Of a stretch of 64,000 bases of DNA, positions 1 through 64,000 are shown one piece after another. Source of the stretch: Candidatus Limnocylindrales bacterium (GTDB lineage Bacteria; Desulfobacterota; Binatia; UBA1149; CAITLU01). The translations under genes and the position numbers were made by a program. Within the stretch, counting starts at the first letter, position 1. The number at the start of each line of letters is the position of its first letter. The stretch lies in assembly GCA_035571835.1 (NCBI GenBank), contig DATNBU010000008.1, positions 124,001-188,000 of the forward strand. The letters run 5' to 3'. The notes beneath the pieces were generated by a model. That model was not told the origin of the DNA. It saw nothing but the letters and a program-made list of their open reading frames with translations, and did no database searches.

Positions 1-101
1 ATGTCGGCACCGGTAAGGTTGAAGTCGGGCGCGCTGTCGCCGACTTTCGGCATGGTGCCGGAAAGAGTGACGGGGTTTCCGCGAAGGGTGGTTGTGGCCA
101 T
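1..101 (-). CDS. tpx: Thiol peroxidase Tpx, N-terminal part (runs off the window)
   Basis: Only the first 33 codons are present; the gene continues beyond the left edge. The start reads MATTTLRGNPVTLSG and is followed by PKVGDSAPDF, the characteristic N-terminus of Tpx, an atypical 2-Cys peroxiredoxin that reduces hydroperoxides using thioredoxin. The catalytic cysteines lie outside the window. The ATG at 101-99 is preceded by AAAGGAG on the minus strand, a strong ribosome binding site, which fixes the start. The family call rests on the N-terminal motif alone. Confidence 0.85.
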   Translation of the reverse strand, partial: MATTTLRGNPVTLSGTMPKVGDSAPDFNLTGAD

Positions 102-408
102 GGGCTGTCTCCTTTGAGCGAGGACGGGACGTTGCGAATGGCGGCTAGTTAGCGGGGGAGGCGGGCGAGCGCAACGGCTTCGTCATGTGTCACCTCCGCA
201 GCGCCTGGCGGCGCAGCACCCGTAGGACTGTCCGATGACGAGTCTCAATCGCGTGGATGTCATTTCGAGGCTGTGCGGACATACCAGTATTGCAACGGCA
301 TCGGACGCGGCGACCTCGCTTTATTCCACTGCTGTCGTCGCGATGCCGAGTGGCGCAGCGGTAACTTGTCTCGGTCATGCCGGACGCTAGAATCGGAGGA
401 CGATGGCG
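102..408. other. Intergenic region between divergent tpx and the Uma2-like gene
   Basis: About 300 bases between two divergently transcribed genes. The tpx ribosome binding site lies at its left end and GGAGG for the Uma2-like gene at 395-399. It must hold both promoters, but I could not pick convincing -35/-10 hexamers. The short reading frames crossing it show no recognisable protein. Confidence 0.4.
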
Positions 409-999
409 ATGGAGACGGCATTCCGTTCCGAACAGAAGTTCACGCAGGCCGAGTTCTTCAAATGGCTCGCGGCGCGGCCGTCGTCCGATATCCACCACTA
501 CGAGCTGCTTGACCGGCACATCGTCATGACGCCGCCGGCGGGATACCCGCATTCGATGATCGGCGTGCGTATCTCGGCGGCGCTTCTTCAGCACGTGCGT
601 ACGCTACGCCTCGGTCTCGTGAGCGATGCGACCGCAGGGTACGAATTGCCGAGTGGCGATACGGTCGAGCCGGATGTTTCCTTTGTCACTGCCGATACGC
701 TCAAGGCCGGTCGCAAGCCGGAACCTGGCAGCTTCTTCCGGATCGTTCCGGATCTGGTGGTAGAGATCGTCTCGAAGACAGGCGCACGCCGCGACACCGT
801 CGAGAAGAGACGCATTTACGAAAAGAACGGAGTCGCCGAATACTGGCTCATCTACCCGAAGACGCGGCACGTGAGCGTGCTGCGCCTGGTCGACGGACGC
901 TTTACGAGCCCGCTCGACATCGTCAGCGGCTCGGTCCGCTCGTCCGTTCTTTCCGACTTCGAGATTCCGCTCGCGGAGATTTTCGCAGACTGCGGCTGA
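409..999 (+). CDS. Uma2 family (DUF820) putative endonuclease
   Basis: A protein of about 196 aa matching the Uma2/DUF820 family, which has a PD-(D/E)xK restriction-endonuclease fold; its role in cells is largely unknown. Visible family features are the N-terminal ELLDRHIVMTPP segment, EPDVSFV (candidate catalytic Asp), VPDLVVEIVS (candidate catalytic Glu), then KRRIYEKNGVAEYWLI. An ATG at 403 also exists, but GGAGG at 395-399 is only 3 nt from it and 9 nt from the ATG at 409, so 409 is preferred. The gene is single and ends 10 nt before the convergent modE-like gene. Members are often scattered as many paralogues per genome. Confidence 0.8.
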   Translation: METAFRSEQKFTQAEFFKWLAARPSSDIHHYELLDRHIVMTPPAGYPHSMIGVRISAALLQHVRTLRLGLVSDATAGYELPSGDTVEPDVSFVTADTLKAGRKPEPGSFFRIVPDLVVEIVSKTGARRDTVEKRRIYEKNGVAEYWLIYPKTRHVSVLRLVDGRFTSPLDIVSGSVRSSVLSDFEIPLAEIFADCG

Positions 1000-1008
1000 A
1001 GCGCGCGG

Positions 1009-1359
1009 CTACTTGCGCGCAGCCATCTCGGACGAGATCTTCCGGAAGTGCGGCGCCGCGGTTTTCTCGGCCGCAGCCTGCAGCGCGCGGTAGCGGGCAA
1101 GCACCCTGGTCCCGAGCAATGTGAGCGTTGCTCCGCCGCGCCCCGATCCGCCGCGCACGACGTCGACGAGCGGCGTGCGGAACAGATCGTTCATCGTCAG
1201 CACATGCAGCCACGCGCGCCGGTAGCTCATGCCCATCTCCCGTGCGCCGCCGGCAATCGAGCCCGTGGCTGCAATCGCCGTCAGCAGATCGGCTTTGCCC
1301 GGGCCGATTGCGATCTCGTCGCCATCGTAGATCTGGGTCTTGATTCGAAGCGTGACCAT
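1009..1359 (-). CDS. modE: ModE-like DNA-binding regulator, HTH domain only
   Basis: A 116-aa protein matching the N-terminal winged-helix domain of the molybdate regulator ModE (LysR-like HTH): GKADLLTAIAATGSI, then ARxMGMSYRRAW, then a GGxGRGGATLT wing. The two C-terminal molybdate-binding Mop domains of E. coli ModE are absent, as in many single-domain ModE proteins, so how it senses molybdate is unclear. It is transcribed divergently from modA, with a palindromic candidate operator at 1383-1405 in the shared control region. The arrangement suggests it represses modA and itself when molybdate is plentiful; that is inference. Confidence 0.82.
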   Translation of the reverse strand: MVTLRIKTQIYDGDEIAIGPGKADLLTAIAATGSIAGGAREMGMSYRRAWLHVLTMNDLFRTPLVDVVRGGSGRGGATLTLLGTRVLARYRALQAAAEKTAAPHFRKISSEMAARK

Positions 1360-1382
1360 CCGGGCGCAAGTATTTCCACAAC

Positions 1383-1405
1383 TAGTGACACCTGACCAGT
1401 CACTA
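1383..1405. promoter_or_regulatory. Palindromic candidate operator between modE-like gene and modA
   Basis: A perfect 7-bp inverted repeat, TAGTGAC and GTCACTA, with a 9-nt spacer. It lies 24 nt upstream of the modE-like start and about 78 nt upstream of the preferred modA start. Its position and symmetry suit a dimeric winged-helix regulator. It does not closely copy the E. coli ModE box. Confidence 0.5.
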
Positions 1406-1482
1406 TTTTTGTGGACAGAGTCTCATTTCCGATATATCCGGTGGGCCATATCGGCGCCGTGACAGCGGTCGGAGGAGGGCAG

Positions 1483-2286
1483 TTGTCGCTTATTCCACGG
1501 ATCATCGTATCCGCGCTCGTCGTCGTTCTGGCGTGTGCGCCTGAGACTGCACGCGGGCAGAACGACGGAGCATCACCGGAGCTTGCCGCGGAAGCTCCCG
1601 CGATCATCTTTGCGGCGGCGAGCCTTCAGGCTTCGCTGACGGCGGCCGCGGACGCGTATGCAGCCCATGCCAGGCAGCGTCCGAGCCTTACGTTCGGCGC
1701 GTCATCTCTCCTGGCAAAGCAGATCGACGGCGGCGCGCCGGCCGATCTGTTCATCTCCGCCGACGAGCAGTCGATGGATACCCTCGTCGCGCACGGCCGC
1801 GTCGGGTTCGGCAGCCGCGTCGACTTTCTCGCAAATCAGCTCGCGCTCGTGGCGGTGGCGGCGCGGCCTTTTGAGATGGAGATGAAGCCGGGGCTGCCGC
1901 TGGCCGAGCTTCTGGACGACAGCAAGCTCGCGATGGGCGATCCCGACTCGGTGCCGGTCGGCCGCTACGGAAAGGAAGCTCTGACAAGCCTCGGCGTCTG
2001 GCAGGCCGTCGAGCCAAAATTGATTCGCGCAGCCGACGCGCACGCTTCGCTCGAGCTCGTCGAGAGCGGCGAAGCCCGCGCCGGAGTCGTCTACTCGACC
2101 GATGCGCTGGCTTCGAAGAAGGTCGTGGTGGTGGGTCTTCTGCCGGAGACGAGTCACCGGCCGATCATCTATCCGCTTGCGATCGTCGCCGGCCATGACC
2201 GGCCGGAGGCGAGGGCGGTTCGCGACTTCCTGCTTTCGTCCGAAGCGAAGGCGATCTTCGGGCGCTTCGGGTTCATTCCGAAGTAG
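1483..2286 (+). CDS. modA: Molybdate ABC transporter substrate-binding protein ModA
   Basis: Periplasmic molybdate/tungstate-binding protein. After a signal peptide (hydrophobic IIVSALVVVLACA) it shows the ModA hallmark IIFAAASLQASLTAAADAY, then FGASSLLAKQIDGGAPADLFISAD, and GxYGKEAL and AGVVYSTDA further on. The preferred start is the TTG at 1483, which sits 5-8 nt after GGAGGAGGG and leaves a normal signal peptide; a GTG at 1411 would add 24 residues with no ribosome binding site. The permease and ATPase genes (modB, modC) are not next to it, so it must work with components encoded elsewhere. It ends 12 nt before the convergent HerA-like gene. Confidence 0.88.
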   Translation: MSLIPRIIVSALVVVLACAPETARGQNDGASPELAAEAPAIIFAAASLQASLTAAADAYAAHARQRPSLTFGASSLLAKQIDGGAPADLFISADEQSMDTLVAHGRVGFGSRVDFLANQLALVAVAARPFEMEMKPGLPLAELLDDSKLAMGDPDSVPVGRYGKEALTSLGVWQAVEPKLIRAADAHASLELVESGEARAGVVYSTDALASKKVVVVGLLPETSHRPIIYPLAIVAGHDRPEARAVRDFLLSSEAKAIFGRFGFIPK

Positions 2287-2298
2287 CGCGACGCGCGC

Positions 2299-3948
2299 TT
2301 ACTCGCGCTGCTGCCGGCGCCAGCGCTCGATCGTCGCCTCGACGAATCCCTGCGCGGTCGTCTCCTGCTTCCACGCGGCGGCGAACTTCGCCGATCCGCT
2401 TCTCGGCCGGAACTCTTCGGCAAGATTGTCCATCGTAAGGCGCACGGGAACGTTGACGCCTTCGCCGACCACGATCGCTTCCTGCGTGCGAAGCGCCGGC
2501 AGCGCGTTGATCAGTCCGCCGGCGCTGTCGGGCAGCGTCTTGGCGATGAATTCCTGGTCGGGGAAGTTGCTCATGCGCAGCGCGAACAGCGTGTTGCACT
2601 GCGAGAGCACCTCGGGGCTGATCTCCGACGGGCGCTGCGTGATCAGGCACAGCGCGACGCCGTACTTGCGGCCTTCCTTGGCGACGCGCGCGAGCGCTTT
2701 TCTGGCCGACGGGAACGCGGCTTCGCCCTTCGGCACGTAGCGGTGGGCTTCCTCGCAGACGAGCAGCACCGGCACCGATTTGCTGCGCTCGGACCACAGC
2801 GCGAAATCGAAGATCATGCGCGAGAGCATCGAGACCAGCACCTCGACGATCTCCGACGGCACGCCCGAAAGATCGACGATCGTGATCGGTTTTCCCGCCA
2901 CCGGAATGCGCAGGATGCGGCTCAGGATCTTGGCCATGTTGTCGGAGATGAACATGCCCGAGAACATGAAGCTGTAGCGGCTGTCGGCGTTGAGCGTCTC
3001 GATGCGATCCTTCATGCGCAGGTACGGCGCAGCCGAATCGGGCTTGTCGAGCCGGCCCATCTGGCGGTCGAGATACTGCAGCAGCGTCGCCATGCGGTAC
3101 GGCACGGGCGTATCGACGGTGATGTAGCTGGTGTCGCGGCCCTCGCCCACGTAGCGGCGCTTGGCCTCGAGGATCGCGCCCTTGAGGATGCCGACCTCGG
3201 TCTCCTGGCTCATGCCGTCTTTTCCGATCAGCAGCTCGACGGTCTCCTCGAAGTTGAGCAGCCAGTACGGCATCTCCATGTTCTGCGGCGAGACGACCTC
3301 GGCGCGCTCGCCGAATGCCTGGCGGTACTCGTTGTGCGGATCGAGAAGCACGATGTGGCCGCACGTGTTCTGGTCGAGGATCGCGCGCAGGAGCAGGGCC
3401 ACCGTGCACGACTTTCCGGAACCGGACGTTCCGAGCACGGCGAAATGTTTTCCGACCAGGTGATCGGTGGTTACGAACGCCGGCAGGCTGCGGTCCTGGT
3501 GAATCGCTCCGACGCGTACGTTCGAAGCGGCCGGCCGCGCGTATACGCGCTCGAGGTCGGCGCGCGTTGCCGTGTAGATCTCCGAGCCGAGGCCGGGATA
3601 GACCGACACGCCGCGCTGGAACGTGCCTTCGCTTCCGGTGCCCACGTCGAGCATCGCCTCGCCGAGCAGCTCCATCTCGAAGAAGTGTTTTTCGTCGGCA
3701 ACCGGCGGGAACGAAGGATTCTCGGTGCGAAGGCTCGAGATCATTCCGAAGACCGTCGAGTGCCCGGTCTGGATGCGTGCGATCGCGCCGACCTGCACGG
3801 CCGAGCGCGCGACGCCGTTGTTGCTCGCCGTGCTCGCGGCCTCGGCCGCCGCCGTGACGGCGTTCGGAGTCGCGTAGACAAGAAGCGCAGAAACCTTCGA
3901 GCCCGCAACGGATATGACGTGACCAATCTTGGTCGACTGTTCGCTCAC
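2299..3948 (-). CDS. HerA-like (DUF87) hexameric ATPase/DNA translocase
   Basis: A 549-aa P-loop ATPase of the HerA/FtsK superfamily. It has an N-terminal HAS-barrel-like region (about 1-150), Walker A GTSGSGKS at 173-180, LLDPHNEY just after it, Walker B in VLLVCEEAHRY, and the C-terminal ITQRPSEISPEVLSQCNT with an arginine-finger region. HerA pumps DNA and in archaea pairs with nuclease NurA for end resection; bacterial members often pair with SIR2 or a nuclease. No partner nuclease is adjacent. The start is GTG at 3948 with AAAGGGGAT about 8 nt upstream. It could be a defence ATPase or a repair factor; context does not decide. Confidence 0.85.
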   Translation of the reverse strand: MSEQSTKIGHVISVAGSKVSALLVYATPNAVTAAAEAASTASNNGVARSAVQVGAIARIQTGHSTVFGMISSLRTENPSFPPVADEKHFFEMELLGEAMLDVGTGSEGTFQRGVSVYPGLGSEIYTATRADLERVYARPAASNVRVGAIHQDRSLPAFVTTDHLVGKHFAVLGTSGSGKSCTVALLLRAILDQNTCGHIVLLDPHNEYRQAFGERAEVVSPQNMEMPYWLLNFEETVELLIGKDGMSQETEVGILKGAILEAKRRYVGEGRDTSYITVDTPVPYRMATLLQYLDRQMGRLDKPDSAAPYLRMKDRIETLNADSRYSFMFSGMFISDNMAKILSRILRIPVAGKPITIVDLSGVPSEIVEVLVSMLSRMIFDFALWSERSKSVPVLLVCEEAHRYVPKGEAAFPSARKALARVAKEGRKYGVALCLITQRPSEISPEVLSQCNTLFALRMSNFPDQEFIAKTLPDSAGGLINALPALRTQEAIVVGEGVNVPVRLTMDNLAEEFRPRSGSAKFAAAWKQETTAQGFVEATIERWRRQQRE

Positions 3949-4086
3949 CGCGATCCCCTTTCACTGCCCCCAGATCGATCCCCGCGATCCATGAACCCGT
4001 GTCACGAATCGCGAAAGCCGTCTCCCCTGTTCTGTCCGTGCGCGATGGTCCTTCCCCTGACCGCCGCGTAGGTCTCGATCCGCTGC

Positions 4087-5787
4087 CTAACGCCGCGCAG
4101 CCCGTCCCCGGCTGCTGCTGGTCGTCGTGCGCCTTTGTTCTGGAGAAGGCCTCGGTGCCCTCGGCACTTCCTGTCCCTCGGAAAACTCGGGCGCGACGGC
4201 GCCCTGTTTAGCCCATATCGCCTTGGCCTGCATCTCCATTCTCTGGGATGCATCAAGCTCCTCTCGCAGCAGGTACGCGAACGAAATCGTTCGAAGAGCC
4301 CACGCGTAGTCGGCCGACTGGTCGCCCCGCGCTTTTCGTACGGCATCAAGATAGACGCCGGCCGCGGTTTCGGCCCGCTCCGCGTCGCGCATTTCGCGGT
4401 ACGTGATGGCCTGCGACAGAAGCGTGTCGAGACGCAGCGAGTCGTACGCATCGACGGCGGCCGCCGCGACTTCGATCGCGCGCTCCCCGAGCTCGATTGC
4501 CTCGGGAAAACGCTGCGAACCGCGCAGGATCTCGACCAGGCTTTCGAGCGCCTCGAGGTAATCCGGGGCGACGTATCGGCGTTCGGAGATCGGAAGAGTC
4601 GGCCACGCGGCGGCGTACGCTTCGGTGGCGAGGCGCAGCTCCTGCTCGGCGCGCGTCAGGTCGCCTTTTTTGCGGGCGACGAAAGCGATTGCGTTTCGCG
4701 TCGGGGCCATCTCGAACGGGCTGGCATTGCGGGCGACGAGCGCGTCGAGGTTGCGTACCGCGATCTCGGCGCCGGCCGTGTCGACGGCCCACAGGTGCTG
4801 TTCGTAGCGCGCAGCGTCGGCAGCCGCGGTGGCCAGCCCCAGCTTGTAGAGGATGCCGGGCTGTTCCTGCAGGCCGCATGGCGCCGCGAACACGATGTTG
4901 CCCGCGCGCGGCCGCAGGAACTCGGCGTCGAACGGGCTCGGCTGACCTTGCGCGATGGCCTGGCGATGCTCGGCCAGAGCTTCTTCGTGCGAAACCTTCC
5001 AGAGGCTGAAGCTGCGCGCGAACAGAGGTCCCGACAACGCGTAGCTTCCCTGGCGCGCGTAAAAACGCGCGGCCTCGCACAGCGCAACCGAAAGCCGGAT
5101 GTCTTCGGGGCCGTAGCGCGACTGCACCTCGGCGATGTTGGCAAGCACGAGCGGCTCGGCGTCGGCCCAGCGCCCGCGGGCGATGCGGATGCGCACCAGT
5201 GCTTCGCGTTCGCGCTCGCATTCGCGTTTCTCGACGAGCGCAGCGTCGGCAAGGCAAAGATCGCGCGCCGACTGGATGTGATGCTCGGCGAACGGATCGC
5301 GACCGACGTCTTCGTAAAGCTTCGCCATGCGAAGATGGATTGCGCGCTGCGTGAGCGGTGGCTTCGCCGGCGGTGGCGGCGTTGCCGGTTTTGCGCCGGC
5401 TGGCGGCGCCGGCGCCGATGCGGGCGCTGGTTCGACGTCGGGAGTTGCGGGCACCAGCGCCATCGCGGTCAGCGCATCGGATTCGGCTTCGGGATAACGG
5501 CCCTGCCGGATGCGCAGCTCGGCGCGCAGCAGCAGCAGCTCTGCCGTCTCCGGTGTCTGAGCCGCCGTCTTTCTGGTGCCGGCGCGCGGCTTCAGCGCCT
5601 CGCCAAGAATGGTTTCGGCGGGAACGAGATTACCGGCACTGAGCGACGCGCGGGCGAGATCGGCCGGCGACAGGTTCGCGTTGTCCTGCGTACCGGCGCC
5701 CGGGCGGCCGGCCGAACAGCCGGCAACCGCCACGAGCGCGGCGAGCAGGGCAATCTGCGCAAAGGTTCCTGCCACGTTCGGCCTCAC
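4087..5787 (-). CDS. TPR-repeat lipoprotein
   Basis: A protein of about 566 aa with a lipoprotein signal: hydrophobic IALLAALVAVAGC with lipobox VAGC. A proline/alanine-rich linker (about residues 115-145) is followed by a helical repeat region typical of tetratricopeptide repeats (e.g. LRMAKLYEDVGRDPFAEHHI and LCEAARFYARQGSYALSGPL). No catalytic motif is visible; TPR lipoproteins usually scaffold envelope complexes. The start chosen is GTG at 5787, with GGGAG about 10 nt upstream and a 23-residue signal peptide. Upstream ATGs at 5841 and 5877 give oddly long N-termini. It is divergent from the GT9 gene. Confidence 0.7.
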   Translation of the reverse strand: MRPNVAGTFAQIALLAALVAVAGCSAGRPGAGTQDNANLSPADLARASLSAGNLVPAETILGEALKPRAGTRKTAAQTPETAELLLLRAELRIRQGRYPEAESDALTAMALVPATPDVEPAPASAPAPPAGAKPATPPPPAKPPLTQRAIHLRMAKLYEDVGRDPFAEHHIQSARDLCLADAALVEKRECEREREALVRIRIARGRWADAEPLVLANIAEVQSRYGPEDIRLSVALCEAARFYARQGSYALSGPLFARSFSLWKVSHEEALAEHRQAIAQGQPSPFDAEFLRPRAGNIVFAAPCGLQEQPGILYKLGLATAAADAARYEQHLWAVDTAGAEIAVRNLDALVARNASPFEMAPTRNAIAFVARKKGDLTRAEQELRLATEAYAAAWPTLPISERRYVAPDYLEALESLVEILRGSQRFPEAIELGERAIEVAAAAVDAYDSLRLDTLLSQAITYREMRDAERAETAAGVYLDAVRKARGDQSADYAWALRTISFAYLLREELDASQRMEMQAKAIWAKQGAVAPEFSEGQEVPRAPRPSPEQRRTTTSSSRGRAARR

Positions 5788-6082
5788 GTATCCGATGCTC
5801 CCTTTGCCAAGATTGCGCCCGCACAGGCCGGGCTCTTCCATCGCGGGCTTTTCTTTCGCGCGGGCTCTTCTTTCCATGGAGGACCGAAGCACGCCTGTCG
5901 TGCACCGCCAGCACCGAGCGTCTCCGTGCCCCCCGCCGGACCGCGCTTTCGTTCGTTCGACTCGCGTCGCACGGCCGGACTCGCGATAGCTGCCGTTCCA
6001 ATAGCGTTGCGGAGCGCCGTTCGCTAGTTGGCCCGTCAAGAGGGGCCCGCCTGCCGCTTGGTCCCCGAGTGAACTGCCTCGC

Positions 6083-7129
6083 ATGCGCATGCCGACACCC
6101 AAACGGATCCTGGTCGCAAGGCTCGGTGCAATCGGCGACTGCCTGAGGGTTCTTCCCGCCGTCGTCCGCCTGCGCGCCGCGTTTCCCGATGCGGAAATCG
6201 GCTGGGTCATCGGGGACCTTGCGCGGCCGCTTTTCGAAGGTCACCCGGCAATCGACCGGCTCCACGTCGTGCGCAGGCATGAAATGAAGGGCGGCCCGCT
6301 GGCGGCACTCGGCGAGTTGCGGCGCGTGGGCGGCGAGCTCGCGGCCGTGCGCTACGACGTCGCGATCGACTTTCACACGCGGCTGAAAAGCGGGGTGCTT
6401 GCGTTCGCCAGCCGCGCGCCGCGCCGGATCGGCTTCGACCGAAAGTCCGGTGGAGAAGCAAACTTTCTGTTTACCAATGAGCACGTAAGGCTTGAGGACC
6501 ACTACGAAAATCGAGTGCTGCGATTTCAGCGGCTCCTGGTCCCGCTGGGGCTCGAATGCAGTCCGCGCGCGACCGGCATCGAGGCCGCCCTATGGATACC
6601 GCCGGCCGCCGCGGCAGTTGGCGCCCGCATCTATGAGGAGGCCGGCCGACCCGAGGTCGCGATCTTTGCAGCCACCAGCGGAGCGCGATCGTACGACCGC
6701 TGGCCGGCCGAACGCTGGCGCGACGTCGCCAGCCGCCTCGCCGATGCGAACGTGCGGTCGATGGTCCTCTGGGGCCCGGGCGAGATGGAGATGGCCGGCG
6801 CGATCGCCGGCGGGACCGGCGGGTGCGCGGTCGCACCGCCGACGACGCTCGCCGAGATGATGGCCCTGCTCGGACACTTCCGGCTGTACGTGGGAAGCAA
6901 TACGGCGGCGCTTCACATGGCCTGGATGCAGAAGGTTGCGTCGGTCGTGCTGGTCGGCGGCCGGCCGTGGCGCACCGATCGGCCGCTCGCGCCGGTGCCG
7001 TCGATCATGCTGTCGGCCGGTGGGGCCGAGCCTTCGCGCAAGCTTCGGGGAACGGCGGCACAACGCGCGATCGAAGGAGTCGAGGTGGACGAAGTCGTGG
7101 CCGCTGCATTGAAGTTGCTCGCCCCGTAA
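6083..7129 (+). CDS. Glycosyltransferase family 9 (ADP-heptose:LPS heptosyltransferase-like)
   Basis: A 348-aa GT9 enzyme, probably adding a heptose or similar sugar to the LPS core at the inner membrane. Signatures are the start KRILVARLGAIGDCLRVLPA, WVIGD, the middle FAATSGARSYDRWPAERW, and the C-terminal LYVGSNTAALHMAW (usual family form S.DTGxMHLA), with Asn in place of the common Asp. A second ATG lies at 6089. It is the first gene of a same-strand group followed by DUF4254 and a hydrolase; DUF4254 proteins are repeatedly found beside glycosyltransferases. The acceptor sugar cannot be read from the sequence. Confidence 0.85.
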   Translation: MRMPTPKRILVARLGAIGDCLRVLPAVVRLRAAFPDAEIGWVIGDLARPLFEGHPAIDRLHVVRRHEMKGGPLAALGELRRVGGELAAVRYDVAIDFHTRLKSGVLAFASRAPRRIGFDRKSGGEANFLFTNEHVRLEDHYENRVLRFQRLLVPLGLECSPRATGIEAALWIPPAAAAVGARIYEEAGRPEVAIFAATSGARSYDRWPAERWRDVASRLADANVRSMVLWGPGEMEMAGAIAGGTGGCAVAPPTTLAEMMALLGHFRLYVGSNTAALHMAWMQKVASVVLVGGRPWRTDRPLAPVPSIMLSAGGAEPSRKLRGTAAQRAIEGVEVDEVVAAALKLLAP

Positions 7130-7131
7130 TC

Positions 7132-7255
7132 CTTCCCGCTCGCGCGCTACCATCCCGGCTTCCCGCTCGCGCGTGGCATCTGGACTTCCCGCTCGCGCGG
7201 TCATCTGGTCTTCCCGCTCGCGCGGTCATCTGACCTTCCCGCTCGCGCGGTCAGT
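7132..7255 (+). repeat. Five-copy imperfect 25-bp tandem repeat
   Basis: Units beginning CTTCCCGCTCGCGCG start at 7132, 7159, 7185, 7210 and 7235, giving periods of 27, 26, 25 and 25 bp. The first 15 bases are invariant in all five; the rest (GTCATCTG and variants) diverges towards the left, so the right-hand units look youngest. The array fills the gap between the GT9 stop and the DUF4254 gene. The lack of spacers rules out CRISPR. Confidence 0.9.
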
Positions 7256-7287
7256 GTTCCTGCCGTAGGGTCCGGCCGGATTTTTCG

Positions 7288-7947
7288 ATGGAGCTTTCGG
7301 CGTCCGACATTGTTGCGCTGCACGACCTCGCGCCCGCCCGCCAGAGTCCTCAGTCGTCGGACGCCATTGCTGCGGCGCCTGCGGATGTGCTCCCGTCGGG
7401 CGATCTTCGCGCGCTCGTCGAGGCCGGGCATGCCGCCAACTGCGCGATCTGGCATCTCGAAGACCAGGCACGCCGCCGCGACGTGGATGATGCGCGCATT
7501 GCCGCGATCAAGCGCGCGATCGATCCGTGGAACCAGCGGCGCAACGATCTGATGGAAGCGATCGATGCGGAGATCCTCGCGGGCTACGCGAACGTCGACC
7601 TGCGAAGCTCCGAGCTTCATTCGGAAACCGCGGGGATGATGATCGATCGCTTGAGCATCCTTGCGCTCAGGATTCACAACCTCGACGCGGTTGCTTCGGC
7701 GGCGTCGGCCGACGCCGATCGCGAGGTCGAGCTCGAATGCCGCGCAAAGGCGAAGGTGCTGCGCGGGCAGCGCAGCGATCTTGCCGCGTGCCTCGCGCGG
7801 CTGCTCGACGACTTCGCGGCCGGCCGCCGCCACTTCAAGCTCTACCGTCAGATGAAAACGTACAACGACCAGCGCCTGAACCCCGCGCTTCGTGCCGCCG
7901 CCGCGCGCATGAAAGCCGGAGCAGGTGGAACGGGAGGGAACCAATGA
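7288..7947 (+). CDS. DUF4254 domain protein
   Basis: A 219-aa soluble protein matching DUF4254: NCAIWHLEDQARRRDVDDARIA, then IKRAIDPWNQRRNDLMEAID, then SETAGMMIDRLSILALRIHNL. The function of the family is unknown, but it repeatedly occurs beside LPS glycosyltransferases, as here. No transmembrane segment or signal is visible. It overlaps the next gene by ATGA (7944-7947), so the two are translationally coupled. Confidence 0.85.
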   Translation: MELSASDIVALHDLAPARQSPQSSDAIAAAPADVLPSGDLRALVEAGHAANCAIWHLEDQARRRDVDDARIAAIKRAIDPWNQRRNDLMEAIDAEILAGYANVDLRSSELHSETAGMMIDRLSILALRIHNLDAVASAASADADREVELECRAKAKVLRGQRSDLAACLARLLDDFAAGRRHFKLYRQMKTYNDQRLNPALRAAAARMKAGAGGTGGNQ

Positions 7948-8825
7948 CCGAGCCGACCAGGATCGAGCTGGACGCCAACGGCATCCACTTCTGCGCGCTT
8001 GCGATGGGCGAGGGGCCGCTGCTGCTGTGCCTGCACGGCTTTCCCGACGACGCACGCACGTGGCGCCACCAGATGCCGGTGTTCGCGAAGGCCGGCTACC
8101 GCGTCGTTGCGCCGTTCATGCGCGGCTATGCGCCGACATCGGCGTCGCCGACCGGCACGTACCAGACGGCGGCGCTCGGCCATGACGTCGCTGCGCTCAT
8201 CGAAGCGCTGTCGCCGGACGGCCAGGCGGTGGTCTTCGGGCACGACTGGGGCGCTCTGGCCGCGTACGGCGGAGCGCTGCTCGCGCCCGGGCGCATCCGC
8301 AAGCTGATCACGGCCGCGGTTCCGTACGGCCCGCAGGTCCAGATGGCGTTCACGACCAGCTACGCGCAGCAGAAACGCTCGTGGTACATGTTCTTCTTCC
8401 AGACGTTCCTGGCCGAAATGGCGGTCGTCCATGACGACCTGCGCTTCATCCGCAACCTCTGGCACGACTGGTCGCCGGAGTGGAAGTTCACCGAAGCCGA
8501 CATCGCGCCGGTGCTCGAAACGCTTTCGGCGCCAGGCGTCCTCGAAGCGGCGCTCGGCTACTACCGCTGCACGTTCAATCCGGCGCTGCAGGACCCGTCG
8601 CTCGCGTCCGACCAGATGCGGATCGGCCTCGAGCCGATCGACGTACCGACCCTGTACATTCACGGAAGAGGCGACGGCTGCATGGGCGTCGAGGTTGCCG
8701 AAGGAATGGAGGGCTCGTTCCTTCGAGGATTCTCGATGGCGGTCATCGACGGCGCAGGACACTTCGTCCATTGCGAGAAGCCGGATGACGTAAACGGTCG
8801 GGTTTTAAGGTTTTTGAGCGAGTGA
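7944..8825 (+). CDS. Alpha/beta hydrolase, epoxide-hydrolase/dehalogenase type
   Basis: A 293-aa alpha/beta hydrolase. The oxyanion motif HGFPDD (about 28-33) and the nucleophile elbow GHDWGA carry an aspartate nucleophile, as in epoxide hydrolases and haloalkane dehalogenases rather than serine esterases. The cap-domain region carries the Tyr-rich SYAQQKRSWYMFFFQ segment, and the catalytic His lies in GAGHFVHCEKP. The start is ATG 7944, overlapping the DUF4254 stop with GGGAGGGAA just upstream. The substrate is unknown. A fusion reading that begins further upstream is only the same frame read through the DUF4254 gene. Confidence 0.85.
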   Translation: MTEPTRIELDANGIHFCALAMGEGPLLLCLHGFPDDARTWRHQMPVFAKAGYRVVAPFMRGYAPTSASPTGTYQTAALGHDVAALIEALSPDGQAVVFGHDWGALAAYGGALLAPGRIRKLITAAVPYGPQVQMAFTTSYAQQKRSWYMFFFQTFLAEMAVVHDDLRFIRNLWHDWSPEWKFTEADIAPVLETLSAPGVLEAALGYYRCTFNPALQDPSLASDQMRIGLEPIDVPTLYIHGRGDGCMGVEVAEGMEGSFLRGFSMAVIDGAGHFVHCEKPDDVNGRVLRFLSE

Positions 8826-8827
8826 CG

Positions 8828-8882
8828 AAAATCGGGGACAGGTACAGTTTTCGAGCACGAGAGCTGTGGCTGTCCCCGATTT
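8828..8882. repeat. AAATCGGGGACAG inverted repeat, copy 1
   Basis: Left arm AAATCGGGGACAG (8829-8841) and right arm CTGTCCCCGATTT (8870-8882) are perfect 13-bp inverted repeats with a 28-nt loop. They begin 4 nt after the hydrolase stop. The same arm recurs at 35102-35151 (with T for A) and 38616-38692. This looks like a REP-type palindromic element and may also end transcription of the hydrolase gene. Confidence 0.8.
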
Positions 8883-9016
8883 CCGGGTTCCCCCCGGAAC
8901 CGAAGATTGCGAGTCGGTCGGGCCGTGGGCGGGCTGCTGAAAGCCAGGCGGGTTTGTAACACCCCCGCGTGGCCGACTGCCAACGTAAAAGCACCGAGGC
9001 GTGCAAGGAAAAAACA

Positions 9017-9778
9017 ATGTCATCGACCGCGACCACTGATTCCACAGCAGCCACGGGCCGAAGCGACGGCCGAAGCGACGAGGCGCTGCGCCCGCTCCAC
9101 ATCCATCCGGGCTTCATCGAGCACGCCGAGGGCTCGGTCCTGATCGAAATGGGCCGAACCCGCGTGATCTGCACGGCGAGCGTGGAAGAGGGCGTGCCGG
9201 GCTTTTTGAAAGGACGGGGCACGGGCTGGGTGACCGCCGAATATGGAATGCTCCCGCGCTCGACCCATACCCGCAACGACCGCGAAGCGGCGCGCGGAAA
9301 GCTCGGCGGCCGCACGATGGAGATCCAGCGCCTGGTCGGCCGCAGCATTCGCGCCGCGATGGACATGCACGCGCTCGGAGAGCGCACCGTCAAGCTGGAT
9401 TGCGACGTGATCCAGGCCGATGGCGGCACGCGTACGGCGTCGATCACCGGCGCATGGGTTGCGCTCGCGCTTGCGTGCAGGAAGCTCGAGCGCGAGGGGC
9501 TCGTCGAACGCAGCCCGGTCGTCAAGGCGATTGCGGCCGTCAGTGTCGGCATCATCGACGGCCGGGCGCTGCTCGACCTTGCCTACGACGAAGACTCTCG
9601 CGCGGACGTCGATATGAACGTCGTCATGACGAACGACGGCGAGTACGTCGAATTGCAGGGAACGGGCGAGGGCGGCACGTTTCGAAGGTCACAGCTCGAC
9701 GAGTTGGCCGATCTTGCATGGAAGGGCATTCGCCGGCTCCTCGACGCGCAGCAGCGGGTGCTCCAGGAGACGACCTGA
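9017..9778 (+). CDS. rph: Ribonuclease PH
   Basis: A 253-aa phosphorolytic 3'-5' exoribonuclease that trims tRNA 3' ends, forming a hexameric ring. Clear family blocks are [41 protein letters not shown], the Arg-rich [37 protein letters not shown] and [16 protein letters not shown] with paired acidic residues. The N-terminus carries an extra Ser/Thr-rich stretch of about 15 residues. The start is ATG 9017 after AAGGAA. The gene usually coupled to it, rdgB, lies 12 kb away at 22088. Confidence 0.95.
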
Positions 9779-9975
9779 AGCGGCTCGCCAGAACCGGCAG
9801 GAATTGAGTTGACCCGTAGCTGCAAGGCGGTTACCGACGAGCATCGGTATGCAGCTTCAAGTCCGGTCGCGCCACCTGCCGGATCGACACGTTACTCCTC
9901 GACCGGGTAGCGTCGTTGCCCGCACGCATCGCGGGCCGTGCAGGCATCCTGCAAAGAGTCCGGCGAGAAGTTCCG

Positions 9976-10011
9976 GCGAGCAGTTACGCGAGCAGTCACG
10001 CGAGCAGTCAC
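9976..10011 (+). repeat. Three 12-bp tandem repeats abutting a kinase start codon
   Basis: GCGAGCAGTTAC then GCGAGCAGTCAC twice, ending one base before the ATG at 10013. They replace the usual ribosome binding site position. They may be binding sites for a regulator or a slippage-prone coding extension, because the same frame is open from a GTG at 9938. Confidence 0.85.
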
Positions 10012-10012
10012 A

Positions 10013-11890
10013 ATGGATCAGCCACACCGCACGGCGCAGCTTGGCACCGCGAATTCCTGGGCGATATCGCTCGTCGCCCTGTCGCTGGCCGTGGCGGTTC
10101 GCCTGCTGCTCGATCCGGTCCTGGGCACCTCGTTTCCTTTCATCACGGTGTTCGGGGCGGTGGCGATGGCGGTCTGGGCCGGTGGGCGGCTCGAATCCAT
10201 CACCGTCGCGATCGTCGGCTATCTTGCCGCCTCCTGTCTTTTCATCGAGCCGCGCGGCGGTCTGGCTTTCGGCAGCGCGGCGAACTTCATCGGCCTGCTG
10301 CTCTACCTCGCCACGTGCGCGATCATCATCGGGTTCGGCCAGGCGATGCGGCGCGCGCGAACGTTGTCGCGCCAGGCGCTCGAGGTGCTGCGACGCAGCG
10401 AGGAGCGCCTGCGGCTCGCGCAGGGCATTGCCCGCATCGGCACGTTCGAATGGGACATCGAGGCCAACGAGTACCAATGGACGGACGAGCTTGCGGCGAT
10501 GTACGGACGCACGACCGCGGATATCTCGGGCAAAGGCTTCGTATGGCATGACGTCGTGCATCCGGACGATCGCGATGAAGTTATCCGCAAGACTGTCGAA
10601 TCGATGACTACCGGACAGTTCGAGCATGAATGGCGCATCCTGTGGCCGGACGGCAGCGTCCACTGGGTTGCGGGGCGCGGATCGGCGTTCTTCGACAAGA
10701 ACGGCAAACCGCTGCGAATGCTCGGCATCAACATCGACATCACCGAACGCAGGAATGCCGAAGAGGCGCTCAAGCAAGCCGATCGCAACAAGGACCAGTT
10801 CCTCGCGACGCTCGCCCACGAGCTGCGCAACCCGCTGGCACCGGTGCGCAACGCTCTCGACATCATGAGGCTCGCCGGCAGCGATGCCGCCATGCTTGAG
10901 AACGCGCGCACGCTGATGGAACGTCAGGTGGCGCATCTCGTACGGCTGATCGACGACCTGCTCGACGTAAGCCGCATCACGCGCGACAAGCTCGACCTTC
11001 GCCGCGAGCGGCTCGAGCTTGCGTCTGTCGTCGAGCAGGCAGCCGAGACCAGCCGGCCGCTTTTCGATCAGGCCGGCCAGACGTTCGAGGTTTCGATGCC
11101 CGCGGAACCAATGGTTCTCGACGGCGACGCCGTCCGCCTTGCGCAGGTGTTCGGAAACCTGCTGACGAACGCGAGCAAGTACACCGGTCACGGCGGAACG
11201 ATCGCGTTCGAGGTGCGCCGCGACGGAAATGAGGCCGTCGCCGTCGTACGCGACGACGGCGTCGGGATTCCAGCGGACAAGCTCCCGCACGTGTTCGAGA
11301 TGTTCACGCAGATCGATCATTCGCTGGTACAATCCCAGGGCGGGCTCGGCATCGGGCTCGCGATCGTCCAGCGTCTCGTCGGGCTGCATGGGGGCAGCGT
11401 TTCGGCGACGAGCGCCGGGCCGGGGCGCGGAAGCACCTTCACCGTGCGACTCCCGCTTGCGGAAGCCGCTACGGCGCAGGCACAAAAACAGCACGAAGAG
11501 GTACCGCTCATGGAAGATTCGACCCGACCCGCCCGCCGCATCCTCGTCGTCGACGACAACGAAGATGCCGCCATGACCCTTGCAATGCTGCTCAAGATGA
11601 AAGGAAGCGAGACCGAGCTGGCGCACGACGGCCTCGACGCGATCGAGAAGGCTGCCAGGTTCCGGCCGGACGTAATCCTGCTCGATATCGGCCTTCCGAA
11701 GATGGACGGCTACGACGCGTGTCGGGAGATCCGCAAACAACCGTGGGGAAGCGCCATCACGATGATCGCGCTGACCGGTTGGGGCCAGGACGACGACCGC
11801 CGCAAGTCGATGGAGGCCGGCTTCGACCTGCACCTGGTCAAACCGGTTGCTCCCGCCGCGCTGATGAAGATGCTCGGCGAGGCCCAGTAG
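10013..11890 (+). CDS. Hybrid sensor histidine kinase/response regulator
   Basis: A membrane sensor kinase of about 625 aa. Order: four hydrophobic segments (about 17-110, KdpD-like DUF4118 arrangement), a PAS domain (about 130-250, with HPDDRDEV and ITERRNAEE), HisKA with phospho-His in LATLAHELRNPL (about 269), HATPase with NLLTNASKY, DDGVGI and GGLGIGLAIV, and a C-terminal receiver domain with ILVVDDNEDA, phospho-Asp in VILLDIGLPKMDG and Lys in LVKPV. The signal sensed is unknown. The ATG at 10013 lacks a ribosome binding site and is preceded by three 12-bp repeats; a GTG at 9938 in frame would add 25 residues encoded by them. Confidence 0.88.
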   Translation: MDQPHRTAQLGTANSWAISLVALSLAVAVRLLLDPVLGTSFPFITVFGAVAMAVWAGGRLESITVAIVGYLAASCLFIEPRGGLAFGSAANFIGLLLYLATCAIIIGFGQAMRRARTLSRQALEVLRRSEERLRLAQGIARIGTFEWDIEANEYQWTDELAAMYGRTTADISGKGFVWHDVVHPDDRDEVIRKTVESMTTGQFEHEWRILWPDGSVHWVAGRGSAFFDKNGKPLRMLGINIDITERRNAEEALKQADRNKDQFLATLAHELRNPLAPVRNALDIMRLAGSDAAMLENARTLMERQVAHLVRLIDDLLDVSRITRDKLDLRRERLELASVVEQAAETSRPLFDQAGQTFEVSMPAEPMVLDGDAVRLAQVFGNLLTNASKYTGHGGTIAFEVRRDGNEAVAVVRDDGVGIPADKLPHVFEMFTQIDHSLVQSQGGLGIGLAIVQRLVGLHGGSVSATSAGPGRGSTFTVRLPLAEAATAQAQKQHEEVPLMEDSTRPARRILVVDDNEDAAMTLAMLLKMKGSETELAHDGLDAIEKAARFRPDVILLDIGLPKMDGYDACREIRKQPWGSAITMIALTGWGQDDDRRKSMEAGFDLHLVKPVAPAALMKMLGEAQ

Positions 11891-12020
11891 CCGACCCCGG
11901 AGGAATGGCGGCCTTCCGTGAGCCCGGGTCGCGTGGCATAACCCGTCGTGCCTCGGCGGCAGCTCCCGCAGGGAGCGCCGCAGCAGGTGAACCGCAGTTC
12001 CGGGAGGCGGGACGCCGGAA

Positions 12021-14507
12021 ATGACCTCTTGGACCCAGCAGCAGGCCCGCGACATCCCGACCGATGATCTGAAACGGCGTGCCGAAGAATATTCGGCCCT
12101 CTACGAAGCCTCCCGCGACCTTTCCGTACAGCCCGATCTGGAGTCCCTGTTCCGCACGCTGATGGAACGCGTGATCAGGCTGCTCCAATGCTCGTCGGCG
12201 AGTGTGTTTCTCTACGATATGAAGGCGGGTGAGGTGGAGGTGGCTGCGACCAGCTACAGCACCCTCAACGTCGGTCAACGCTTCGCGCTCGACCAGGGCA
12301 TGACCGGCCGCATGGCGCGCTCGCGCCAGCCGATCGTCGTCAACGACTACCAGAACTGGGAGCATCGTATTCCCGAGCTCGCGGCGACCGGAGTTCGTGC
12401 GGTGCTGATGGTGCCGATGATGTGCGGCGGCGAGCTCGTCGGTGCGCTCGGCGTCAGCGAGTACACCACCGGCAGGACCTATTCGGACGCCGACGTGCGG
12501 CTGCTGTCGATGTTCGCCGCACATGCCGCAAGCGCACTTCGCAGCGCGCTTCTTCTCGAGGAAGCGCGGCGCCGGGCCGCTGACCTGCAGCGTGAAAACT
12601 CCGAGCGCCGCCAGATCGCCGAAGAGCTGCGCCAGAGCCAGGAGCGTTACCGTTCGCTCGTCGAGAACATGAACGACGTGGTCTTTACGCTCGGCACCGG
12701 CGGAATCGTCACCTACATCAGCCCGGCGGTCGCACGGCTGACAGGACATTCCCCCGAGGAGCTGATCGGCCGGCCGTTCGCCGCGTTCATCCATCCGGAC
12801 GATCTCGACCATCTGCGGACAAGCTTCGCGCGCGTGCTCGAAAGTACGCGCGAGCCGATTGAATTCCGCGTCTTCGCGAAGAACGGCGAGATCCGCTGGG
12901 TGCGCAGCTCGAGCCGCAGGCACGTGGTCGACGGCCGCGCGGCGGGAATTACCGGATCGCTGACCGACATCAGCGAGAGCAAGGCGGCCGAGCTGGCGCT
13001 GCTCGAGAGCGAAGGGCGTTACCGCCAGCTCGTCGAATTCTCGCCCGACGGGATCGCTGTACATTCGGATCGCCGCATCGTCTTCGTCAACAGCGCCGGA
13101 GTGCGCCTGGTGGGCGCGGCCGACGCCAGCGAAATTCTCGGACAGCCGAGCCTTCGCTTCATGCATGCCGGCGACAACGCCCGCCTGGAGGAGCGACTGC
13201 GAAGGGTGCTCGAGGAGCGGACCATCGAACAGGTCGAAGGTCGTCTCGTGCGTCTCGACGGGATGACGCGCGAAGTCGAGATCATCGCGATGCCGATCAT
13301 GTACGGAGGCCGCGATTCGGTGCAGGTCGTCATGCACGATCTGACCGAGCACAATCGCGCCGCGCGTGCCCTTGCCGAAAGCGAAGAGCGCTACCGGGAG
13401 CTCATCGAGAACGCCAATGACCTCGTCTACGTGCACGACCTGACGGGCCGTTTCCTCGCCATCAACCGGGCTGCGGAACAGACCACCGGTTACATGCGCG
13501 ACGAAGCCCTGCAGAAGAATCTCGGCGACATCGTCGCTCCCGAAGACCTGCCGCGCGCCGTCGAACAGATGATGCGCGTGATGGCCGGCTTCGAGCCGCC
13601 GTCGGCGATGGAGTCGGACATCATCACCAAGGACGGCCGGCGCCTCACGCTGGAGATCAGCGCGCGGCCGGTGCTGCGCGACGGCGTGCCGGTTGCCGTG
13701 CAGGGCGTTGCCCGCGACGTGACCGAGCGCAGGCGCGCAGCCGAAGAGATCCGCCTGCTCAACGAAGAGCTCGAGCAGCGCGTGAAGGAGCGCACCGCCG
13801 AGCTCGAAGCCGCCAACAAGGAGCTCGAGGCGTTCGGCTATTCGGTCTCGCATGACCTGCGTGGGCCGCTGCGCGTGATCGAAGGCTTCGGACGGCTGCT
13901 GCTCGACGAGTTCGGCGCGACGCTGACGGCAACCGGGCGCGATTACGTCGAAGGCGTGCGTGCGAGCAGCCACCGCATGGCGCAGCTCATCCAGGACCTG
14001 CTCAACCTGTCGCGCATCACGCGCAACGCGATCCAGCGCCGCAACGTGGATCTTGCGGCGATCGCGCACCTGGTCGCGGACGACCTTCGGAGGTCGCAGC
14101 CGGAGCGCAACGTCGAGTTCGTCATTGCCGCAGCGGCGCCGGCGGCCGGCGACCCGTCGATGGTGCGCATCCTCATGGAAAACCTGCTCGGAAATGCGTG
14201 GAAGTACACGAGCAAGCACGCCACCGCGCGGATCGAGTTCGGTGTAAGGCTGGAAGGGACCGAGCTGGTCTACTTCGTGCGCGACGACGGCGCCGGTTTC
14301 GACATGGAATACGTCGGCAAGCTGTTCCATCCGTTCCAGCGGCTGCATCTGGTCTCTGAGTTCGAAGGCACCGGCATCGGGCTAGCGACCGTCGAGCGCA
14401 TCGTGCGGCGCCATGGCGGGCGGGTATGGGCGGACGCGAAGGTGGAGAAGGGGACGACGATCTCGTTCACGCTGGCGCCGGCGCGAGCGGCCCATCGAAA
14501 TGAATGA
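12021..14507 (+). CDS. GAF/multi-PAS sensor histidine kinase
   Basis: An 828-aa soluble-looking kinase. Order: GAF domain (about 25-180; [13 protein letters not shown] and [19 protein letters not shown]), three PAS domains (about 210-320, 330-440, 450-570; each opening SEERYR-like), a coiled linker [20 protein letters not shown], HisKA with [18 protein letters not shown], and HATPase with [19 protein letters not shown] and [15 protein letters not shown]. This bacteriophytochrome-like kinase core also appears in the kinases at 35636 and 40173. It starts 130 nt after the hybrid kinase on the same strand and may act with it. No receiver domain is attached. Confidence 0.88.
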
Positions 14508-14568
14508 GGTTGCGTCGTCGCGGACCGCGACCCTGCGCATCGACAGCATAGACGGTCATCCGGACGCG

Positions 14569-16014
14569 TCAGTGTTCCTTCATCAGCTTTTCGAGACCGT
14601 CGAGGCGCGGCTCCTCGACGACCGCTGGAGCCAGGCCGAGCGTCCCGCCAGCCACTGCGGGCGGCGCTGGGGCCGGTGATCCGACGGCGGGAATTGCCCG
14701 GGTTGTGAGGAACCAGACGAAGTCGCTCGAGGCATCCTGCGTCGCCAGATCGTGACAGTTCATGCAGCCGTTCACGATCGGCTTCTGGCGAAATGTCTCG
14801 ATGACGCTGTTCGAGAATGCTGTCTGATCGCTGCCAGCTCCCGGAAACGTATTCGCAGGTACGCCGCGGGCTTCGGTCCCGTCCGGATTTTTCACGACTA
14901 CCGGCCATTGCGTCATCACGAGCCTGTAAAAGCGGAAGACGGTTGTGCTGACCCCGGGTGCATTCTGATACAGCGCATTGGTTCCGCCGGTCGATGCGTG
15001 AATCTTCTTCTCACGCAGAATCTGTGTGGGGTTGGGTTGGTCCACGGGAAGATTCGTCGCGGATAGCGGCGTCGTCTTGGGCGATTTGGGCGATCCGGCT
15101 CCATCATTGAAAGAAAACGGCGCCTCACCTTTTACTTCCCCCGGCGCAGAGGCTGATGACTCCGGTATGTTGTCGACGTGTTCGAATGTCGACCAGATCC
15201 ATTGCGGACGACTGATCGTCTTCTGGAGGATGTGAAACCCGACCAGGCCTACGTCCCGTTGCGCGCAAGTCAGCGCCACAGGATCGAAGACGAGTGCCGA
15301 TCGAACCAGGAAGCGCGCACGCTTCTCTGGCGCGAGTCCGGTCAGATCCCGCCAAGCCGCCTTGACCAGAACGCTGTGCGGGTTGCCGCCTGCTCCGTCA
15401 GCGAAGACCACCGGATTTGCAGGAGTCGGCAGATTCGCACGCAGGAAGAGCTTGCGTTGAAAGATCGGCTCGAAGGTTGGACGATTCACGTGAATCTCAA
15501 AGCGCGCGTAGTGTTTTCCCTGGTCGACGATCGGCCCCTCGAGATTTCCGAATCCTGCTTGAGCGAGATTCTCGAAGGTCGAGAAAGCGGCCAGCACTTT
15601 GGTGTCCGGACTACTGGGCGTACCGCACGGATTCTCTCCCATTTCGTTCCAGGGACGGATCGCGCAGCCTGCGGCATCACCCAGGCAATTCGCCCCCGGA
15701 ATCATCTCCCAGTCCGTTTTCCAGCTCTCCCATAGAAGAGGCTTCGTCGTATCGCCGAAGGCGGCTGCTGCATCGGCCACACCCCTCGTGGCACCCGCGG
15801 GCCCGGGAGTCTGCGCCGGCCAGTTCAATGCGATGAAACTCCTCCACGAGAAGTCGTCGAAGAATTCGATCGGATTTCCGCCGAAACCGTTCGGGATGGC
15901 GACGTCATCGGGGAGCACGGAGCTGACCGTTGGCGCCGGCGCGGCTTGCGCAACGTCCGACCCCATCACCCACAGTGCGACGAAGACTCCTGAGACAAGC
16001 GCGGTTCGTGTCAT
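14569..16014 (-). CDS. Secreted single-haem c-type cytochrome-like protein linked to LodAB
   Basis: About 481 aa with a signal peptide (VFVALWVMGSDVAQA) and one haem c motif CMNCH near residue 430. There is no known enzyme signature. It resembles the protein at 19145-20428: both share an FxxFxxxNWP-like N-terminal block, a WESWK/WETWA block, GLVxxHIxxKxxxxxWxWxTxExVxN, and a C-terminal CxxCH. Its ATG overlaps the LodB stop by ATGA, so it is the third gene of the lodA-lodB-cytochrome operon. A role as electron acceptor for the quinoprotein is inferred from this linkage. It ends convergently with the kinase at 14507. Confidence 0.75.
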   Translation of the reverse strand: MTRTALVSGVFVALWVMGSDVAQAAPAPTVSSVLPDDVAIPNGFGGNPIEFFDDFSWRSFIALNWPAQTPGPAGATRGVADAAAAFGDTTKPLLWESWKTDWEMIPGANCLGDAAGCAIRPWNEMGENPCGTPSSPDTKVLAAFSTFENLAQAGFGNLEGPIVDQGKHYARFEIHVNRPTFEPIFQRKLFLRANLPTPANPVVFADGAGGNPHSVLVKAAWRDLTGLAPEKRARFLVRSALVFDPVALTCAQRDVGLVGFHILQKTISRPQWIWSTFEHVDNIPESSASAPGEVKGEAPFSFNDGAGSPKSPKTTPLSATNLPVDQPNPTQILREKKIHASTGGTNALYQNAPGVSTTVFRFYRLVMTQWPVVVKNPDGTEARGVPANTFPGAGSDQTAFSNSVIETFRQKPIVNGCMNCHDLATQDASSDFVWFLTTRAIPAVGSPAPAPPAVAGGTLGLAPAVVEEPRLDGLEKLMKEH

Positions 16015-17162
16015 GCATGTTCTCCATGTTCTCCAGCTTCTACTGTCGCGGCCAGCCGGCCGCGTCCGGGATTGCTCGGCACGGAGAGATCGGTCGCCCG
16101 GCGGGACCAGAAAATCTCGTCGGACCAGTCGGGAACGAGGGCGTAGATTCCGAGTTGTTGAGCGAGCTGCGTCGCGAACTGCGTCTGCATGCGATCCTGG
16201 TATTCCGGCAGCGCGCTGACGTCGCCATCGTTTGCTCGACGAATGGTCTGCGCAGCGAAGCAGCCGGACTCCAACGCTCGCCAGATGCCGCAGCCGGAGA
16301 GCGGGTCGAGTGAAATCGCGGCGTCTCCGGTCGCGATCCAGCCGGTCCCGGCAACCTTGCCCGACCATCTCATCGACGCATCGCAGGTGATGAGGCGTTC
16401 GGCGGATCCGAGACAAAGACGACGCATGAGCCGCGTCGACGACCGCGACAATTCGAACGAGGAGTGACGGTTGCGGCTCTCGCCCAACAGATCACCATCC
16501 GTCAGAAACGCGACGATCGCTTTCTGGTGCGGCAGCGGCGCGAAGTACCACCATCCATTGGCTGCGGCTTCGATGGAGAGCCGATCCTCCCGGCCTGCAT
16601 TTGTAACGGTTGCGACGATCGCGACGAGCCTGTCTTGCGCCGCGGGCCGGCCATGCAATTGACGAACCAGGGATGCGCGCCTCCCGGTCGCGTCGACAAG
16701 CCACGTTGCGCGAAGCTGCGTGTACTTCCCTCTCAGTCTGGCGTGCACCAACCATCCGTTCTCGTCTCTTGAGATCGCGTGGACGGTAGCTGCAAGAACG
16801 ACCCGTGCTCCTGCTTCCGAGGCGGCTCCAGCCATCACCTCATCGAATTGTTTTCGAACGATGTGACGTCCGGAGCCGTACGGGTTGAAGAAAAAGTCCG
16901 TCTCGACGGTGGTGCGACCACCCCACGACGAAACCACGCCAGGAGAATCGATTCCATCGATTCTCCGAATGCGATCCATCACTCGCAGCCTTGCGAGCCA
17001 CGGACTCACATCCGGTGCCAGAGTCTCGCCGATTCTGCGGCGATCGAACGAGGACTTTTCGAGAACGGTCACCCGCAAGCCGGCTGTAGCCAACTCGATG
17101 GCCGCCGCGGCACCCGCCGGCCCGCAGCCGACGACCAGCACTTCGCACGCGGATGCCGACAA
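16011..17162 (-). CDS. LodB-like FAD-dependent oxidoreductase (CTQ maturation)
   Basis: A 383-aa flavoprotein of the tryptophan-halogenase/LodB type. It has the N-terminal Rossmann motif VVGCGPAGAAAAIEL, RRIGETL near residue 45, VDATGRRASL in the middle, and the FAD motif GWIATGDAAISLDPLSGCGI. LodB-type enzymes hydroxylate the tryptophan that becomes the CTQ cofactor in the partner LodA. The gene follows the LodA-like gene by 3 nt and appears to start at TTG 17162. It overlaps the next gene by 4 nt. Confidence 0.85.
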   Translation of the reverse strand: MSASACEVLVVGCGPAGAAAAIELATAGLRVTVLEKSSFDRRRIGETLAPDVSPWLARLRVMDRIRRIDGIDSPGVVSSWGGRTTVETDFFFNPYGSGRHIVRKQFDEVMAGAASEAGARVVLAATVHAISRDENGWLVHARLRGKYTQLRATWLVDATGRRASLVRQLHGRPAAQDRLVAIVATVTNAGREDRLSIEAAANGWWYFAPLPHQKAIVAFLTDGDLLGESRNRHSSFELSRSSTRLMRRLCLGSAERLITCDASMRWSGKVAGTGWIATGDAAISLDPLSGCGIWRALESGCFAAQTIRRANDGDVSALPEYQDRMQTQFATQLAQQLGIYALVPDWSDEIFWSRRATDLSVPSNPGRGRLAATVEAGEHGEHA

Positions 17163-17165
17163 GTG

Positions 17166-18905
17166 CTAGAGCTCCCGATCGATTTCTATGTAAATTCCAC
17201 TGAGCCCCGGTGCTTCGCTGACCACGCCGAGGCGATCCCAGTCGACCGCGAGCTGGTCATGAGATGCGACACCGCGCCCCCAACTCGCCCTGGTCATCGT
17301 CGCAGGATTGAGCACGACTTCGTCGGGCCGCTGCGCAGGCCACCAATTGGTGTTGCACTTGAAAAAATCGGCTTGCCACGGGCAAGCCATGCGTTTGCTC
17401 ACATCTCCAGGGTAGAGAGCGTCGGGCACCGCTCCAGGGTCGAGCCCTAGAGGATCATTCGCCCCTAACGGTGCGCATCGGAATCGAAAGGGTTCCATGA
17501 GGACACGCGGCTCGCGCGCGATCCAGCCGATTTCGATGCCTGGATAGAAGCCACCGCCAGCGGTTGCTTCGAGCGAGGCCCTGTCCAGCCCGTGCGCACG
17601 CAGAGGAATATCCGGTGCCGGCGCGACCGGCGGCCAGACCCAACCTGCAGCATCAAAATTTCCGAGAGTCCATTGTCGCAGAAGGTGATACTGCGTAGGC
17701 GTCAGCGTCAGCCACGTTGGATTGTCCAGATCGCCGAGCAGCACCGGCATGAACGTGTCGTCGGAGTTGTTCCAGTCCTCCGGTCGACGAAGCCGGTCAA
17801 AGATTTCCGCAGGAGTCGGGTGCGCGGGATCCGGCCGCACGAAAGGAGTCTGTGCCAGCGCATCGAAGCTCCAGCCGTGCCGCCTCGCAACGCGCTTTTG
17901 AACCCATCGATACATGCCGGGTCTCGAGATGATCGGATAAATCTCATCCCGATAGGATGGCGCGTACGCAGGGTTGAACGGAGGCGAGTCGGAAGTGAAA
18001 TCGTCGAGCGTGACGGGACTCGGTCCGAGGAAAATGTCCGGACGTAATCCCATGTGGCGGATCGCAGTATCGAGGAACACGTCGTACAGCGTCACGATGT
18101 TCGTGACAGCCGGCGCAAAATCCGGCGGTGCAATGACTACCCACGCCGGCGAGTCGACCTCGCGTCTCGATCCATCGGCGAAGACAAGGACGGCACGTAC
18201 CGGCCCGTCGGAGGTGCTGTCGAACCAGTCCTTGTTGTTGGCAAAACTCTGAATCGCGATGCCCCCCACGCTTGCCGACACACCAGGCGCAGGCACGACG
18301 GTAAGCGAGCCATCGGGCTGTCCTATGAGCGATCCCAGTGCGTCGATGTCGGCGGGACCGACGGCGTTGCTCAAGGTTCCGGCTGCAGGGCCGGTGAATG
18401 GATATCCGGCAGATGACGCGCGACTGACGTCCGCATTGCCACCAGGAGCCGCAACCGTTCGCGGTCCGAAATCCACGATCAGCTTGCTGCGCCGCTGAGC
18501 TGAGCTCGTGATGTGATTGTTTCGCAGAGACGCAGGAGCCGGGGCATAGCCAAACCCAGGCGGATTCGTGATATCGGCAGAACCCGTCACGCCCGCGAAC
18601 TTGAACCAGTACGCCTTCTTGTTCGCGAGGTGTACTGTCCATTCGATGCTCGCTACGCCCTGCTGGCCGCCGAGCTGGACGAGCACCGGTTCTGCTGTCG
18701 GGTCCTGATCGTCGTACTCAAATACCCAGAACTCTGCCGCCTGGGAGAGAAGCCGCTGACTGGCGTCCCGGTAAGTCATGTTGCCGGCCCGCGTTCGACC
18801 CGTATCGGCAATCATTCCCGGAGTCGTTGGCCCGGGAAACCATTCGGGACTTCGGCCGAGTCGCGCGATGCCGATGGAAGGGTGAACCTTGTACGTCTTG
18901 GCCAT
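17166..18905 (-). CDS. LodA/GoxA-like CTQ-dependent amine/amino-acid oxidase
   Basis: A 579-aa quinoprotein family member, shorter than the ~700-aa LodA/GoxA lysine and glycine oxidases. The N-terminus VHPSIGIARLGRSPEWF and the motifs FYPGIEIGW, MACPWQADFFKC (about 506-517) and WWPAQRPDEV (521-530) are typical. The tryptophan of WWPAQRP is the likely CTQ precursor; I cannot say which nearby cysteine is its partner. No signal peptide is seen, as in other LodA proteins. The substrate is unknown. It is the first gene of a three-gene operon with the LodB-like protein and a c-type cytochrome-like protein, which hints at electron transfer to haem rather than only to oxygen. GGAG lies about 10 nt before the ATG. 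Confidence 0.88.
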   Translation of the reverse strand: MAKTYKVHPSIGIARLGRSPEWFPGPTTPGMIADTGRTRAGNMTYRDASQRLLSQAAEFWVFEYDDQDPTAEPVLVQLGGQQGVASIEWTVHLANKKAYWFKFAGVTGSADITNPPGFGYAPAPASLRNNHITSSAQRRSKLIVDFGPRTVAAPGGNADVSRASSAGYPFTGPAAGTLSNAVGPADIDALGSLIGQPDGSLTVVPAPGVSASVGGIAIQSFANNKDWFDSTSDGPVRAVLVFADGSRREVDSPAWVVIAPPDFAPAVTNIVTLYDVFLDTAIRHMGLRPDIFLGPSPVTLDDFTSDSPPFNPAYAPSYRDEIYPIISRPGMYRWVQKRVARRHGWSFDALAQTPFVRPDPAHPTPAEIFDRLRRPEDWNNSDDTFMPVLLGDLDNPTWLTLTPTQYHLLRQWTLGNFDAAGWVWPPVAPAPDIPLRAHGLDRASLEATAGGGFYPGIEIGWIAREPRVLMEPFRFRCAPLGANDPLGLDPGAVPDALYPGDVSKRMACPWQADFFKCNTNWWPAQRPDEVVLNPATMTRASWGRGVASHDQLAVDWDRLGVVSEAPGLSGIYIEIDREL

Positions 18906-19065
18906 GCCCTGAGCTCCGTAGGGTCCCGGAAGCTTCGCCGAAGCGAAAGTGTAGGGAGTTTCTCAGTCGAAACTGTTCTGTTCAGTGACTGGATACGTGC
19001 GAGCCTTTACCGCACCACCTGGCTTGCGGGAAGTGCGTCAGGACCCATGAGACGGAATTAAAACG

Positions 19066-19103
19066 GGGGCTGGTGAGATCTCTCACCAGCCCCCATTTTT
19101 GTA
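19066..19103. terminator. Strong, apparently bidirectional terminator
   Basis: A 14-bp perfect stem, GGGGGCTGGTGAGA with TCTCACCAGCCCCC (19066-19095), is followed by ATTTTTG on the plus strand and by GTTTTAATT on the minus strand. It lies 50 nt past the stop of the cytochrome-like gene at 19145 and upstream of the LodA-like gene, so it separates the two minus-strand units. Confidence 0.9.
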
Positions 19104-19144
19104 ACCACGGAGTTGGTCTGCTTCGTGAGCGAAGTATTCTCACT

Positions 19145-20428
19145 TCAGGATGCTGGCTGTGCCTCCAGGATCGACCAGATAAAATCTATTGGAAAATACT
19201 GCAATTTGCCGTTTTTCGAGAACATGGTGGGTAGAAGCGGGCCATTCGTACTCTGTTTACTCGTGGTAAATCCGACGGAAGGATTGGGATTTCCACCACT
19301 GTCCACAGATGCCTGCCCGTGACACGTGATACAAGAAGAGCTCTGCACAAAGCCGTTTTCAGTAACGGAGTTCCCGAGAAGCGTCGGCTGGCCGGTCGTA
19401 TCCGTGAACAGCGTCTGCGTGCCTTTGAGTCGGTAGTTCTTCCATTCGTCAGAAAGCCCTGCGCTCGAAAAGAGCGAGATCAGGGCTGACGTCAACGTTT
19501 CTGGCGGATAGACACCGCCGAGCGGTGTATTCGCCTGGACCTCGTGGGGAGTTACGCCGAACTCGTCTCGACATCCCGTGTAGTCGCAACGGCCAGCATT
19601 ACCGACCCATTCCCATGTCGCCCAGGTCCAGTTGGGAAGCCGTTTGCTCATGATGTGGAGCGCAACGAGACCGAACAGGTCGCCGTTCCGATCGTAGTTC
19701 CAGTGATAGTTTGCTTTGTCGGATTCCTGAATAGGCTTCCATCGAGCCTTGATCTCGATCGACTCCACCGGAAACACCAGTGGCTTCGCCGCTGCAAACG
19801 CCGCCGCCAGGCCCTCCTGATAGAACAGCTTGTTGTCGGCAATGAATTCGAAATCCTTCTTGTTGCGTCGGACCTCCTCCGTACCGCCGACGCTGGAAAG
19901 CATATGTATCGTCTTGTCGCCTTCGCCACCGAGTAACGTCCTGCTATTCGATGGTGCGCGCAGAATTTTCCGGTCAAACGGCTGGCCGCTCTGGAGATGC
20001 TGTCTCAACAGATTCTGAGCGGGTGGTGCCAAACGTTTCAAAGGGAAATTTTTGGCATCACTCGGCCATTTCGGCGGATGTAATGGGTCTGGCGACGCCG
20101 GGAATGTAAGCTCGTTGTCAGCCCAGGTTTCCCAGATCGCATCATTGGTCGTAGCCTTTGACGGTCCCACCTGATGTTGCGACGGGGAAGTCTTGTTGAT
20201 CTCTGCGAAGAGCTTCCATGCACTCATGTCCGGCTCGTTTTCGTCCGGATTCGGATCGGGAGCCGAGCCGATCCAGCCTTTTGGGATCGCGATCTTCCAT
20301 CCACTCGGCGGAATGACGAGGCCCTCTTTTATGTTACTCGACAGAGTAAACGCGTGGAATTTTGCGATCCCTTGCTCCGCCACAAGAACGAATGCGACGA
20401 TCGTCGCGATCCAGACAAGACGCGGCAT
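19145..20428 (-). CDS. Second single-haem c-type cytochrome-like protein near LodAB
   Basis: A 427-aa exported protein with a signal segment (WIATIVAFVLVAEQGIA) and one haem c motif CITCH (about residue 370). It is a paralogue of the protein at 14569-16014, sharing WETWADN, the GLVALHIMSKRLPNWTWATWEWVGN block and a C-terminal CxxCH. The start is the ATG at 20428, 6 nt after AAGGAGG; the earlier ATG at 20434 touches that site directly and is less likely. A terminator at 19066 separates it from the LodA-like gene, so it is its own unit. A function in electron transfer is inferred from the haem motif and neighbours. Confidence 0.72.
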   Translation of the reverse strand: MPRLVWIATIVAFVLVAEQGIAKFHAFTLSSNIKEGLVIPPSGWKIAIPKGWIGSAPDPNPDENEPDMSAWKLFAEINKTSPSQHQVGPSKATTNDAIWETWADNELTFPASPDPLHPPKWPSDAKNFPLKRLAPPAQNLLRQHLQSGQPFDRKILRAPSNSRTLLGGEGDKTIHMLSSVGGTEEVRRNKKDFEFIADNKLFYQEGLAAAFAAAKPLVFPVESIEIKARWKPIQESDKANYHWNYDRNGDLFGLVALHIMSKRLPNWTWATWEWVGNAGRCDYTGCRDEFGVTPHEVQANTPLGGVYPPETLTSALISLFSSAGLSDEWKNYRLKGTQTLFTDTTGQPTLLGNSVTENGFVQSSSCITCHGQASVDSGGNPNPSVGFTTSKQSTNGPLLPTMFSKNGKLQYFPIDFIWSILEAQPAS

Positions 20429-20732
20429 ATTCATCCTCCTTGTTCTTAGTAAAGCCGGCTGGCCGAAGAACTCGTGCGTCGATAGCATGGTGAACCTCGT
20501 CGCTACAATCTGCATTACTCGGCACGATCGACATCCCAGCCTTGGGACGTGACAACCGTCACTCTTCTGACCGTTTTCCTGCGGCAGCGACGGCGAGTCG
20601 CAAACACCCTGTGTTCGATTACTGAGAAACGTGTTGCGTGTGAACGAACGAGATACAGCGCACAACAGGACTAAAAAGAATGAGCAAGGTGTGTCGGCTG
20701 GAACCGCCTGCAGCGGCTAGCCAATCGGTCGG
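20429..20732. other. Intergenic region upstream of the second cytochrome-like gene
   Basis: About 300 bases between two minus-strand genes. It should contain the promoter of the cytochrome-like gene. An inverted repeat GTGAC-N4-GTCAC lies at 20549-20562 and is a possible operator. No reading frame here is convincing. Confidence 0.4.
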
Positions 20733-22043
20733 TTAGCGCAGTCCATCTGACCGCATCCTCTCGACGCCCGCCGAAATCGTCGCCGACGCCAGCACGCACG
20801 CAAGCGGAATGAGCGCGAAGTGAAAGCGCTCCGAGCCGTAGAGAACGACTCCGTAGAAAGCGCTCCAGAGCACAAGAACGCTCAGGACGAGCCAGTAACC
20901 GCTGCGCGGGCCGTTCTGCGACGAGCGATCCGTGCTCACCAGGCCCATCGCCGCCGGAGCGGCGGCCAGCAGCAACAGCCAGTAAAAGAGATTGCTCGCG
21001 CGACCGAGCATCTCCATCGCAGCTTCTCCGATCGGCGGATGCGGTGCAGAGCCGCCAGCAGAAGCCGAAGGCTCGGCGTACCACTCATTCCAGACGCGAT
21101 CGCCGTGATACATCCGATAGAGCCGCCGGAAGACCAGTCCGAGCTCCGCGCGCGGATTTTCGAGCGCAAAGCGCACGCCGGCATCGCGAAGCCGGTTGTC
21201 GACGGCGAGCTCGCGCTCGGGCCCGCCGGCGATGAGATCGCGCTGGTCGGCGGCAGGGTCGGGGCTGTAAAGATTCATGCCGCCGTCGGCGACCGGATTG
21301 TGTCCGATCAGAAGCGTGCGCCCGAAGCTGGTTGACGCAGGCACGATGCGCCCGAACACGCGCGCATTGCGGACCAGCCACGGCGTCTGACAGGCAACGG
21401 CGCCGGCGACGGCGCACCCAAGCACCGCGATCGCGGCCGTTCGCCGCATGCGCTGCGTGAGCAGCACCAGCACCGGCGCAAACAGCAGCAACACCGCTTC
21501 GGCGCGCAGCAGGCCGGCAAGGCCGACCGCGGCGCCCCACAGAATCCACAGCACCGGCGAGCGCTGCCTCGATGGGTCGAGCAGGACGATCGCGCCAAGC
21601 ACGAGCGCCGTCATCATCGTCGTGAAGATCGTCTCGGTCAGCAGCAGCGACGAGAACAGGATCTGGCTCGGTGCGACGGCGATCAGCGCAGTCGCCACGA
21701 CCTGCGCACGCGTCGAGAACAGCGATCTCGCAATGAGCCCGGTCAGCCAGCACGTGATCGTTCCGGCAACCGCATTGAGCGCGAATCCCCATGCCGGATC
21801 CGGCGAGAGCGTCCGGTACAGCACCGAAAGGAGAAAAGGATAACCGGGCGGCCACGCGGCTGTCGGTTTTCCGGTGAAATGATGGATGTAGCCGTAGCCG
21901 GCGGCGAGGTTCGCAGCCGTCAGGTGGTACCACAGCGCGTCGGCATGAAGGACCGGAGTCGGAATCGTCAGCCACAGGTTCGCGGCAACTCGCAGAACGA
22001 ACGCCAGCGCGACGAGGAGACCGACTGCGCGCGCTGCAGGCAT
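20733..22043 (-). CDS. Membrane glycosyltransferase of GT39/ArnT-like type
   Basis: About 436 aa, with some ten hydrophobic segments. The N-terminal loop LHADALWYHLTAANLAAG after the first membrane segment resembles the acidic catalytic loop of GT-C enzymes, and the following WPPGYPFLLSVLY is a common GT39/PMT-family block. Such enzymes use polyprenyl-phosphate sugars to modify lipid A, proteins or glycans in the periplasm. The substrate cannot be inferred. The preferred ATG is 22043; an upstream in-frame start at 22100 would overlap the divergent rdgB start. It is divergent from rdgB. Confidence 0.78.
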   Translation of the reverse strand: MPAARAVGLLVALAFVLRVAANLWLTIPTPVLHADALWYHLTAANLAAGYGYIHHFTGKPTAAWPPGYPFLLSVLYRTLSPDPAWGFALNAVAGTITCWLTGLIARSLFSTRAQVVATALIAVAPSQILFSSLLLTETIFTTMMTALVLGAIVLLDPSRQRSPVLWILWGAAVGLAGLLRAEAVLLLFAPVLVLLTQRMRRTAAIAVLGCAVAGAVACQTPWLVRNARVFGRIVPASTSFGRTLLIGHNPVADGGMNLYSPDPAADQRDLIAGGPERELAVDNRLRDAGVRFALENPRAELGLVFRRLYRMYHGDRVWNEWYAEPSASAGGSAPHPPIGEAAMEMLGRASNLFYWLLLLAAAPAAMGLVSTDRSSQNGPRSGYWLVLSVLVLWSAFYGVVLYGSERFHFALIPLACVLASATISAGVERMRSDGLR

Positions 22044-22087
22044 CGCGTGCTCTTGCTTGGAGGACGTGTCCGTTGCAAGTGGCGCCG

Positions 22088-22678
22088 ATGAAGATCGCAT
22101 CGCTCGTGCTCGCCACCAGCAACAAAGGAAAGCTGCGGGACTTCCGGCTGCTGCTCGAAGGCTCGGGCGTCGGCGTGGAGCTCCCCGAAGACTACGGCGT
22201 CTCGCTCGACGTCGAAGAGACCGGATCCACGTTTATCGAAAACGCGCTGATCAAGGCCCGGGCGTTTGCGGCCGCGCTGCCGGATCGGGCGGTGCTGGCC
22301 GACGATTCGGGTCTCGTCGTGGACGCGCTCGGCGGCGAGCCGGGCGTACGGTCGGCGCGCTACGCGGGCGAGCCGTGCGACGACCACGCGAACAATCTCA
22401 AGGTGCTCGAGCGCATGAACGGCGTTTCCGATCGCCGTGCGGCATTCGTCGTGGTGCTTGCGCTGGTGCTTCCCGACGGCTCGGAGACGGTCGTCGAAGG
22501 CCGCTGCGAAGGCACGATCGCATACGAGGAGCGCGGCGCGAACGGTTTCGGCTACGACGCGATCTTCTTCCGAGAGGATCTCGGCTGCACGTTCGGCGAG
22601 GCGTCGCCGGCCGAGAAGAATGCGCGCAGCCACCGGGCAGCGGCGGTGCGCGAGCTGCTCGCTCGCCTTCGCGACTGA
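22088..22678 (+). CDS. rdgB: XTP/dITP diphosphatase (RdgB/HAM1)
   Basis: A 196-aa nucleotide-pool sanitising enzyme that hydrolyses XTP, dITP and ITP. Family blocks are LVLATSNKGKLRDF, ETGSTFIENALIKAR, LADDSGLVVDALGGEPGVRSARYAG, GFGYDAIFF and the C-terminal KNARSHRAAA. The length is normal. The ATG at 22088 gives the family start; a TTG at 22073 is in frame with GGAGG about 12 nt upstream and is an alternative. It converges with the PRC-barrel gene 11 nt downstream. Confidence 0.95.
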   Translation: MKIASLVLATSNKGKLRDFRLLLEGSGVGVELPEDYGVSLDVEETGSTFIENALIKARAFAAALPDRAVLADDSGLVVDALGGEPGVRSARYAGEPCDDHANNLKVLERMNGVSDRRAAFVVVLALVLPDGSETVVEGRCEGTIAYEERGANGFGYDAIFFREDLGCTFGEASPAEKNARSHRAAAVRELLARLRD

Positions 22679-22689
22679 CGACCGCAGCG

Positions 22690-22929
22690 TTACGCGGCGA
22701 CTACGATCCGCCCCGTCTTGAACGATCGCACCGACGACCAGGGGCAGGTTCGCTCATGCACCGCGCGGAAACCTAGCCGCTCGAGCCATCCCGCTTCGCC
22801 GAAGACGAGCTCGTCGACGACCATCGGAGATGGGCCGTGCTCGCCGCGACAGCGCAGATCGACCAGACGGCCCAGATGGCGGCCGCTTTCGTCGACGACT
22901 TCCGATCCCGCGATTTCGTTCAGCCGCAT
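22690..22929 (-). CDS. Small PRC-barrel protein, last gene of the PQQ/oxidase operon
   Basis: A 79-aa protein with a PRC-barrel pattern: RLNEIAGSEVVDESGRHLGRLVDLRC, then PMVVDELVFGEAGWLERLGF. PRC-barrels are small beta-barrels found in RNA-processing and photosynthetic proteins, often as stand-alone units of unknown role. It starts 8 nt after the preceding PRC-barrel gene and ends the minus-strand run before convergent rdgB. Confidence 0.65.
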   Translation of the reverse strand: MRLNEIAGSEVVDESGRHLGRLVDLRCRGEHGPSPMVVDELVFGEAGWLERLGFRAVHERTCPWSSVRSFKTGRIVVAA

Positions 22930-22937
22930 CGCACTGC

Positions 22938-23279
22938 TCACTCCGAAAGCGGCAGCCGCGAGATCCAGCGCGCCGCTCTTCGTTCTGCTGCGAGAAGTCC
23001 GAAGGACTCCGCGTGAAGCCGCAGCTCGACCTTGCAATCGACGGTGACCACCTCGTGCCACGGAATCTTCGTGGCGGCCGTGCCGAAGAGCTTGCGGATG
23101 ATCCAGCCGCCGAACGGCCAGAGCTCGGTTGCGGCGCTTCCGGGCCCGGCAACGATTGCGCGCACGCGGAGCTTTCCGCCCGCTTGTTCGAGCTCGAGGT
23201 CGTCGACCTTGCCGCAATCGATTCCATCGACGTCGACGAGCTGGTGATCGAGCACCATGCGAACCAGATCGAGGCTCAT
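22938..23279 (-). CDS. PRC-barrel domain protein
   Basis: A 113-aa protein opening MSLDLVRMVLDHQLVDVDG, a PRC-barrel-like pattern (LVDVDGIDCGKVDDLELE), followed by WPFGGWIIRKLFG and a C-terminal region without known motifs. The start ATG overlaps the NRAMP-like stop by ATGA, with GGAGG 6 nt upstream. The constant pairing with the transporter in this operon suggests a linked role, such as an accessory to the transporter, but nothing in the protein proves this. Confidence 0.7.
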   Translation of the reverse strand: MSLDLVRMVLDHQLVDVDGIDCGKVDDLELEQAGGKLRVRAIVAGPGSAATELWPFGGWIIRKLFGTAATKIPWHEVVTVDCKVELRLHAESFGLLAAERRAARWISRLPLSE

Positions 23280-24514
23280 ACGGCACCTCCATGGCTGAGA
23301 ATGAGAAGCGGAATGGCCGCCAGCGCGGCAAGCGACACTACCGCCAGGTAAAACCATCCGAGCCCGCTGGCGAGGCGGCCGTTGACGTGCGAACCCATCA
23401 CCCTGCGGTCGCGCGCGAACATCAGTACCGGCAGATACGTGAGCGGCAGGATGACGACCGCGAACACGATCGAATACTCGACGAGGCTGATCGGATCGAC
23501 GCCGGTCAGCATGACGAGACCGGCGATCACGAAGACGGCGATCCACGTCGACGTGAAGCGGGCAGCCTGCTGCGGACGCTGTTCCTTGCCCCACGGCCAG
23601 CCGAAGAACTGCGCAAGGTTGTATGCAACGGTGAGCGCGTTCTCGATGGCCGCGCCGGCGAACGCGAACAGCATCCCGAGAAGAGCCGTCAGAAGGCCCG
23701 CTTGCCCATAGAACGATGCCGGCGCCAGTGCAGCAGCGCCGGGCAGCTCCGGATCGATACCTTTCGGTGCGAGGAAGTCCGCGCCGACGATGACGAGCGC
23801 CACGGCAAGCACCGACCCGAGCACGAAGCCGATGCCGGCGACCATGCGGTTGGTGGTGACGTCTTCGGGTTTCCAGCCGTCCTCGATGGCACCGGACGCA
23901 TAGAAGTACGTCTCGTACGGAAGCATGATCGAGCTCGCGAGTGCGACGACGAAATACGCGTAGGTGATGCCGCTGTGCCCCGGGCCGAGCTGTGGAATGT
24001 TCGGAGCGAAGCTTGCGAGAAGCTTGGTCCAGTCGGGATCGAGACGCACGGCGGTCACCATGTAAGCGATCAGCAGCAGGCCGAGCAGACCGAAGACGCG
24101 TTCGATCCATTGCAGCGAAAGCAGCCAGACCGACGCGAGCAGCGCCAGCACCGACAGCACCAGCAGCAGCGCGTGCGGCCACGCGACGAGAAGCGACAGC
24201 ACCATCGCCATGCCGCCGATCTCGGCGGTGCACGTCAGCAGGCTCACGAGATTTGCCGCGACGAGCACGACGATGCCGACCGGAAACCCGGTGCGCGCAC
24301 GGATGATCGACATGACGGGCTGTTTGGTCACGGCCGCGATGCGCCCGGCCATCTCGCCGTAGACGATGATGCCGATCGTGCCGAGGAGCACGACCCACAG
24401 CAGGCTGTAGCCGAATTTCGCACCGGCCTGCACCGAAAACACGAGCTCGCCGACTTCGACGAATCCGCCCATCGCCGTCAGGATGCCGAGGAAAATTTCG
24501 AGGAACTTGCTCAC
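23276..24514 (-). CDS. Divergent NRAMP-family metal transporter with altered metal site
   Basis: A 412-aa polytopic membrane protein aligning with NRAMP (Mn2+/Fe2+ symporters): FSVQAGAKFGYSLLWVVLL after TM1 and YGEMAGRIAAVTKQ after TM2. The metal-binding DPGN of TM1 reads EVGE (20-23) and the TM6 MPHN reads LPYE (198-201), so Asp, Asn, Met and His ligands are replaced, largely by carboxylates and Leu/Tyr. This argues against classic Mn/Fe transport and would suit a harder ion. Start GTG overlaps the upstream stop (GTGA). It sits in the operon of a lanthanide-type alcohol dehydrogenase, so lanthanide or calcium transport is a speculative possibility. Confidence 0.75.
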   Translation of the reverse strand: MSKFLEIFLGILTAMGGFVEVGELVFSVQAGAKFGYSLLWVVLLGTIGIIVYGEMAGRIAAVTKQPVMSIIRARTGFPVGIVVLVAANLVSLLTCTAEIGGMAMVLSLLVAWPHALLLVLSVLALLASVWLLSLQWIERVFGLLGLLLIAYMVTAVRLDPDWTKLLASFAPNIPQLGPGHSGITYAYFVVALASSIMLPYETYFYASGAIEDGWKPEDVTTNRMVAGIGFVLGSVLAVALVIVGADFLAPKGIDPELPGAAALAPASFYGQAGLLTALLGMLFAFAGAAIENALTVAYNLAQFFGWPWGKEQRPQQAARFTSTWIAVFVIAGLVMLTGVDPISLVEYSIVFAVVILPLTYLPVLMFARDRRVMGSHVNGRLASGLGWFYLAVVSLAALAAIPLLILSHGGAV

Positions 24515-24852
24515 CGCGGTCGCTCACCGCCGGCGCAGCGCCGTTCGGCCAGGGCTTTTTTCAGCGCATGGCCGTCGGGGTCCTGCTTGCGCACGCGCCC
24601 GGATGCATCCGTGATCTTCTCATCGAGGAGGCGCGCCTCGGTCGCATGAAAGTCTCGCGTCAGGCGGCCTTCGCCTGCAAGACCGGCCAGCGCGCACTCT
24701 TCGTGTGCAGCGCTTTCAATCTCACGTGTCGCAATGGCGATCTTCTGTTCGCGCCCGCCGGCGCCGGCGGCGAGCGACCACACGCCGGCTCCGACCGCGA
24801 GGACGGCGACGGAGCGAAGGATCGTTCTGGTCGCATGTGGAATCTGGTGCAT
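24511..24852 (-). CDS. Small exported or membrane-anchored protein of unknown function
   Basis: A 113-aa protein with one N-terminal hydrophobic segment (SVAVLAVGAGVWSLAAGA) followed by a charged, probably helical region with EREIES-like and LLDEKITDASGRVRKQDPDG stretches. I do not recognise it. It begins 4 nt after the beta-propeller stop and its stop overlaps the NRAMP-like start, so it is part of the operon. It could be a periplasmic anchor or chaperone for the transporter. Confidence 0.6.
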   Translation of the reverse strand: MHQIPHATRTILRSVAVLAVGAGVWSLAAGAGGREQKIAIATREIESAAHEECALAGLAGEGRLTRDFHATEARLLDEKITDASGRVRKQDPDGHALKKALAERRCAGGERPR

Positions 24853-24856
24853 CGGG

Positions 24857-25870
24857 CTACTCCGCTACCACTATTCCCCACGGACCGTCGCCAGCCTTGA
24901 TCGTGGCTACGACCGTTTCGTTCTTCGTATCGATGACCGAAACGTCGTTCGAAAGGCCGTTGGCCGTATAGAGCTTGCTGCCGTCGCGCGTGAGCGCGAT
25001 GCCCCACGGACGCTGGCCGACCGCAATCTGCGAACGCACGCGGCGGGCATCGAGATCGACGACCGCAACGCTGTTGCCGCGTCCGGTGGCTACATAAAGA
25101 CGCTTCCCGTCGGGCGAGCACGCGACGCCTTTCGGTCGCACCAGAACGCCTTGCGCCTGTGAATCGGCGCCATCGAGCGCGATCGTATCGACGACGCTGT
25201 GAGTACGGGTATCGACGATCGAGACGGACGCACCGTTTTCCGCGCTGACGAACGCGAACGCACCGTCCGGGCTGAATGCGCTCTCGCGCGGCCGGGCGCC
25301 GACCAGGAACGACTTGACGACTTCGTCGCTGGTGGTGTCGATGACCGAGACTGTGCTGCTCGATTCCGACGTCACGTAGACCCAGCGGCCGTCGGGGCTG
25401 ACGGTGACGCCCTCGGGCTCGAGGCCGATCCAGCGCGTCACCGCCCGTCCTGTCGCAAGGTCCATGATCGATGCGGTGCCGGCGTCTTCGTTGGCGACGT
25501 AGAGCCGCCGGCCGTCGCGCCCGAGCGCGAAGCACTCGGGGTCGGTGCCCGCGGGGTAGTGCGCCACCGGCCGGAAGGAGCGGGCGTCGAGGCACAGGAT
25601 TTCTTCGCTGCCGGTGCGGGCGGTCGCCGTCTTGCTGAGAGCGATGCAGAAGCTGCGCCCGTCGGCGGCGAGGCCGACACCGCGCGGCCGCGAGCCGACG
25701 TCGAGCGTTTCCGCGACGCGGTCGGTCGCCGCGTCGATGACCGAGACGGTTCCGTCGCGTTCGTTGGTTACGAATACGAGCGGACCTGCGGGCGCCGCGT
25801 GGCAGCCGCACAGCAGCAGCACTGCCCATGACAGCAGACGCATGGAGGCCGATCCGGTCATGCCGGTCAT
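24857..25870 (-). CDS. YVTN-type beta-propeller lipoprotein
   Basis: A 337-aa lipoprotein (lipobox LCGC after RLLSWAVLLL) made of seven or so YVTN/NHL-like blades. Repeats such as VFVTNERDGTVSVIDAATDRV, VYVTSESSSTVSVIDTTSDEV and LYTANGLSNDVSVIDTKNETV recur about every 42 residues. Proteins of this kind (PQQ-associated beta-propellers) often accompany PQQ dehydrogenases in the periplasm; their role is uncertain. The start overlaps the CtaG stop by ATGA at 25867-25870. Confidence 0.82.
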   Translation of the reverse strand: MTGMTGSASMRLLSWAVLLLCGCHAAPAGPLVFVTNERDGTVSVIDAATDRVAETLDVGSRPRGVGLAADGRSFCIALSKTATARTGSEEILCLDARSFRPVAHYPAGTDPECFALGRDGRRLYVANEDAGTASIMDLATGRAVTRWIGLEPEGVTVSPDGRWVYVTSESSSTVSVIDTTSDEVVKSFLVGARPRESAFSPDGAFAFVSAENGASVSIVDTRTHSVVDTIALDGADSQAQGVLVRPKGVACSPDGKRLYVATGRGNSVAVVDLDARRVRSQIAVGQRPWGIALTRDGSKLYTANGLSNDVSVIDTKNETVVATIKAGDGPWGIVVAE

Positions 25871-26844
25871 GATACCTGCGCCTCCGCGGAAGCATCGGCT
25901 GCTGCGGCCGCGAGACGTTCGCGCGCAGCCATGCGTTGCTCGGAGTCGCGCAGCCACGCCAGCAGCAGCGCGAGCGCCGCCGCCGCATAAATCGCACCCG
26001 CCGGCACCCACATGATCAGGCCTCCGAGCTGCTGGTCTTCGAGCGGCGTCAGGCCCCACGCTGCAGTGGTGCCTGCGTACGCCGGATAGAGGCTGCGCCG
26101 CGCGAGCGACAGCAGCGCGCCGAGTGCTCCGCTGTGTGCAGCAGTCGTGAACAGGTAGAGGACCGCCGCGCCGTATCCTGCCGTGCCCGGACGTTCACGG
26201 ACGATCGCCCACCAGAACAGCAGCGCGGTCCCGAAGAAGCTGGCGTGCTGCAGGAAGTGGATCCACTCGTTGTCGATCGTCGATTCGAACAGGCGCGGAA
26301 CGTGCCAGATCCACAGCGCAGCCGCGTGAACGACCCATGCGACGAGCGGCAGCGTCAGCCACGCCCACAGGCGTCGCACTGCACCGAGCGGCCGCGAGCG
26401 TACGAACGCTGCCAGGCCGCGAAGGATCGCTGGCGACAGCGCACGCGAGAACGGAACCAGCGGCCGGCCGAGCACGAGCAGCGGCGCCGCAACCACCATG
26501 AGGATTTCGTGCTGCGCCATGTGTGCGGAGAACAGCAGGCGTCCCCACGGATGAAGCGGCGAGACCAGTGCGACCGCGAGCGCGAGCCAACCGAGCATGT
26601 ACGCGGCAACCTCCTTTCGATGAGCCGGAAGGCGAGGCGCAGATGCCGTCGACCACACCTGGCGCATACCCGCAATGTAGAGGGCGAGGCTCGCGAGAAG
26701 CGGGATCCAGATCCACCACTCGCTGCTCCACGGAAGGTCGGACAGATGCGCCGCGTGCTCGTCGACGTCTCCGTGCGCGGCTGCGACAGCGGGCAGCATC
26801 AGCGCGGCAGGTCCGAGGCAGGCGATGCGGCGCAGCGACGTCAT
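25867..26844 (-). CDS. ctaG: Cytochrome c oxidase assembly protein, CtaG (caa3 type)
   Basis: A 325-aa membrane protein with about seven hydrophobic segments matching the caa3-type CtaG family, needed for copper assembly of caa3 oxidase. Features are LHPWGRLLFSAHMAQHEILMVVAAPLLVLG, HxxxLWxWHxPxLFE, EWIHFLQHASFFGTALLFWWAI, and GGLIMWVPAG near the end, with conserved His residues likely binding copper. An N-terminal signal ends near AAAHGD. It lies 3 nt after coxC. Confidence 0.88.
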   Translation of the reverse strand: MTSLRRIACLGPAALMLPAVAAAHGDVDEHAAHLSDLPWSSEWWIWIPLLASLALYIAGMRQVWSTASAPRLPAHRKEVAAYMLGWLALAVALVSPLHPWGRLLFSAHMAQHEILMVVAAPLLVLGRPLVPFSRALSPAILRGLAAFVRSRPLGAVRRLWAWLTLPLVAWVVHAAALWIWHVPRLFESTIDNEWIHFLQHASFFGTALLFWWAIVRERPGTAGYGAAVLYLFTTAAHSGALGALLSLARRSLYPAYAGTTAAWGLTPLEDQQLGGLIMWVPAGAIYAAAALALLLAWLRDSEQRMAARERLAAAAADASAEAQVS

Positions 26845-26847
26845 CGC

Positions 26848-27450
26848 TCAGCCCATCCTCGGAACGAGATAGAGCGTCACGTAGCACGGGACCCAGATCG
26901 CGACGATGAAGTACCAGTAGAGTGCGTTGTCGGTAGCGTCCGTGAAGTAATTCGGCCGCGGATGGCGCGCGAGGAAGTACGTGAAGTAGACGGTCTCGAC
27001 GACTTCGGCGAAAAGATGCGACGTGTGCAGCCCGATGATCACCCACACCACCGAACCGTACGCGTTGGCGTCCCAGCGCACGTTGAGCCGGTCGAGCTCG
27101 ATCCAGCGCGAGATGACGAATGCGATGCCCAGCACGTCGCAGACGACATGTCCGGCCAGCGTCCGGCGAAGGTCGAACCGGCGTGCGGCCCGTTCGGTGA
27201 AGATCATGGCCGGGACACTGAGCAGCAGGAGTCCGAGCGTGACGGTTGCGGCGTCGAGGTTCGGCGGTGCAGTCGGCGGCGGAGGCCAGTGGACCTCGTT
27301 GCTGCGGAAGTAGAAGTAGCTGACGAGGCAGATCACGAGCATCGTCGTTTCGATCGCGAGAAAGCCGAGGATGCCCCACCAGAACAGGCTCCGGCTGTCG
27401 AAGGCGACGCGCGTCAGGCGCGAGACGTCGATGTCGCGCGCGCCGTTCAT
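26848..27450 (-). CDS. ctaE: Cytochrome c oxidase subunit III
   Basis: A 200-aa subunit III of the haem-copper oxidase, with five hydrophobic segments as in short bacterial forms: LFWWGILGFLAIETTMLVICL near the start, a Glu in that first helix, HTSHLFAEVVETVYFTYFLARHP in the middle, and DNALYWYFIVAIWVPCYVTLYLVPR at the end. The N-terminus overlaps the subunit I stop by 4 nt (27447-27450). Confidence 0.88.
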   Translation of the reverse strand: MNGARDIDVSRLTRVAFDSRSLFWWGILGFLAIETTMLVICLVSYFYFRSNEVHWPPPPTAPPNLDAATVTLGLLLLSVPAMIFTERAARRFDLRRTLAGHVVCDVLGIAFVISRWIELDRLNVRWDANAYGSVVWVIIGLHTSHLFAEVVETVYFTYFLARHPRPNYFTDATDNALYWYFIVAIWVPCYVTLYLVPRMG

Positions 27451-29399
27451 GCCGCGATCTCGCTCAGCCGCGCGAGCTCCTCGCGCGTCATGCGGGCGAC
27501 CGGTTTCATGCGGCACCGCCCTTCGCTGCCTCCCGGCGAAGCCCATCCGACGAGGGAAATGAAGACGAGCACCGCGCCGAGCGGCACGGCCCACGGCGTA
27601 AAGCAGCTCAGGATGAACGTGACGGTAGCCGACAGCGCGAGCATCATCGGCCAGATGCTCGGCTCCGGCAGCAGCGAGACGCTGTCGGGGCTGGCGTCGC
27701 TGGTGTGCGTCAGCAGGACCTCGCGGCAATCGGTGCGCAGGCCCGTCACTACCGGGTCGTCGTCACGCCTCGTCCACAGCGGCGCGCGCGAGCCCACGTA
27801 CGGCAGGTATGCGAAGTTGTACACGGGCGGCGGCGACGGCACCGACCATTCGAGCGAGTCGGCCATCCATGGATTGTCGCCCGCGGGCGCGCCGCGCCGC
27901 AGGCTCCACAGCATGTTGAAGACCATCGCCAGCACGCCGGCCGCAAGGATTGTCGCGCCGATCGTAGCGATCAGGTTGTCGGTGCCCCAGCCGGTTTCGG
28001 GGAGATACGTGTAGACGCGGCGGGGCATGCCGTGAAGGCCGAGCAGGTGCATCGGAAAGAACGTCAGGTTGAAGCCCGCGAACAGCAGCACGAAGCTCGT
28101 CACTCCGAGCGTCTCGTTCGTGAGCCGGCCGGTCATCTTCGGGAACCAGTAGTAGAGCGCGCCGAACAGCGGGAACATCGAGCCGCCGATCAGCACGTAG
28201 TGGAAGTGCGCGACGACGAAATAGGTGTCGTGCAGCTGCAGATCGAGCGGCTCGCTGGCCTGCATCACGCCGGTAAAACCGCCGAGGATGAACAGGAACA
28301 GGAAGCCGAGCACGAACAGCATCGGAACCCGCGGCACGATGCGACCGCTCCAGAGCGTTGCGGTCCAGCAGAACACCTGCACCCCGCTCGGCACGGCGAT
28401 CGCCATCGTGGATGCCGAAAAGAAGCTCGTTCCGAGCTGCGGCAGCCCGGTTGCGAACATGTGGTGCACCCACAGGCCGAAGCCGAGAAAAGCGACGGCG
28501 GATGCGGCGCTCACGATCGCGGGGTATCCGAACACCGGACGTCGAGTGAATGCCGGCAGCATGGCGGCGACGAACCCGGTGGCCGGAATGAAGACGATGT
28601 AGACCTCCGGATGCGCGAAGAACCAGAACAGGTGCTGCCACAAGAGAGGGTCTCCGCCCTCGGCCTGATTGTAGAAGTGCGTCGCGACGAGGCGGTCGGT
28701 CGTAAGGAAAAGGCTGCACGTCATGACGGCGGGCATCGCGAACACGACCATGAACGACGTGATGACCATCGCCCACACGAAGATCGGGATGCGGCCGAGC
28801 GACATTCCCGGTGCGCGCATCTTGAACGTCGTGACGATCAGCTCGATCGACGCGGCCAGCGCCGAGATCTCGGTAAAATTGATGAGCTGCGACCAGATGT
28901 CGACGCGCTTGCCAGGTGAGAACGCAGGCCCGGCCAGCGGCACGTACATGAACCAGCCCGCGTCCGGCCCGATATTGAGCAGGAAGAACGTGAACAGCGT
29001 GATCCCGCCGAACAGGAACAGCCAGTAGCTGAATGCGGCAAGGCGCGGGAATGCGACGTTGCGCGTGCCGATCATCAGCGGCACCAGGTAAAGGCCCATC
29101 GCTTCCATGACCGGTATGGCAAACAGGAACATCATCGTCGTGCCGTGCATCGTGAAGATCTGATCGTAGAGGTCGGGGCCGACGAAATGGTTGTCGGGGC
29201 GCGCGAGCTGGATGCGCATCATCAGCGCCAGCACGCCGCCGAGCGCGAAGAAGACGAGCGCGGTCACGATGAAGCGCATCCCGATCTCCTTGTGATCGAC
29301 CGTAGTCAGCCAGCCCCACAGGCCCGGCGGCCGGCGCCACGTACGCTCGAGCTCGGCCTCGTCGAATTCGACCAGCGGTTCGGCGGCTGCGGCGCTCAT
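27447..29399 (-). CDS. ctaD: Cytochrome c oxidase subunit I (A1-like)
   Basis: A 650-aa catalytic subunit. Low-spin haem ligands are His85 (FTMHGTTMMF) and His400 (AHFHY); high-spin haem His398; CuB ligands His263 (AHPEVY), His312 and His313 (WVHHMF); the His-Tyr crosslink Tyr is Tyr267. The Glu of HPEVY is present, as in A1-type oxidases with a D-channel. After about residue 560 there is a C-terminal extension with extra hydrophobic segments (TPWAVPLGAVLVFISLVGW), resembling a fused subunit IV-like tail. The start overlaps the coxB stop. Confidence 0.93.
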   Translation of the reverse strand: MSAAAAEPLVEFDEAELERTWRRPPGLWGWLTTVDHKEIGMRFIVTALVFFALGGVLALMMRIQLARPDNHFVGPDLYDQIFTMHGTTMMFLFAIPVMEAMGLYLVPLMIGTRNVAFPRLAAFSYWLFLFGGITLFTFFLLNIGPDAGWFMYVPLAGPAFSPGKRVDIWSQLINFTEISALAASIELIVTTFKMRAPGMSLGRIPIFVWAMVITSFMVVFAMPAVMTCSLFLTTDRLVATHFYNQAEGGDPLLWQHLFWFFAHPEVYIVFIPATGFVAAMLPAFTRRPVFGYPAIVSAASAVAFLGFGLWVHHMFATGLPQLGTSFFSASTMAIAVPSGVQVFCWTATLWSGRIVPRVPMLFVLGFLFLFILGGFTGVMQASEPLDLQLHDTYFVVAHFHYVLIGGSMFPLFGALYYWFPKMTGRLTNETLGVTSFVLLFAGFNLTFFPMHLLGLHGMPRRVYTYLPETGWGTDNLIATIGATILAAGVLAMVFNMLWSLRRGAPAGDNPWMADSLEWSVPSPPPVYNFAYLPYVGSRAPLWTRRDDDPVVTGLRTDCREVLLTHTSDASPDSVSLLPEPSIWPMMLALSATVTFILSCFTPWAVPLGAVLVFISLVGWASPGGSEGRCRMKPVARMTREELARLSEIAA

Positions 29400-30439
29400 C
29401 GCAGTGTCTCCAGCCACGCGGCGAGGTCGTCGAGATCGGCGCCTTGCATCGGCACCTGCGGCATCCTGTTTCCGGGCTTGACCGACTGCGAGTCGGTGAT
29501 CCACGCGAACAGGTGCGCGCGCGTGTTCGGGATGGTTCCGGCGCCGAGCGTGCGGCGGCTTGCAAGATGGGTGAGCTCCGGCCCGGCGCGGCTTGCGGCC
29601 ATCGTGCCGCGCACCGTGTGGCACATGACGCACGGGCCGGATGTGAAGACTTGGCGTCCGTGGATCTCCTTTTCTCCGGTCGGCTCCGGCGCCGGCTCGC
29701 GTTCGTGGACGAGCCAGCGCGCGAAGTCCTCGTCGCTCTCGGCAACGACGACGATGCGCATGTGCGCGTGCTGGAGGCCGCAGAATTCCGCGCACTGCCC
29801 GACATATTCGCCGGCACGCTCGGCGCGGATCACCACGTGGTTGTTGCGGCCCGGAATCAGGTCGCGTTTCCCTGTGAGATTCGGGATCCAGAAGCTGTGG
29901 ATCACGTCCGCCGAGACGAGATGCAGGTCCACCGTCTTTCCGACCGGCACGTGAAACTCGTTGGCAGTCACGAAGGTGTTGGACGCGACCGGATCTTCGT
30001 ACTCGATCTCCCACCACCACTGGTGACCGGTCACCTTCATGCGGACGTCGACATTGGACGACAGCGCGACGACGGCGTGCCCGACCGAAAGGCTGACCGC
30101 CAGGAACACCACGAGAAGCAGAGTGGTCAGCACGGCATTTACGGCGACGATCTTTGCGAGCCGGCGCTCGCGCGGCTCATCCGGCGGCGGGATGCTGAAG
30201 CCGTCCGCCACGCGAGTCGCGCGCCGCACGATGACGAAGACGAGCAGCGCGCCGATCAGAACATAGAGAACCGACAGCGTGCCGCCGATCCACCACCACA
30301 GCTTCGACGCGAGGCGCGCCCCTGCACCGGCCGGTTCCAGAACGGATGACGCCGCCGCAGATGTCCGCACCGAGAGGGCAGTGAAAGCAGCCGACCACGC
30401 GATGCCCAGGCCATGTCGGATCGCGCAGCGCATCGTCAT
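29396..30439 (-). CDS. ctaC: Cytochrome c oxidase subunit II with fused haem c (caa3 type)
   Basis: A 347-aa subunit II. There are two transmembrane segments (about 48-72 and 97-120), the aromatic GHQWWWEIEY stretch, and CuA ligands His181, Cys216, Cys220, His224 and Met227 in QCAEFCGLQHAHM. A C-terminal cytochrome c domain carries CVMCH (270-274) and a PQVPM axial Met region. The fused haem marks the oxidase as caa3. It takes electrons from cytochrome c, plausibly the protein encoded just upstream. Confidence 0.93.
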   Translation of the reverse strand: MTMRCAIRHGLGIAWSAAFTALSVRTSAAASSVLEPAGAGARLASKLWWWIGGTLSVLYVLIGALLVFVIVRRATRVADGFSIPPPDEPRERRLAKIVAVNAVLTTLLLVVFLAVSLSVGHAVVALSSNVDVRMKVTGHQWWWEIEYEDPVASNTFVTANEFHVPVGKTVDLHLVSADVIHSFWIPNLTGKRDLIPGRNNHVVIRAERAGEYVGQCAEFCGLQHAHMRIVVVAESDEDFARWLVHEREPAPEPTGEKEIHGRQVFTSGPCVMCHTVRGTMAASRAGPELTHLASRRTLGAGTIPNTRAHLFAWITDSQSVKPGNRMPQVPMQGADLDDLAAWLETLR

Positions 30440-30987
30440 TTCCCCGCCGGCGGCGGCGGCGGCGCGCTCGCGACCGGAGGCTGCACCGGCGTGGACTGCT
30501 CCTGCTGCTTGACGTTGATGTGGTCATCGCGCGTCGGCGCCGCATTGCGCGAAACATTGCCGCTGAGCGACCGTACGTAGGCGACCAGCTCCCAGACCTG
30601 GTTGTCGGGGATCTTTCCTTTGAACGACGGCATACCGTTCGGACGGCCTTCGACGATGGTCGCGAAGACCTGCTCGGGCGCCGCGCCGTAGATCCACTTG
30701 TCGTCCATCAGCGGCGGTCCCATGCCGCCGCCGCCCTGCGCGTGGCAGCCCGAACAGTTCATCCAGTTGAAAAGCCGTTTGCCCTCGCTCATCGCGAACG
30801 CGTTGTCTTCGTAGTCGTTGTGGACGGGCGTGGGCGGCGGCGGTGAGCCGGGATGCAGCTCGGAAAGCCTTTTCGCGTCGATGCGCGCGGCGTCGGGCGG
30901 CTCGACGCGGAACGAGCGCTCCTCGCGCTTACATGCCGCGCAGAGCACGAGGCAGATCGCGATCGCCGCGCCTCCGCAGGTCCTCAT
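30436..30987 (-). CDS. Cytochrome c lipoprotein
   Basis: A 183-aa lipoprotein (lipobox LCAAC, Cys19) with one class I haem c domain: CSGCH (78-82) and axial Met in GMPSF. The tail is Pro/Ala-rich. By position between the PQQ dehydrogenase/XoxJ genes and the oxidase it is the likely carrier that takes electrons from PQQH2 to CuA, playing the role of XoxG/cytochrome cL; that is inference. It overlaps both neighbours by 4 nt. Confidence 0.88.
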   Translation of the reverse strand: MRTCGGAAIAICLVLCAACKREERSFRVEPPDAARIDAKRLSELHPGSPPPPTPVHNDYEDNAFAMSEGKRLFNWMNCSGCHAQGGGGMGPPLMDDKWIYGAAPEQVFATIVEGRPNGMPSFKGKIPDNQVWELVAYVRSLSGNVSRNAAPTRDDHINVKQQEQSTPVQPPVASAPPPPPAGK

Positions 30988-31970
30988 GTGCCGCCTCCGC
31001 TCCCCGGGTGGTCCGCATTGACCGCATGATCGCGGACGAGAAGATCGGCGCCGGTCGGAGAGGGCGCGACAGGCGCCGGTGCGCGCGGCACGCCGTAATC
31101 GTCGAGGATGCGACCGATCGCACCGCGCTCGCGCACGAGGATCCGGTCGAGCTCGTCGCGCAGCGGCTCCTCACCGCGGCGCACGCCCATCGAGATGTCG
31201 TACGCGAACGGCAGGAACGGCTGGTCGACCTGCGGAGAGACGGGGGCGAGCGCCAGCGGAACCGAAGCGGTCTTTGCGAAATAACCGGCGAGCGGCCCCC
31301 AGACCACCGCGACATCGACGTCCGAAGCAGCGACTGCGCGCACGATGCGCGCCGACGGATTCGGCTCGGCGTAGTTGCCGTAGACGGTGTAGCCGACGAT
31401 GTTGTCGATGACGTTGCGCCTGGCCAGTGCGTGTGCCGGCGGCGAGTTGTTGCCGTCGTCGCCGATCAGCTGCACGCCGACGCGAAGCGCATGAAGCCTC
31501 GGATCGTCGAACGAGCGGATGTCGAGACCGCGGTCGGCGCGCGAGACGAAGACATAGATCGACCGGTAATACGGCGCGGTTGCGAGCACCATGTCGAGCG
31601 CCGACGGCACTCCGATCACCACGTCGCAGAGTCCGGCCTTGAGTGTGTTGCGCAGGAACCCGCGGCGCTGCGCCCACCACGTGTACTGGACGTCGATGCC
31701 GAGGTCGGCCGCGATCAGCCGCGCGATGCGGTTCTCGAAGCCTTCCTCGCGCTCGTTCGAAAACGGAAGATTGTTCGGATCGGCGCAGACGCGAAGGTGC
31801 TCGCGCTTGACCGATACGGATGGCGGTTTGGGAGGCGACGGCTGGTCGGGCTCGGCCGGACATCCCTGGATGAACAGAAGCATTGCCGCGAGCAGCGCGC
31901 CGCTGAGCATGCACTGTGCGTCGCAGCCGGCCGCGGCACGCGAGTCGCGGCTATGGAAGCGCAAACGCAT
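30984..31970 (-). CDS. xoxJ: XoxJ/MoxJ-like periplasmic binding protein
   Basis: A 328-aa lipoprotein (lipobox IQGC) of the solute-binding-protein fold found beside PQQ methanol dehydrogenases. Key blocks are LRVCADPNNLPFSNEREEGFENRIA, YTWWAQRRGFLRNTL and CDVVIGVP, which match the quinoprotein dehydrogenase-associated substrate-binding family (XoxJ/MxaJ). XoxJ is thought to help activate XoxF. AAAGGAGG lies 8 nt upstream of ATG 31970, inside the end of the dehydrogenase gene, and the two overlap by 20 nt. Confidence 0.88.
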   Translation of the reverse strand: MRLRFHSRDSRAAAGCDAQCMLSGALLAAMLLFIQGCPAEPDQPSPPKPPSVSVKREHLRVCADPNNLPFSNEREEGFENRIARLIAADLGIDVQYTWWAQRRGFLRNTLKAGLCDVVIGVPSALDMVLATAPYYRSIYVFVSRADRGLDIRSFDDPRLHALRVGVQLIGDDGNNSPPAHALARRNVIDNIVGYTVYGNYAEPNPSARIVRAVAASDVDVAVVWGPLAGYFAKTASVPLALAPVSPQVDQPFLPFAYDISMGVRRGEEPLRDELDRILVRERGAIGRILDDYGVPRAPAPVAPSPTGADLLVRDHAVNADHPGSGGGT

Positions 31971-33825
31971 AGAGCGTGCCTCCTTTTGTGCTTTTGTCGA
32001 GGAGGTCGGGCACCGCGCCGACGAAACCGAGCGCGGCCGACTGATCGCGCGGATCGAGGTCGCCGGCGACGATCGCACCGGACCAGCCGCCGACTCCCGA
32101 AAGTACAGCAACGTACTGGCGACCGTCGGGTGCGCGGTAAGTGATCGGCTGTCCGATGATTCCGGAGCCGGTCTTGAACTGCCACAGAAGCTCGCCGGTG
32201 CGCGCATCGAGCGCCTTGAACCAGCCTTCCATCGTTCCGTAGAAAACGATGTCGCCTGCCGTCACGAGCGCGCCGCTCCACACCGGCAGATCTTCCTTGA
32301 TCTGCCACACGACCTTCGCACCGACCGGATCCCACGCGGTAAACAGGCCGCGGTTTCCCTCGGGCCCCGCATGCATGCGCACTTCGGCGCCGACGTACGG
32401 CGTGCCGGCAATGTAGTTGGCCGACATGCCTTCGAAGTCCATGCAGAGGTTGTTGTGCGGCAGGTAAAGCAGCCCGGTCTTCGGCGAGTACGCCGATGGA
32501 TTCCAGTCTTTCGCTCCGGGCGCGGCCGGGCAGATGTCGCGCACGACCTTGCCCATGACCGGTTTCATTTCGTCGATGTGCAGCAGCTCGCCGGTTTTGA
32601 GGTCGACGCCCTTGGTCGCGGTGTTGTGGACGAATCCCGTCGCCGACAGGAGCTCGCCGGTCGCGCGATCCATCACGTAGATGTAGCCGTTGCGCTCCGG
32701 CCGGATGAGGACCTTGCGTTTGGTACCGCCGATCTCGAGCTCGGTCAGGATCTGCTCGTTGATCGCGTCCCAGTCGTACAGGTCGTGCGGGCTGAACTGG
32801 TAGAACCAGCGCGCCTGGCCGCTGTCGAGATCGCGCGCCCACAGGCCGCATGTCCACTTGTTGTCACCCGGTCTCTGGTCGGGATTCCACGGACCGCCGT
32901 TGCCGGTGCCGTAGAAGATCGCGTTGGTTTCGGGATCGTATGAGATCCATCCCCACACCGTGCCGCCGCCGATCTTCCACGCATCGGGCGGCCACGTGCT
33001 GACGCCGAGATCCTTGCCGCGATCCTTTGCGTAGAACGGATGGAAGTCGGCGCCGATCAGGCAATCCGAATCCGGACCGGTGTTGTATGCTCGCCATGCG
33101 ACCTTGCCGTCGCTGGTGTAGAGGGCCGTCAGCCATCCGCGCACGCCCATCTCGCCGCCGCTGTTTCCGATGAGGACCTTGTCCTTGACCACCAGCGGCG
33201 CCATCGTGATCGTCTCGCCGTTGTTGATGTCTCCGAGGCTCGTCTTCCAGACTTCGCGTCCGGTCGCGGCGTCGACGGCGACGGCGTTGCCGTCGAGCGT
33301 GTTGTAGAAGAAACGCCCGTTCGAATAGACGCCGCCGCGATTGACGACGTCGCAGCACGCGACCCCCTGCGAAGCACTCTTCGGTTCGGGATCGTACTTC
33401 CATTTGAGTGGTGCACCGGGCTTCGACAGATCGAGCGCAAAAAGCGTGTTCGGGTACGGTGTGGTGATGTACATCGTGTCGCCGGCAACGATCGGCGCTG
33501 CCTCGGCGCCGCGATTGAGGCCGGTCGAGAACGTCCACGCGACCTGCATCTGCTTGACGTTGGCCGCGGTGATCTGGTCGAGAGCGCTGAAGCGCGTGCT
33601 CGAGTAGTCCTTCGCGGGCATCGTCCACTGGCCGTCGTCGTGGATGTCGCCGGGGTGATACTCCGGCCGCGGCGCGGTCGCGGCCACAGCCGGCTTACTT
33701 GTCTGATCCGGTGCGCGACGCGTCGGCGGCAGGTACTTCGAACACGATACGGTCAGCAGGCATCCGGCGACGCCCAGCCATCGAGGCCTCGTTTGGAGCA
33801 CCCAGGATTTCGCCACGACATACAT
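31951..33825 (-). CDS. xoxF: PQQ-dependent alcohol dehydrogenase, lanthanide (XoxF/ExaF-like) type
   Basis: A 624-aa eight-bladed quinoprotein alcohol dehydrogenase. The vicinal disulfide ACCDVV (Cys157-Cys158), GGEMG (Glu225), TGNGGPWNPD (Asn309) and the catalytic HDLYDWDAINE (Asp351) are present. The extra Asp353 two residues after the catalytic Asp is the hallmark of lanthanide-dependent enzymes; calcium enzymes have Ala there. The signal segment ends near TVSC (Cys28), probably a lipoprotein. It could act on methanol or larger alcohols; I cannot distinguish. It is the first gene of the twelve-gene operon to 22690. No clear ribosome binding site precedes ATG 33825; a TTG at 33843 is an alternative. 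Confidence 0.92.
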   Translation of the reverse strand: MYVVAKSWVLQTRPRWLGVAGCLLTVSCSKYLPPTRRAPDQTSKPAVAATAPRPEYHPGDIHDDGQWTMPAKDYSSTRFSALDQITAANVKQMQVAWTFSTGLNRGAEAAPIVAGDTMYITTPYPNTLFALDLSKPGAPLKWKYDPEPKSASQGVACCDVVNRGGVYSNGRFFYNTLDGNAVAVDAATGREVWKTSLGDINNGETITMAPLVVKDKVLIGNSGGEMGVRGWLTALYTSDGKVAWRAYNTGPDSDCLIGADFHPFYAKDRGKDLGVSTWPPDAWKIGGGTVWGWISYDPETNAIFYGTGNGGPWNPDQRPGDNKWTCGLWARDLDSGQARWFYQFSPHDLYDWDAINEQILTELEIGGTKRKVLIRPERNGYIYVMDRATGELLSATGFVHNTATKGVDLKTGELLHIDEMKPVMGKVVRDICPAAPGAKDWNPSAYSPKTGLLYLPHNNLCMDFEGMSANYIAGTPYVGAEVRMHAGPEGNRGLFTAWDPVGAKVVWQIKEDLPVWSGALVTAGDIVFYGTMEGWFKALDARTGELLWQFKTGSGIIGQPITYRAPDGRQYVAVLSGVGGWSGAIVAGDLDPRDQSAALGFVGAVPDLLDKSTKGGTLYAFALP

Positions 33826-33964
33826 GGAGGACGCTCGTTGCACGCGCGTTCGACGGTGCGGCGAGCAAACAGTTTAGAGAAAATTTCCGGACGTCCGCCA
33901 GTAGGCACGCGATGGCGAGCGACATTGTGACGCGGATGCGCGGCGCATCCGCGTGTGAACGGCA

Positions 33965-34825
33965 TCAACGTTCGGTGACGGGCCGCGTCGGAGGGACAAA
34001 GGTCAATCCGTCCTCCTCCGCTTCGAGCACATCTTCGGACAGGTCGCTTTCGTCGTCGTCGACCGCAGTTGCGGGAAGCTGATGCGCACGCGCAATGCGT
34101 TTGCGTTCAAAGGAAGGCCCACCTGCGACATCGGTCACCAGCAGCCGGTCGATCACCCGATAGCCCGCCTCGTCTTCCACGATGCGGCGCGCAATCTCCG
34201 GCAGCGTTTCGTTGGCGACCTCTCCGGCGAGAATCACGACGCCGTCTCGACAGAGCACGCGAACCGTATCGAGCGCTTCGCCGACCTCCGTCTGAAAAGC
34301 CTCACGGATTGTTTCCGCCACTTCCGCGTCGTCGAGTGCGCTCAGCTCGGGGGCGAGCGGGCTTCCGGCGCCTCCTTCCTCTTCATCGGGAGCAGAGTCG
34401 GGAATGTCCTCGTCGTGATCCTGCGGACGGTCGGACGCACGTCCGGACGGCGATGCCGGCGCCGCTTCGCGCTCGGCGGCGCACGCAGGGCACCACGGGG
34501 TCCACGGCTGTGCGTTCAGACGGGCGACGTCGATCACCTGACCGCAGCTCATGCACGTTCCGTATTCGCCGCGGTCGATGCGCTCGAGCGCGCCGTCGAT
34601 CTGCCGCAGCCGTGCATACTGCTGGGCACTGAGCCTCGTCAGCACGTCGGCGCTCTGCTCCTCCTGGGCCATCTCTTCCCACTCGATCTCACGCTCGGCG
34701 GAGATGTCGTCGAGCCCGTGTTCGGCGTCTGCGCGTTCGCGCACGAGGTCGTGTCTGGCTGCGAGCAGCGCTTCCTCGATGCGCTCGATTGTGGGGCGAT
34801 CCGGATGTGCAGGATGTCCGTTCAT
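33965..34825 (-). CDS. DksA/TraR zinc finger protein fused to a BON domain
   Basis: A 286-aa protein with two parts. The N-terminal coiled coil (about 1-90, LLAARHDLVRERADAEHGLDDI) and the CMSC...CPAC zinc finger (about 91-117) match the DksA/TraR family, which alters RNA polymerase. An acidic linker (about 120-155) joins a C-terminal BON domain (TIREAFQTEVGEALDTVRVLCRDGVVILAGEV then IARRIVEDEAGYRVID), usually found in envelope or periplasmic proteins. It has no signal peptide. The fusion is unusual. It sits upstream of the PQQ operon on the same strand with a ~140-nt gap. Confidence 0.8.
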   Translation of the reverse strand: MNGHPAHPDRPTIERIEEALLAARHDLVRERADAEHGLDDISAEREIEWEEMAQEEQSADVLTRLSAQQYARLRQIDGALERIDRGEYGTCMSCGQVIDVARLNAQPWTPWCPACAAEREAAPASPSGRASDRPQDHDEDIPDSAPDEEEGGAGSPLAPELSALDDAEVAETIREAFQTEVGEALDTVRVLCRDGVVILAGEVANETLPEIARRIVEDEAGYRVIDRLLVTDVAGGPSFERKRIARAHQLPATAVDDDESDLSEDVLEAEEDGLTFVPPTRPVTER

Positions 34826-35026
34826 GGAAACCGCCAGGCGGCGCGGGATTTGGGGCGCGCCGACATGCGGACGTTAGGCCCGCGGCCGACGTGCCATCAA
34901 GGCAGTTCGCTGCCGCGAAACCGTGGCGGCCAAGAAATGCGACGGCCGTGCGTGCTCTCTTCGCCGGCCTTGTGCCCTCGGCCGGACGCTTTGCATTCGC
35001 GGGGTGGGCCGACGGCACTCTCAAAC

Positions 35027-35062
35027 CGGTACGGGTTTCGCACTAGTGCGAAACCCGTACCG
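35027..35062. repeat. Perfect 36-bp palindrome
   Basis: The sequence reads CGGTACGGGTTTCGCACT then its exact reverse complement, with no loop, centred at 35044/35045. It lies between the DksA-like gene start and the response-regulator stop, just upstream of the repeat at 35102. It can form a cruciform or a hairpin and may act as a terminator or a binding site. No T-run follows. Confidence 0.85.
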
Positions 35063-35101
35063 ATCCCGAATTGCAAAAAATCGCTGTGCGTTTTCGGTGG
35101 G

Positions 35102-35151
35102 AAATCGGGGTCAGACACCGATTTCCGGAAATCGGAGTCTGACCCCGATTT
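35102..35151. repeat. 50-bp palindrome, AAATCGGGGTCAG family, copy 2
   Basis: Arms AAATCGGGGTCAGA and TCTGACCCCGATTT, meeting at TTTCCGGAAA, form a 25-bp stem with one mismatch. A run of T follows on the plus strand. It shares its core with the repeats at 8829 and 38616 (with TCAG instead of ACAG). It lies 20 nt downstream of the response-regulator stop and may also serve as its terminator. Confidence 0.85.
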
Positions 35152-35171
35152 TTTGAGGGCGTGGGCAGCGC

Positions 35172-35639
35172 TCAGACGGCGGCGTCTTCGTGGGGGCGGG
35201 CCTTGTTGAGGAACAGCCAGTAGAACCCGATGATGCGCGCCGCTTCGTGGAACTGCTCGAAGTCGACGGGTTTTACGATGTAGCTGTTGACGCCGAGGTT
35301 GTAACACTCGATTGCGTCGCGATCGAGACTCGACGACGTCAGCATCACGACCGGCAGCTCGTGCGTACGGGGGTCGGTGCGAATCCGCCGCAGCACCTCG
35401 ATGCCGTCGACGAACGGCATCTTGACGTCGAGCAGCACCACCTTCGGCAGGTCGGCGATCGACCGGTGCGCATAGCGATCGGTGCAGAACAGATACTCGA
35501 GAGCCTCGCGCCCGTCGTGCACGACGTGGATGCTGTTGACGATGCGGTGCTTGTTGAATGCCCGGATCGTCAGCTCGATGTCGTTGTCGTTGTCATCCGC
35601 CAGAAGGATGTCCACTGCATGGATTCCGTCGACGATCAT
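35172..35639 (-). CDS. Single-domain response regulator (Rcp1-like)
   Basis: A 155-aa receiver domain only: ILLADDNDNDIELT (acidic pair), phospho-Asp in VVLLDVKMPFVDGIEVLR, VVMLTSS (Thr) and YIVKPVDFEQF (Lys). The pattern is typical of Rcp1/CheY-like regulators paired with phytochrome-type kinases. It has no output domain, so it probably relays phosphate. Its start overlaps the kinase stop by ATGA, so kinase and regulator are coexpressed. Confidence 0.9.
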   Translation of the reverse strand: MIVDGIHAVDILLADDNDNDIELTIRAFNKHRIVNSIHVVHDGREALEYLFCTDRYAHRSIADLPKVVLLDVKMPFVDGIEVLRRIRTDPRTHELPVVMLTSSSLDRDAIECYNLGVNSYIVKPVDFEQFHEAARIIGFYWLFLNKARPHEDAAV

Positions 35640-38530
35640 GATTCCCCCTCGTGCAGCTGCTCGCGCTGCTGCTCTTCACGCTGCTGCTCGATGATGAACT
35701 GGAACATCGCACCTTTTCCGGGTTCGGCCTCCGCCCAGACCCGCCCGCCATGCGCCGCGACGATTCGCGCGACGTTGGCCAGGCCGAGCCCGGTCCCCTC
35801 GAAGTCGGCCGGTGCGTGCAGGCGCTGAAAGATACCGAACAGACGCCGCGTATTCGACATATCAAAACCGACGCCGTTGTCCCGAACGAAATACGACGTG
35901 GCGCCGCCCGGCTCGATCCGGCTGCCGACGTCGATGCGGGCATTGTCGACGCGGCGTGTAAACTTGACCGCATTGGCGAGCAGGTTGAGGAACACCTGTT
36001 TCAGCGACGCGCGGTCGGCCCGGCAAGGCGGCAAGTCGCCGACGTGGAATGCAATTTCGCGATCGGCGCAGTCCGCGCCGAGTGAATCGAGACACTCGCG
36101 GACGACCTCGGAGACGTCGACCTTGATCTTGTTCGGCGGCTGGCGGTCGACCGCGGAAAAAGAAAGCAGCGCATCGATGAACTGGCCCATGTCCTGCGCG
36201 TTCTTGCGCACGACGCCGATCACGCGCTGGCCTTCCTGCCCGACGATCTCGGCGTAGTCTTCCTCGAGGACGCGCGCGAAGCCGGCGATCGCCCGCAGCG
36301 GAGTACGCAGATCGTGGGCGACCGACGACGCGTAGTTCTCGAGATCGTGGTTGGCGGCGATGAGCGCGGCCGTACGGTCGCGCACGCGCTCTTCGAGCTC
36401 GTCGTTGAGCGCCTGGATGCGACGCTCGGCGGCCTTGAGATGGGTCACGTCGTGATGGACGACCGAAATCGCGTGCACGTGGCCGGCTTCGTCGTGAATC
36501 GGCGACATCGTCGCTGCGATGTCGACCGGCGTGCCGTCGCGCCGCCGTCCGACGGCGTCGCGCCGGATCACGAGCGCTCCTTGCTTGAGATTTTCGATCA
36601 TCGTCGCGATGCCTTGCGTGCCTGTCGACGGATCAACCCGAGCAAGCGGCGATCCGATCGCCTCGTCGGCCGAGTAACCATACATCCGCTCGGCGCCCCG
36701 ATTCCATGTGGAAATGACGCCGTCGAGCGAAACCGACAGAATCGCATCGCCGGAGGATTCAACGACGGCTGCCAGGCGGCGGGTGGCTTCGAGCGCGTGC
36801 TCGAACTCGGTCACGTCGCGACCGACGATGATCGAGCCGATGATCTCGCCGTCGCGGTCGCGGATCGCCCGGCCGGTGATACGTACGTAAAGGCCTTCGG
36901 GCGCCGTCACGTGACGTGCGACCATCATCACATTGTCGACGTTCTCGCCGCTGAGAGCGCGGATCATCGGCATCTGTTCCGTGGGAAACGGCGTTACGCC
37001 GTCCGCCAGGAAGAATCCGAATTCCGTCAGCCGGGCGTTGGTGTGCGCGTCGGCCGTGGAGGCGCCGAACAGGCGGATGGCCGCATCGTTCGACAGCAGG
37101 ATCTCGCCGTCGGTCGCCATGGCCAGCACGCCGTCACCCATGCTCTTGACGATGGATTCGAGCAGGAACGTCTGCCGCGCGAGCTCTTCCTTGGACTCGG
37201 TGAGCGCAGCCGTGCGTTCGGCAACCCTCTGCTCGAGCCTTGCCGCGAAGCGGTGGAGCGCTTCCTCGGCATCCTTGCGCGCGGTTACGTCGACCCACGT
37301 TCCGGTGTAGCCGCTGAGCTCGTGGGTCGGCGTAAACCGCGGCATGCCCGTGCTGAGCACCCATCGCCACGAGCCGTCGGTGTGGCGCACGCGAAGCTCG
37401 ACCGAAAACGGACGCTTGGCGGCGAACGCCATCGCGATCTCGCCCTGGACGACCGAGACATCGTCGGGATGGGTGTATTTCGTCCATCCGTCTCCGAGGA
37501 CCTGTTCGGGCGTGAAGCCGACGAAATCGAGCAGCGCCGCGTTGGCATGCGTGCCGTTGCCGCGCTCGTCGGCCATCCACATGATCAGCGGCGACGCGTC
37601 GGCCGCAGACTTGAGCTGCTGCTCGCCGCGCCGGTGCAGGATCTCCATTCGCGCGTCGGCGCGCGCCACCAGCAGCACCGATCCGCACAGCGTAGCCGCG
37701 AGCGCGCAGACGAACACCGGAACCGCGGCATCGACGTCGAGCGATCCGATCTGACGGGCGTAGACGAACAGGCCGCCGAAGACGACGGGCACTCCGAATG
37801 CGAACAGAAGAATGCGGCGTGCTGCCCGGCTGGCGGCCGAATTCCCCGCCAGCAGGCCGATCGCGCCGCGCTCCGGATACGTGCAGAGGATGCCGACGGC
37901 GAGCAGGGCGATCCCGACCGACCCGTGAAGCGACGGCGTCGACGAAAGAAGCGGAGAGCTGAGGGAGTCGATCCGGTAGACGAAGCCGAGCACCGGGACG
38001 AGGGCTGTGAACATCACGCTGATGGCGAGCGTCTGCGCCGCGCTGACCAGCTCCGGGTAGCGCCCGAGCAGCAGCGCGAACGCCAGGCAGACGTAGCCGA
38101 GCGCGGCGAGCGGCGTCGTGACGCCGAGCCGCTCGGCGATCTCCGGTGCATCGGCGCCGAGAAGCTGGTTGCTGACGATCAGCTGCCGAAGGAAGACTTC
38201 GGTGTCCGACATGCTGCCGAACAGCGACAGGGATCCGGTCGCTGCGGCCAGCGTTGCGAGCGTCGCGGACAGGGCCGGCCTGCTCGGAGAAACCCACAGC
38301 GCGCCGCCGAGAAGCCCGAGGCAGACGGCCGAAAGCGGCCGGATCGCCGGGAACCCATTGATGAAATGGCGCAGGATCGGGATGTCGAAGATCCAGCCGG
38401 CCACGCCGGCGACCCCGATCGCGAGCGTGATCGCGCCCGCCACGCTGGCGATCGTGGCCAGGATACGCAGCGCGTCGGCGGACAGGCCGTCGTTGGCAAA
38501 CAGTCCGAAGGATCTCGAGCCTCTGTCCAT
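35636..38530 (-). CDS. Membrane PAS sensor histidine kinase, partner of the response regulator
   Basis: A 964-aa protein. The N-terminal third (about 20-300) has about eight hydrophobic segments, resembling a MASE-type membrane sensor. Next come three PAS domains (about 315-430, 465-590, 600-720, with WMADERGNGTHANAALLDFVG and ISTWNRGAERMYGYSADEA). HisKA has NYASSVAHDLRTPLRAIAGF, and HATPase has NLLANAVKFT, DNGVGFDM and FEGTGLGLANVARIV. It probably phosphorylates the receiver encoded by the overlapping gene. The start is ATG 38530; upstream in-frame codons run into repeats and are not used. Confidence 0.9.
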   Translation of the reverse strand: MDRGSRSFGLFANDGLSADALRILATIASVAGAITLAIGVAGVAGWIFDIPILRHFINGFPAIRPLSAVCLGLLGGALWVSPSRPALSATLATLAAATGSLSLFGSMSDTEVFLRQLIVSNQLLGADAPEIAERLGVTTPLAALGYVCLAFALLLGRYPELVSAAQTLAISVMFTALVPVLGFVYRIDSLSSPLLSSTPSLHGSVGIALLAVGILCTYPERGAIGLLAGNSAASRAARRILLFAFGVPVVFGGLFVYARQIGSLDVDAAVPVFVCALAATLCGSVLLVARADARMEILHRRGEQQLKSAADASPLIMWMADERGNGTHANAALLDFVGFTPEQVLGDGWTKYTHPDDVSVVQGEIAMAFAAKRPFSVELRVRHTDGSWRWVLSTGMPRFTPTHELSGYTGTWVDVTARKDAEEALHRFAARLEQRVAERTAALTESKEELARQTFLLESIVKSMGDGVLAMATDGEILLSNDAAIRLFGASTADAHTNARLTEFGFFLADGVTPFPTEQMPMIRALSGENVDNVMMVARHVTAPEGLYVRITGRAIRDRDGEIIGSIIVGRDVTEFEHALEATRRLAAVVESSGDAILSVSLDGVISTWNRGAERMYGYSADEAIGSPLARVDPSTGTQGIATMIENLKQGALVIRRDAVGRRRDGTPVDIAATMSPIHDEAGHVHAISVVHHDVTHLKAAERRIQALNDELEERVRDRTAALIAANHDLENYASSVAHDLRTPLRAIAGFARVLEEDYAEIVGQEGQRVIGVVRKNAQDMGQFIDALLSFSAVDRQPPNKIKVDVSEVVRECLDSLGADCADREIAFHVGDLPPCRADRASLKQVFLNLLANAVKFTRRVDNARIDVGSRIEPGGATSYFVRDNGVGFDMSNTRRLFGIFQRLHAPADFEGTGLGLANVARIVAAHGGRVWAEAEPGKGAMFQFIIEQQREEQQREQLHEGES

Positions 38531-38615
38531 GGCGGGTGAAACCCGGACTCTCCGCCGCGTTCCGAGCCGAAGCAAGAAAACCGTTGCGAATCTCGGCGTT
38601 GCGCCGCCGACGCAG

Positions 38616-38692
38616 AAATCGGGGACAGACACTGATTTAGCGAAATCGGGGACAGACACTGATTTCAGGAAATCGGGGCCTGTCCCCGATTT
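38616..38692. repeat. AAATCGGGGACAG repeat cluster, copy 3
   Basis: Two direct 23-bp copies beginning AAATCGGGGACAGACAC at 38616 and 38643 (27 bp apart), each with internal AAATC/GATTT symmetry, are followed by a hairpin AAATCGGGG-CCTGT-CCCCGATTT at 38670-38692 whose right arm can pair with the earlier copies. They lie between the divergent kinase and aminotransferase genes. Confidence 0.85.
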
Positions 38693-38877
38693 GCGACGCA
38701 GCGCACCAGACTAGGAGCGCCGTTCTCCGCACCCGCGTCTCCCATCGACGGCGGGTTCGTCCTAGTCTCCCGGCTCCGCAAAAGTTGGCGACGCCGCTGG
38801 CAGGCTCAGGTTTCCCAAGGGAATCCGTGCCTGTTCCGCGTCGCCCGATGCAAAGGCAAAAAAAGGACCCCGTAAGA

Positions 38878-40089
38878 ATGATTCCGTTCTCTCCTCCACG
38901 AATCGACCAGAAGATCATCGACGAAGTCGTCGATACGCTGCGTTCCGGCTGGATCACGACCGGCCCGAAGACCAAGCGCTTCGAGAAAGAGCTGGCTGCG
39001 TACTGCAGCGCTCCGGCTGTCCTTTGTGTGAACTCCGCCACGGCAGGGCTCGAGGTCATGCTGCGCTGGTTCGGCGTCGGCCCCGGCGACGAGGTGATCG
39101 TGCCGGCGTGCACATATGCGGCCACGGCCAACGTGGTCGTGCATTGCGGCGCGACGCCCGTGTTCGTCGACGTCAACGCGGAAGACTTCAACATCTCGAT
39201 CGCAGCCGTCGCTGCCGCGATCACGCCGCGGACCAAGGTCGTGATGCCGGTCGATTTCGGCGGGTGGCCCTGCGAGTACGACGAGCTGAACGACCTCGTG
39301 CGCGAGCGCGCCGCGGAATTCGTTCCGGCGACCGACGAGCAGAGGAAGCTCGGCCGGATCCTCGTTCTGGCCGACTCGGCGCATTCGATCGGCGCCAGGT
39401 ACAAGGGCCGCCGCACCGGCGCGCTTACCGACGTGACCGTGTTTTCGTTCCATGCCGTCAAGAACCTGACGACCGCCGAAGGCGGGGCGGTGGCGTTCAA
39501 CCTTCCCGCGCCGTTTTCGAACGAGGAGATCTACAGCCGGCTGTGCGTCAAGACGCTGCACGGCCAGAACAAGGACGCGCTCGCGAAAACGCAGAAGGGA
39601 AACTGGCGCTACGACATCGTCGAAGCCGGCTACAAGGCGAACATGACCGACATCGTCGCGTCGATCGGCCTCGTCGAGCTCGCGCGTTACGACAGCGACA
39701 CGCTCGTCAAGCGGCGACGGATCGTCGAGTCGTACGCCGATGCGCTCGGCAAGCACGCGTGGGCCGAGCTGCCGGTGTTCGACCGCGACGGCCGGACGTC
39801 GTCGTTCCACCTGTTCCCGCTTCGCATCCGCGGCATCGACGAACCGGCGCGCGATGCGATCATCCAGGCAATCTTCGATCGCGACGTTTCGGTCAACGTG
39901 CACTTCATTCCGGTGCCGTCGATGAGCTTCTACCGTTCGCTCGGCTACGACATGGCGAACTATCCGGTCACGTACGGCAACTACTCGCGCGAGATCTCGC
40001 TTCCTGTGTTCTACAACCTGACCGACGAGCAGGTGCGCACGGTGATCGATGCGGTCATCGAGTCGGTGGCGGAAGTGCTCGGGCGCTGA
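38878..40089 (+). CDS. DegT/DnrJ/EryC1/StrS-family PLP aminotransferase
   Basis: A 403-aa sugar aminotransferase-type enzyme. It has the opening FSPPRIDQKIIDEVVDTLRSGWITTGP, NSATAGLEVML, the PLP Asp in DSAHSIGARY, the PLP Lys in FSFHAVKNLTTAEGG, and NYKANMTDI-like GYKANMTDIVAS. Such enzymes transfer an amino group to keto-sugars (amino-deoxysugars for LPS, capsule or glycoprotein). The start is ATG 38878, with AAAGGA about 11 nt upstream. Substrate and pathway partners are not visible nearby. Confidence 0.92.
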   Translation: MIPFSPPRIDQKIIDEVVDTLRSGWITTGPKTKRFEKELAAYCSAPAVLCVNSATAGLEVMLRWFGVGPGDEVIVPACTYAATANVVVHCGATPVFVDVNAEDFNISIAAVAAAITPRTKVVMPVDFGGWPCEYDELNDLVRERAAEFVPATDEQRKLGRILVLADSAHSIGARYKGRRTGALTDVTVFSFHAVKNLTTAEGGAVAFNLPAPFSNEEIYSRLCVKTLHGQNKDALAKTQKGNWRYDIVEAGYKANMTDIVASIGLVELARYDSDTLVKRRRIVESYADALGKHAWAELPVFDRDGRTSSFHLFPLRIRGIDEPARDAIIQAIFDRDVSVNVHFIPVPSMSFYRSLGYDMANYPVTYGNYSREISLPVFYNLTDEQVRTVIDAVIESVAEVLGR

Positions 40090-40120
40090 CGGGGCCCTGC
40101 GAAGCGCCGGTCGCCGGCCG

Positions 40121-40170
40121 ACTTGCGAAGCGCAACACTCCGGCGACTTGTGAAGCGCAAGACTCCGGCG
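40121..40170 (+). repeat. Two-copy 25-bp tandem repeat
   Basis: Units at 40121-40145 and 40146-40170 share CTTGYGAAGCGCAAsACTCCGGCG with two differences; a third, partial ACGAAGCGGCCGG follows and overlaps the end of the kinase gene. Its unit length matches the 7132-7255 array but not its sequence. Confidence 0.8.
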
Positions 40171-40172
40171 TT

Positions 40173-41570
40173 TTACGAAGCGGCCGGGCGCTGGCGCGGA
40201 AGCCGTATCGAGAACTTCGCTCCGTGGTCCGGGGCGCCGACCGCGTCCACGCTTCCGCCGTGCCGCCGGACGATACGCGCTACGGTCGCGAGCCCGACGC
40301 CGGTGCCTGGAAAGTGCGGATGATCGTGGATCCGCTCGAACGGCAGGAACAGCTTCTGCCGGAAGCGCGGATCGAATCCGATGCCGTCGTCTTCGATCGT
40401 GACGACGATGTCGTCGCCCCCGGCGATGCCCGACACCGTGATGTGTCCGGTTTCGCGCGTGCCGGTGAACTTCCACGCGTTGCGCATCAGGTTCTCGACC
40501 GCGATATGCAGCAGCCCGAGATCTCCGCTCACCTTAGGGACGCCGCCGATCGTGAACTCGACTTTGCGGTGCGGATCCTCGGCCGCCAGATTCTCCGCGA
40601 CCGAGCGTGCGACCGCCGCGAGATCGACCGCTTCATAGCGAAGCGCGCTGCGGCTGACGCGCGACAGCCGCAGCATGTCGTCGATCAGCCCGTCCATGCG
40701 CCGGCTCGCGGCGCGGATCTTTCCGAGATGCGTGTGCACGTCTTCGTCGAGCTTCTCGCCGCTCTCGTCGACGATCATCTGGCTGAATCCGGCGATCGCG
40801 CGCAGCGGTGAGCGAAGATCGTGCGACACGGTATGGCTGAAGCTTTCGAGCTCGCGGTTGGCCATCTCGAGCTCGGCGGTGCGCTCGACGACGCGCCGCT
40901 CGAGCTGCGCGCGAAGCTCGGCGAGCTCGGCGTCGGTGTGGCGCGCGTCCTGCAGATGCTGCTCGACGCGGCTGCGGGCGCCTTCGAGCGAATGCGCGAT
41001 GTAGATGGTGACGGCGAATCCCGTCAGCAGCGTGAGGGCGTTGTCGAGGCCGAGAACCGGCGCGGAAAGCCAGTACATTGCCGCCGTTGCGAGCCCGATT
41101 CCGGCCGCCGAAGCGCCTGCGAGAACGGCCTGGGCCCTGGCGCCCCATGGAATCAGGGCCGATGCGATGTACGTGAGCGCGATCGTCAGAAGCGCCATCG
41201 GCATCACGTCGCGGCGCACCGCCGACATCCCGACGCCGACGGCGAGCTGGGTAAACAGGCCGACGGTGATGAGGACGAGCGTCTGCCGGCGCGAGCCGGC
41301 GCCACGAAGCGCATAGATGCAGCTATAGAGAACGACCAGGCGGAAGCCGCAGAGCGCGAAGCGCAGCTCGAACGATTCGCTCACCGAGAACGGCAGCATC
41401 GCAAAGTAGATCGTCTGCGAGAGGGCGAGGAACCACAGGCACTCGCGGACTCGCTGGCGCAGCCCCGGCAGCAGAATGTTGTGGTCGGCTTCCGCGCGGT
41501 CGAGCGGCACCTGTCGGACGGCCGTGTCGGCGTCGCGCGACGTTTCAGCAAAAGCAACGGGAGATGGCAT
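40173..41570 (-). CDS. Membrane sensor histidine kinase
   Basis: A 465-aa kinase. About six hydrophobic segments lie in the N-terminal half (about 45-220), then a coiled linker, HisKA with HTVSHDLRSPLRAIAGF, and HATPase with ENLMRNAWKFT, DDGIGFDPRF and FPGTGVGLATVARIV. There is no PAS or receiver domain and no adjacent regulator. The ATG at 41570 is the first start after the convergent tRNA region; longer starts would run through low-quality coding sequence. Confidence 0.85.
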   Translation of the reverse strand: MPSPVAFAETSRDADTAVRQVPLDRAEADHNILLPGLRQRVRECLWFLALSQTIYFAMLPFSVSESFELRFALCGFRLVVLYSCIYALRGAGSRRQTLVLITVGLFTQLAVGVGMSAVRRDVMPMALLTIALTYIASALIPWGARAQAVLAGASAAGIGLATAAMYWLSAPVLGLDNALTLLTGFAVTIYIAHSLEGARSRVEQHLQDARHTDAELAELRAQLERRVVERTAELEMANRELESFSHTVSHDLRSPLRAIAGFSQMIVDESGEKLDEDVHTHLGKIRAASRRMDGLIDDMLRLSRVSRSALRYEAVDLAAVARSVAENLAAEDPHRKVEFTIGGVPKVSGDLGLLHIAVENLMRNAWKFTGTRETGHITVSGIAGGDDIVVTIEDDGIGFDPRFRQKLFLPFERIHDHPHFPGTGVGLATVARIVRRHGGSVDAVGAPDHGAKFSIRLPRQRPAAS

Positions 41571-41757
41571 GGCTCGGACTCGAGCCCAAGGCCTCCGAAC
41601 GGCCGGGGATTCTTTTACCGGGGGCGTTCCGAATAGTCGATAGTCGTTCTTCGGAGGTGCGTTCGGAGGCAATTTCGAAGCGTTCGTCGAACCGGCGACG
41701 ACTGCCATCGTGCGACCGATTGAAACCGCCGCCGCAGCGCGAAAGAATCCCGGAACT

Positions 41758-41834
<77 letters not shown>

Positions 41835-41859
41835 CTTTCGCGGACCGCTCCGCGTCGCT

Positions 41860-43173
41860 TCAGAAAACCGGGACGCTCCCGGTTTCCCAGTCTTCGAGCG
41901 ACGCCGGTCCGCACTCGATACGCGCCCGTAGCTCAGTCGGATAGAGCACCGGCCTTCTAAGCCGGTGGTCGCTGGTTCGAATCCAGCCGGGCGCGCTTTT
42001 TTTCCTATCCATTCCGACAGCTTGCGCGGGCACTTCCTTCGCTTCGCTAGCGGTCATTGGCTCGGTGCCGGTAGAGGTGCCGGTTGCGGCGTTAAGCCGT
42101 TGCACAGCATCGAGTTGGTGAGCTGGTGACAGGTGCGAGTAACGCAGCGTCATCGTGATCGACTGGTGGCCCATCAGCTCTTGTACCGTGCGGATGTCCA
42201 CTCCAGCCATCACCAGACGGCTCGCGAACGTGTGCCGGAGATCGTGCCAGCGCATGCCTTCGATCTTGGCCTTTTTGAGTGCGGGCGCGTAGGCGCGGTG
42301 CAGGAAGTTGCGGGCATCGCGTGGACTCTCGCCGCCTACCGTCTCGCCGTTCTTGAGTTCCACCGCTTTGGAAGGAAACACCAGCTCGGACCGGGCGCGG
42401 CTCGGCAGCTCCCGCAGGATCGCCCGCACGGTGTCATTCATTGGCACCCGGCGCAGCTTGCCGCTTTTGGCCCGCGGAATGGTGATCATGCCCGTGGCGA
42501 AGTCGACGTTGTCCCAGCGAAGGTTGAACTGCTCGCCCTGGCGCAGCCCGGTGTGGATCGCGAAGGCGACCAGCGGCCAGTCGGCGGGCTTCATGGCTTC
42601 GCGTAGCTTCGTCTCCTCGTCCGCGCTCAGGAACCGCACGCGTTCGTTGTTTTCCCGGTGCAGCTTCACCCGGTTCGTCGGGTTGGTTGCGATCAGCCCG
42701 TCGGCAATCGCAATGTTGAAGACCCTTTTTAGGAATTTTACCTCGCGGTTCACTGTGGCTGGTGCGGATGTTTTGATGCGCTCAGCTTGGTAGCGCTCGA
42801 CGTCGCCGGGCGAGATCTGCGCGAGAGTGCGGCCCGGAAAAGCTTCCTTCCAGTATCGGCCATAGCGCTCGTAGTCGGAGAATGCGCGAATGCGGCCCTT
42901 CGCCCGCTTCATCACGTCGTCGATATGGTCGGCGAGCAGGGTGTCGCGGCGGCCGATGCTTTCTGGGAAGAAACGGCGTTCGGTAACTTCGGTTTTGCGC
43001 TTTGCGTAAACTTTTTTTGCGAGTGCTTTCGGTCCGATCTTTTCGCGGTGTTCGCGACCGCTTTCATCGTGGTAGCGCACCCACCACACGCCGGAGCCTT
43101 TCGGGCGCTCGAAGACGCCGCGATCCGAGCCCGTTCGCTTTGTGGTGCTCTCGTTGGTGGTGCGCTTTGTCAT
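41860..43173 (-). CDS. int: Tyrosine recombinase (island integrase)
   Basis: About 437 aa, with an N-terminal arm-type/core-binding region (SDYERYGRYWKEAFPGRTL...NREVKFLKRVFNIA) and a catalytic domain with Arg in HTGLRQGEQFNLRW, the MRWHDLRHTFASRLVMAG His-x-x-Arg box, GHQSITMTLRYSHL with the nucleophile Tyr, and a Lys in the beta-hairpin region. The open frame does not stop at the end of the recombinase but runs through tRNA-Arg in antisense (SAPGWIRTSDHRL) to 41860, so its last ~45 codons come from the host chromosome. Start is ATG 43173. Confidence 0.92.
   Translation of the reverse strand: MTKRTTNESTTKRTGSDRGVFERPKGSGVWWVRYHDESGREHREKIGPKALAKKVYAKRKTEVTERRFFPESIGRRDTLLADHIDDVMKRAKGRIRAFSDYERYGRYWKEAFPGRTLAQISPGDVERYQAERIKTSAPATVNREVKFLKRVFNIAIADGLIATNPTNRVKLHRENNERVRFLSADEETKLREAMKPADWPLVAFAIHTGLRQGEQFNLRWDNVDFATGMITIPRAKSGKLRRVPMNDTVRAILRELPSRARSELVFPSKAVELKNGETVGGESPRDARNFLHRAYAPALKKAKIEGMRWHDLRHTFASRLVMAGVDIRTVQELMGHQSITMTLRYSHLSPAHQLDAVQRLNAATGTSTGTEPMTASEAKEVPAQAVGMDRKKSAPGWIRTSDHRLRRPVLYPTELRARIECGPASLEDWETGSVPVF
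41922..41995 (+). tRNA. tRNA-Arg (anticodon TCT), island attachment site
   Basis: A 74-nt cloverleaf. Acceptor GCGCCCG pairs with CGGGCGC; the anticodon loop CTTCTAA carries TCT; the T-loop is GGTTCGAATCC; discriminator G; CCA not encoded. From the anticodon loop onward it is identical to segments at 51931 and 58015, showing that its 3' half is an integration target, and the gene itself remains intact. Confidence 0.96.
41954..42003 (+). mobile_element. Attachment-site copy A (in tRNA-Arg)
   Basis: About 50 bases starting CTTCTAAGCC in the anticodon loop and ending at the T-run after the tRNA. The same block recurs at 51931-51980 and 58015-58063. Junction of chromosome and island I. Confidence 0.88.
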
Positions 43174-43301
43174 TGGCTTGGAACCTGATGAGTATCGCAA
43201 GCTCTGCGCCTGTCGCCAAGGGCATTCGGCCCTGTTTGTGTCTTCATTCTGGGTCTTACGTTCTTGACGAATGCCGTCAGCCTACGCCACCAGCGCGAGC
43301 A

Positions 43302-43502
43302 TCATTGTTGCTGATTCGTTCTACGCGCGGGACGTTCGTGCTGGCGGATGAGTTTGTCGATGTCCGATTCTTTGAATCGTAGCGCACGGCCAAACAGCTT
43401 CACGGCCGGAATGCGCCGCTCGTATGCCCACGCGTAGATGGTGCTCACCCGGACACCTAAGCGCTCGGCGGCCTGCGCGACAGTGAGAAGCTTATCAGGC
43501 AC
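43302..43502 (-). CDS. Excisionase-family helix-turn-helix protein
   Basis: A 66-aa protein: KLLTVAQAAERLGVRVSTIYAWAYERRIPAVKLFGRALRFKESDIDKLI matches the MerR-like HTH of excisionase/AlpA proteins. It starts at GTG 43502, overlapping the end of the preceding gene by 8 nt, and lies just upstream of the integrase. It probably directs excision or represses the island promoter. Confidence 0.82.
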   Translation of the reverse strand: MPDKLLTVAQAAERLGVRVSTIYAWAYERRIPAVKLFGRALRFKESDIDKLIRQHERPARRTNQQQ

Positions 43503-43926
43503 TGTGCACCGCCTCGCGACACTCCATGCCGAGCCAGTGATGGATGAGCCGCACGAGCTGGGCCGCCACCGCGTCGGCCGTGGAAAGCGGAACATGCAGT
43601 CCAAGAGCGCCTTGCTGGCCAATGAAGAACCAGCGCGCCCCGGCGTCCCTCAGCTCCATGAGGATCCGATCTTGAAGCCAGACCGGGAATTCGGAATCGG
43701 TCGCCAGGAAAACGTCAATTCGGATGTCTGCGGTCGCCTTCCGGCGTACGACTTCGATGCGGGGCCGCCGCATGCGTTTGCAGCGCTGAAACCAAGCGCT
43801 TTGCAGGCCGAAATGACACCTTGGGTCGCAGGACGTAAAGCCGTTCCGCTCGGCATCCTTGAAACGCTCCACCGCGGCGTCGGTAAGTAGACGGCCTTCG
43901 ACAAGGATATGCGGACGATGCGGCAT
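43495..43926 (-). CDS. Island protein of unknown function
   Basis: A 143-aa protein with no motif I recognise. It has a basic N-terminal half with several Cys and His (CDPRCHFGLQSAWFQRCKRM), then RIDVFLATDSEFPVWLQDRILMEL and GLHVPLSTADAVAAQLVRLIHHWLG. It starts one base after the DUF3987 stop and is followed by the overlapping excisionase-like gene, so it is cotranscribed with them. Confidence 0.6.
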   Translation of the reverse strand: MPHRPHILVEGRLLTDAAVERFKDAERNGFTSCDPRCHFGLQSAWFQRCKRMRRPRIEVVRRKATADIRIDVFLATDSEFPVWLQDRILMELRDAGARWFFIGQQGALGLHVPLSTADAVAAQLVRLIHHWLGMECREAVHSA

Positions 43927-43927
43927 G

Positions 43928-45394
43928 CTATGACTCTCCTTCCGCCGAGGCTGCGAATGAGGCGAGGGAAGGCGGTTCTGCGTAGTTGTTTTGTGGTGCG
44001 CCTGACGCGCGCGCGAGCGACGTCCTTGCGCCCCCGCCTAACTCGCCATCAACGGGCGACTGGTGCTGACAGGGCAGACTCGTAATCGCGCTTTCCGCGC
44101 TTTCCGCGCACCACTGGACAGGCCGGAGGGAGCCAGAAGAATTGTCGGAACTCGTCCGGCTGATGTATTGCACGGGGCGTCCGCGAGTCTTTACCGTCTC
44201 CACCGTAACAGCGCCGATGGCTTTGAGGTCCGCAATGGCGGTGCTCAGTTCCTTGGCAGTGATGTGGTTGGAGAAGATCTCTGTTCGGACTGTGGTCGTC
44301 GTGAGTGCGGTGCCGTCTTCGGGCAACCATGCAAGCAGGGTATCTGCCAGAATATTGCCGGTTGTCGCTCCGAATATTTCTAAGACTGATTGTTCGGCTT
44401 GTTCCCACAGCGCCAGAGCGCATCGAAGGTGGTGTTCCTCGATTCTCTTCGACTGCGCGCAAAGCGCGTAAAGCATGGAAAGGCGAAGGACGTGCGCCTC
44501 GGCCCGCGCTAGCAGCTGGCCAATGATTCCGGGGAAGTCGCGCGTCAGTTCTGGGTAAACCGCGTCCCACAAAGCGGTGGCGTCATCCGATCGCGTCATC
44601 TCCCCGCAGGCCTGGGCGAATTCGAGTGATCGTTGGACATCAGCCACAAGCACGCTGAGGGCAGCAGAATCCGCTCGTCCCGGGCTCGAAAGAAGCTTCG
44701 CACGCCCCACCGCGAGGAATATGAAGCGATTACCGAAGCCGTTGGCAGCATCCGTTTTTGTGAGGTGCGCCAGCAGGTCGGCGGTCGTGGAATGGGCGAT
44801 TACGCTGACGTGCGGAGCCGTGGCGCGCAGCGCGTCCTTGCGGGTCAAGACGCCGAGGTCTTGATGGTCCCAGGCTTCTCGGAGCGTTGCGGATAGTATG
44901 TTGTTCAGCCGCGTCGCCTGTATGAGGACCTTCGCAAACTCGGCTTCGGTGACCAGTACGCGCTTGTCGTCCACCCCGGGGTCCCACTCTGATTCCGAAC
45001 TCGGTCCGGAGTTTCGCACGGCGTTGATGAGCCCTTCGCCGGTGGATAGCCCAGCGAGCACTCGGTCCGATCTCCAGCCGGGGTCGGCGTCAGCGATTGC
45101 ACGCAGTGCGACTCGTAGGCCATCGCCCTTACGCCCATGTGCCGAAGCACCGACGAGCGCGAGGAATTCGTTGCAGTAGTGGGTAGTCTCGCCGACGTGG
45201 ACATGCGGCCCCGAACCCACAGCGCTGCCGAACGCGACGAGGAACTGCGCGGCTATTCCGAGCGGGTCCGCCTCAGTGTGAGGCTCGAACACGGCTACGA
45301 CGCGCCCGACAAGTCCCGAGTAGATTACCGCCGGGGCATTCGCTACCCGGGCTTTGTCGTTTACGGCGACAAGATTGTCCGTTAGTCTGTCCAT
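43928..45394 (-). CDS. DUF3987 (YfjI-like) protein
   Basis: A 488-aa protein matching the DUF3987 family common in phage-like islands, thought to be a helicase/primase-like replication protein. Visible are LVGASAHGRKGDGLR (a P-loop-like but altered Walker A, with HGRKG), DDKRVLVTEAEFAKVL, and SVIAHSTTADLLAHLTKTDAANGFGNRFIFLAVGR. The C-terminal region after about 420 is low-complexity and Ser-rich. It lies in the island core between the excisionase gene and an unknown gene. Confidence 0.8.
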   Translation of the reverse strand: MDRLTDNLVAVNDKARVANAPAVIYSGLVGRVVAVFEPHTEADPLGIAAQFLVAFGSAVGSGPHVHVGETTHYCNEFLALVGASAHGRKGDGLRVALRAIADADPGWRSDRVLAGLSTGEGLINAVRNSGPSSESEWDPGVDDKRVLVTEAEFAKVLIQATRLNNILSATLREAWDHQDLGVLTRKDALRATAPHVSVIAHSTTADLLAHLTKTDAANGFGNRFIFLAVGRAKLLSSPGRADSAALSVLVADVQRSLEFAQACGEMTRSDDATALWDAVYPELTRDFPGIIGQLLARAEAHVLRLSMLYALCAQSKRIEEHHLRCALALWEQAEQSVLEIFGATTGNILADTLLAWLPEDGTALTTTTVRTEIFSNHITAKELSTAIADLKAIGAVTVETVKTRGRPVQYISRTSSDNSSGSLRPVQWCAESAESAITSLPCQHQSPVDGELGGGARTSLARASGAPQNNYAEPPSLASFAASAEGES

Positions 45395-45468
45395 GATTCG
45401 TTGTGCTCGGCGGGCTTTCCCGAACGGCTGTGACGGAAGCCCGCTGAGTTCCAGTACCTCCTATCCAG

Positions 45469-45696
45469 TTATGCCTCGCTGGCGATTCCAGGACCGGCGT
45501 GGGCCCCACTGATATTTGCTGCTGTGTCCGCGCGTTGCTTCTCGATCCAGCTCTGCATGTCCTCATTGCGAACGCGGATCGCGCGACCGACGCGCAATGC
45601 GGGCAATTCCCCGTGCTTCAGCAATTCGTACACAACCGTTCGGCTAAGTCGGGTAGCTTCGATGACGTCCTGAACTGTGAGCAGCGTCTGCTGCAT
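45469..45696 (-). CDS. Excisionase-family DNA-binding protein (HTH)
   Basis: A 75-aa protein: LLTVQDVIEATRLSRTVVYELLKHGELPALRVGRAIRVRNEDMQSWI is a MerR-type excisionase/AlpA HTH. It is a second, distinct HTH protein in the island. Its start (ATG 45696) is about 160 nt downstream of the direct repeats at 45806, which may be its operator. Confidence 0.82.
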   Translation of the reverse strand: MQQTLLTVQDVIEATRLSRTVVYELLKHGELPALRVGRAIRVRNEDMQSWIEKQRADTAANISGAHAGPGIASEA

Positions 45697-45805
45697 GGCG
45701 TATTCTCCATCGCTGTCAGCGCGGTTTCCGGCGATGTTGCCGCGTACCGCCACGTCTGAGTTTCGCGGCGGCGGAGATTGCGCGCAATAGTCTGGATGGG
45801 AGGAG

Positions 45806-45849
45806 TGCGACCAAAAATTCGACGTTGCGACCAAATATTGCGATCGCAA
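45806..45849. repeat. Iteron-like direct repeats plus 12-bp palindrome
   Basis: TGCGACCAAAAATT (45806-45819) and TGCGACCAAATATT (45826-45839) are 20 bp apart, two helical turns, followed by the palindrome TTGCGATCGCAA (45838-45849). They lie in the ~200-nt gap upstream of the excisionase/DUF3987 genes and could be operator or replication-origin sites. Confidence 0.7.
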
Positions 45850-45900
45850 AATCGGAAGCGTTCTACGGCTCGCGCATTTGAGCGGTTGCCGGAAGGTGCA

Positions 45901-46407
45901 CTACGTCTTCGGGGACGCTTTCCCTTTTATTTGGTGTAGGACCGCCGACGGCGTAGAGTCGGCAAGTGCGCTCAGAAGAAAAAGCGCCCATCGTTCATCG
46001 CGACCACGACGCTTCTGGCGGAACCCCTCGTCGCCGTAGAAGCGCTCAAGTGCCAGCCGCCAGTCAATGTGTTTCACGAAATTTGGGTAGGGCATGGCCG
46101 CGCGTGGCTGTAGAAAAACCGCCTCCGTCTTGCTGTCCCAGCTGGTAACGAAGAAGTTCAGAAGTTCGTCACTTGCACTGGCGATTCGGCCTACCAGTTC
46201 CGGTGTGAGTGGTGGTGCGGACTGTACCCTGGGAAGCGGATTGCCGTACCGCGGATCGTCCTTGGATCTTGCAGCGATCTTCCAGCGAATAAAATTGTAG
46301 TCATCGGCAAGTTCCTCGCTCGGCACCGTTTGGAGATTGCCGTCGTGGTCGAGGATCCGAAGCCCCGGAGGTCGGCCTACCTTTCCCTTCGCAGGCCTGA
46401 TTCTCAC
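45901..46407 (-). CDS. Hypothetical island protein
   Basis: A 168-aa protein I do not recognise. It has a basic start (KGKVGRPPGLRILDHDGN), resembling the flanking segment of phage-related DNA-binding proteins, and KTEAVFLQPRAAMPYPNFVKHIDWRLALERFYG in the C-terminal half. It is translationally coupled (ATGA) to the upstream zinc-ribbon protein. Confidence 0.55.
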   Translation of the reverse strand: MRIRPAKGKVGRPPGLRILDHDGNLQTVPSEELADDYNFIRWKIAARSKDDPRYGNPLPRVQSAPPLTPELVGRIASASDELLNFFVTSWDSKTEAVFLQPRAAMPYPNFVKHIDWRLALERFYGDEGFRQKRRGRDERWALFLLSALADSTPSAVLHQIKGKASPKT

Positions 46408-46931
46408 GGTATATCCAGAGTCTGTTTGATCGCCGTCGCCATCACGGAAACATCTACGTCCGATGTAATCGGGGGCAAGGTGGCCTGGTGCTCCCGACGT
46501 AGTCTGTCTTGATGGGCCCGGAGCCAGCGCTCGCTGCGCGCCAATCGATGCTGGGCCGTCCGTCGCTTCCGATGCGTCCAGTTCCGGGCATCCTTACGCA
46601 GTGGGTGCCGGTAGCCGTACCGCTGAGAAGCGTAAACGAGGCTGTGGCAGTGACGGCAGCGCCATTCCAAGGCTGTGGCTGTCGGGGGGCGATACAGACT
46701 TTCGCAGCGTGCTCCGCACCCTGGGCATAGAAACCACCAACGAACGCATGCGCCGCCTGGACGGGCAATGAGACGAATGAAGGGCAGCTCGGGGAAGATC
46801 CACGGGCGGTGCCGGCCCAGAGTGGCGGCGTCTACGACAGAAAGGACGGTGGTGACGTGCAGCGCGGCGCACTGTTCGACGCACCATTCGTGGTGTTTCG
46901 GCCACCGATAGCTTACGAGGTTCGAAGACAT
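46404..46931 (-). CDS. Zinc-ribbon protein of unknown function
   Basis: A 175-aa protein with a four-cysteine pattern, CPGC (about 69-72) and CRHC (about 91-94), typical of a zinc ribbon, followed by an Arg-rich C-terminal helix (TAQHRLARSERWLRAHQDRLRREHQA). Similar Cys-rich proteins with a CxxC pair and aromatic residues are common in conjugative and phage islands. It is divergent from the HEPN/Toprim gene and overlaps the next gene. Confidence 0.6.
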   Translation of the reverse strand: MSSNLVSYRWPKHHEWCVEQCAALHVTTVLSVVDAATLGRHRPWIFPELPFIRLIARPGGACVRWWFLCPGCGARCESLYRPPTATALEWRCRHCHSLVYASQRYGYRHPLRKDARNWTHRKRRTAQHRLARSERWLRAHQDRLRREHQATLPPITSDVDVSVMATAIKQTLDIP

Positions 46932-47006
46932 TGTCGTAGAGTATCAAATTCCTTAGCGCGTCGCGCAAAGCCCGACGGCGCAGACTGAAATGCCGGAGTA
47001 GGATCG

Positions 47007-48335
47007 GTGGGAAGTTACGCAGAGTGCTGGCTGGGATCGTTTTATGTCGGCTCAACGAAGAACGACGTAGACCCGCGTCTGATGCAGCTCGTAAGGGCTG
47101 GAGATAAGGTCGCCGTCCGCGGAGACCGTTCCGCGATACCGATTCAGATGCACCGCTGGTGTGACGATCTCCCGGAAGGCGAGGAGGTTTCTGTCGTCTT
47201 CTATCGTGCTCCAGCTGTAACTATTCGGGAGCGTCTAGAGCTAAAGGGCTATACACTCGAATTGGCGACTGCGGCACTGGTTGCAAATCTCCAAGCCGAA
47301 GCGGTACGAGCGAAGAACTGGAGTGAATGCGAGCGAGGCGAAATATTTTTACCATTGGTTGCAACTCTCGAAAACGCCACCGTCGCTGCTTGGTTTTCCG
47401 CTCTGCGCGAAATCCATGACAAAGATCTTCAGTCAAGTAGGCAAAAACACGCGGCTGACAATTCGCTACTCGGCTATATGCTTAGTCACGATTGGCTTGG
47501 TTCAGGCCCCGATCCTTTCGTCGGAATTCGTCTCGCGTTAGAGGTTTGCGAGCCAGACGCCGAGTTGATTTACGACATCACCGATCTCGTGCGGACTGAG
47601 GCGTCCGCGGAGGACGAGGAAGATTACGTTGCTTATGTTGATGGGTTGATGTCGAGCAGTTACGCTTCGAGCGCGAAGACGATAATTCTAACTGAAGGTC
47701 GAACCGATAGTCGATTCATCAGTGAATCGCTGAAATTATTGTACCCACATCTCGCGGAATACTTCAGTTTCATGGATTTCGAGAACGCGCGCGTAAGTGG
47801 TGGCGCGGGAAACCTTGCGAATCTGGTCAAGGCGTTCGCCGGTGCCGGAATAGTAAACAAAACCATCGCAATTTTTGACAATGACACCGCGGGCGACGCC
47901 GCAATGCTTACCCTTCGGAGTGTTACTCTGCCGGATAGTATTCGCGTCCTACGACTACCCGACAGTGAATTTCTGTTGACGTATCCTACGATTGGACCGT
48001 CGGGTGCGACGCCCATGAATGTGAACGGCCGAGCGGCCAGTATTGAACTTTATCTAGGTGCAGACGTACTTCGAGACGAAAACGGAGAGTTGCTGCCGGT
48101 ACAGTGGACCGGGTACGAGCCAGCACTACAAAAATATCAAGGCGAAGTTTTATTTAAAGATAGAATTCGAGAACGTTTCGATAGCCGCTTGGACGCGTGT
48201 CTAAGAGATCCGGACAGGGTTAAATTAACTGACTGGAGCGGAATTCGCCAGATTCTCCAGATGCTCTTTTCGGCATTCCACGACTCGGACGGAAAAGAGA
48301 TACTGGCAGGAATTGCTGAGTGGATGGACTTGTAA
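47007..48335 (+). CDS. HEPN/Toprim-associated protein, candidate defence gene
   Basis: A 442-aa protein. The N-terminus MGSYAECWLGSFYVGSTKNDVDP matches the HEPN/Toprim N-terminal domain. A Toprim domain follows with the Glu in ILTEGRTDS (about 232), and the acidic pair in AIFDNDTAGDAA (about 292), the Mg2+ sites of OLD/primase-type nucleases. Toprim proteins of this layout are found in antiphage islands. Base composition is richer in A+T than in neighbours, suggesting recent transfer. It starts at GTG 47007 and converges with the TIGR02391 gene, 10 nt away. Confidence 0.78.
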   Translation: MGSYAECWLGSFYVGSTKNDVDPRLMQLVRAGDKVAVRGDRSAIPIQMHRWCDDLPEGEEVSVVFYRAPAVTIRERLELKGYTLELATAALVANLQAEAVRAKNWSECERGEIFLPLVATLENATVAAWFSALREIHDKDLQSSRQKHAADNSLLGYMLSHDWLGSGPDPFVGIRLALEVCEPDAELIYDITDLVRTEASAEDEEDYVAYVDGLMSSSYASSAKTIILTEGRTDSRFISESLKLLYPHLAEYFSFMDFENARVSGGAGNLANLVKAFAGAGIVNKTIAIFDNDTAGDAAMLTLRSVTLPDSIRVLRLPDSEFLLTYPTIGPSGATPMNVNGRAASIELYLGADVLRDENGELLPVQWTGYEPALQKYQGEVLFKDRIRERFDSRLDACLRDPDRVKLTDWSGIRQILQMLFSAFHDSDGKEILAGIAEWMDL

Positions 48336-48345
48336 AGAAGCAGGT

Positions 48346-49059
48346 CTACTCAGCCCGGCGCTTGTCGACGATAAACAGCAGGTGGCTCGCGAGGATGATC
48401 ATCTCGACGGCCTCCTGTGCCTCGACCACTACTTGTCGGTGACTATGTGGATTTTTGTAAGAACCCACTGCCCCGGCCATTAAGTTGGCAAGTGCTTCTT
48501 GTTCTGCGACGAGAGCATGTTTGTCCGCGAGGGGCCCAGTGGTTGGTTTGAAGGCGAGGCGAACGAGCGTAACGCCAATGTCCGTGTCGGAAAGTCCGGC
48601 TTGCTGCCGAATATGAACTTCCAAGATCTTAAAGCTCTGGAAGACGGCGACGTCGTAATCTCCCCTAAGAAACGGGGCGTACACTTTCTGAACGAGCGCA
48701 GGGTGGAGCAGTCCCTTAGGAAGTAGGTTTGCATGTCTGTACGCTACAATTCCTGCCGGAGTTGCCGCTTCTTTTCCGCGACGCGTGACGAAGACAAGGT
48801 CGCCACTGCTTTCCGCGGTAGGTGCCAGAAGGCCCTCGCGAAGCAGCCACACCCAAGCCTCCATGATCGCACGGGAAATCTCATCGTGCCTTTCTTGCGG
48901 GTATCCCTGCAATGCATTGCTGCGACCGAAGTTTTGACGATGCAATTCGTTTGCTTTGACCTTCGGCGAAGCGAGGTACTGCAACACCAAGCCAGCTAAT
49001 TCCTCAGCCTCGAGTGCGAGAAGTGAATCGACGTCCGATACGAGATCGCTAAAGAGCAC
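48346..49059 (-). CDS. TIGR02391 (Ymh-like) HEPN protein, candidate defence gene
   Basis: A 237-aa protein matching TIGR02391/Ymh: HPALVQKVYAPFLRGDYDVAVFQSFKILEVHIRQQAGL, then a C-terminal GAVGSYKNPHSHR, where the R/K-N-P-x-x-H segment is the HEPN ribonuclease-type active-site motif (here starting with Lys rather than Arg). Such proteins are common in abortive-infection and island contexts. It is next to, and convergent with, the HEPN/Toprim gene. Confidence 0.78.
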   Translation of the reverse strand: MLFSDLVSDVDSLLALEAEELAGLVLQYLASPKVKANELHRQNFGRSNALQGYPQERHDEISRAIMEAWVWLLREGLLAPTAESSGDLVFVTRRGKEAATPAGIVAYRHANLLPKGLLHPALVQKVYAPFLRGDYDVAVFQSFKILEVHIRQQAGLSDTDIGVTLVRLAFKPTTGPLADKHALVAEQEALANLMAGAVGSYKNPHSHRQVVVEAQEAVEMIILASHLLFIVDKRRAE

Positions 49060-49182
49060 GCTGCCTCACGATGATGAGTCACGGATACACGCGAGAAACA
49101 GACGCACCGACGCGCCTTGCCGGCCAATTCGGGTCCGCGATTGTCTAATGCGGTGCGACATCGTCTTCTCTGCGAGATCTTG

Positions 49183-50070
49183 TCACGAGCCGGTGCGAAC
49201 AGCGCGGGTAGAGTGGAACGCAATCTTGTAGTCGTAGTAGGTACGCCCATTATCCGTGTAAACACCCCATGCACGCGACGACCCATTCCTGGTCGTAGTG
49301 GTGGACCAGTAGCCCGACGAGGCGTCGCAGCTACATGTCGGATCCGAGATGTCTGTACAGACGATGGAGCAGCTCTCTGTGCACACGAGGGAACAATTAT
49401 CGCCACTGTCGAACGCGCCCGCTACGGCGGGACCCGGCCCCGGGTCTGACCTGCTGTAGTCTACGATGGTAAGCAGTTCTCGGATGTTCGGCAGTCGCCA
49501 GTCACGATGTCCGGCAAAACCGCAACGTCCTCCCACTAGCCGGCAATCAAGATCCTTAGTGCAACTCAAGATAGTGTTCCGATCACATCGATTGTTCAGC
49601 TGGTTAAGAAAGACTGAATGCGCTGAGCCGTCGAACGCAGTAGGCCCACTTGACCAACTGTATTGATTTCTGGGGTCGTGCGGATTTGCGCAAGAGTTGC
49701 CAGCCTCCACGGCGCATTGCACCGGAGGAAGGGTAACGAAGCCGATCTTTTTCTCCCACATCAGGCCTGTGTTTTTGTCGGTGACTGTTCCGTCTGCATT
49801 GTCAGTGACGGCAAACGGCAAGCCGGTTTGAAGGTCGCCGTCGTCACCCGCGCCGAAGCTCGTCGTCTGGCCAGTCCTGAGAGGCTGCCCGAAGAAGGAG
49901 CAGAGTAAGGCGACTGACTGGCCGACGGCCTTCTTCAGAACCGACAACGCATCCGAGGTCGTGACGGAACCGCTGTCATCTACGTCACCGCAGACCGGGG
50001 CTGCCGGTAGCGCAATACGAGCAGTCAGTAAGAATGCTGCACCCATTGCCCATGTGTGCATCCGCCGCAT
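49183..50070 (-). CDS. Secreted DUF1566 (Lcl C-terminal) protein with dockerin-like repeat
   Basis: A 295-aa exported protein. After a signal peptide (GAAFLLTARIALPAA) comes CGDVDDSGSVTTSDALSVLKKAVGQ, an EF-hand/dockerin-like Ca2+ pattern (DxDxSGxVTxxDA). A DUF1566 (Lcl) domain follows: DGTVTDKNTGLMWEKK, GHRDWRLPNIRELLTIVDYSR and YWSTTTTRN. Cys are plentiful, fitting periplasmic or surface disulfides. It is a paralogue of the protein at 53271-54128 in island II. Function unknown; the Lcl fold is often lectin-like or adhesive. Confidence 0.8.
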   Translation of the reverse strand: MRRMHTWAMGAAFLLTARIALPAAPVCGDVDDSGSVTTSDALSVLKKAVGQSVALLCSFFGQPLRTGQTTSFGAGDDGDLQTGLPFAVTDNADGTVTDKNTGLMWEKKIGFVTLPPVQCAVEAGNSCANPHDPRNQYSWSSGPTAFDGSAHSVFLNQLNNRCDRNTILSCTKDLDCRLVGGRCGFAGHRDWRLPNIRELLTIVDYSRSDPGPGPAVAGAFDSGDNCSLVCTESCSIVCTDISDPTCSCDASSGYWSTTTTRNGSSRAWGVYTDNGRTYYDYKIAFHSTRAVRTGS

Positions 50071-50253
50071 AGCGGCATACTCTTCCCCAGCCCGAGTTGA
50101 CGCCAGCGCGCACTATTCCCGTCTGCAAAGACCACCTCGCGCCTACTGCGCGATTCTCAGAGAGACGTAAGGATCAGTCTCAGGCGACCGGGGCGCGTCG
50201 CCTAGGCAAATAGGACCGGTCACGGGTAACCTTTGCGTGAACTGCGTCCAACA

Positions 50254-50499
50254 ATGATGCTTGAGCTTGTGGCATTGATTCTTTGTGACGAATGCGGCCG
50301 AGAGATCTCCGACAAGGCGTTGGAATGCCCTGGCTGCGGAAACCCGATAGTCGGCATATTCCCGAAAGCGTGGAGAGGTCGGAAGCGTGAGGCTTCAAAG
50401 GAAGGCATATTTCTCCAGACACTCAACGCGGGCTGCACCATCATTTTCCTCTTCATTGGTCTGGTTGTACTGCTTGCGATGTTCGGCAGTAAGAAGTGA
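50254..50499 (+). CDS. Small zinc-ribbon membrane protein
   Basis: About 81 aa with a zinc-ribbon start, CDECGREISDKALECPGC (CxxC...CxxC), then a basic linker and one C-terminal membrane segment (TIIFLFIGLVVLLAMF). The layout is that of small zinc-ribbon/TM proteins of unknown function. A TTG at 50233 with in-frame codons is an alternative start. Confidence 0.65.
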   Translation: MMLELVALILCDECGREISDKALECPGCGNPIVGIFPKAWRGRKREASKEGIFLQTLNAGCTIIFLFIGLVVLLAMFGSKK

Positions 50500-50696
50500 C
50501 TGCTCCACGTAAAGACAGCGGCTGGGTAAACTGAGCCACTTGCGCGCAGATAGCGAAGATCACAGGGAAAGTTGCGGCGGAGGAGATAGACAATCCCTCG
50601 ACAAGCGGAACGTTCGCATACGTCATGTGTGCATAACTGCAAAAGGCTAGGTTCCAGTCCATTGCACCGGGCTGGGGCGTAATACAAGGCTCGAAA

Positions 50697-51383
50697 ATGG
50701 CCGCTGGTAGCGACGAGGCAACAGCGCAGCTACATGATCTGCGGCTGTTAGAAGCAAAGGAGGCTGCGTACTACGGTGCGTTAGTGCAGGCTTGGTTTTC
50801 AACCCGCATGGAGCGGGACCGCACTATCATCGCCCTCTCAGCGGGAGGTGTCGGCGTCCTCGTTACACTGCTGACGTCGCGGTCGCCGATGACGGACACC
50901 GAGTTCGTGCTTTATATCCTGGATAGCTTTGCCTTTATGACGGCAATTGTGGCCGGTATCACTGTGCTTCAGAGAAATAGCGATTACATCGTACAGTTGT
51001 TGCGGAAGCCCGAGGAACCCGACGATCGCGCGTTGCAATGGCTCGATAGACTAGCCGTAGGTGGTTTTGCACTTGGGCTCGTTCTCGCGCTGACGGTTGG
51101 AATTGTGGCAGGCGCTAAAAAATTGAATATGGAGGAAAGATCGATGGCGAAAGAACCTGTAAGGTCCCGACAAACACTGGACGAGGCGTTCCACGGCGCA
51201 AACGCCCTGAGGCCAAGTGCCGCATCGAACTCCGAGAGAAGCTTCAACGGCGCGGCATCACTGGCTCCCACGCAACCGGTAGCCACGCAACCAACTTCGC
51301 AATCGTCAACTCAGCAGCAGCAGCCCGCGCAGCCCGCATCGCAGACACAAGGTGGCGGAGGCAGTAACGGGAGCAGTGAGTGA
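50697..51383 (+). CDS. Membrane protein with Gln/Pro-rich tail, unknown function
   Basis: A 228-aa protein with three hydrophobic segments (IIALSAGGVGVLVTLLT; SFAFMTAIVAGITVL; GFALGLVLALTVGIVAGA) and a long polar tail rich in Gln, Ser, Pro and Gly from about 150. A short amphipathic helix precedes the first segment (ATAQLHDLRLLEAKEAAYYGALVQAW). I do not recognise it. It ends with TGA at 51383 just before the candidate integrase remnant. Confidence 0.6.
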   Translation: MAAGSDEATAQLHDLRLLEAKEAAYYGALVQAWFSTRMERDRTIIALSAGGVGVLVTLLTSRSPMTDTEFVLYILDSFAFMTAIVAGITVLQRNSDYIVQLLRKPEEPDDRALQWLDRLAVGGFALGLVLALTVGIVAGAKKLNMEERSMAKEPVRSRQTLDEAFHGANALRPSAASNSERSFNGAASLAPTQPVATQPTSQSSTQQQQPAQPASQTQGGGGSNGSSE

Positions 51384-51393
51384 TCAGCGACTC

Positions 51394-51830
51394 TCACTTA
51401 TCCGACCGACCCAGTTCTGCCCCCGATTCGCTGCAAAGCGGTGCGCTGTGGCGCGACCGAACGGAACCAGCAGCGACGTTTCCCACTGATTCCGTACGTT
51501 GCTGTTCCTCGCTGCCGAAGCCCTGACGATCCCCGTAGTCACAAACATTACAAATGTTGAGTCTGTAACTCCGCGCAAAATCTTGCTGCGCGATTACCCG
51601 AGGGGCTTCAGCATCAGACACGGAATCGCTGGGGGCGGTGCCGGGGTAGGGGCAGGGGCCTGAGGCGGGTTCGCTCGCTCGAATAGCCGCACGGGCACCC
51701 GTCGCCTCGTCTGTCAGGTGGAGTTGCTTCCAGCTGCGGCCGAGGCCACTTCCACACGTTCTCCGTTGGTGGCGCTGCCGTGCTTGAGGCTGGTGCCGGT
51801 TCTAGTGCCGGTTGGTGGTCGAAACTGATC
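51394..51830 (-). pseudogene. Candidate decayed integrase 3' end
   Basis: On the minus strand an open frame contains PPTGTRTGTSLK near 51790-51815, matching the TGTSTGTEP tail of the island I integrase (near 42060), and continues as a low-complexity tail to a stop at 51394. The DNA pattern GGTGCCGGTtctaGTGCCGGTT is the shared feature. It sits just left of attachment copy B, where an older integrase could have been. It has no catalytic domain. Call uncertain. Confidence 0.35.
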
Positions 51831-51930
51831 AAACGTGATCGAAGCCAGTGGAAGTCTGCGAATCGCTAAGTGCGCGTGTTCATTCGTAACAGCCTGTCAC
51901 ACCAGCGTTTCATCATCGTCGTCACTCGCA

Positions 51931-51980
51931 CTTCTAAGCCGGTGGTCGCTGGTTCGAATCCAGCCGGGCGCGCTTTTTTT
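51931..51980 (+). mobile_element. Attachment-site copy B
   Basis: A direct repeat of the 3' half of tRNA-Arg, identical to copy A over its length, including the 7-T run. It lacks the 5' half of the tRNA, so it is not a functional tRNA gene. It separates islands I and II. Confidence 0.88.
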
Positions 51981-52096
51981 GCTCGGGTCGCTGCTCAAGC
52001 AGGGCCGCCGCGAGTCTCGTCCCGGTAAATGACTTGCTGGACGCTCGGCAGGCCGTCCGCTACATTCCACTTGCGACCGCACCTTGGGAAACCCGC

Positions 52097-52306
52097 ATGA
52101 AATACAACATTGATTGTGAGCGCGAAGAGGACGGACGATGGATCGCGGAGGTCCCGGAGTTGCCTGGCGTATTGGCTTATGCGGCCACGGCCGAAGAAGC
52201 CATGTCCAAGGCTGAAGTCCTTGCCCTTCGCGTGCTGGCCGAACGCCTGGAACACGGCGAGGCTCGGCCTGTGGACATCAGCATCACCGTTCCCGCCGTC
52301 GCATGA
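52097..52306 (+). CDS. hicB: HicB-type antitoxin
   Basis: A 69-aa partial-RNase-H-fold antitoxin: YNIDCEREEDGRWIAEVPELPGVLAYAATAEEAMSKAEVLALRVLA is the HicB core. It lacks the C-terminal DNA-binding extension of longer HicB proteins. The ATG at 52097 is preferred, and its stop overlaps the HicA start by ATGA. It neutralises the HicA mRNA interferase. Confidence 0.87.
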   Translation: MKYNIDCEREEDGRWIAEVPELPGVLAYAATAEEAMSKAEVLALRVLAERLEHGEARPVDISITVPAVA

Positions 52307-52515
52307 GTCATTGGCCGTCGGCGCGGGCCAACCGTGTCCTTGCGGCCCTCTTTCGTATCGGCTGGAGCGTCAAGCGCCAGTCTGGTTCCCACAAGACTTT
52401 GCAACGGGAAGGGTGGCCCGATTTCGTCTTTGCGTTTCACGAACGGGAAGAGCTCGGGCCGCGGATGCTGGCTCGAATCGCAAAGCATAGCGGCCTTGAG
52501 CCGGAGGACCTTTGA
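52303..52515 (+). CDS. hicA: HicA-type mRNA interferase toxin
   Basis: A 70-aa YcfA/HicA toxin: NRVLAALFRIGWSVKRQSGSHKTLQREG shows the double-stranded-RNA-binding-like fold with the catalytic His in GSHK; the C-terminal RMLARIAKHSGL is a typical end. It cleaves mRNA when free of HicB. The antitoxin-first order and ATGA overlap are common for the pair. Confidence 0.87.
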   Translation: MSHWPSARANRVLAALFRIGWSVKRQSGSHKTLQREGWPDFVFAFHEREELGPRMLARIAKHSGLEPEDL

Positions 52516-52993
52516 CGACTGTTGACGGCGTAGTCGTCGATCTCGCCGTGCGCGCAAGTATGGTTCGCCTTTTGTGCGAGCGGGACGAAGCGGGAGCCTG
52601 TTCAGATGTCGAGCGCTCGGACGGACAGAGCTATTCGGAGCAGCGTTGGGAGTACGAAGGTAAGCCGTGTATGCCTCCGTATTGAGCGGTTCTCAGATCA
52701 ACTCCCCCAAGAAGCCTGACGGTGTCCGCGGTGGTGTCAGTTGAGTATCGAACTGACCGCACGTGATCGAACTCCTGGAAAGCGCCATCGTTACCTCTGC
52801 GGCCTTCCATTCCCAGCTTGAGCTCGTTGGAATAGCGCCATCGCAGTGGGAGCACGTCGCGACCTTGCGGTGTGAATCACCTTCATCGCGTTACCTCCTT
52901 CCGAACAGATTCGATCGTCAAAGTCGCTGGGCGGTGCGGATGTGGCACGCGTTCACAGCTTGTGTCAGCTCCGCCGACAATCAACGGTGAGCT
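52516..52993. other. Gene-poor stretch with a diverged copy of a nearby motif
   Basis: About 480 bases with no supported gene. It holds a segment near 52753-52786 (CTGACCGCACGTGATCGAAC) resembling 51822-51856 (CTGATCAAACGTGATCGAAG), which suggests duplicated flank sequence left by earlier insertions. No hairpin or terminator is clear. Confidence 0.4.
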
Positions 52994-53209
52994 ATGACCA
53001 CAAGAATTTTCGCTGTCGTGTGCGGATTGCTTGTCGTTACTGGCTGCGGGACGGCGGCGGTTGGTCCGTTTGTTACGGAGGTTGAGCCACTGGCGGACGG
53101 CGGTCTCCGCTACAAGCGTTGTTTCGCGCGAAACAACGTCACAAATCGACAATACTATCGGTGCGAGACGATCGTCGCCCCGAAACCCTCTAACGCGACG
53201 CCGGGGTGA
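52994..53209 (+). CDS. Small lipoprotein of unknown function
   Basis: A 71-aa lipoprotein: signal IFAVVCGLLVVTGC with lipobox VTGC, then a short polar body with two cysteines (KRCFARNN and YRCETI). I do not recognise it. It is upstream of, and on the same strand as, the DUF1566 protein. Confidence 0.6.
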   Translation: MTTRIFAVVCGLLVVTGCGTAAVGPFVTEVEPLADGGLRYKRCFARNNVTNRQYYRCETIVAPKPSNATPG

Positions 53210-53270
53210 TTCTCAATCAAGAACCGATCCGTCGAATCCGAAGGTCGGACACGTTCGAGGTTTACCGATC

Positions 53271-54128
53271 ATGATCAGAAGCATTGCGGCGGCCGCAGCT
53301 ATGACGGTTCTCTTCTTCTTTCGGATGCCGGCGAATGCAGCGGATCCGGTTTGCGGTGACGTAAATGCGAGCGGCACCCTGACGGCCAGCGATGCCCAGG
53401 CGGTATTGAAAGCCGCGGTAGGTCAGGTGACCCCCTTGAAGTGCCCTGCGCCGTCAACTCCGGTTCAGACTGGCCAGACTACGTCATACGGAAACGGCGA
53501 CGACGGCGATCTCCGGCCCGGAAGATTGCAGGCGTTCGTCGATAGCCACGACGGAACGATCACCGACATCAATACGGGGTTAGTGTGGGAAAAGAAGAAG
53601 GCTCAATCTGGGTTTCCTTGGAATTCCTGCAACGATGAATCGGGTATCTGTTCCGATCCTCACTATGTGAACAACGTCTATACATGGACGGCGAACGCGT
53701 CGCCGTCGTCCGATTACAATGGCACCGTGAAGACAATCTTCCTTGAGCAACTCAACAGCAGGTGCAGCGGTAACTCAGCGATTGCGTGCGCGACCAATGC
53801 CGACTGCGGCACCACGGGCGGTCCCTGCGGCTTTGCAGGACACCGTGATTGGCGGCTACCGACCATTACGGAACTGGTGAGTATTATCGACTTGGGCGTC
53901 TACGAACCGGCGCTCAATGTGGCATTTCACGGGGAGGCCTGCGCGACCAATTGCACCGACCTTACCAGTTCGGCGTGCAGTTGTGACGCCGGAGGTGGTT
54001 ACTGGTCTTCATCGACTGTCGTGGCTGGGCCTTTCAATGCATGGATCGCAGGTACGGGCTACGGCGGCCAGTTCCTCGGCAACAAAGCTGGGGACTATTA
54101 CGCTCGCGCGGTTCGTACTGGCCCGTGA
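53271..54128 (+). CDS. Secreted DUF1566 (Lcl) protein with dockerin-like repeat, paralogue of 49183-50070
   Basis: A 285-aa exported protein. After a signal (AAAAAMTVLFFFRMPANA) comes CGDVNASGTLTASDAQAVLKAAVGQ, an EF-hand/dockerin-like Ca2+ pattern, then a DUF1566 domain (DGTITDINTGLVWEKKKA, GHRDWRLPTITELVSIIDLG, GGYWSSSTV). It shares the whole layout and long identical stretches with the island I protein, including CGFAGHRDWRLP. It is followed by a Cx3CxC family member. Confidence 0.8.
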   Translation: MIRSIAAAAAMTVLFFFRMPANAADPVCGDVNASGTLTASDAQAVLKAAVGQVTPLKCPAPSTPVQTGQTTSYGNGDDGDLRPGRLQAFVDSHDGTITDINTGLVWEKKKAQSGFPWNSCNDESGICSDPHYVNNVYTWTANASPSSDYNGTVKTIFLEQLNSRCSGNSAIACATNADCGTTGGPCGFAGHRDWRLPTITELVSIIDLGVYEPALNVAFHGEACATNCTDLTSSACSCDAGGGYWSSSTVVAGPFNAWIAGTGYGGQFLGNKAGDYYARAVRTGP

Positions 54129-54233
54129 TCATTCCTCGCCAATGATCCATTCGGCTATCCGCTTAGAGGGCGTATGACTTTAGAGGCGACGGTAAGCCGA
54201 CACTCGTGATGGTATGGGCGAACAGGTGGTTGT

Positions 54234-55454
54234 GTGAACGCCAGCAAGAAAGCGGACATTGGTCAGAGAGCCCGTGTTCGCATTCGGGCGACGGCTGGTG
54301 GAATTTTTGCCGCCGCGGTTGCGTTCTCCTACGCAGGGTTGGCAGCCGCTGCTGAAAATCACGAATGGGGAGCCACCACCAGCGTGACCGGCCGAATCGT
54401 GATGGAGGACCGTGAGTACATCGGCACAAGTCACCGTGTCCCCATCCTTCATTTCGAAGCTCCGATCTCCTTGATCTACCCGTCGAAGTATCCGGGTGAT
54501 GCCCGACCTGAAGAAACGACAGAGATTCATCTCCTCGGTGATCTCGACTTCTCGGAGTATGTGTCGTGTACGACCATCGCGACTGGTACCCTCCATAGTT
54601 CCGGAAGAGCTAGTTGGATTATCCTTGCTGATGTAGGGATGTGGGTGCAGCGAATCGAATGTAAGGAGACCGGGAAGAGCGCTAGCCTTACGTCCGACCC
54701 GCAGTCTTGGAGGTCGGCGTTCGACACGTGTGCACCGTCGTCGCGATATTCTGCGATTCATATCGCTGGATCAGCGGGTCAACTCCCGTTCGGTAATATG
54801 GACGAAGAGAGGTGGGTCGCCGCCGATCTGCTGATGCGATCAGGCGTATCTCCGCGGTGGTCCGACTACTCGCTCGATCACCTCTGGAAGAGGCTCGCCG
54901 ACGCGAAGACCCGTCTTTTTGCTACTTTCGATGTTACGTACGCCCGGTGGGACCCTGATTACTACTCGGAGATGCTGGAAGTGCAGTTTTCTCCGCGAGT
55001 TCAGGTCCAGTTCGACGCAGTCGCGGTGCCCTACAACCGTACGCAGGGATTGCCGACTCCACTCGACTCCGGGCTTGAAACGCTCTGCGAGTCGGTCTGT
55101 GGATGCACGGTTGTGCCGGGCCAGAAGAGAGACGGCGTCGTTCCCATGTCAGTCCCGCGGACAACGAACCTGTTCTATATGGTCCGTCATTTACGCGAGC
55201 TTCCCGACGTCAAAATGGCACGCCTCGTGAGACGTCCACCACGATACACGGACTTGAGGGGTAAGAGCGTGCTCCATGTGAAATCGCTACCGTCTGGATT
55301 TCACTTCACGGTCGAATCCACGGACCTCGAGTCGAAAACGACGAAGAGGTATTTCGTGGTGGATGACCAGCGGGCTCAGGAGGTGTATCCGGACGATGCG
55401 GAGGCCAAGCGAGCTTTCGAACCGCTCCCGGTTCCCGGCGACGTTTGGCGGTGA
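54234..55454 (+). CDS. Secreted Cx3CxC family protein, member 1
   Basis: A 406-aa exported protein with a signal peptide (GGIFAAAVAFSYAGLAAAA). It is homologous along its length to the protein at 61118-62326: both have SLxxxSxYPGDA (85-90), then CESVCGCTVV (Cys285, 289, 291), TNLFYMVRHLRELPDV, FHFTVES and TTKRYFVVDD, and end in GDVW or DAW. I do not recognise the family. It starts at GTG 54234 with AGGTGG upstream. The three cysteines in Cx3CxC may bind metal or form disulfides. Confidence 0.7.
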   Translation: MNASKKADIGQRARVRIRATAGGIFAAAVAFSYAGLAAAAENHEWGATTSVTGRIVMEDREYIGTSHRVPILHFEAPISLIYPSKYPGDARPEETTEIHLLGDLDFSEYVSCTTIATGTLHSSGRASWIILADVGMWVQRIECKETGKSASLTSDPQSWRSAFDTCAPSSRYSAIHIAGSAGQLPFGNMDEERWVAADLLMRSGVSPRWSDYSLDHLWKRLADAKTRLFATFDVTYARWDPDYYSEMLEVQFSPRVQVQFDAVAVPYNRTQGLPTPLDSGLETLCESVCGCTVVPGQKRDGVVPMSVPRTTNLFYMVRHLRELPDVKMARLVRRPPRYTDLRGKSVLHVKSLPSGFHFTVESTDLESKTTKRYFVVDDQRAQEVYPDDAEAKRAFEPLPVPGDVWR

Positions 55455-55489
55455 TCTTCGTGAAAACCGGGTGTCTGGGTCCTCGCCTC

Positions 55490-55525
55490 CGTGATCACTG
55501 GTTCGAATCCGGCGGGTGCGTTTTC
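55490..55525 (+). mobile_element. Degenerate attachment-site fragment D
   Basis: GATCACTGGTTCGAATCCGGC followed by GGGTGCGTTTT resembles the T-arm and tail of the tRNA-Arg repeat (GGTTCGAATCCAGCC), with several changes. It probably marks an older insertion border inside island II. Confidence 0.55.
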
Positions 55526-55572
55526 GAAAGTCTTTGCCGCACCGTTCGGCTGCGAGAGAGTGAGCTGACTCC

Positions 55573-56883
55573 GTGATGCCGGAGAGCCGCATGCGATATG
55601 TCCAGACGTTCGCCATGTGTGCCCTATGGCTCATGTCAGAGCGCATCGTCCTGGCAGAGGCCGAGACGCCGACGGCCGGCACCATCGTCGGCAAATCGAA
55701 TGAAAGCCGCTTCGAAGCCCACCTTACTCCTTCCTTGTCGTGGGTTGTTCGACACGGCGGAGAACTGAACGTCGGCACCTATCGCAAGGCGACGCTGCCG
55801 AGGCTGACGGACGAAGCGACGGCGCGGTACTCGGGGGCCGTGAAACTTGCGCCGACGCTCGGGCTGGAGAACTACGTCGCCGGGCTTCCGTTCGCGACGG
55901 TCGAGACATCGGATCTCCTCGCGGCAACCAAGCTGATGCTCAACTTTGAGCGAGCCAACGTCGTTGATGACATGGACGTTACGGGAATTGAATGCGACAC
56001 CGGTACGCTTCTGCATGAAAAGGATCAGGCACGATCAGATCGCCACTACCTGCTAAGGCACTATCAGCGACTTAACTTCACAGGTCGTCTCTACACTGAC
56101 AAGAAACCGACGCTGTCGTCGAACACTGATGGAGTGTGGTACAAGGAGGCCTTGTATCCGCTCATCGAACCGTTCGACCAGAAAGGAACCGGGATTTACG
56201 CGTTCCACTATCTGGCCGCAGACAAGGCGTCCGACACGTGGCTATATCTTCCGCAACTGCGTCGAGTTCGCAGGCTGTCTTCGGCGGAAAGATCGGAGGC
56301 GCAGCTTGGACAGGACATCGACCTGGACAGCTTCGGCGGGTTCGCTGGTCAGGTTGCCACGTTCGAATGGAAACTGCTCGGTGAGAAGTCCGTGCTCGCT
56401 CCTTTTCGCGTGGATGCAATCCCAGTGCGTTGGAGTTCCGAACCAGTGAACTACTTCGTAGACGCCGCGTGGGAGCCCCGCCCGGTCTGGATGATCGAAG
56501 GGAAACCTCGTGATTCGGCGTATGTGTACTCGAAGCGAGTGATCTATCTGGACCGGGAGACGTATCGAATCGTCTCGTCCGATCTGTACGACAACACCGG
56601 CGAGTTGTGGAAATCATGGATTGGCAGCTATCTGTTCGATCGTGTTCCTGACGGCGGGAACGTCATCGTTTCCACGGCGATGATCGACGTGCGCGCCGGT
56701 AAGCGGACGGCGTGCTCCATGCCCGGCAGCACGAGCGGGGAGGGCGCCTACTTCCTGAACGAAGGCGACACCTCCGAAGGGACATATGAGGTTTGCCAGA
56801 GCACTACCCCCGAGGGTTGTGAGGCCAACCATCCAGTCCATCCCGACCGCGACAATTCTCATCGCCTTCCGATGCGCCCCTGA
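55573..56883 (+). CDS. DUF1329 outer-membrane-lipoprotein-sorting-like protein
   Basis: A 436-aa exported protein (signal FAMCALWLMSERIVLAEA) matching DUF1329: GLENYVAGLPFATVE, FHYLAADKASDTWLYLPQLRRVRRL, and a C-terminal EGTYEVC. DUF1329 proteins resemble the LolA/LolB fold and are often found with RND exporters or outer-membrane efflux. Here there is no RND partner, only secreted proteins of the Cx3CxC type. The role may be lipid or lipoprotein handling in the periplasm. Confidence 0.78.
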   Translation: MMPESRMRYVQTFAMCALWLMSERIVLAEAETPTAGTIVGKSNESRFEAHLTPSLSWVVRHGGELNVGTYRKATLPRLTDEATARYSGAVKLAPTLGLENYVAGLPFATVETSDLLAATKLMLNFERANVVDDMDVTGIECDTGTLLHEKDQARSDRHYLLRHYQRLNFTGRLYTDKKPTLSSNTDGVWYKEALYPLIEPFDQKGTGIYAFHYLAADKASDTWLYLPQLRRVRRLSSAERSEAQLGQDIDLDSFGGFAGQVATFEWKLLGEKSVLAPFRVDAIPVRWSSEPVNYFVDAAWEPRPVWMIEGKPRDSAYVYSKRVIYLDRETYRIVSSDLYDNTGELWKSWIGSYLFDRVPDGGNVIVSTAMIDVRAGKRTACSMPGSTSGEGAYFLNEGDTSEGTYEVCQSTTPEGCEANHPVHPDRDNSHRLPMRP

Positions 56884-56907
56884 ATCAACTCGTCGGGCAT
56901 CACGTGT

Positions 56908-57804
56908 TCAACGTCGAATGGAGGATGCTCCAGTAGTTGGCGAACAGGGTATCGTTGTATCTCGGGGCTCCGTCGGCGGGGCCCATGCATCATCAGGGAT
57001 CGCGAAGAGCTTCGCGATCTTCCTTTTTGTGACCTCCGCCGCGGATAGGCGGTGCACTCGCTCGACGGTGACCTCGTAGTAGGTGCTGCCGGGCGCCGCT
57101 GCGGTGCCGGTTGTTGAAAGCTGAAATAGAAATCCGCCCGATGTGATGCGAGCCGACAATCGTTGCGACGGATCTGCTTCGCGACCGTAATCTGGCTGAT
57201 AGTAGACGCCTCGCGAGAGACCGGCCGCGATGACCTCTGGAACCGTTCGTAGTCCACGAGCAGCGAAAAGCAGATTGGTTCCCCGACCGAAGTAGACGTG
57301 GTTCGTCCTATCGACGTCCCGCGCCGGTTCTATCCAGCACTGGCAAAGTTCGCGGCAGACCGCTTCGAGTCGTTCCGAGAATGGAACTGGAAAGTTAGTG
57401 CGTGGGCCTCTGGCATTGATCGTCTGTTGCACCGAGTCGGAGAAGTGGACGACCAGTCTGGTCGTTTCGTACTCCAGACGCACGACTGACCTGAGGGTTT
57501 CTGGAAAAGCGACGCCTAGGCGCGACTGCGCCATGAGGAGGTCGTCGCGGAACTTATCGAGTTCGGGTTGGGTTAGCTGTGTGATTGAAGACGACGTCGC
57601 CAGAGCGTCGTATACTAGACGCTCGTCGGAGGACCAAGGTTCGGCAGGGAGAGAGTTGATGGCCGACCCGAGGCGGTATCCGTTCTGGAAGCAATCCAGG
57701 GATGCCATGTTCGCTGCGTGGGCATTGCGGACGGAGCAAACCGGCTGCACCGCCAGAAGGCCGACGGCGGCGTAATGCAGAACACGGGTCGGTATGCTGA
57801 CCAT
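56908..57804 (-). CDS. Secreted Cx3CxC family protein, member 3 (divergent)
   Basis: About 298 aa with a signal peptide (VLHYAAVGLLAVQPVCS). It shares the family motif RLEAVCRELCQC (Cys150, 154, 156), the TNHVYFGRGTNLLFAARGLRTVPEV block and a C-terminal DDAW with the other two members, but is shorter at the N-terminus. The start ATG 57804 is chosen for the signal peptide; a longer GTG start at 57843 is possible. It converges with the DUF1329 gene. Confidence 0.62.
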   Translation of the reverse strand: MVSIPTRVLHYAAVGLLAVQPVCSVRNAHAANMASLDCFQNGYRLGSAINSLPAEPWSSDERLVYDALATSSSITQLTQPELDKFRDDLLMAQSRLGVAFPETLRSVVRLEYETTRLVVHFSDSVQQTINARGPRTNFPVPFSERLEAVCRELCQCWIEPARDVDRTNHVYFGRGTNLLFAARGLRTVPEVIAAGLSRGVYYQPDYGREADPSQRLSARITSGGFLFQLSTTGTAAAPGSTYYEVTVERVHRLSAAEVTKRKIAKLFAIPDDAWAPPTEPRDTTIPCSPTTGASSIRR

Positions 57805-58014
57805 GTGACGCCGATCCGATTCCACGGCGACTGTCATTACCACGCTGATCTCGGCTCAATCTAGCGGGAACGGGCGGTATCCATTCCGGTGTCAGTTAGC
57901 CATTGAAACGGGCGGTATCTGATCTAAACCCATGGAAAGTGCTGGGTAGCTATCCGCGCGGTCTCGTTTGGAAGCTCTCGTTACTGTTCTGGTTCCTCAT
58001 CCCCCTCAAACTTA

Positions 58015-58063
58015 CTTCTAAGCCGGTGGTCGCTGGTTCGAATCCAGCCGGGCGCGCTTTTTT
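58015..58063 (+). mobile_element. Attachment-site copy C
   Basis: A third direct repeat of the tRNA-Arg 3' half, identical to copies A and B through GGGCGCGC, with 6 T instead of 7. It forms the right border of island II. It lacks the 5' half of the tRNA. Confidence 0.88.
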
Positions 58064-58264
58064 CCGCGAGAGCACGGCGATCATGGCGCTGCGCAGGGCG
58101 TCGAGCTCGCAGGAAAGCGCGACCCTGGAGCTGATGCCACGGGTTTTTTTGCGCCGGCCGCCATGCGCGCATCGACGAGGTCCGCGATCGCCTCGGCGTG
58201 CAGCAGGTGTGCGAAGCGCCTGCCCACGGAGGTCTCTCCTTCGACGCGCGCGGCGGCCGGGGGC

Positions 58265-59218
58265 CTAGTTGCAGGTCGACATCGTGAACGGGTTTTCTCG
58301 GCCGCAGTTTCCGGTTCCCAGGTCGTCCAGCGGCACGGACGTGTCGGAGTCGTTGTTTTCGAACCGGTTGAGGTCGCTGTTCGCATCGATTGAGACCCCA
58401 CCGCCGAAGAAGATGTTTCTCTTGACCAGCACGCCGTCCGTGTTCACGAGTCGAAGCGCGTCCGTGTCGCCGGGGAGGCCGCTCCGCTGCATGAGAATGC
58501 CGCTGCCGCCGACCGCCGATCCGGCCCCGCAGTTCTCGATCAGGACTCCAGCCTCGGTGCCGTCGAACCAGTTGATTGCTCGACCCTTCCCTTTGAGCAG
58601 GATTGTCGAGTCGACCGGGATGTCGTGCAGATGGAGCCCGATCTCGAAGGCCGACTGATCCTCGGTGACCACGACGCCGGAAAGCTTCACGTCGTCTACG
58701 GAACCGGCGATCTCGATCGCCGTCTCTTCGGTTCCGCATGCGTAGTCTTCCCTGATCGTAAAGAGCGACACACTGACGAAGTCCAGGCTGATCCGCGTGT
58801 GGTCGACGATGCGGATCCCGGTCTGAGTTGCACGAGTGGTGCCGAGCTTCGACAGCTTCACCCGGTCGGATGCGATGTCGATTCCGACCGCCGACGTGCA
58901 CTCTGCGTCGATTGTCGCGCCGTTGCCTTGGATCCTGAGTGGCTTGTCGATGACGATGCCGGGGGAGTAGAGACCGAACGTCGCGAGGACGAGACGATCG
59001 CCCGGCGCCGCAGCATCGATGGCCGCCTGCAGGGTTCCTGCTCCCGGCGGAACTTCGGTGGTCTTGGCGAACGCGACAGGCGGGAAGGAGACGGCGCACG
59101 AAAGGACCAGGAGCGCGGCTCGGACGACGGAAGACCGGCGCGAGAAGGCCCGCACAAGGTCCATGCTGCCGAAAACGGTGGCGGTTGTGATGGTGGAGAG
59201 GCTCGGGTGCTGGCTCAT
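58265..59218 (-). CDS. Secreted right-handed beta-helix (NosD-like) protein
   Basis: About 317 aa with a long N-terminal signal region (VVRAALLVLSCAVSFPPVAFA), then TLQAAIDAAAPGDRLVLATFGLY (a parallel beta-helix entry motif) and repeats such as GNGATIDAEC, LSKLGTTRATQTGIRIVDHT and RLVNTDGVLVKRNIFFGGGVSID. Beta-helix proteins bind or cleave polysaccharides; no catalytic residues stand out here. The start ATG 59218 follows AAAAGGAG at 7 nt spacing. Confidence 0.75.
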   Translation of the reverse strand: MSQHPSLSTITTATVFGSMDLVRAFSRRSSVVRAALLVLSCAVSFPPVAFAKTTEVPPGAGTLQAAIDAAAPGDRLVLATFGLYSPGIVIDKPLRIQGNGATIDAECTSAVGIDIASDRVKLSKLGTTRATQTGIRIVDHTRISLDFVSVSLFTIREDYACGTEETAIEIAGSVDDVKLSGVVVTEDQSAFEIGLHLHDIPVDSTILLKGKGRAINWFDGTEAGVLIENCGAGSAVGGSGILMQRSGLPGDTDALRLVNTDGVLVKRNIFFGGGVSIDANSDLNRFENNDSDTSVPLDDLGTGNCGRENPFTMSTCN

Positions 59219-59510
59219 GGCGAACTCCTTTTGAAAACGCACCGTTGTGCGTCTGGATGTTCGCAAGCTACCGCCTCGGCCGTCCCGGAGTCCTCACCGA
59301 ACCTACACGTTCCTTACACGTTTACCGATGCCGGCGCCGGCCCGGCCGCGGTCCTGCGGGCACGAAAGACGCGCCTTCTCGGCCGGTGGCAGCATCGATT
59401 CGTGCTGCGTCGTCGTCGAGTCCGATAGCAATTGCTATGGCGCGTACGGACGGGGCTACTGTCTCGTCAGCAAGCGCCCGGACGGCAATTGGATGACGAG
59501 GATGACGGAA

Positions 59511-60206
59511 TCACTTTGTAGGGCAGCTTCCCCAAGCAGCCCACAGTGAACGATGCTCTGGAGTTCCGGCTTTCAGGACTATCTCCCCCGTATTTAAGTC
59601 TGCAACGACCGGCTCGGTACCTGCGATCAGCATGAAGTTGTCGGCAGTCGATATCTGACCCACAACATCTGGGTACAAGTTTTTCTTCTCTCCGGTCTGC
59701 GTGTTCATCCAGGTTACCGGACCTGAGAACGAAAGTGGTTCCAAACAGCCTCCGGCTTCTCCAAAATGGATTTCTACGTGATTGGGCACATCGGGAGCGG
59801 TCAGACACGGAGGGTCGGCGCCATTCTTTCCATTGCAGACCGCTTTCGGTGAATCATAGTCCCAGTTTTCAACTTCCTGTTCTGGCTTTGCGGGCGACGG
59901 AACCCAGCGGCTGGTGCGAGAGAGTAGGGTAGGAACAGCGCCTGACTTCCATTCCAGCTTGAAAGCCGTGTTATAAGCCGGGTCTTTGTATGTCACCGCT
60001 CCGAACTGCGTGTGCCAAGCGACTACAGCGGGCAAGAAATTGATCTTGGCGATGGTCAGGGATTCTCGACTCCGTGGATTGAAGGACACGAAGGCCATTT
60101 CTATAGGACGCCAATCGTGGACCTCAGAAACGTAGTTCACGCAGAGTTCGCCAGCCGTTGCGGTACTGGCGATCAAGAGCAGTGCCATTGCAACGAGGCG
60201 TTTCAT
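59511..60206 (-). CDS. Exported protein of unknown function, tandem paralogue 1
   Basis: A 231-aa exported protein (signal LVAMALLLIASTATA, then GELCVNYVSEV). It shares CVNYxSEV, SFNPRxxES, a W-rich middle and DLNTGEIVLKAGTPEHRS with the protein encoded by the overlapping upstream gene (ATGA at 60203-60206). No family known to me. Two cysteines near the ends may form a disulfide. Confidence 0.65.
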   Translation of the reverse strand: MKRLVAMALLLIASTATAGELCVNYVSEVHDWRPIEMAFVSFNPRSRESLTIAKINFLPAVVAWHTQFGAVTYKDPAYNTAFKLEWKSGAVPTLLSRTSRWVPSPAKPEQEVENWDYDSPKAVCNGKNGADPPCLTAPDVPNHVEIHFGEAGGCLEPLSFSGPVTWMNTQTGEKKNLYPDVVGQISTADNFMLIAGTEPVVADLNTGEIVLKAGTPEHRSLWAAWGSCPTK

Positions 60207-60976
60207 CGGTTCTTTTCTGTGGCTTTCGGAAGTCTCAGGTCGCTAGCTACTGATGGACATTGTCCCCAGCCCACCGCCATGGATCGATGCTCTGGCGTTC
60301 CGGCTTTCAACACGATCTCTCCCGTATTCATGTCTGCGAGGATAGCGTCGTTACCTACGTACTCGACGCTCATTAGTATGAAAGAGTCTGCTGTCGATAT
60401 CTGAAGCTGGGTCGTTCCGTTCAAGTAATCGCCATCCGCTTCGTCATATAAAACTTTCTTCTCTCCGGTTTCGGTATTCTCCCAAGTTGCCGGGGTGCCG
60501 AAGTGTCCGTAATTGCACCCCTCCACGAACCCCACATCGATCTTGCGGTGAGCAGGCGCATCGAAGTGGGAACCCGGTGCATCGAAGCTGGAACCCGGCC
60601 CATCGGCATCCCAAACTTTTCCTAGCTGTGGTGGCTTGTCGGGTACTGAGAGCGTCTGAACTTTTCGAGAAATGCGAGTTGGAGCAGCAGCCTTCTTCCA
60701 GTTGAGTCGATACGTCCCGCCCGCCGCTGTGTATGTAAGTGCGGCAAAGTTCTTGTCCCACTTCACTTCATACGGAGGCGAATCGATGCTCGCTACGACA
60801 ACAGATTCTTTGGTTCGAGGGTTGAAGGACGTGAAAGACCATTGGCGAGGTCGGAAACTGACTTCGGACAGATAGTTGACGCAGAGATCGCCAGCGGTTG
60901 CCGTGTGAGCGAAGAGAAGCAGGCCGAGAAGGACAGCCGACTTAAGGAAGGTCTTTCTTAGCGTGACGAATGGCAA
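60203..60976 (-). CDS. Exported protein of unknown function, tandem paralogue 2
   Basis: About 257 aa with an N-terminal signal (FLKSAVLLGLLLFAHTATA, then GDLCVNYLSEV). It is a paralogue of the 59511 gene (CVNYxSEV, SFNPRTKES, DMNTGEIVLKAGTPEHRS). An internal short tandem duplication (DAPGSHFDAP, near 60559-60600) makes it longer. The start is uncertain; TTG 60976 is the best signal-peptide start. Confidence 0.6.
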   Translation of the reverse strand: MPFVTLRKTFLKSAVLLGLLLFAHTATAGDLCVNYLSEVSFRPRQWSFTSFNPRTKESVVVASIDSPPYEVKWDKNFAALTYTAAGGTYRLNWKKAAAPTRISRKVQTLSVPDKPPQLGKVWDADGPGSSFDAPGSHFDAPAHRKIDVGFVEGCNYGHFGTPATWENTETGEKKVLYDEADGDYLNGTTQLQISTADSFILMSVEYVGNDAILADMNTGEIVLKAGTPEHRSMAVGWGQCPSVASDLRLPKATEKNR

Positions 60977-61117
60977 GTTTGGGAGAGACGGCACGGGGAT
61001 AGGATACACGGGGGGCGAGGCTGAAGAACTGGGTAGCTGTACGGCCGCGAATCGATTTCCTCGCTCGCCGCGCAACCTCGACTGGCACCGCCGGACTGAC
61101 GCAGAAATAGTAGCAGG

Positions 61118-62326
61118 ATGTCTCGTCCCGTCGTGCCGGCGAAAGGCCGGCAAGCCTGCGCCGCCGGCCTGCTCGCCGCGGCGATGATGCTCGTGACCGG
61201 CGCCCGCGCATTCGCGGCCGCAGCGGCTCATTACGTCGGAGCGAACGCCCGGCTCACGGGCCACCTCTCCGTCGAAAAGCGGAGTTTCCTGGATCAGGAG
61301 CTCACCGTTTCGGTCCTACACCTCGACAACCCGATATCGTTGCTGCGCCGCTCCCAGTACCCGGGCGACGCCCCGGCAACCGAAGCCGGCGAGGTTCTGC
61401 TTCGCGGAGATTTCGCGCCATCGGACTTCGGCGCCTGCGATGTTGCCGCAACCGGCATCCTCGATTTCCAGAGGATCGGCTGGTCGGTCTTTCCGGACGT
61501 CGCGATGGACGTGCAGCGAATCGAGTGCAGGGAACGGGGGCACGCCGTCGGAACCGTCGAGCCGGACGCGCCTTCGGCGAACGCGCGCCAGGACCCGTAC
61601 GACTGCGAGCCATCCGGCGACTCCCCGCTCTGGCTCGCGCGCAGATGGTCTCCGTACGCCGACATGGACCCCGACATGTGGAAAGCCTCGGACCTGCTCA
61701 TGCGCGATGCCGCGGGTCCGAGGTGGCCGTACGACATGCAGCGTGCGCTCGCGCTGCGACTGTTCGACGCGCGTACGCGACTGCGCTCCGCTTTCGGGGA
61801 AGTCGGGAGCGACTGGAGCTTCGAGTACGTCCCGCGGACGGTAGCCGTCGAGTTCGCTCCGGAGCTTCAGTCGAGAATCGACGCGCTCGAGCTCGTCGAC
61901 GATCGCATCGAGAAACTTCCGATTCCCGTCAGTCCCGGGCTCGAGCAGCTCTGCCACGAGGTCTGCGGTTGCACGGTCGTTCTCGATCCGGATCGCAACA
62001 CAGCCGTGTCGCTCGGGTTCTCGCCGACGGTCAATCTCCTTTATGTCGTTCGCCGCCTTCGCGAGCTTCCCGACGTGCGGTCTGCGCGGCTCGTGCGGAT
62101 TGCTCAGGAGATGGGGCCGGAGGCGCCGCCGCGCGCTGTGCTTCGCGTGAGGACATTGCCCTCGGCGATTCACTTCACTGTCGAATCGCCGGCGCACGAG
62201 CCGGGCGCGACGACGAAGCGCTACTTCGTCGTCGATGACGCTGGGGCGAGAGAGGTTCCATCGGCCGAGGCGGCAACGATGCTGTCGTTCGACTCGTTGT
62301 CGCTGCCGCCCGATGCGTGGCAGTGA
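61118..62326 (+). CDS. Secreted Cx3CxC family protein, member 2
   Basis: A 402-aa exported protein (signal CAAGLLAAAMMLVTGARAFAA), homologous over its length to 54234-55454: SLLRRSQYPGDA, ACDVAATGIL, GLEQLCHEVCGCTVV (Cys279, 283, 285), TVNLLYVVRRLRELPDV, RYFVVDDAGA and a final DAW. It has a slightly different middle. It lies outside the attachment copies, unlike members 1 and 3. Function unknown. Confidence 0.7.
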   Translation: MSRPVVPAKGRQACAAGLLAAAMMLVTGARAFAAAAAHYVGANARLTGHLSVEKRSFLDQELTVSVLHLDNPISLLRRSQYPGDAPATEAGEVLLRGDFAPSDFGACDVAATGILDFQRIGWSVFPDVAMDVQRIECRERGHAVGTVEPDAPSANARQDPYDCEPSGDSPLWLARRWSPYADMDPDMWKASDLLMRDAAGPRWPYDMQRALALRLFDARTRLRSAFGEVGSDWSFEYVPRTVAVEFAPELQSRIDALELVDDRIEKLPIPVSPGLEQLCHEVCGCTVVLDPDRNTAVSLGFSPTVNLLYVVRRLRELPDVRSARLVRIAQEMGPEAPPRAVLRVRTLPSAIHFTVESPAHEPGATTKRYFVVDDAGAREVPSAEAATMLSFDSLSLPPDAWQ

Positions 62327-62386
62327 CCCGAGTCGGCACGAGCCGCTCGGATCCTGCCGCGCTTCTCTACCCGAACAGCCGCTTCG

Positions 62387-63295
62387 TCACGGCGCCGGCA
62401 CGCTGCACGGACACGCTCTCTGCGGAAGTCCGCCGAGCAGACAGCCGGCGTCGCCGTTGTCGGCATTGCACGTGGTCGCGATCGAGTGCAGCACTCGCTT
62501 CACGAAGGGAAAGCTCGGCTGGATCACGCAGCCGATCGAATTCCTCTCCGGGTCTCCGCAACCGGTCAGGTCGTATGCATCGGCCGTCCACGGCGCTCCG
62601 GACGGGACGAGCACATCGATAATGTCGCTGCAGTCCGCATTTGTGCCCGAAGAACCGACGGCCTGGACGGCGGTCTCGTCGCACGTCAAACTTTTTGCCG
62701 TACAAGCTTCGGTGCAACTCTGGTAGGCATCCGAGAGCGTCCAGCAATGGTCGCCGGAGATCACCATGCCGGAAGGGCATGGGCCTGAGCTATCCGGTTT
62801 GCAGGTGAGCACTCCGTTTTCATTGGAGATGTCGCTGGTCGCGGCAGGGCAGTCGGCGACGTCGACAGTTGTAAGGTGGCCTTGACTGGAAAAGTCGTAA
62901 CAAGTGCAGCTGAGAAAGCAGTTTTCCACGCTGCAACTGTCGCAGGAGTTCTTGTAACTGCCGTCCGGATAGGCACCGGAGATGACGGGCCATCCACCGC
63001 ACATCGTTCCGGGGCAGGTGTTGGAAACGCAGTCGAAGTTCGGGCCGCAGCTTCCGCAGTCGATCTGCGCCGCGCAGCCGTCGTCGACGACTCCGCACTG
63101 CGCCGCTTGCGCAGCGCAGTCCTGGCGGACGCAGCACGTACCGGCCTTCTGCCCCGGCGGGATCTGACAGATCTTGCTGCTGCAGCTCTTGCTGTTACGG
63201 CACGACGTGCCGTCGCGCTTGCCCGCCAGCGCGCTCGCGCCGCTTCCGATCATCAGTGCGATGCCGAGAGAGACGATGACGAATGCCTTGTTCAT
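62387..63295 (-). CDS. Secreted cysteine-rich protein with cyanovirin-N-like (CVNH) lectin domain
   Basis: A 302-aa exported protein. A signal (FVIVSLGIALMIGSGASALA) is followed by a Cys-rich N-terminal segment (CRNSKSCSSKICQI...). Residues about 110-166 fit the cyanovirin-N (CVNH) pattern: DGSYKNSCDSCSVENC, LSCTCYDFSSQGHLTTVDVADC and SDISNENGVLTC. It also has a second Cys-rich tail ending CPCS. CVNH lectins bind oligomannose glycans. Many cysteines would require periplasmic or extracellular disulfides. Confidence 0.7.
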   Translation of the reverse strand: MNKAFVIVSLGIALMIGSGASALAGKRDGTSCRNSKSCSSKICQIPPGQKAGTCCVRQDCAAQAAQCGVVDDGCAAQIDCGSCGPNFDCVSNTCPGTMCGGWPVISGAYPDGSYKNSCDSCSVENCFLSCTCYDFSSQGHLTTVDVADCPAATSDISNENGVLTCKPDSSGPCPSGMVISGDHCWTLSDAYQSCTEACTAKSLTCDETAVQAVGSSGTNADCSDIIDVLVPSGAPWTADAYDLTGCGDPERNSIGCVIQPSFPFVKRVLHSIATTCNADNGDAGCLLGGLPQRACPCSVPAP

Positions 63296-64000
63296 GGTGT
63301 GTCCTCCCCTGACTCTGCGTGCTGTATGGACGAATGATAATCGCGAATGTCTCTACGGAATGAAGCGCAAGCGGAGTCGTGAAGCCGACGGTATCGAAGT
63401 CCATATTTGTGTCAATAATCGCGGCGCTGTTGCGAATGAGCGCACGTGCCGGCTGCGATCCACCACGACGACGCACGCTCGGCCGATCGCGTCGATGCCG
63501 CCGCAGCGGATGCATCCTCGGCGGGCAGCGCGGTCATCCCAGGTCCGGGCCCCGCCCAGATCGGCCAGATCGAAATTCCGTAGCCCTCGCTGTCCGGCGG
63601 CACGTTCTCTTACGAACACATCCTCGCGCCGAGCACATTCTTCCACTTTTCGGGGACGGCGGCCGGAGGTCCGTGCGCTTCGGCTTCGGCTGTTCAGTAG
63701 GGACGCGCGTCGCTTGGGGCACGCAATACGTACAGCGCGTGAGGGGCTGCTGTTTCCAGATGAGATGCGCGCAATGGGCGAAGCAATGCTGCGCAGGAGC
63801 GATGCGGACGTCGCCGCGATGCTCGACCATCCGGCGACACCTGCCGAGGACAGAGCAGCGCGTCAGAAGATGGCAGCGGCGGGATAACGAAGCTGTGGCC
63901 GGTACTTCGAGTCCCTAAGCGCGGCACGTGTCCGTCGTCGATTCGCGATGCGCCTGATTTTCCACTCGCTTTCGCGCGTGCGAACCGTCATCTTCGGTAC
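63296..64000. other. Right-edge region without a supported gene
   Basis: About 700 bases. A plus-strand frame reads LLFPDEMRAMGEAMLRRSDAD and on to a stop at 63887, and another reads SLSGGTFSYEHILAPSTFFHF to a stop near 63700, but neither has a start, ribosome binding site or known family. They may be decayed or frameshifted gene remnants. A short frame at 63951 (MRLIFHSLSR) runs off the window. Confidence 0.3.

Follow-up and report, generated by a model that had tools for sequence, protein, structure and literature searches.

A XoxF3 dehydrogenase operon with a caa3-type oxidase and an NRAMP-like transporter of altered site

Introduction

XoxF3 gene clusters with Cox, CtaG, YncE and NRAMP genes have been described in Acidobacteria and Gemmatimonadetes by Voutsinos 2024 (PMC10875860), a source which, like the others cited here by PMC number, was available in part. 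In the weathered rock and soil of that study, XoxF3 was the commonest XoxF (340/411 sequences). XoxF3 is the only XoxF of Methylobacterium oxalidis (PMC8561711), and cerium raises XoxF3 of M. trichosporium (PMC12482762). Three other papers (PMC10994693, PMC8262859, PMC5023235) report XoxF systems, and no XoxF3 with an oxidase was seen in their available portions.

The locus described here resembles the clusters of PMC10875860 in bringing together XoxF3, XoxG, XoxJ, Cox I-III, CtaG, a YncE beta-propeller and NRAMP amid small hypothetical proteins. It differs in its host, for whose class the named relatives bear the labels Proteobacteria (L076) and Deltaproteobacteria (L093, filed under Myxococcota), and in the 3-nt gap between CoxC and CtaG, where many of the published clusters carry a gene of ~110-130 aa. 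Two of its small proteins are PRC-barrel-like and are likely counterparts of the published hypotheticals. With the XoxF5/XoxG/XoxJ system of Methylobacterium extorquens it shares lanthanide ligands, XoxJ homology to 6onp and a cytochrome partner, whereas the dehydrogenase here belongs to the XoxF3 clade and has its own caa3 oxidase within the operon. The likeness to the LutH/LanA receptors, lut cluster and lanmodulin (PMC12482762) lies in a supposed role in lanthanide supply, which involves TonB-dependent receptors and lanmodulin in the lut-type systems of that source and an NRAMP-type transporter here.

Results

The window, the whole 64,000-nucleotide stretch of DNA analysed, contains twelve tightly packed open reading frames on the minus strand, from 33825 down to 22690. 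The original prediction of mostly 4-nt overlaps was borne out at seven of the 11 junctions: in 5' to 3' order along the operon the spacings are -20, -4, -4, -4, -4, +3, -4, +4, -4, -4 and +8 nt; neighbouring genes overlap by at most 20 nt or lie no more than 8 nt apart. The genes would be transcribed as a single mRNA. Consensus scans of 22500-34100, which are weak evidence, gave no sigma-70-type promoter (shuffle mean 1.0) and seven terminator-like matches, a number not above the shuffles (mean 6.3). An Rfam scan of 22000-36000 returned no RNA family reaching the gathering score.

The first gene (31951..33825) encodes a 624-aa PQQ-dependent alcohol dehydrogenase of XoxF3 type that matches TIGR03075 at 627.4 bits (cut-off 480.05). 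Its start was originally placed at the ATG at 33825, and an in-frame GTG at 33843 is an alternative. By alignment, the predicted metal ligands are E225, N309, D351 and D353, accompanied by C157-C158; both aspartates stand at the predicted positions. Asp occupies position 353 in 132 of 138 aligned rows, a set that contains a few identical pairs, with Ala in two and Thr in four. One Ala row (L164) best matches a solved methanol dehydrogenase of the two-subunit type and the other groups with it, while the Thr rows are four longer paralogues, two from the window's genome and two from G018, a genome of the same family. The best solved relative is the methanol dehydrogenase 4mae, the lanthanide enzyme of M. 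fumariolicum; the methanol dehydrogenases that follow include the XoxF structure 6oc5.

In a tree built by a quick method, with SH-aLRT as its sole support and with no XoxF1, XoxF2 or XoxF4 references, the enzyme falls within a 36-row clade (SH-aLRT 98) that includes M. oxalidis XoxF3 and is separate from L162, the XoxF5 row (best match 6oc5), and from the MxaF rows. A Trp separates the two aspartates (D-W-D), as reported for Methylobacterium XoxF3. As a general mark of XoxF3 this residue was rejected, with Trp in 10 of 80 named relatives, Tyr in 57 and His in 13. By its sequence, the enzyme belongs to the XoxF3 clade of PQQ dehydrogenases and is of the lanthanide type. Lanthanide dependence and substrate are assigned by analogy, because XoxF3 systems are without experimental study according to the available part of PMC10875860. 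Viral contigs searched with the dehydrogenase gave zero matches.

The accompanying proteins had been predicted correctly: for XoxJ, cytochrome c, CoxB-A-C, CtaG and Nramp, as for the dehydrogenase, family profiles match at the operon positions. The XoxJ-like periplasmic binding protein (30984..31970, 328 aa), whose gene overlaps that of the dehydrogenase by 20 nt, matches TIGR03871 (XoxJ/MoxJ-like) at 300.7 bits (cut-off 212.15), and its closest solved structure is XoxJ 6onp (E 5.5e-50). The c-type cytochrome (30436..30987, 183 aa) matches PF13442 and PF00034, has a single CxxCH at residue 78 and matches MoxG weakly (40.5 bits, cut-off 147.8); it probably plays the XoxG role. CoxB (29396..30439, 347 aa) matches TIGR02866 at 153.5 bits (cut-off 147.7) and carries a CuA motif (C216, C220, H224, M227) and a fused C-terminal cytochrome c domain with CxxCH at 270. 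CoxA (27447..29399, 650 aa) matches TIGR02891 at 695.9 bits (cut-off 670.75) and has HPEVY at 263, HH at 312 and HxH at 398; its C-terminal residues 580-619 weakly resemble subunit IV, below the cut-off. The CuA site and fused cytochrome c of CoxB, together with the haem and CuB histidines of CoxA, are those of a caa3-type oxidase. CoxC, oxidase subunit III (26848..27450, 200 aa), matches PF00510 (28.9 bits, cut-off 23.8, E 1.3e-6), its NCBIfam matches lying below cut-off, and is followed by the CtaG-type caa3 assembly factor (25867..26844, 325 aa; PF09678, 195.6 bits, cut-off 27.7, E 1.1e-57). The YncE-like, PQQ-catabolism-associated beta-propeller (24857..25870, 337 aa) falls just short of TIGR03866 (286.6 bits, cut-off 287.3).

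We then compared the gene order with that of other XoxF3 loci. From 234 confirmed candidates the best 80 were kept as named relatives, and the 66 with at least 7 kb downstream were counted as usable, the 14 shorter ones being dropped before the counts. CoxA lies within 9.5 kb in 64 of these 66 loci, from six phyla as labelled, and CoxA, B, C and CtaG are all present in 62; the counts are not independent, because the best 80 of 234 candidates are rich in Mesorhizobium. An oxidase and CtaG beside XoxF3 are thus the rule among the relatives examined, and already in print. The original prediction had called the joining of oxidase and assembly factor, along with a metal transporter, unusual; this was not supported for oxidase and assembly factor, and NRAMP too is part of the clusters in PMC10875860. 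The full order recurs in G515, a genome of the same class: tblastn recovered 11 of the 12 genes in sequence, a small gene occupies the twelfth place, and additional small genes are present. G018 has the first seven and lacks the NRAMP-like gene, and the same-genus genome G467 gave no dehydrogenase match, which makes the system patchy. Cultured Mesorhizobium, Sphingomonas and Methylobacterium are among the carriers of related operons, so the electron route can be tested.

The NRAMP-like transporter (23276..24514, 412 aa) matches PF01566 at 157.5 bits (cut-off 29.8). Its predicted model (pLDDT 89.6) fits the SLC11/NRAMP fold, with Z 45.5 and rmsd 2.4 over 378 residues aligned to 6c3i. The fold and the loss of the selectivity methionine are shared with EleNRMT (7qji, Z 45.5) and SiNRAT (8ont, Z 38.5). 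The site in TM1 reads E20-V-G-E23 and that in TM6 S195-I-M-L198-P-Y200-E201: EVGE and LPYE take the place of the DPGN site and the selectivity methionine, and a Met stands one residue ahead of the canonical TM6 place. This ExGE-SxxL site differs from the classical Mn/Fe signature (DxxN in TM1, A/CxxM in TM6), from the Mg2+ motif DxxG-TxxA/T of NRMT proteins such as EleNRMT (PMC8806188) and from the Al3+ motif DxxN-AxxT of NRAT proteins such as SiNRAT (PMC10115441), and all three assignments were rejected. Its site residues set the protein apart from classical Mn/Fe transporters, a result with which the metal-transport idea is compatible. All 16 NRAMP-like rows depart from the published NRMT motif, a count that leaves out L202, a 27% identical relative from G654 that does fit it. 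The site also varies among the rows: L196 retains Met, L199 retains Asn and L201 retains His.

NRAMP matches occur at nine of the 66 usable named loci (best 80 of 234), including an incomplete opposite-strand frame (L098) and two divergent upstream genes (L135, L148). Only two of 148 class genomes have the NRAMP-like gene, and both carry the full operon (11 of 12 genes by tblastn in G515). Among 297 Acidobacteria genomes, six of the eight that bear the NRAMP-like gene also have XoxF3, on separate contigs in three of the six (Fisher p about 1e-9, relatedness ignored). The literature searched, as far as its texts were available, held no published analysis of the XoxF3-linked NRAMP site. The altered site, the operon neighbours and the XoxF3 co-occurrence are the new part here.

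The transporter is flanked by small proteins. Upstream, a 113-aa protein with one N-terminal hydrophobic stretch (24511..24852) has no family match and no significant BLASTP match, and weakly resembles the small anchored proteins that precede NRAMP-like genes elsewhere. A three-relative profile found it at E 0.0007 in a set of 2004 sequences (best shuffle 0.7); the L199 small protein came next (E 0.008), and L150 and L197 were not among the eight top rows. Of the two predicted PRC-barrels, the first (22938..23279, 113 aa) has no PRC family match of its own, but four of the ten proteins in its alignment do, and the best structural matches of its model, which has a middling pLDDT of 74.5, are PRC-barrels (Z 8.1, rmsd 2.5, 70 aligned). 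The second (22690..22929, 79 aa) matches PF05239 at E 0.0014, under the cut-off.

Discussion

Altogether, we read the locus as a XoxF3 respiratory operon that passes electrons from an alcohol through XoxF3 and cytochrome c to its own caa3 oxidase and oxygen, with a metal-module tail (probability about 0.8). This reading draws on gene content and order, ligands, haem and CuA motifs and conservation. A periplasmic XoxF3 with PQQ and a lanthanide would oxidise an alcohol, most likely methanol, with XoxJ aiding its maturation or electron transfer. The small cytochrome c would hand electrons to CoxB, by way of its cytochrome c domain and CuA centre, and CoxB would pass them to the active site of CoxA, where oxygen would be reduced and protons pumped; CtaG would assist copper loading. 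The tail, comprising the small anchored helical protein, the NRAMP-like protein and the two PRC-barrels, would be a variable metal module, most likely for the enzyme's hard metal ion. The gene content of this tight series is consistent with the predicted path to oxygen without a quinone step. Such a quinone-free cytochrome c route is general to methanol dehydrogenases and not peculiar to this operon.

It is quite conceivable, if somewhat short of even odds, that the enzyme acts chiefly on an aldehyde or on an alcohol other than methanol, its host being a non-methylotrophic heterotroph for which the operon is an auxiliary energy or detoxification route. The same-genus relative without the dehydrogenase, the two more PQQ alcohol dehydrogenases above the family cut-off in this genome and the lack of experimental work on XoxF3 (PMC10875860) fit this, but methanol dehydrogenases are its nearest relatives of solved structure and M. 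oxalidis has XoxF3 as its sole XoxF (PMC8561711). We regard it as improbable that the oxidase is a mere neighbour serving general respiration while the dehydrogenase relies on a common pool of cytochromes. All 15 same-class f110 loci pair a PQQ dehydrogenase with XoxJ and have no oxidase match in the stretch retrieved, some of these stretches being truncated by contig ends; against such loose association stand the oxidase beside nearly every usable XoxF3 locus and the 4-nt overlaps in the window.

For the transporter, there is close to an even chance that it is a general Mg2+, Ca2+ or Mn2+ carrier riding as a passenger in the operon. Among solved proteins, the nearest to it in sequence is the Mg2+ transporter EleNRMT (E 2.4e-27), the related copies L196-L199 and L201 stand alone, one of them in G819, where the search threshold returned no XoxF3, and G018 and most named XoxF3 loci do without the gene. 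The departure from the NRMT motif in every row counted, the co-occurrence in Acidobacteria and the confinement within the class to two operon-bearing genomes speak against a passenger. We consider it rather unlikely that the tail is a dedicated uptake system supplying Ln3+ to XoxF3 outside the well-studied methylotrophs, a proposal that we judge jointly with that of an NRAMP branch in which the soft methionine is gone and extra carboxylates or hydroxyls line the site. Within the respiratory operon reading, the arrangement itself is of a known kind, and it is the transporter that merits testing: with its altered site, it is an assayable candidate for inner-membrane lanthanide import in such lineages.

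Searches of the genome for pqqC and pqqE found neither, and PQQ is therefore probably taken up from outside. The same genome holds three full-length COX1-family genes, the operon's included, and one fragment; because two of the full-length genes lie elsewhere, other oxidases could also take electrons.

Gene order and prevalence of the operon

The operon is an ordinary one of a known kind, and what merits laboratory work is its transporter module. Re-examination of the gene calls, junctions and dehydrogenase alignment bore out the original prediction's gene calls, both aspartates (Asp351 and Asp353) included. Among the twelve minus-strand genes (33825 to 22690), seven of the eleven junctions are 4-nt overlaps and the widest gap is 8 nt; the least secure oxidase call is CoxC (PF00510, 28.9 bits vs. 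a cut-off of 23.8).

The joining of dehydrogenase, oxidase, CtaG and metal transporter in one unit had been called unusual, which did not hold. A scan of genome contigs confirmed 234 dehydrogenase relatives; the best 80 were retained, 66 of them usable loci with at least 7 kb downstream. Among these, CoxA lies near the dehydrogenase in 64/66 and XoxJ in 65/66; CoxA, CoxB, CoxC and CtaG are all present in 62, with a beta-propeller match in 32 and an NRAMP-like gene in 9. By label, CoxA was found in 46/48 Pseudomonadota, 10/10 Acidobacteriota, 4/4 Gemmatimonadota, 2/2 Rokubacteria, 1/1 Myxococcota and 1/1 Planctomycetota loci; the two usable loci where it was not found near the dehydrogenase are L078 and L102. 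The available part of PMC10875860 describes the same gene set in Acidobacteria and Gemmatimonadetes, and, on cox and ctaG, refers back to a previous review. Three XoxF3 loci (L093, L096 and L122) have oxidase genes upstream, not downstream, of the dehydrogenase.

Within the window's class, the dehydrogenase was matched in 26/148 genomes at E 1e-130. The full order recurs in G515, with a small gene between the beta-propeller and the NRAMP-like gene, and with additional small genes; G018, of the same family, shares genes one to seven. In G467, of the window's genus, the dehydrogenase was unmatched at E 1e-130, and in fifteen loci of group f110 and the other eight retrieved from group f5, the stretch gave no oxidase match. 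At one locus of G428, the oxidase lies upstream of the dehydrogenase.

On the operon's strand, 139 nt upstream, 33965-34825 encodes a zinc-finger protein of the DksA/TraR type that includes a BON-like stretch; a convergent Ham1-type gene (22073-22678) lies downstream. Further upstream on the same strand, a response regulator and a large PAS histidine kinase (35172-38659, minus strand) could regulate the operon.

Dehydrogenase identity and proposed electron route

The dehydrogenase (31951-33825, minus strand) scores 627 bits against TIGR03075, and its closest solved structure is methanol dehydrogenase 4mae (E 6.5e-189), a lanthanide enzyme. Across 138 aligned rows, the window counted among them, residues 225, 309 and 351 are invariant; at position 353, 132 rows have Asp, while four have Thr and two Ala. 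The top solved match of the Methylobacter row (Ala353) is a methanol dehydrogenase large subunit, and the four Thr353 rows are longer paralogues, two from the window's genome and two from G018. Thus, among the three TIGR03075 members over cut-off in the window's genome, the lanthanide Asp is confined to the window enzyme. In a quick tree of 58 rows, it pairs with G018 inside a 36-row clade that takes in M. oxalidis, whose XoxF3 is reported as its sole XoxF in the accessible text of PMC8561711. By eye, the N-termini in the window (33742-33825) and G018 (L014) have Gly, Ala or Ser before Cys and could be lipoprotein signals, which would tether the XoxF3 enzyme to a membrane.

By motif, CoxB carries a CuA site and CxxCH, CoxA the expected histidines and HPEVY, and the small cytochrome a single CxxCH. 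Judging from these families, electrons would pass from alcohol to PQQ, cytochrome c, CoxB haem, CuA and CoxA. The genome holds three full-length COX1-family matches (operon CoxA included) and one partial, and therefore operon CoxA is not the cell's sole oxidase-type gene.

The NRAMP-like transporter

The NRAMP-like protein (23276-24514, minus strand) gave a confident model (pLDDT 89.6) whose helices are interrupted at residues 17-20 and 197-198 and which matches NRAMP structures at Z 45.5. In the alignment, E20-V-G-E23 stands in place of the canonical DPGN, and L198 in place of the methionine. Over 16 rows (the window and 15 relatives, leaving out the NRMT-type L202), the first site position is always acidic, while Asn (10 Ser, 3 Glu, 1 Gln, 1 Ala), Met (6 Ser, 5 Thr, 3 Leu, 1 Ala) and His are each replaced in 15/16. 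Besides the window itself, two rows combine E/DxGE with LPYE: G515 and an Acidobacterium (L087). As far as the available portions of PMC8806188 and PMC10115441 go, classical NRAMPs lacking that methionine admit Ca2+, and the Al3+ transporter NRAT has Thr there plus an added acid. Lanthanide movement by NRAMP was already proposed in the accessible part of PMC10875860.

Among 297 Acidobacteria genomes drawn, 8 carry the NRAMP-like gene (E 1e-30), 8 carry XoxF3 at no less than 58% identity (11 at E 1e-180), and 6 carry both. Fisher's p is 8.6e-10 counting the 8 XoxF3 genomes and 1.4e-8 counting the 11, in each case uncorrected for relatedness. The two genes adjoin in G527 and G731; in G726 contigs break within the cluster, leaving the NRAMP-like gene beside CtaG (L200), and in G576, G815 and G820 they lie on separate contigs. 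Against the pairing, G654 and G819 carry an NRAMP relative with no XoxF3 at threshold, and G713 and G803 carry XoxF3 with no NRAMP-like gene. In the window's class the gene occurs in 2/148 genomes, each with the full operon. Downstream of the transporter, most loci read by eye have PRC-like frames, L196 being without; at L200 both PRC-barrels appear, by eye, fused in one 249-aa frame directly downstream of the NRAMP-like gene (7926-9140).

PQQ supply

The window's genome (G000; 98.36% complete, 46 contigs) gave no pqqC match, and its pqqE matches are far under cut-off (best 95 bits vs. 381), as likewise seen in 14/14 control genomes. Both families are over cut-off in the same 7/16 genomes, so the searches work; both are under it in 9/16, including G000 and G018 (100% complete). 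PqqC-like matches under cut-off occur in G515, G401 and G731. PQQ scavenging is widespread, according to the available text of PMC12124388. G000 encodes three PQQ alcohol dehydrogenases that pass the family cut-off and is probably, given this pqq record, a PQQ scavenger. A LodA-type L-lysine epsilon-oxidase, from another quinone-cofactor enzyme family, is encoded near the operon (17166-18905, minus strand).

A probable genomic island

About 42000-62000 is probably a genomic island, in which tRNAs and an integrase are followed by lower GC (0.56-0.62 over 42-62 kb vs. 0.62-0.68 in most of the remaining window). The phage-type integrase (41860-43200, minus strand) lies beside tRNA-Pro and tRNA-Arg (41758-43200 in all), and this tRNA-Arg call overlaps its end.
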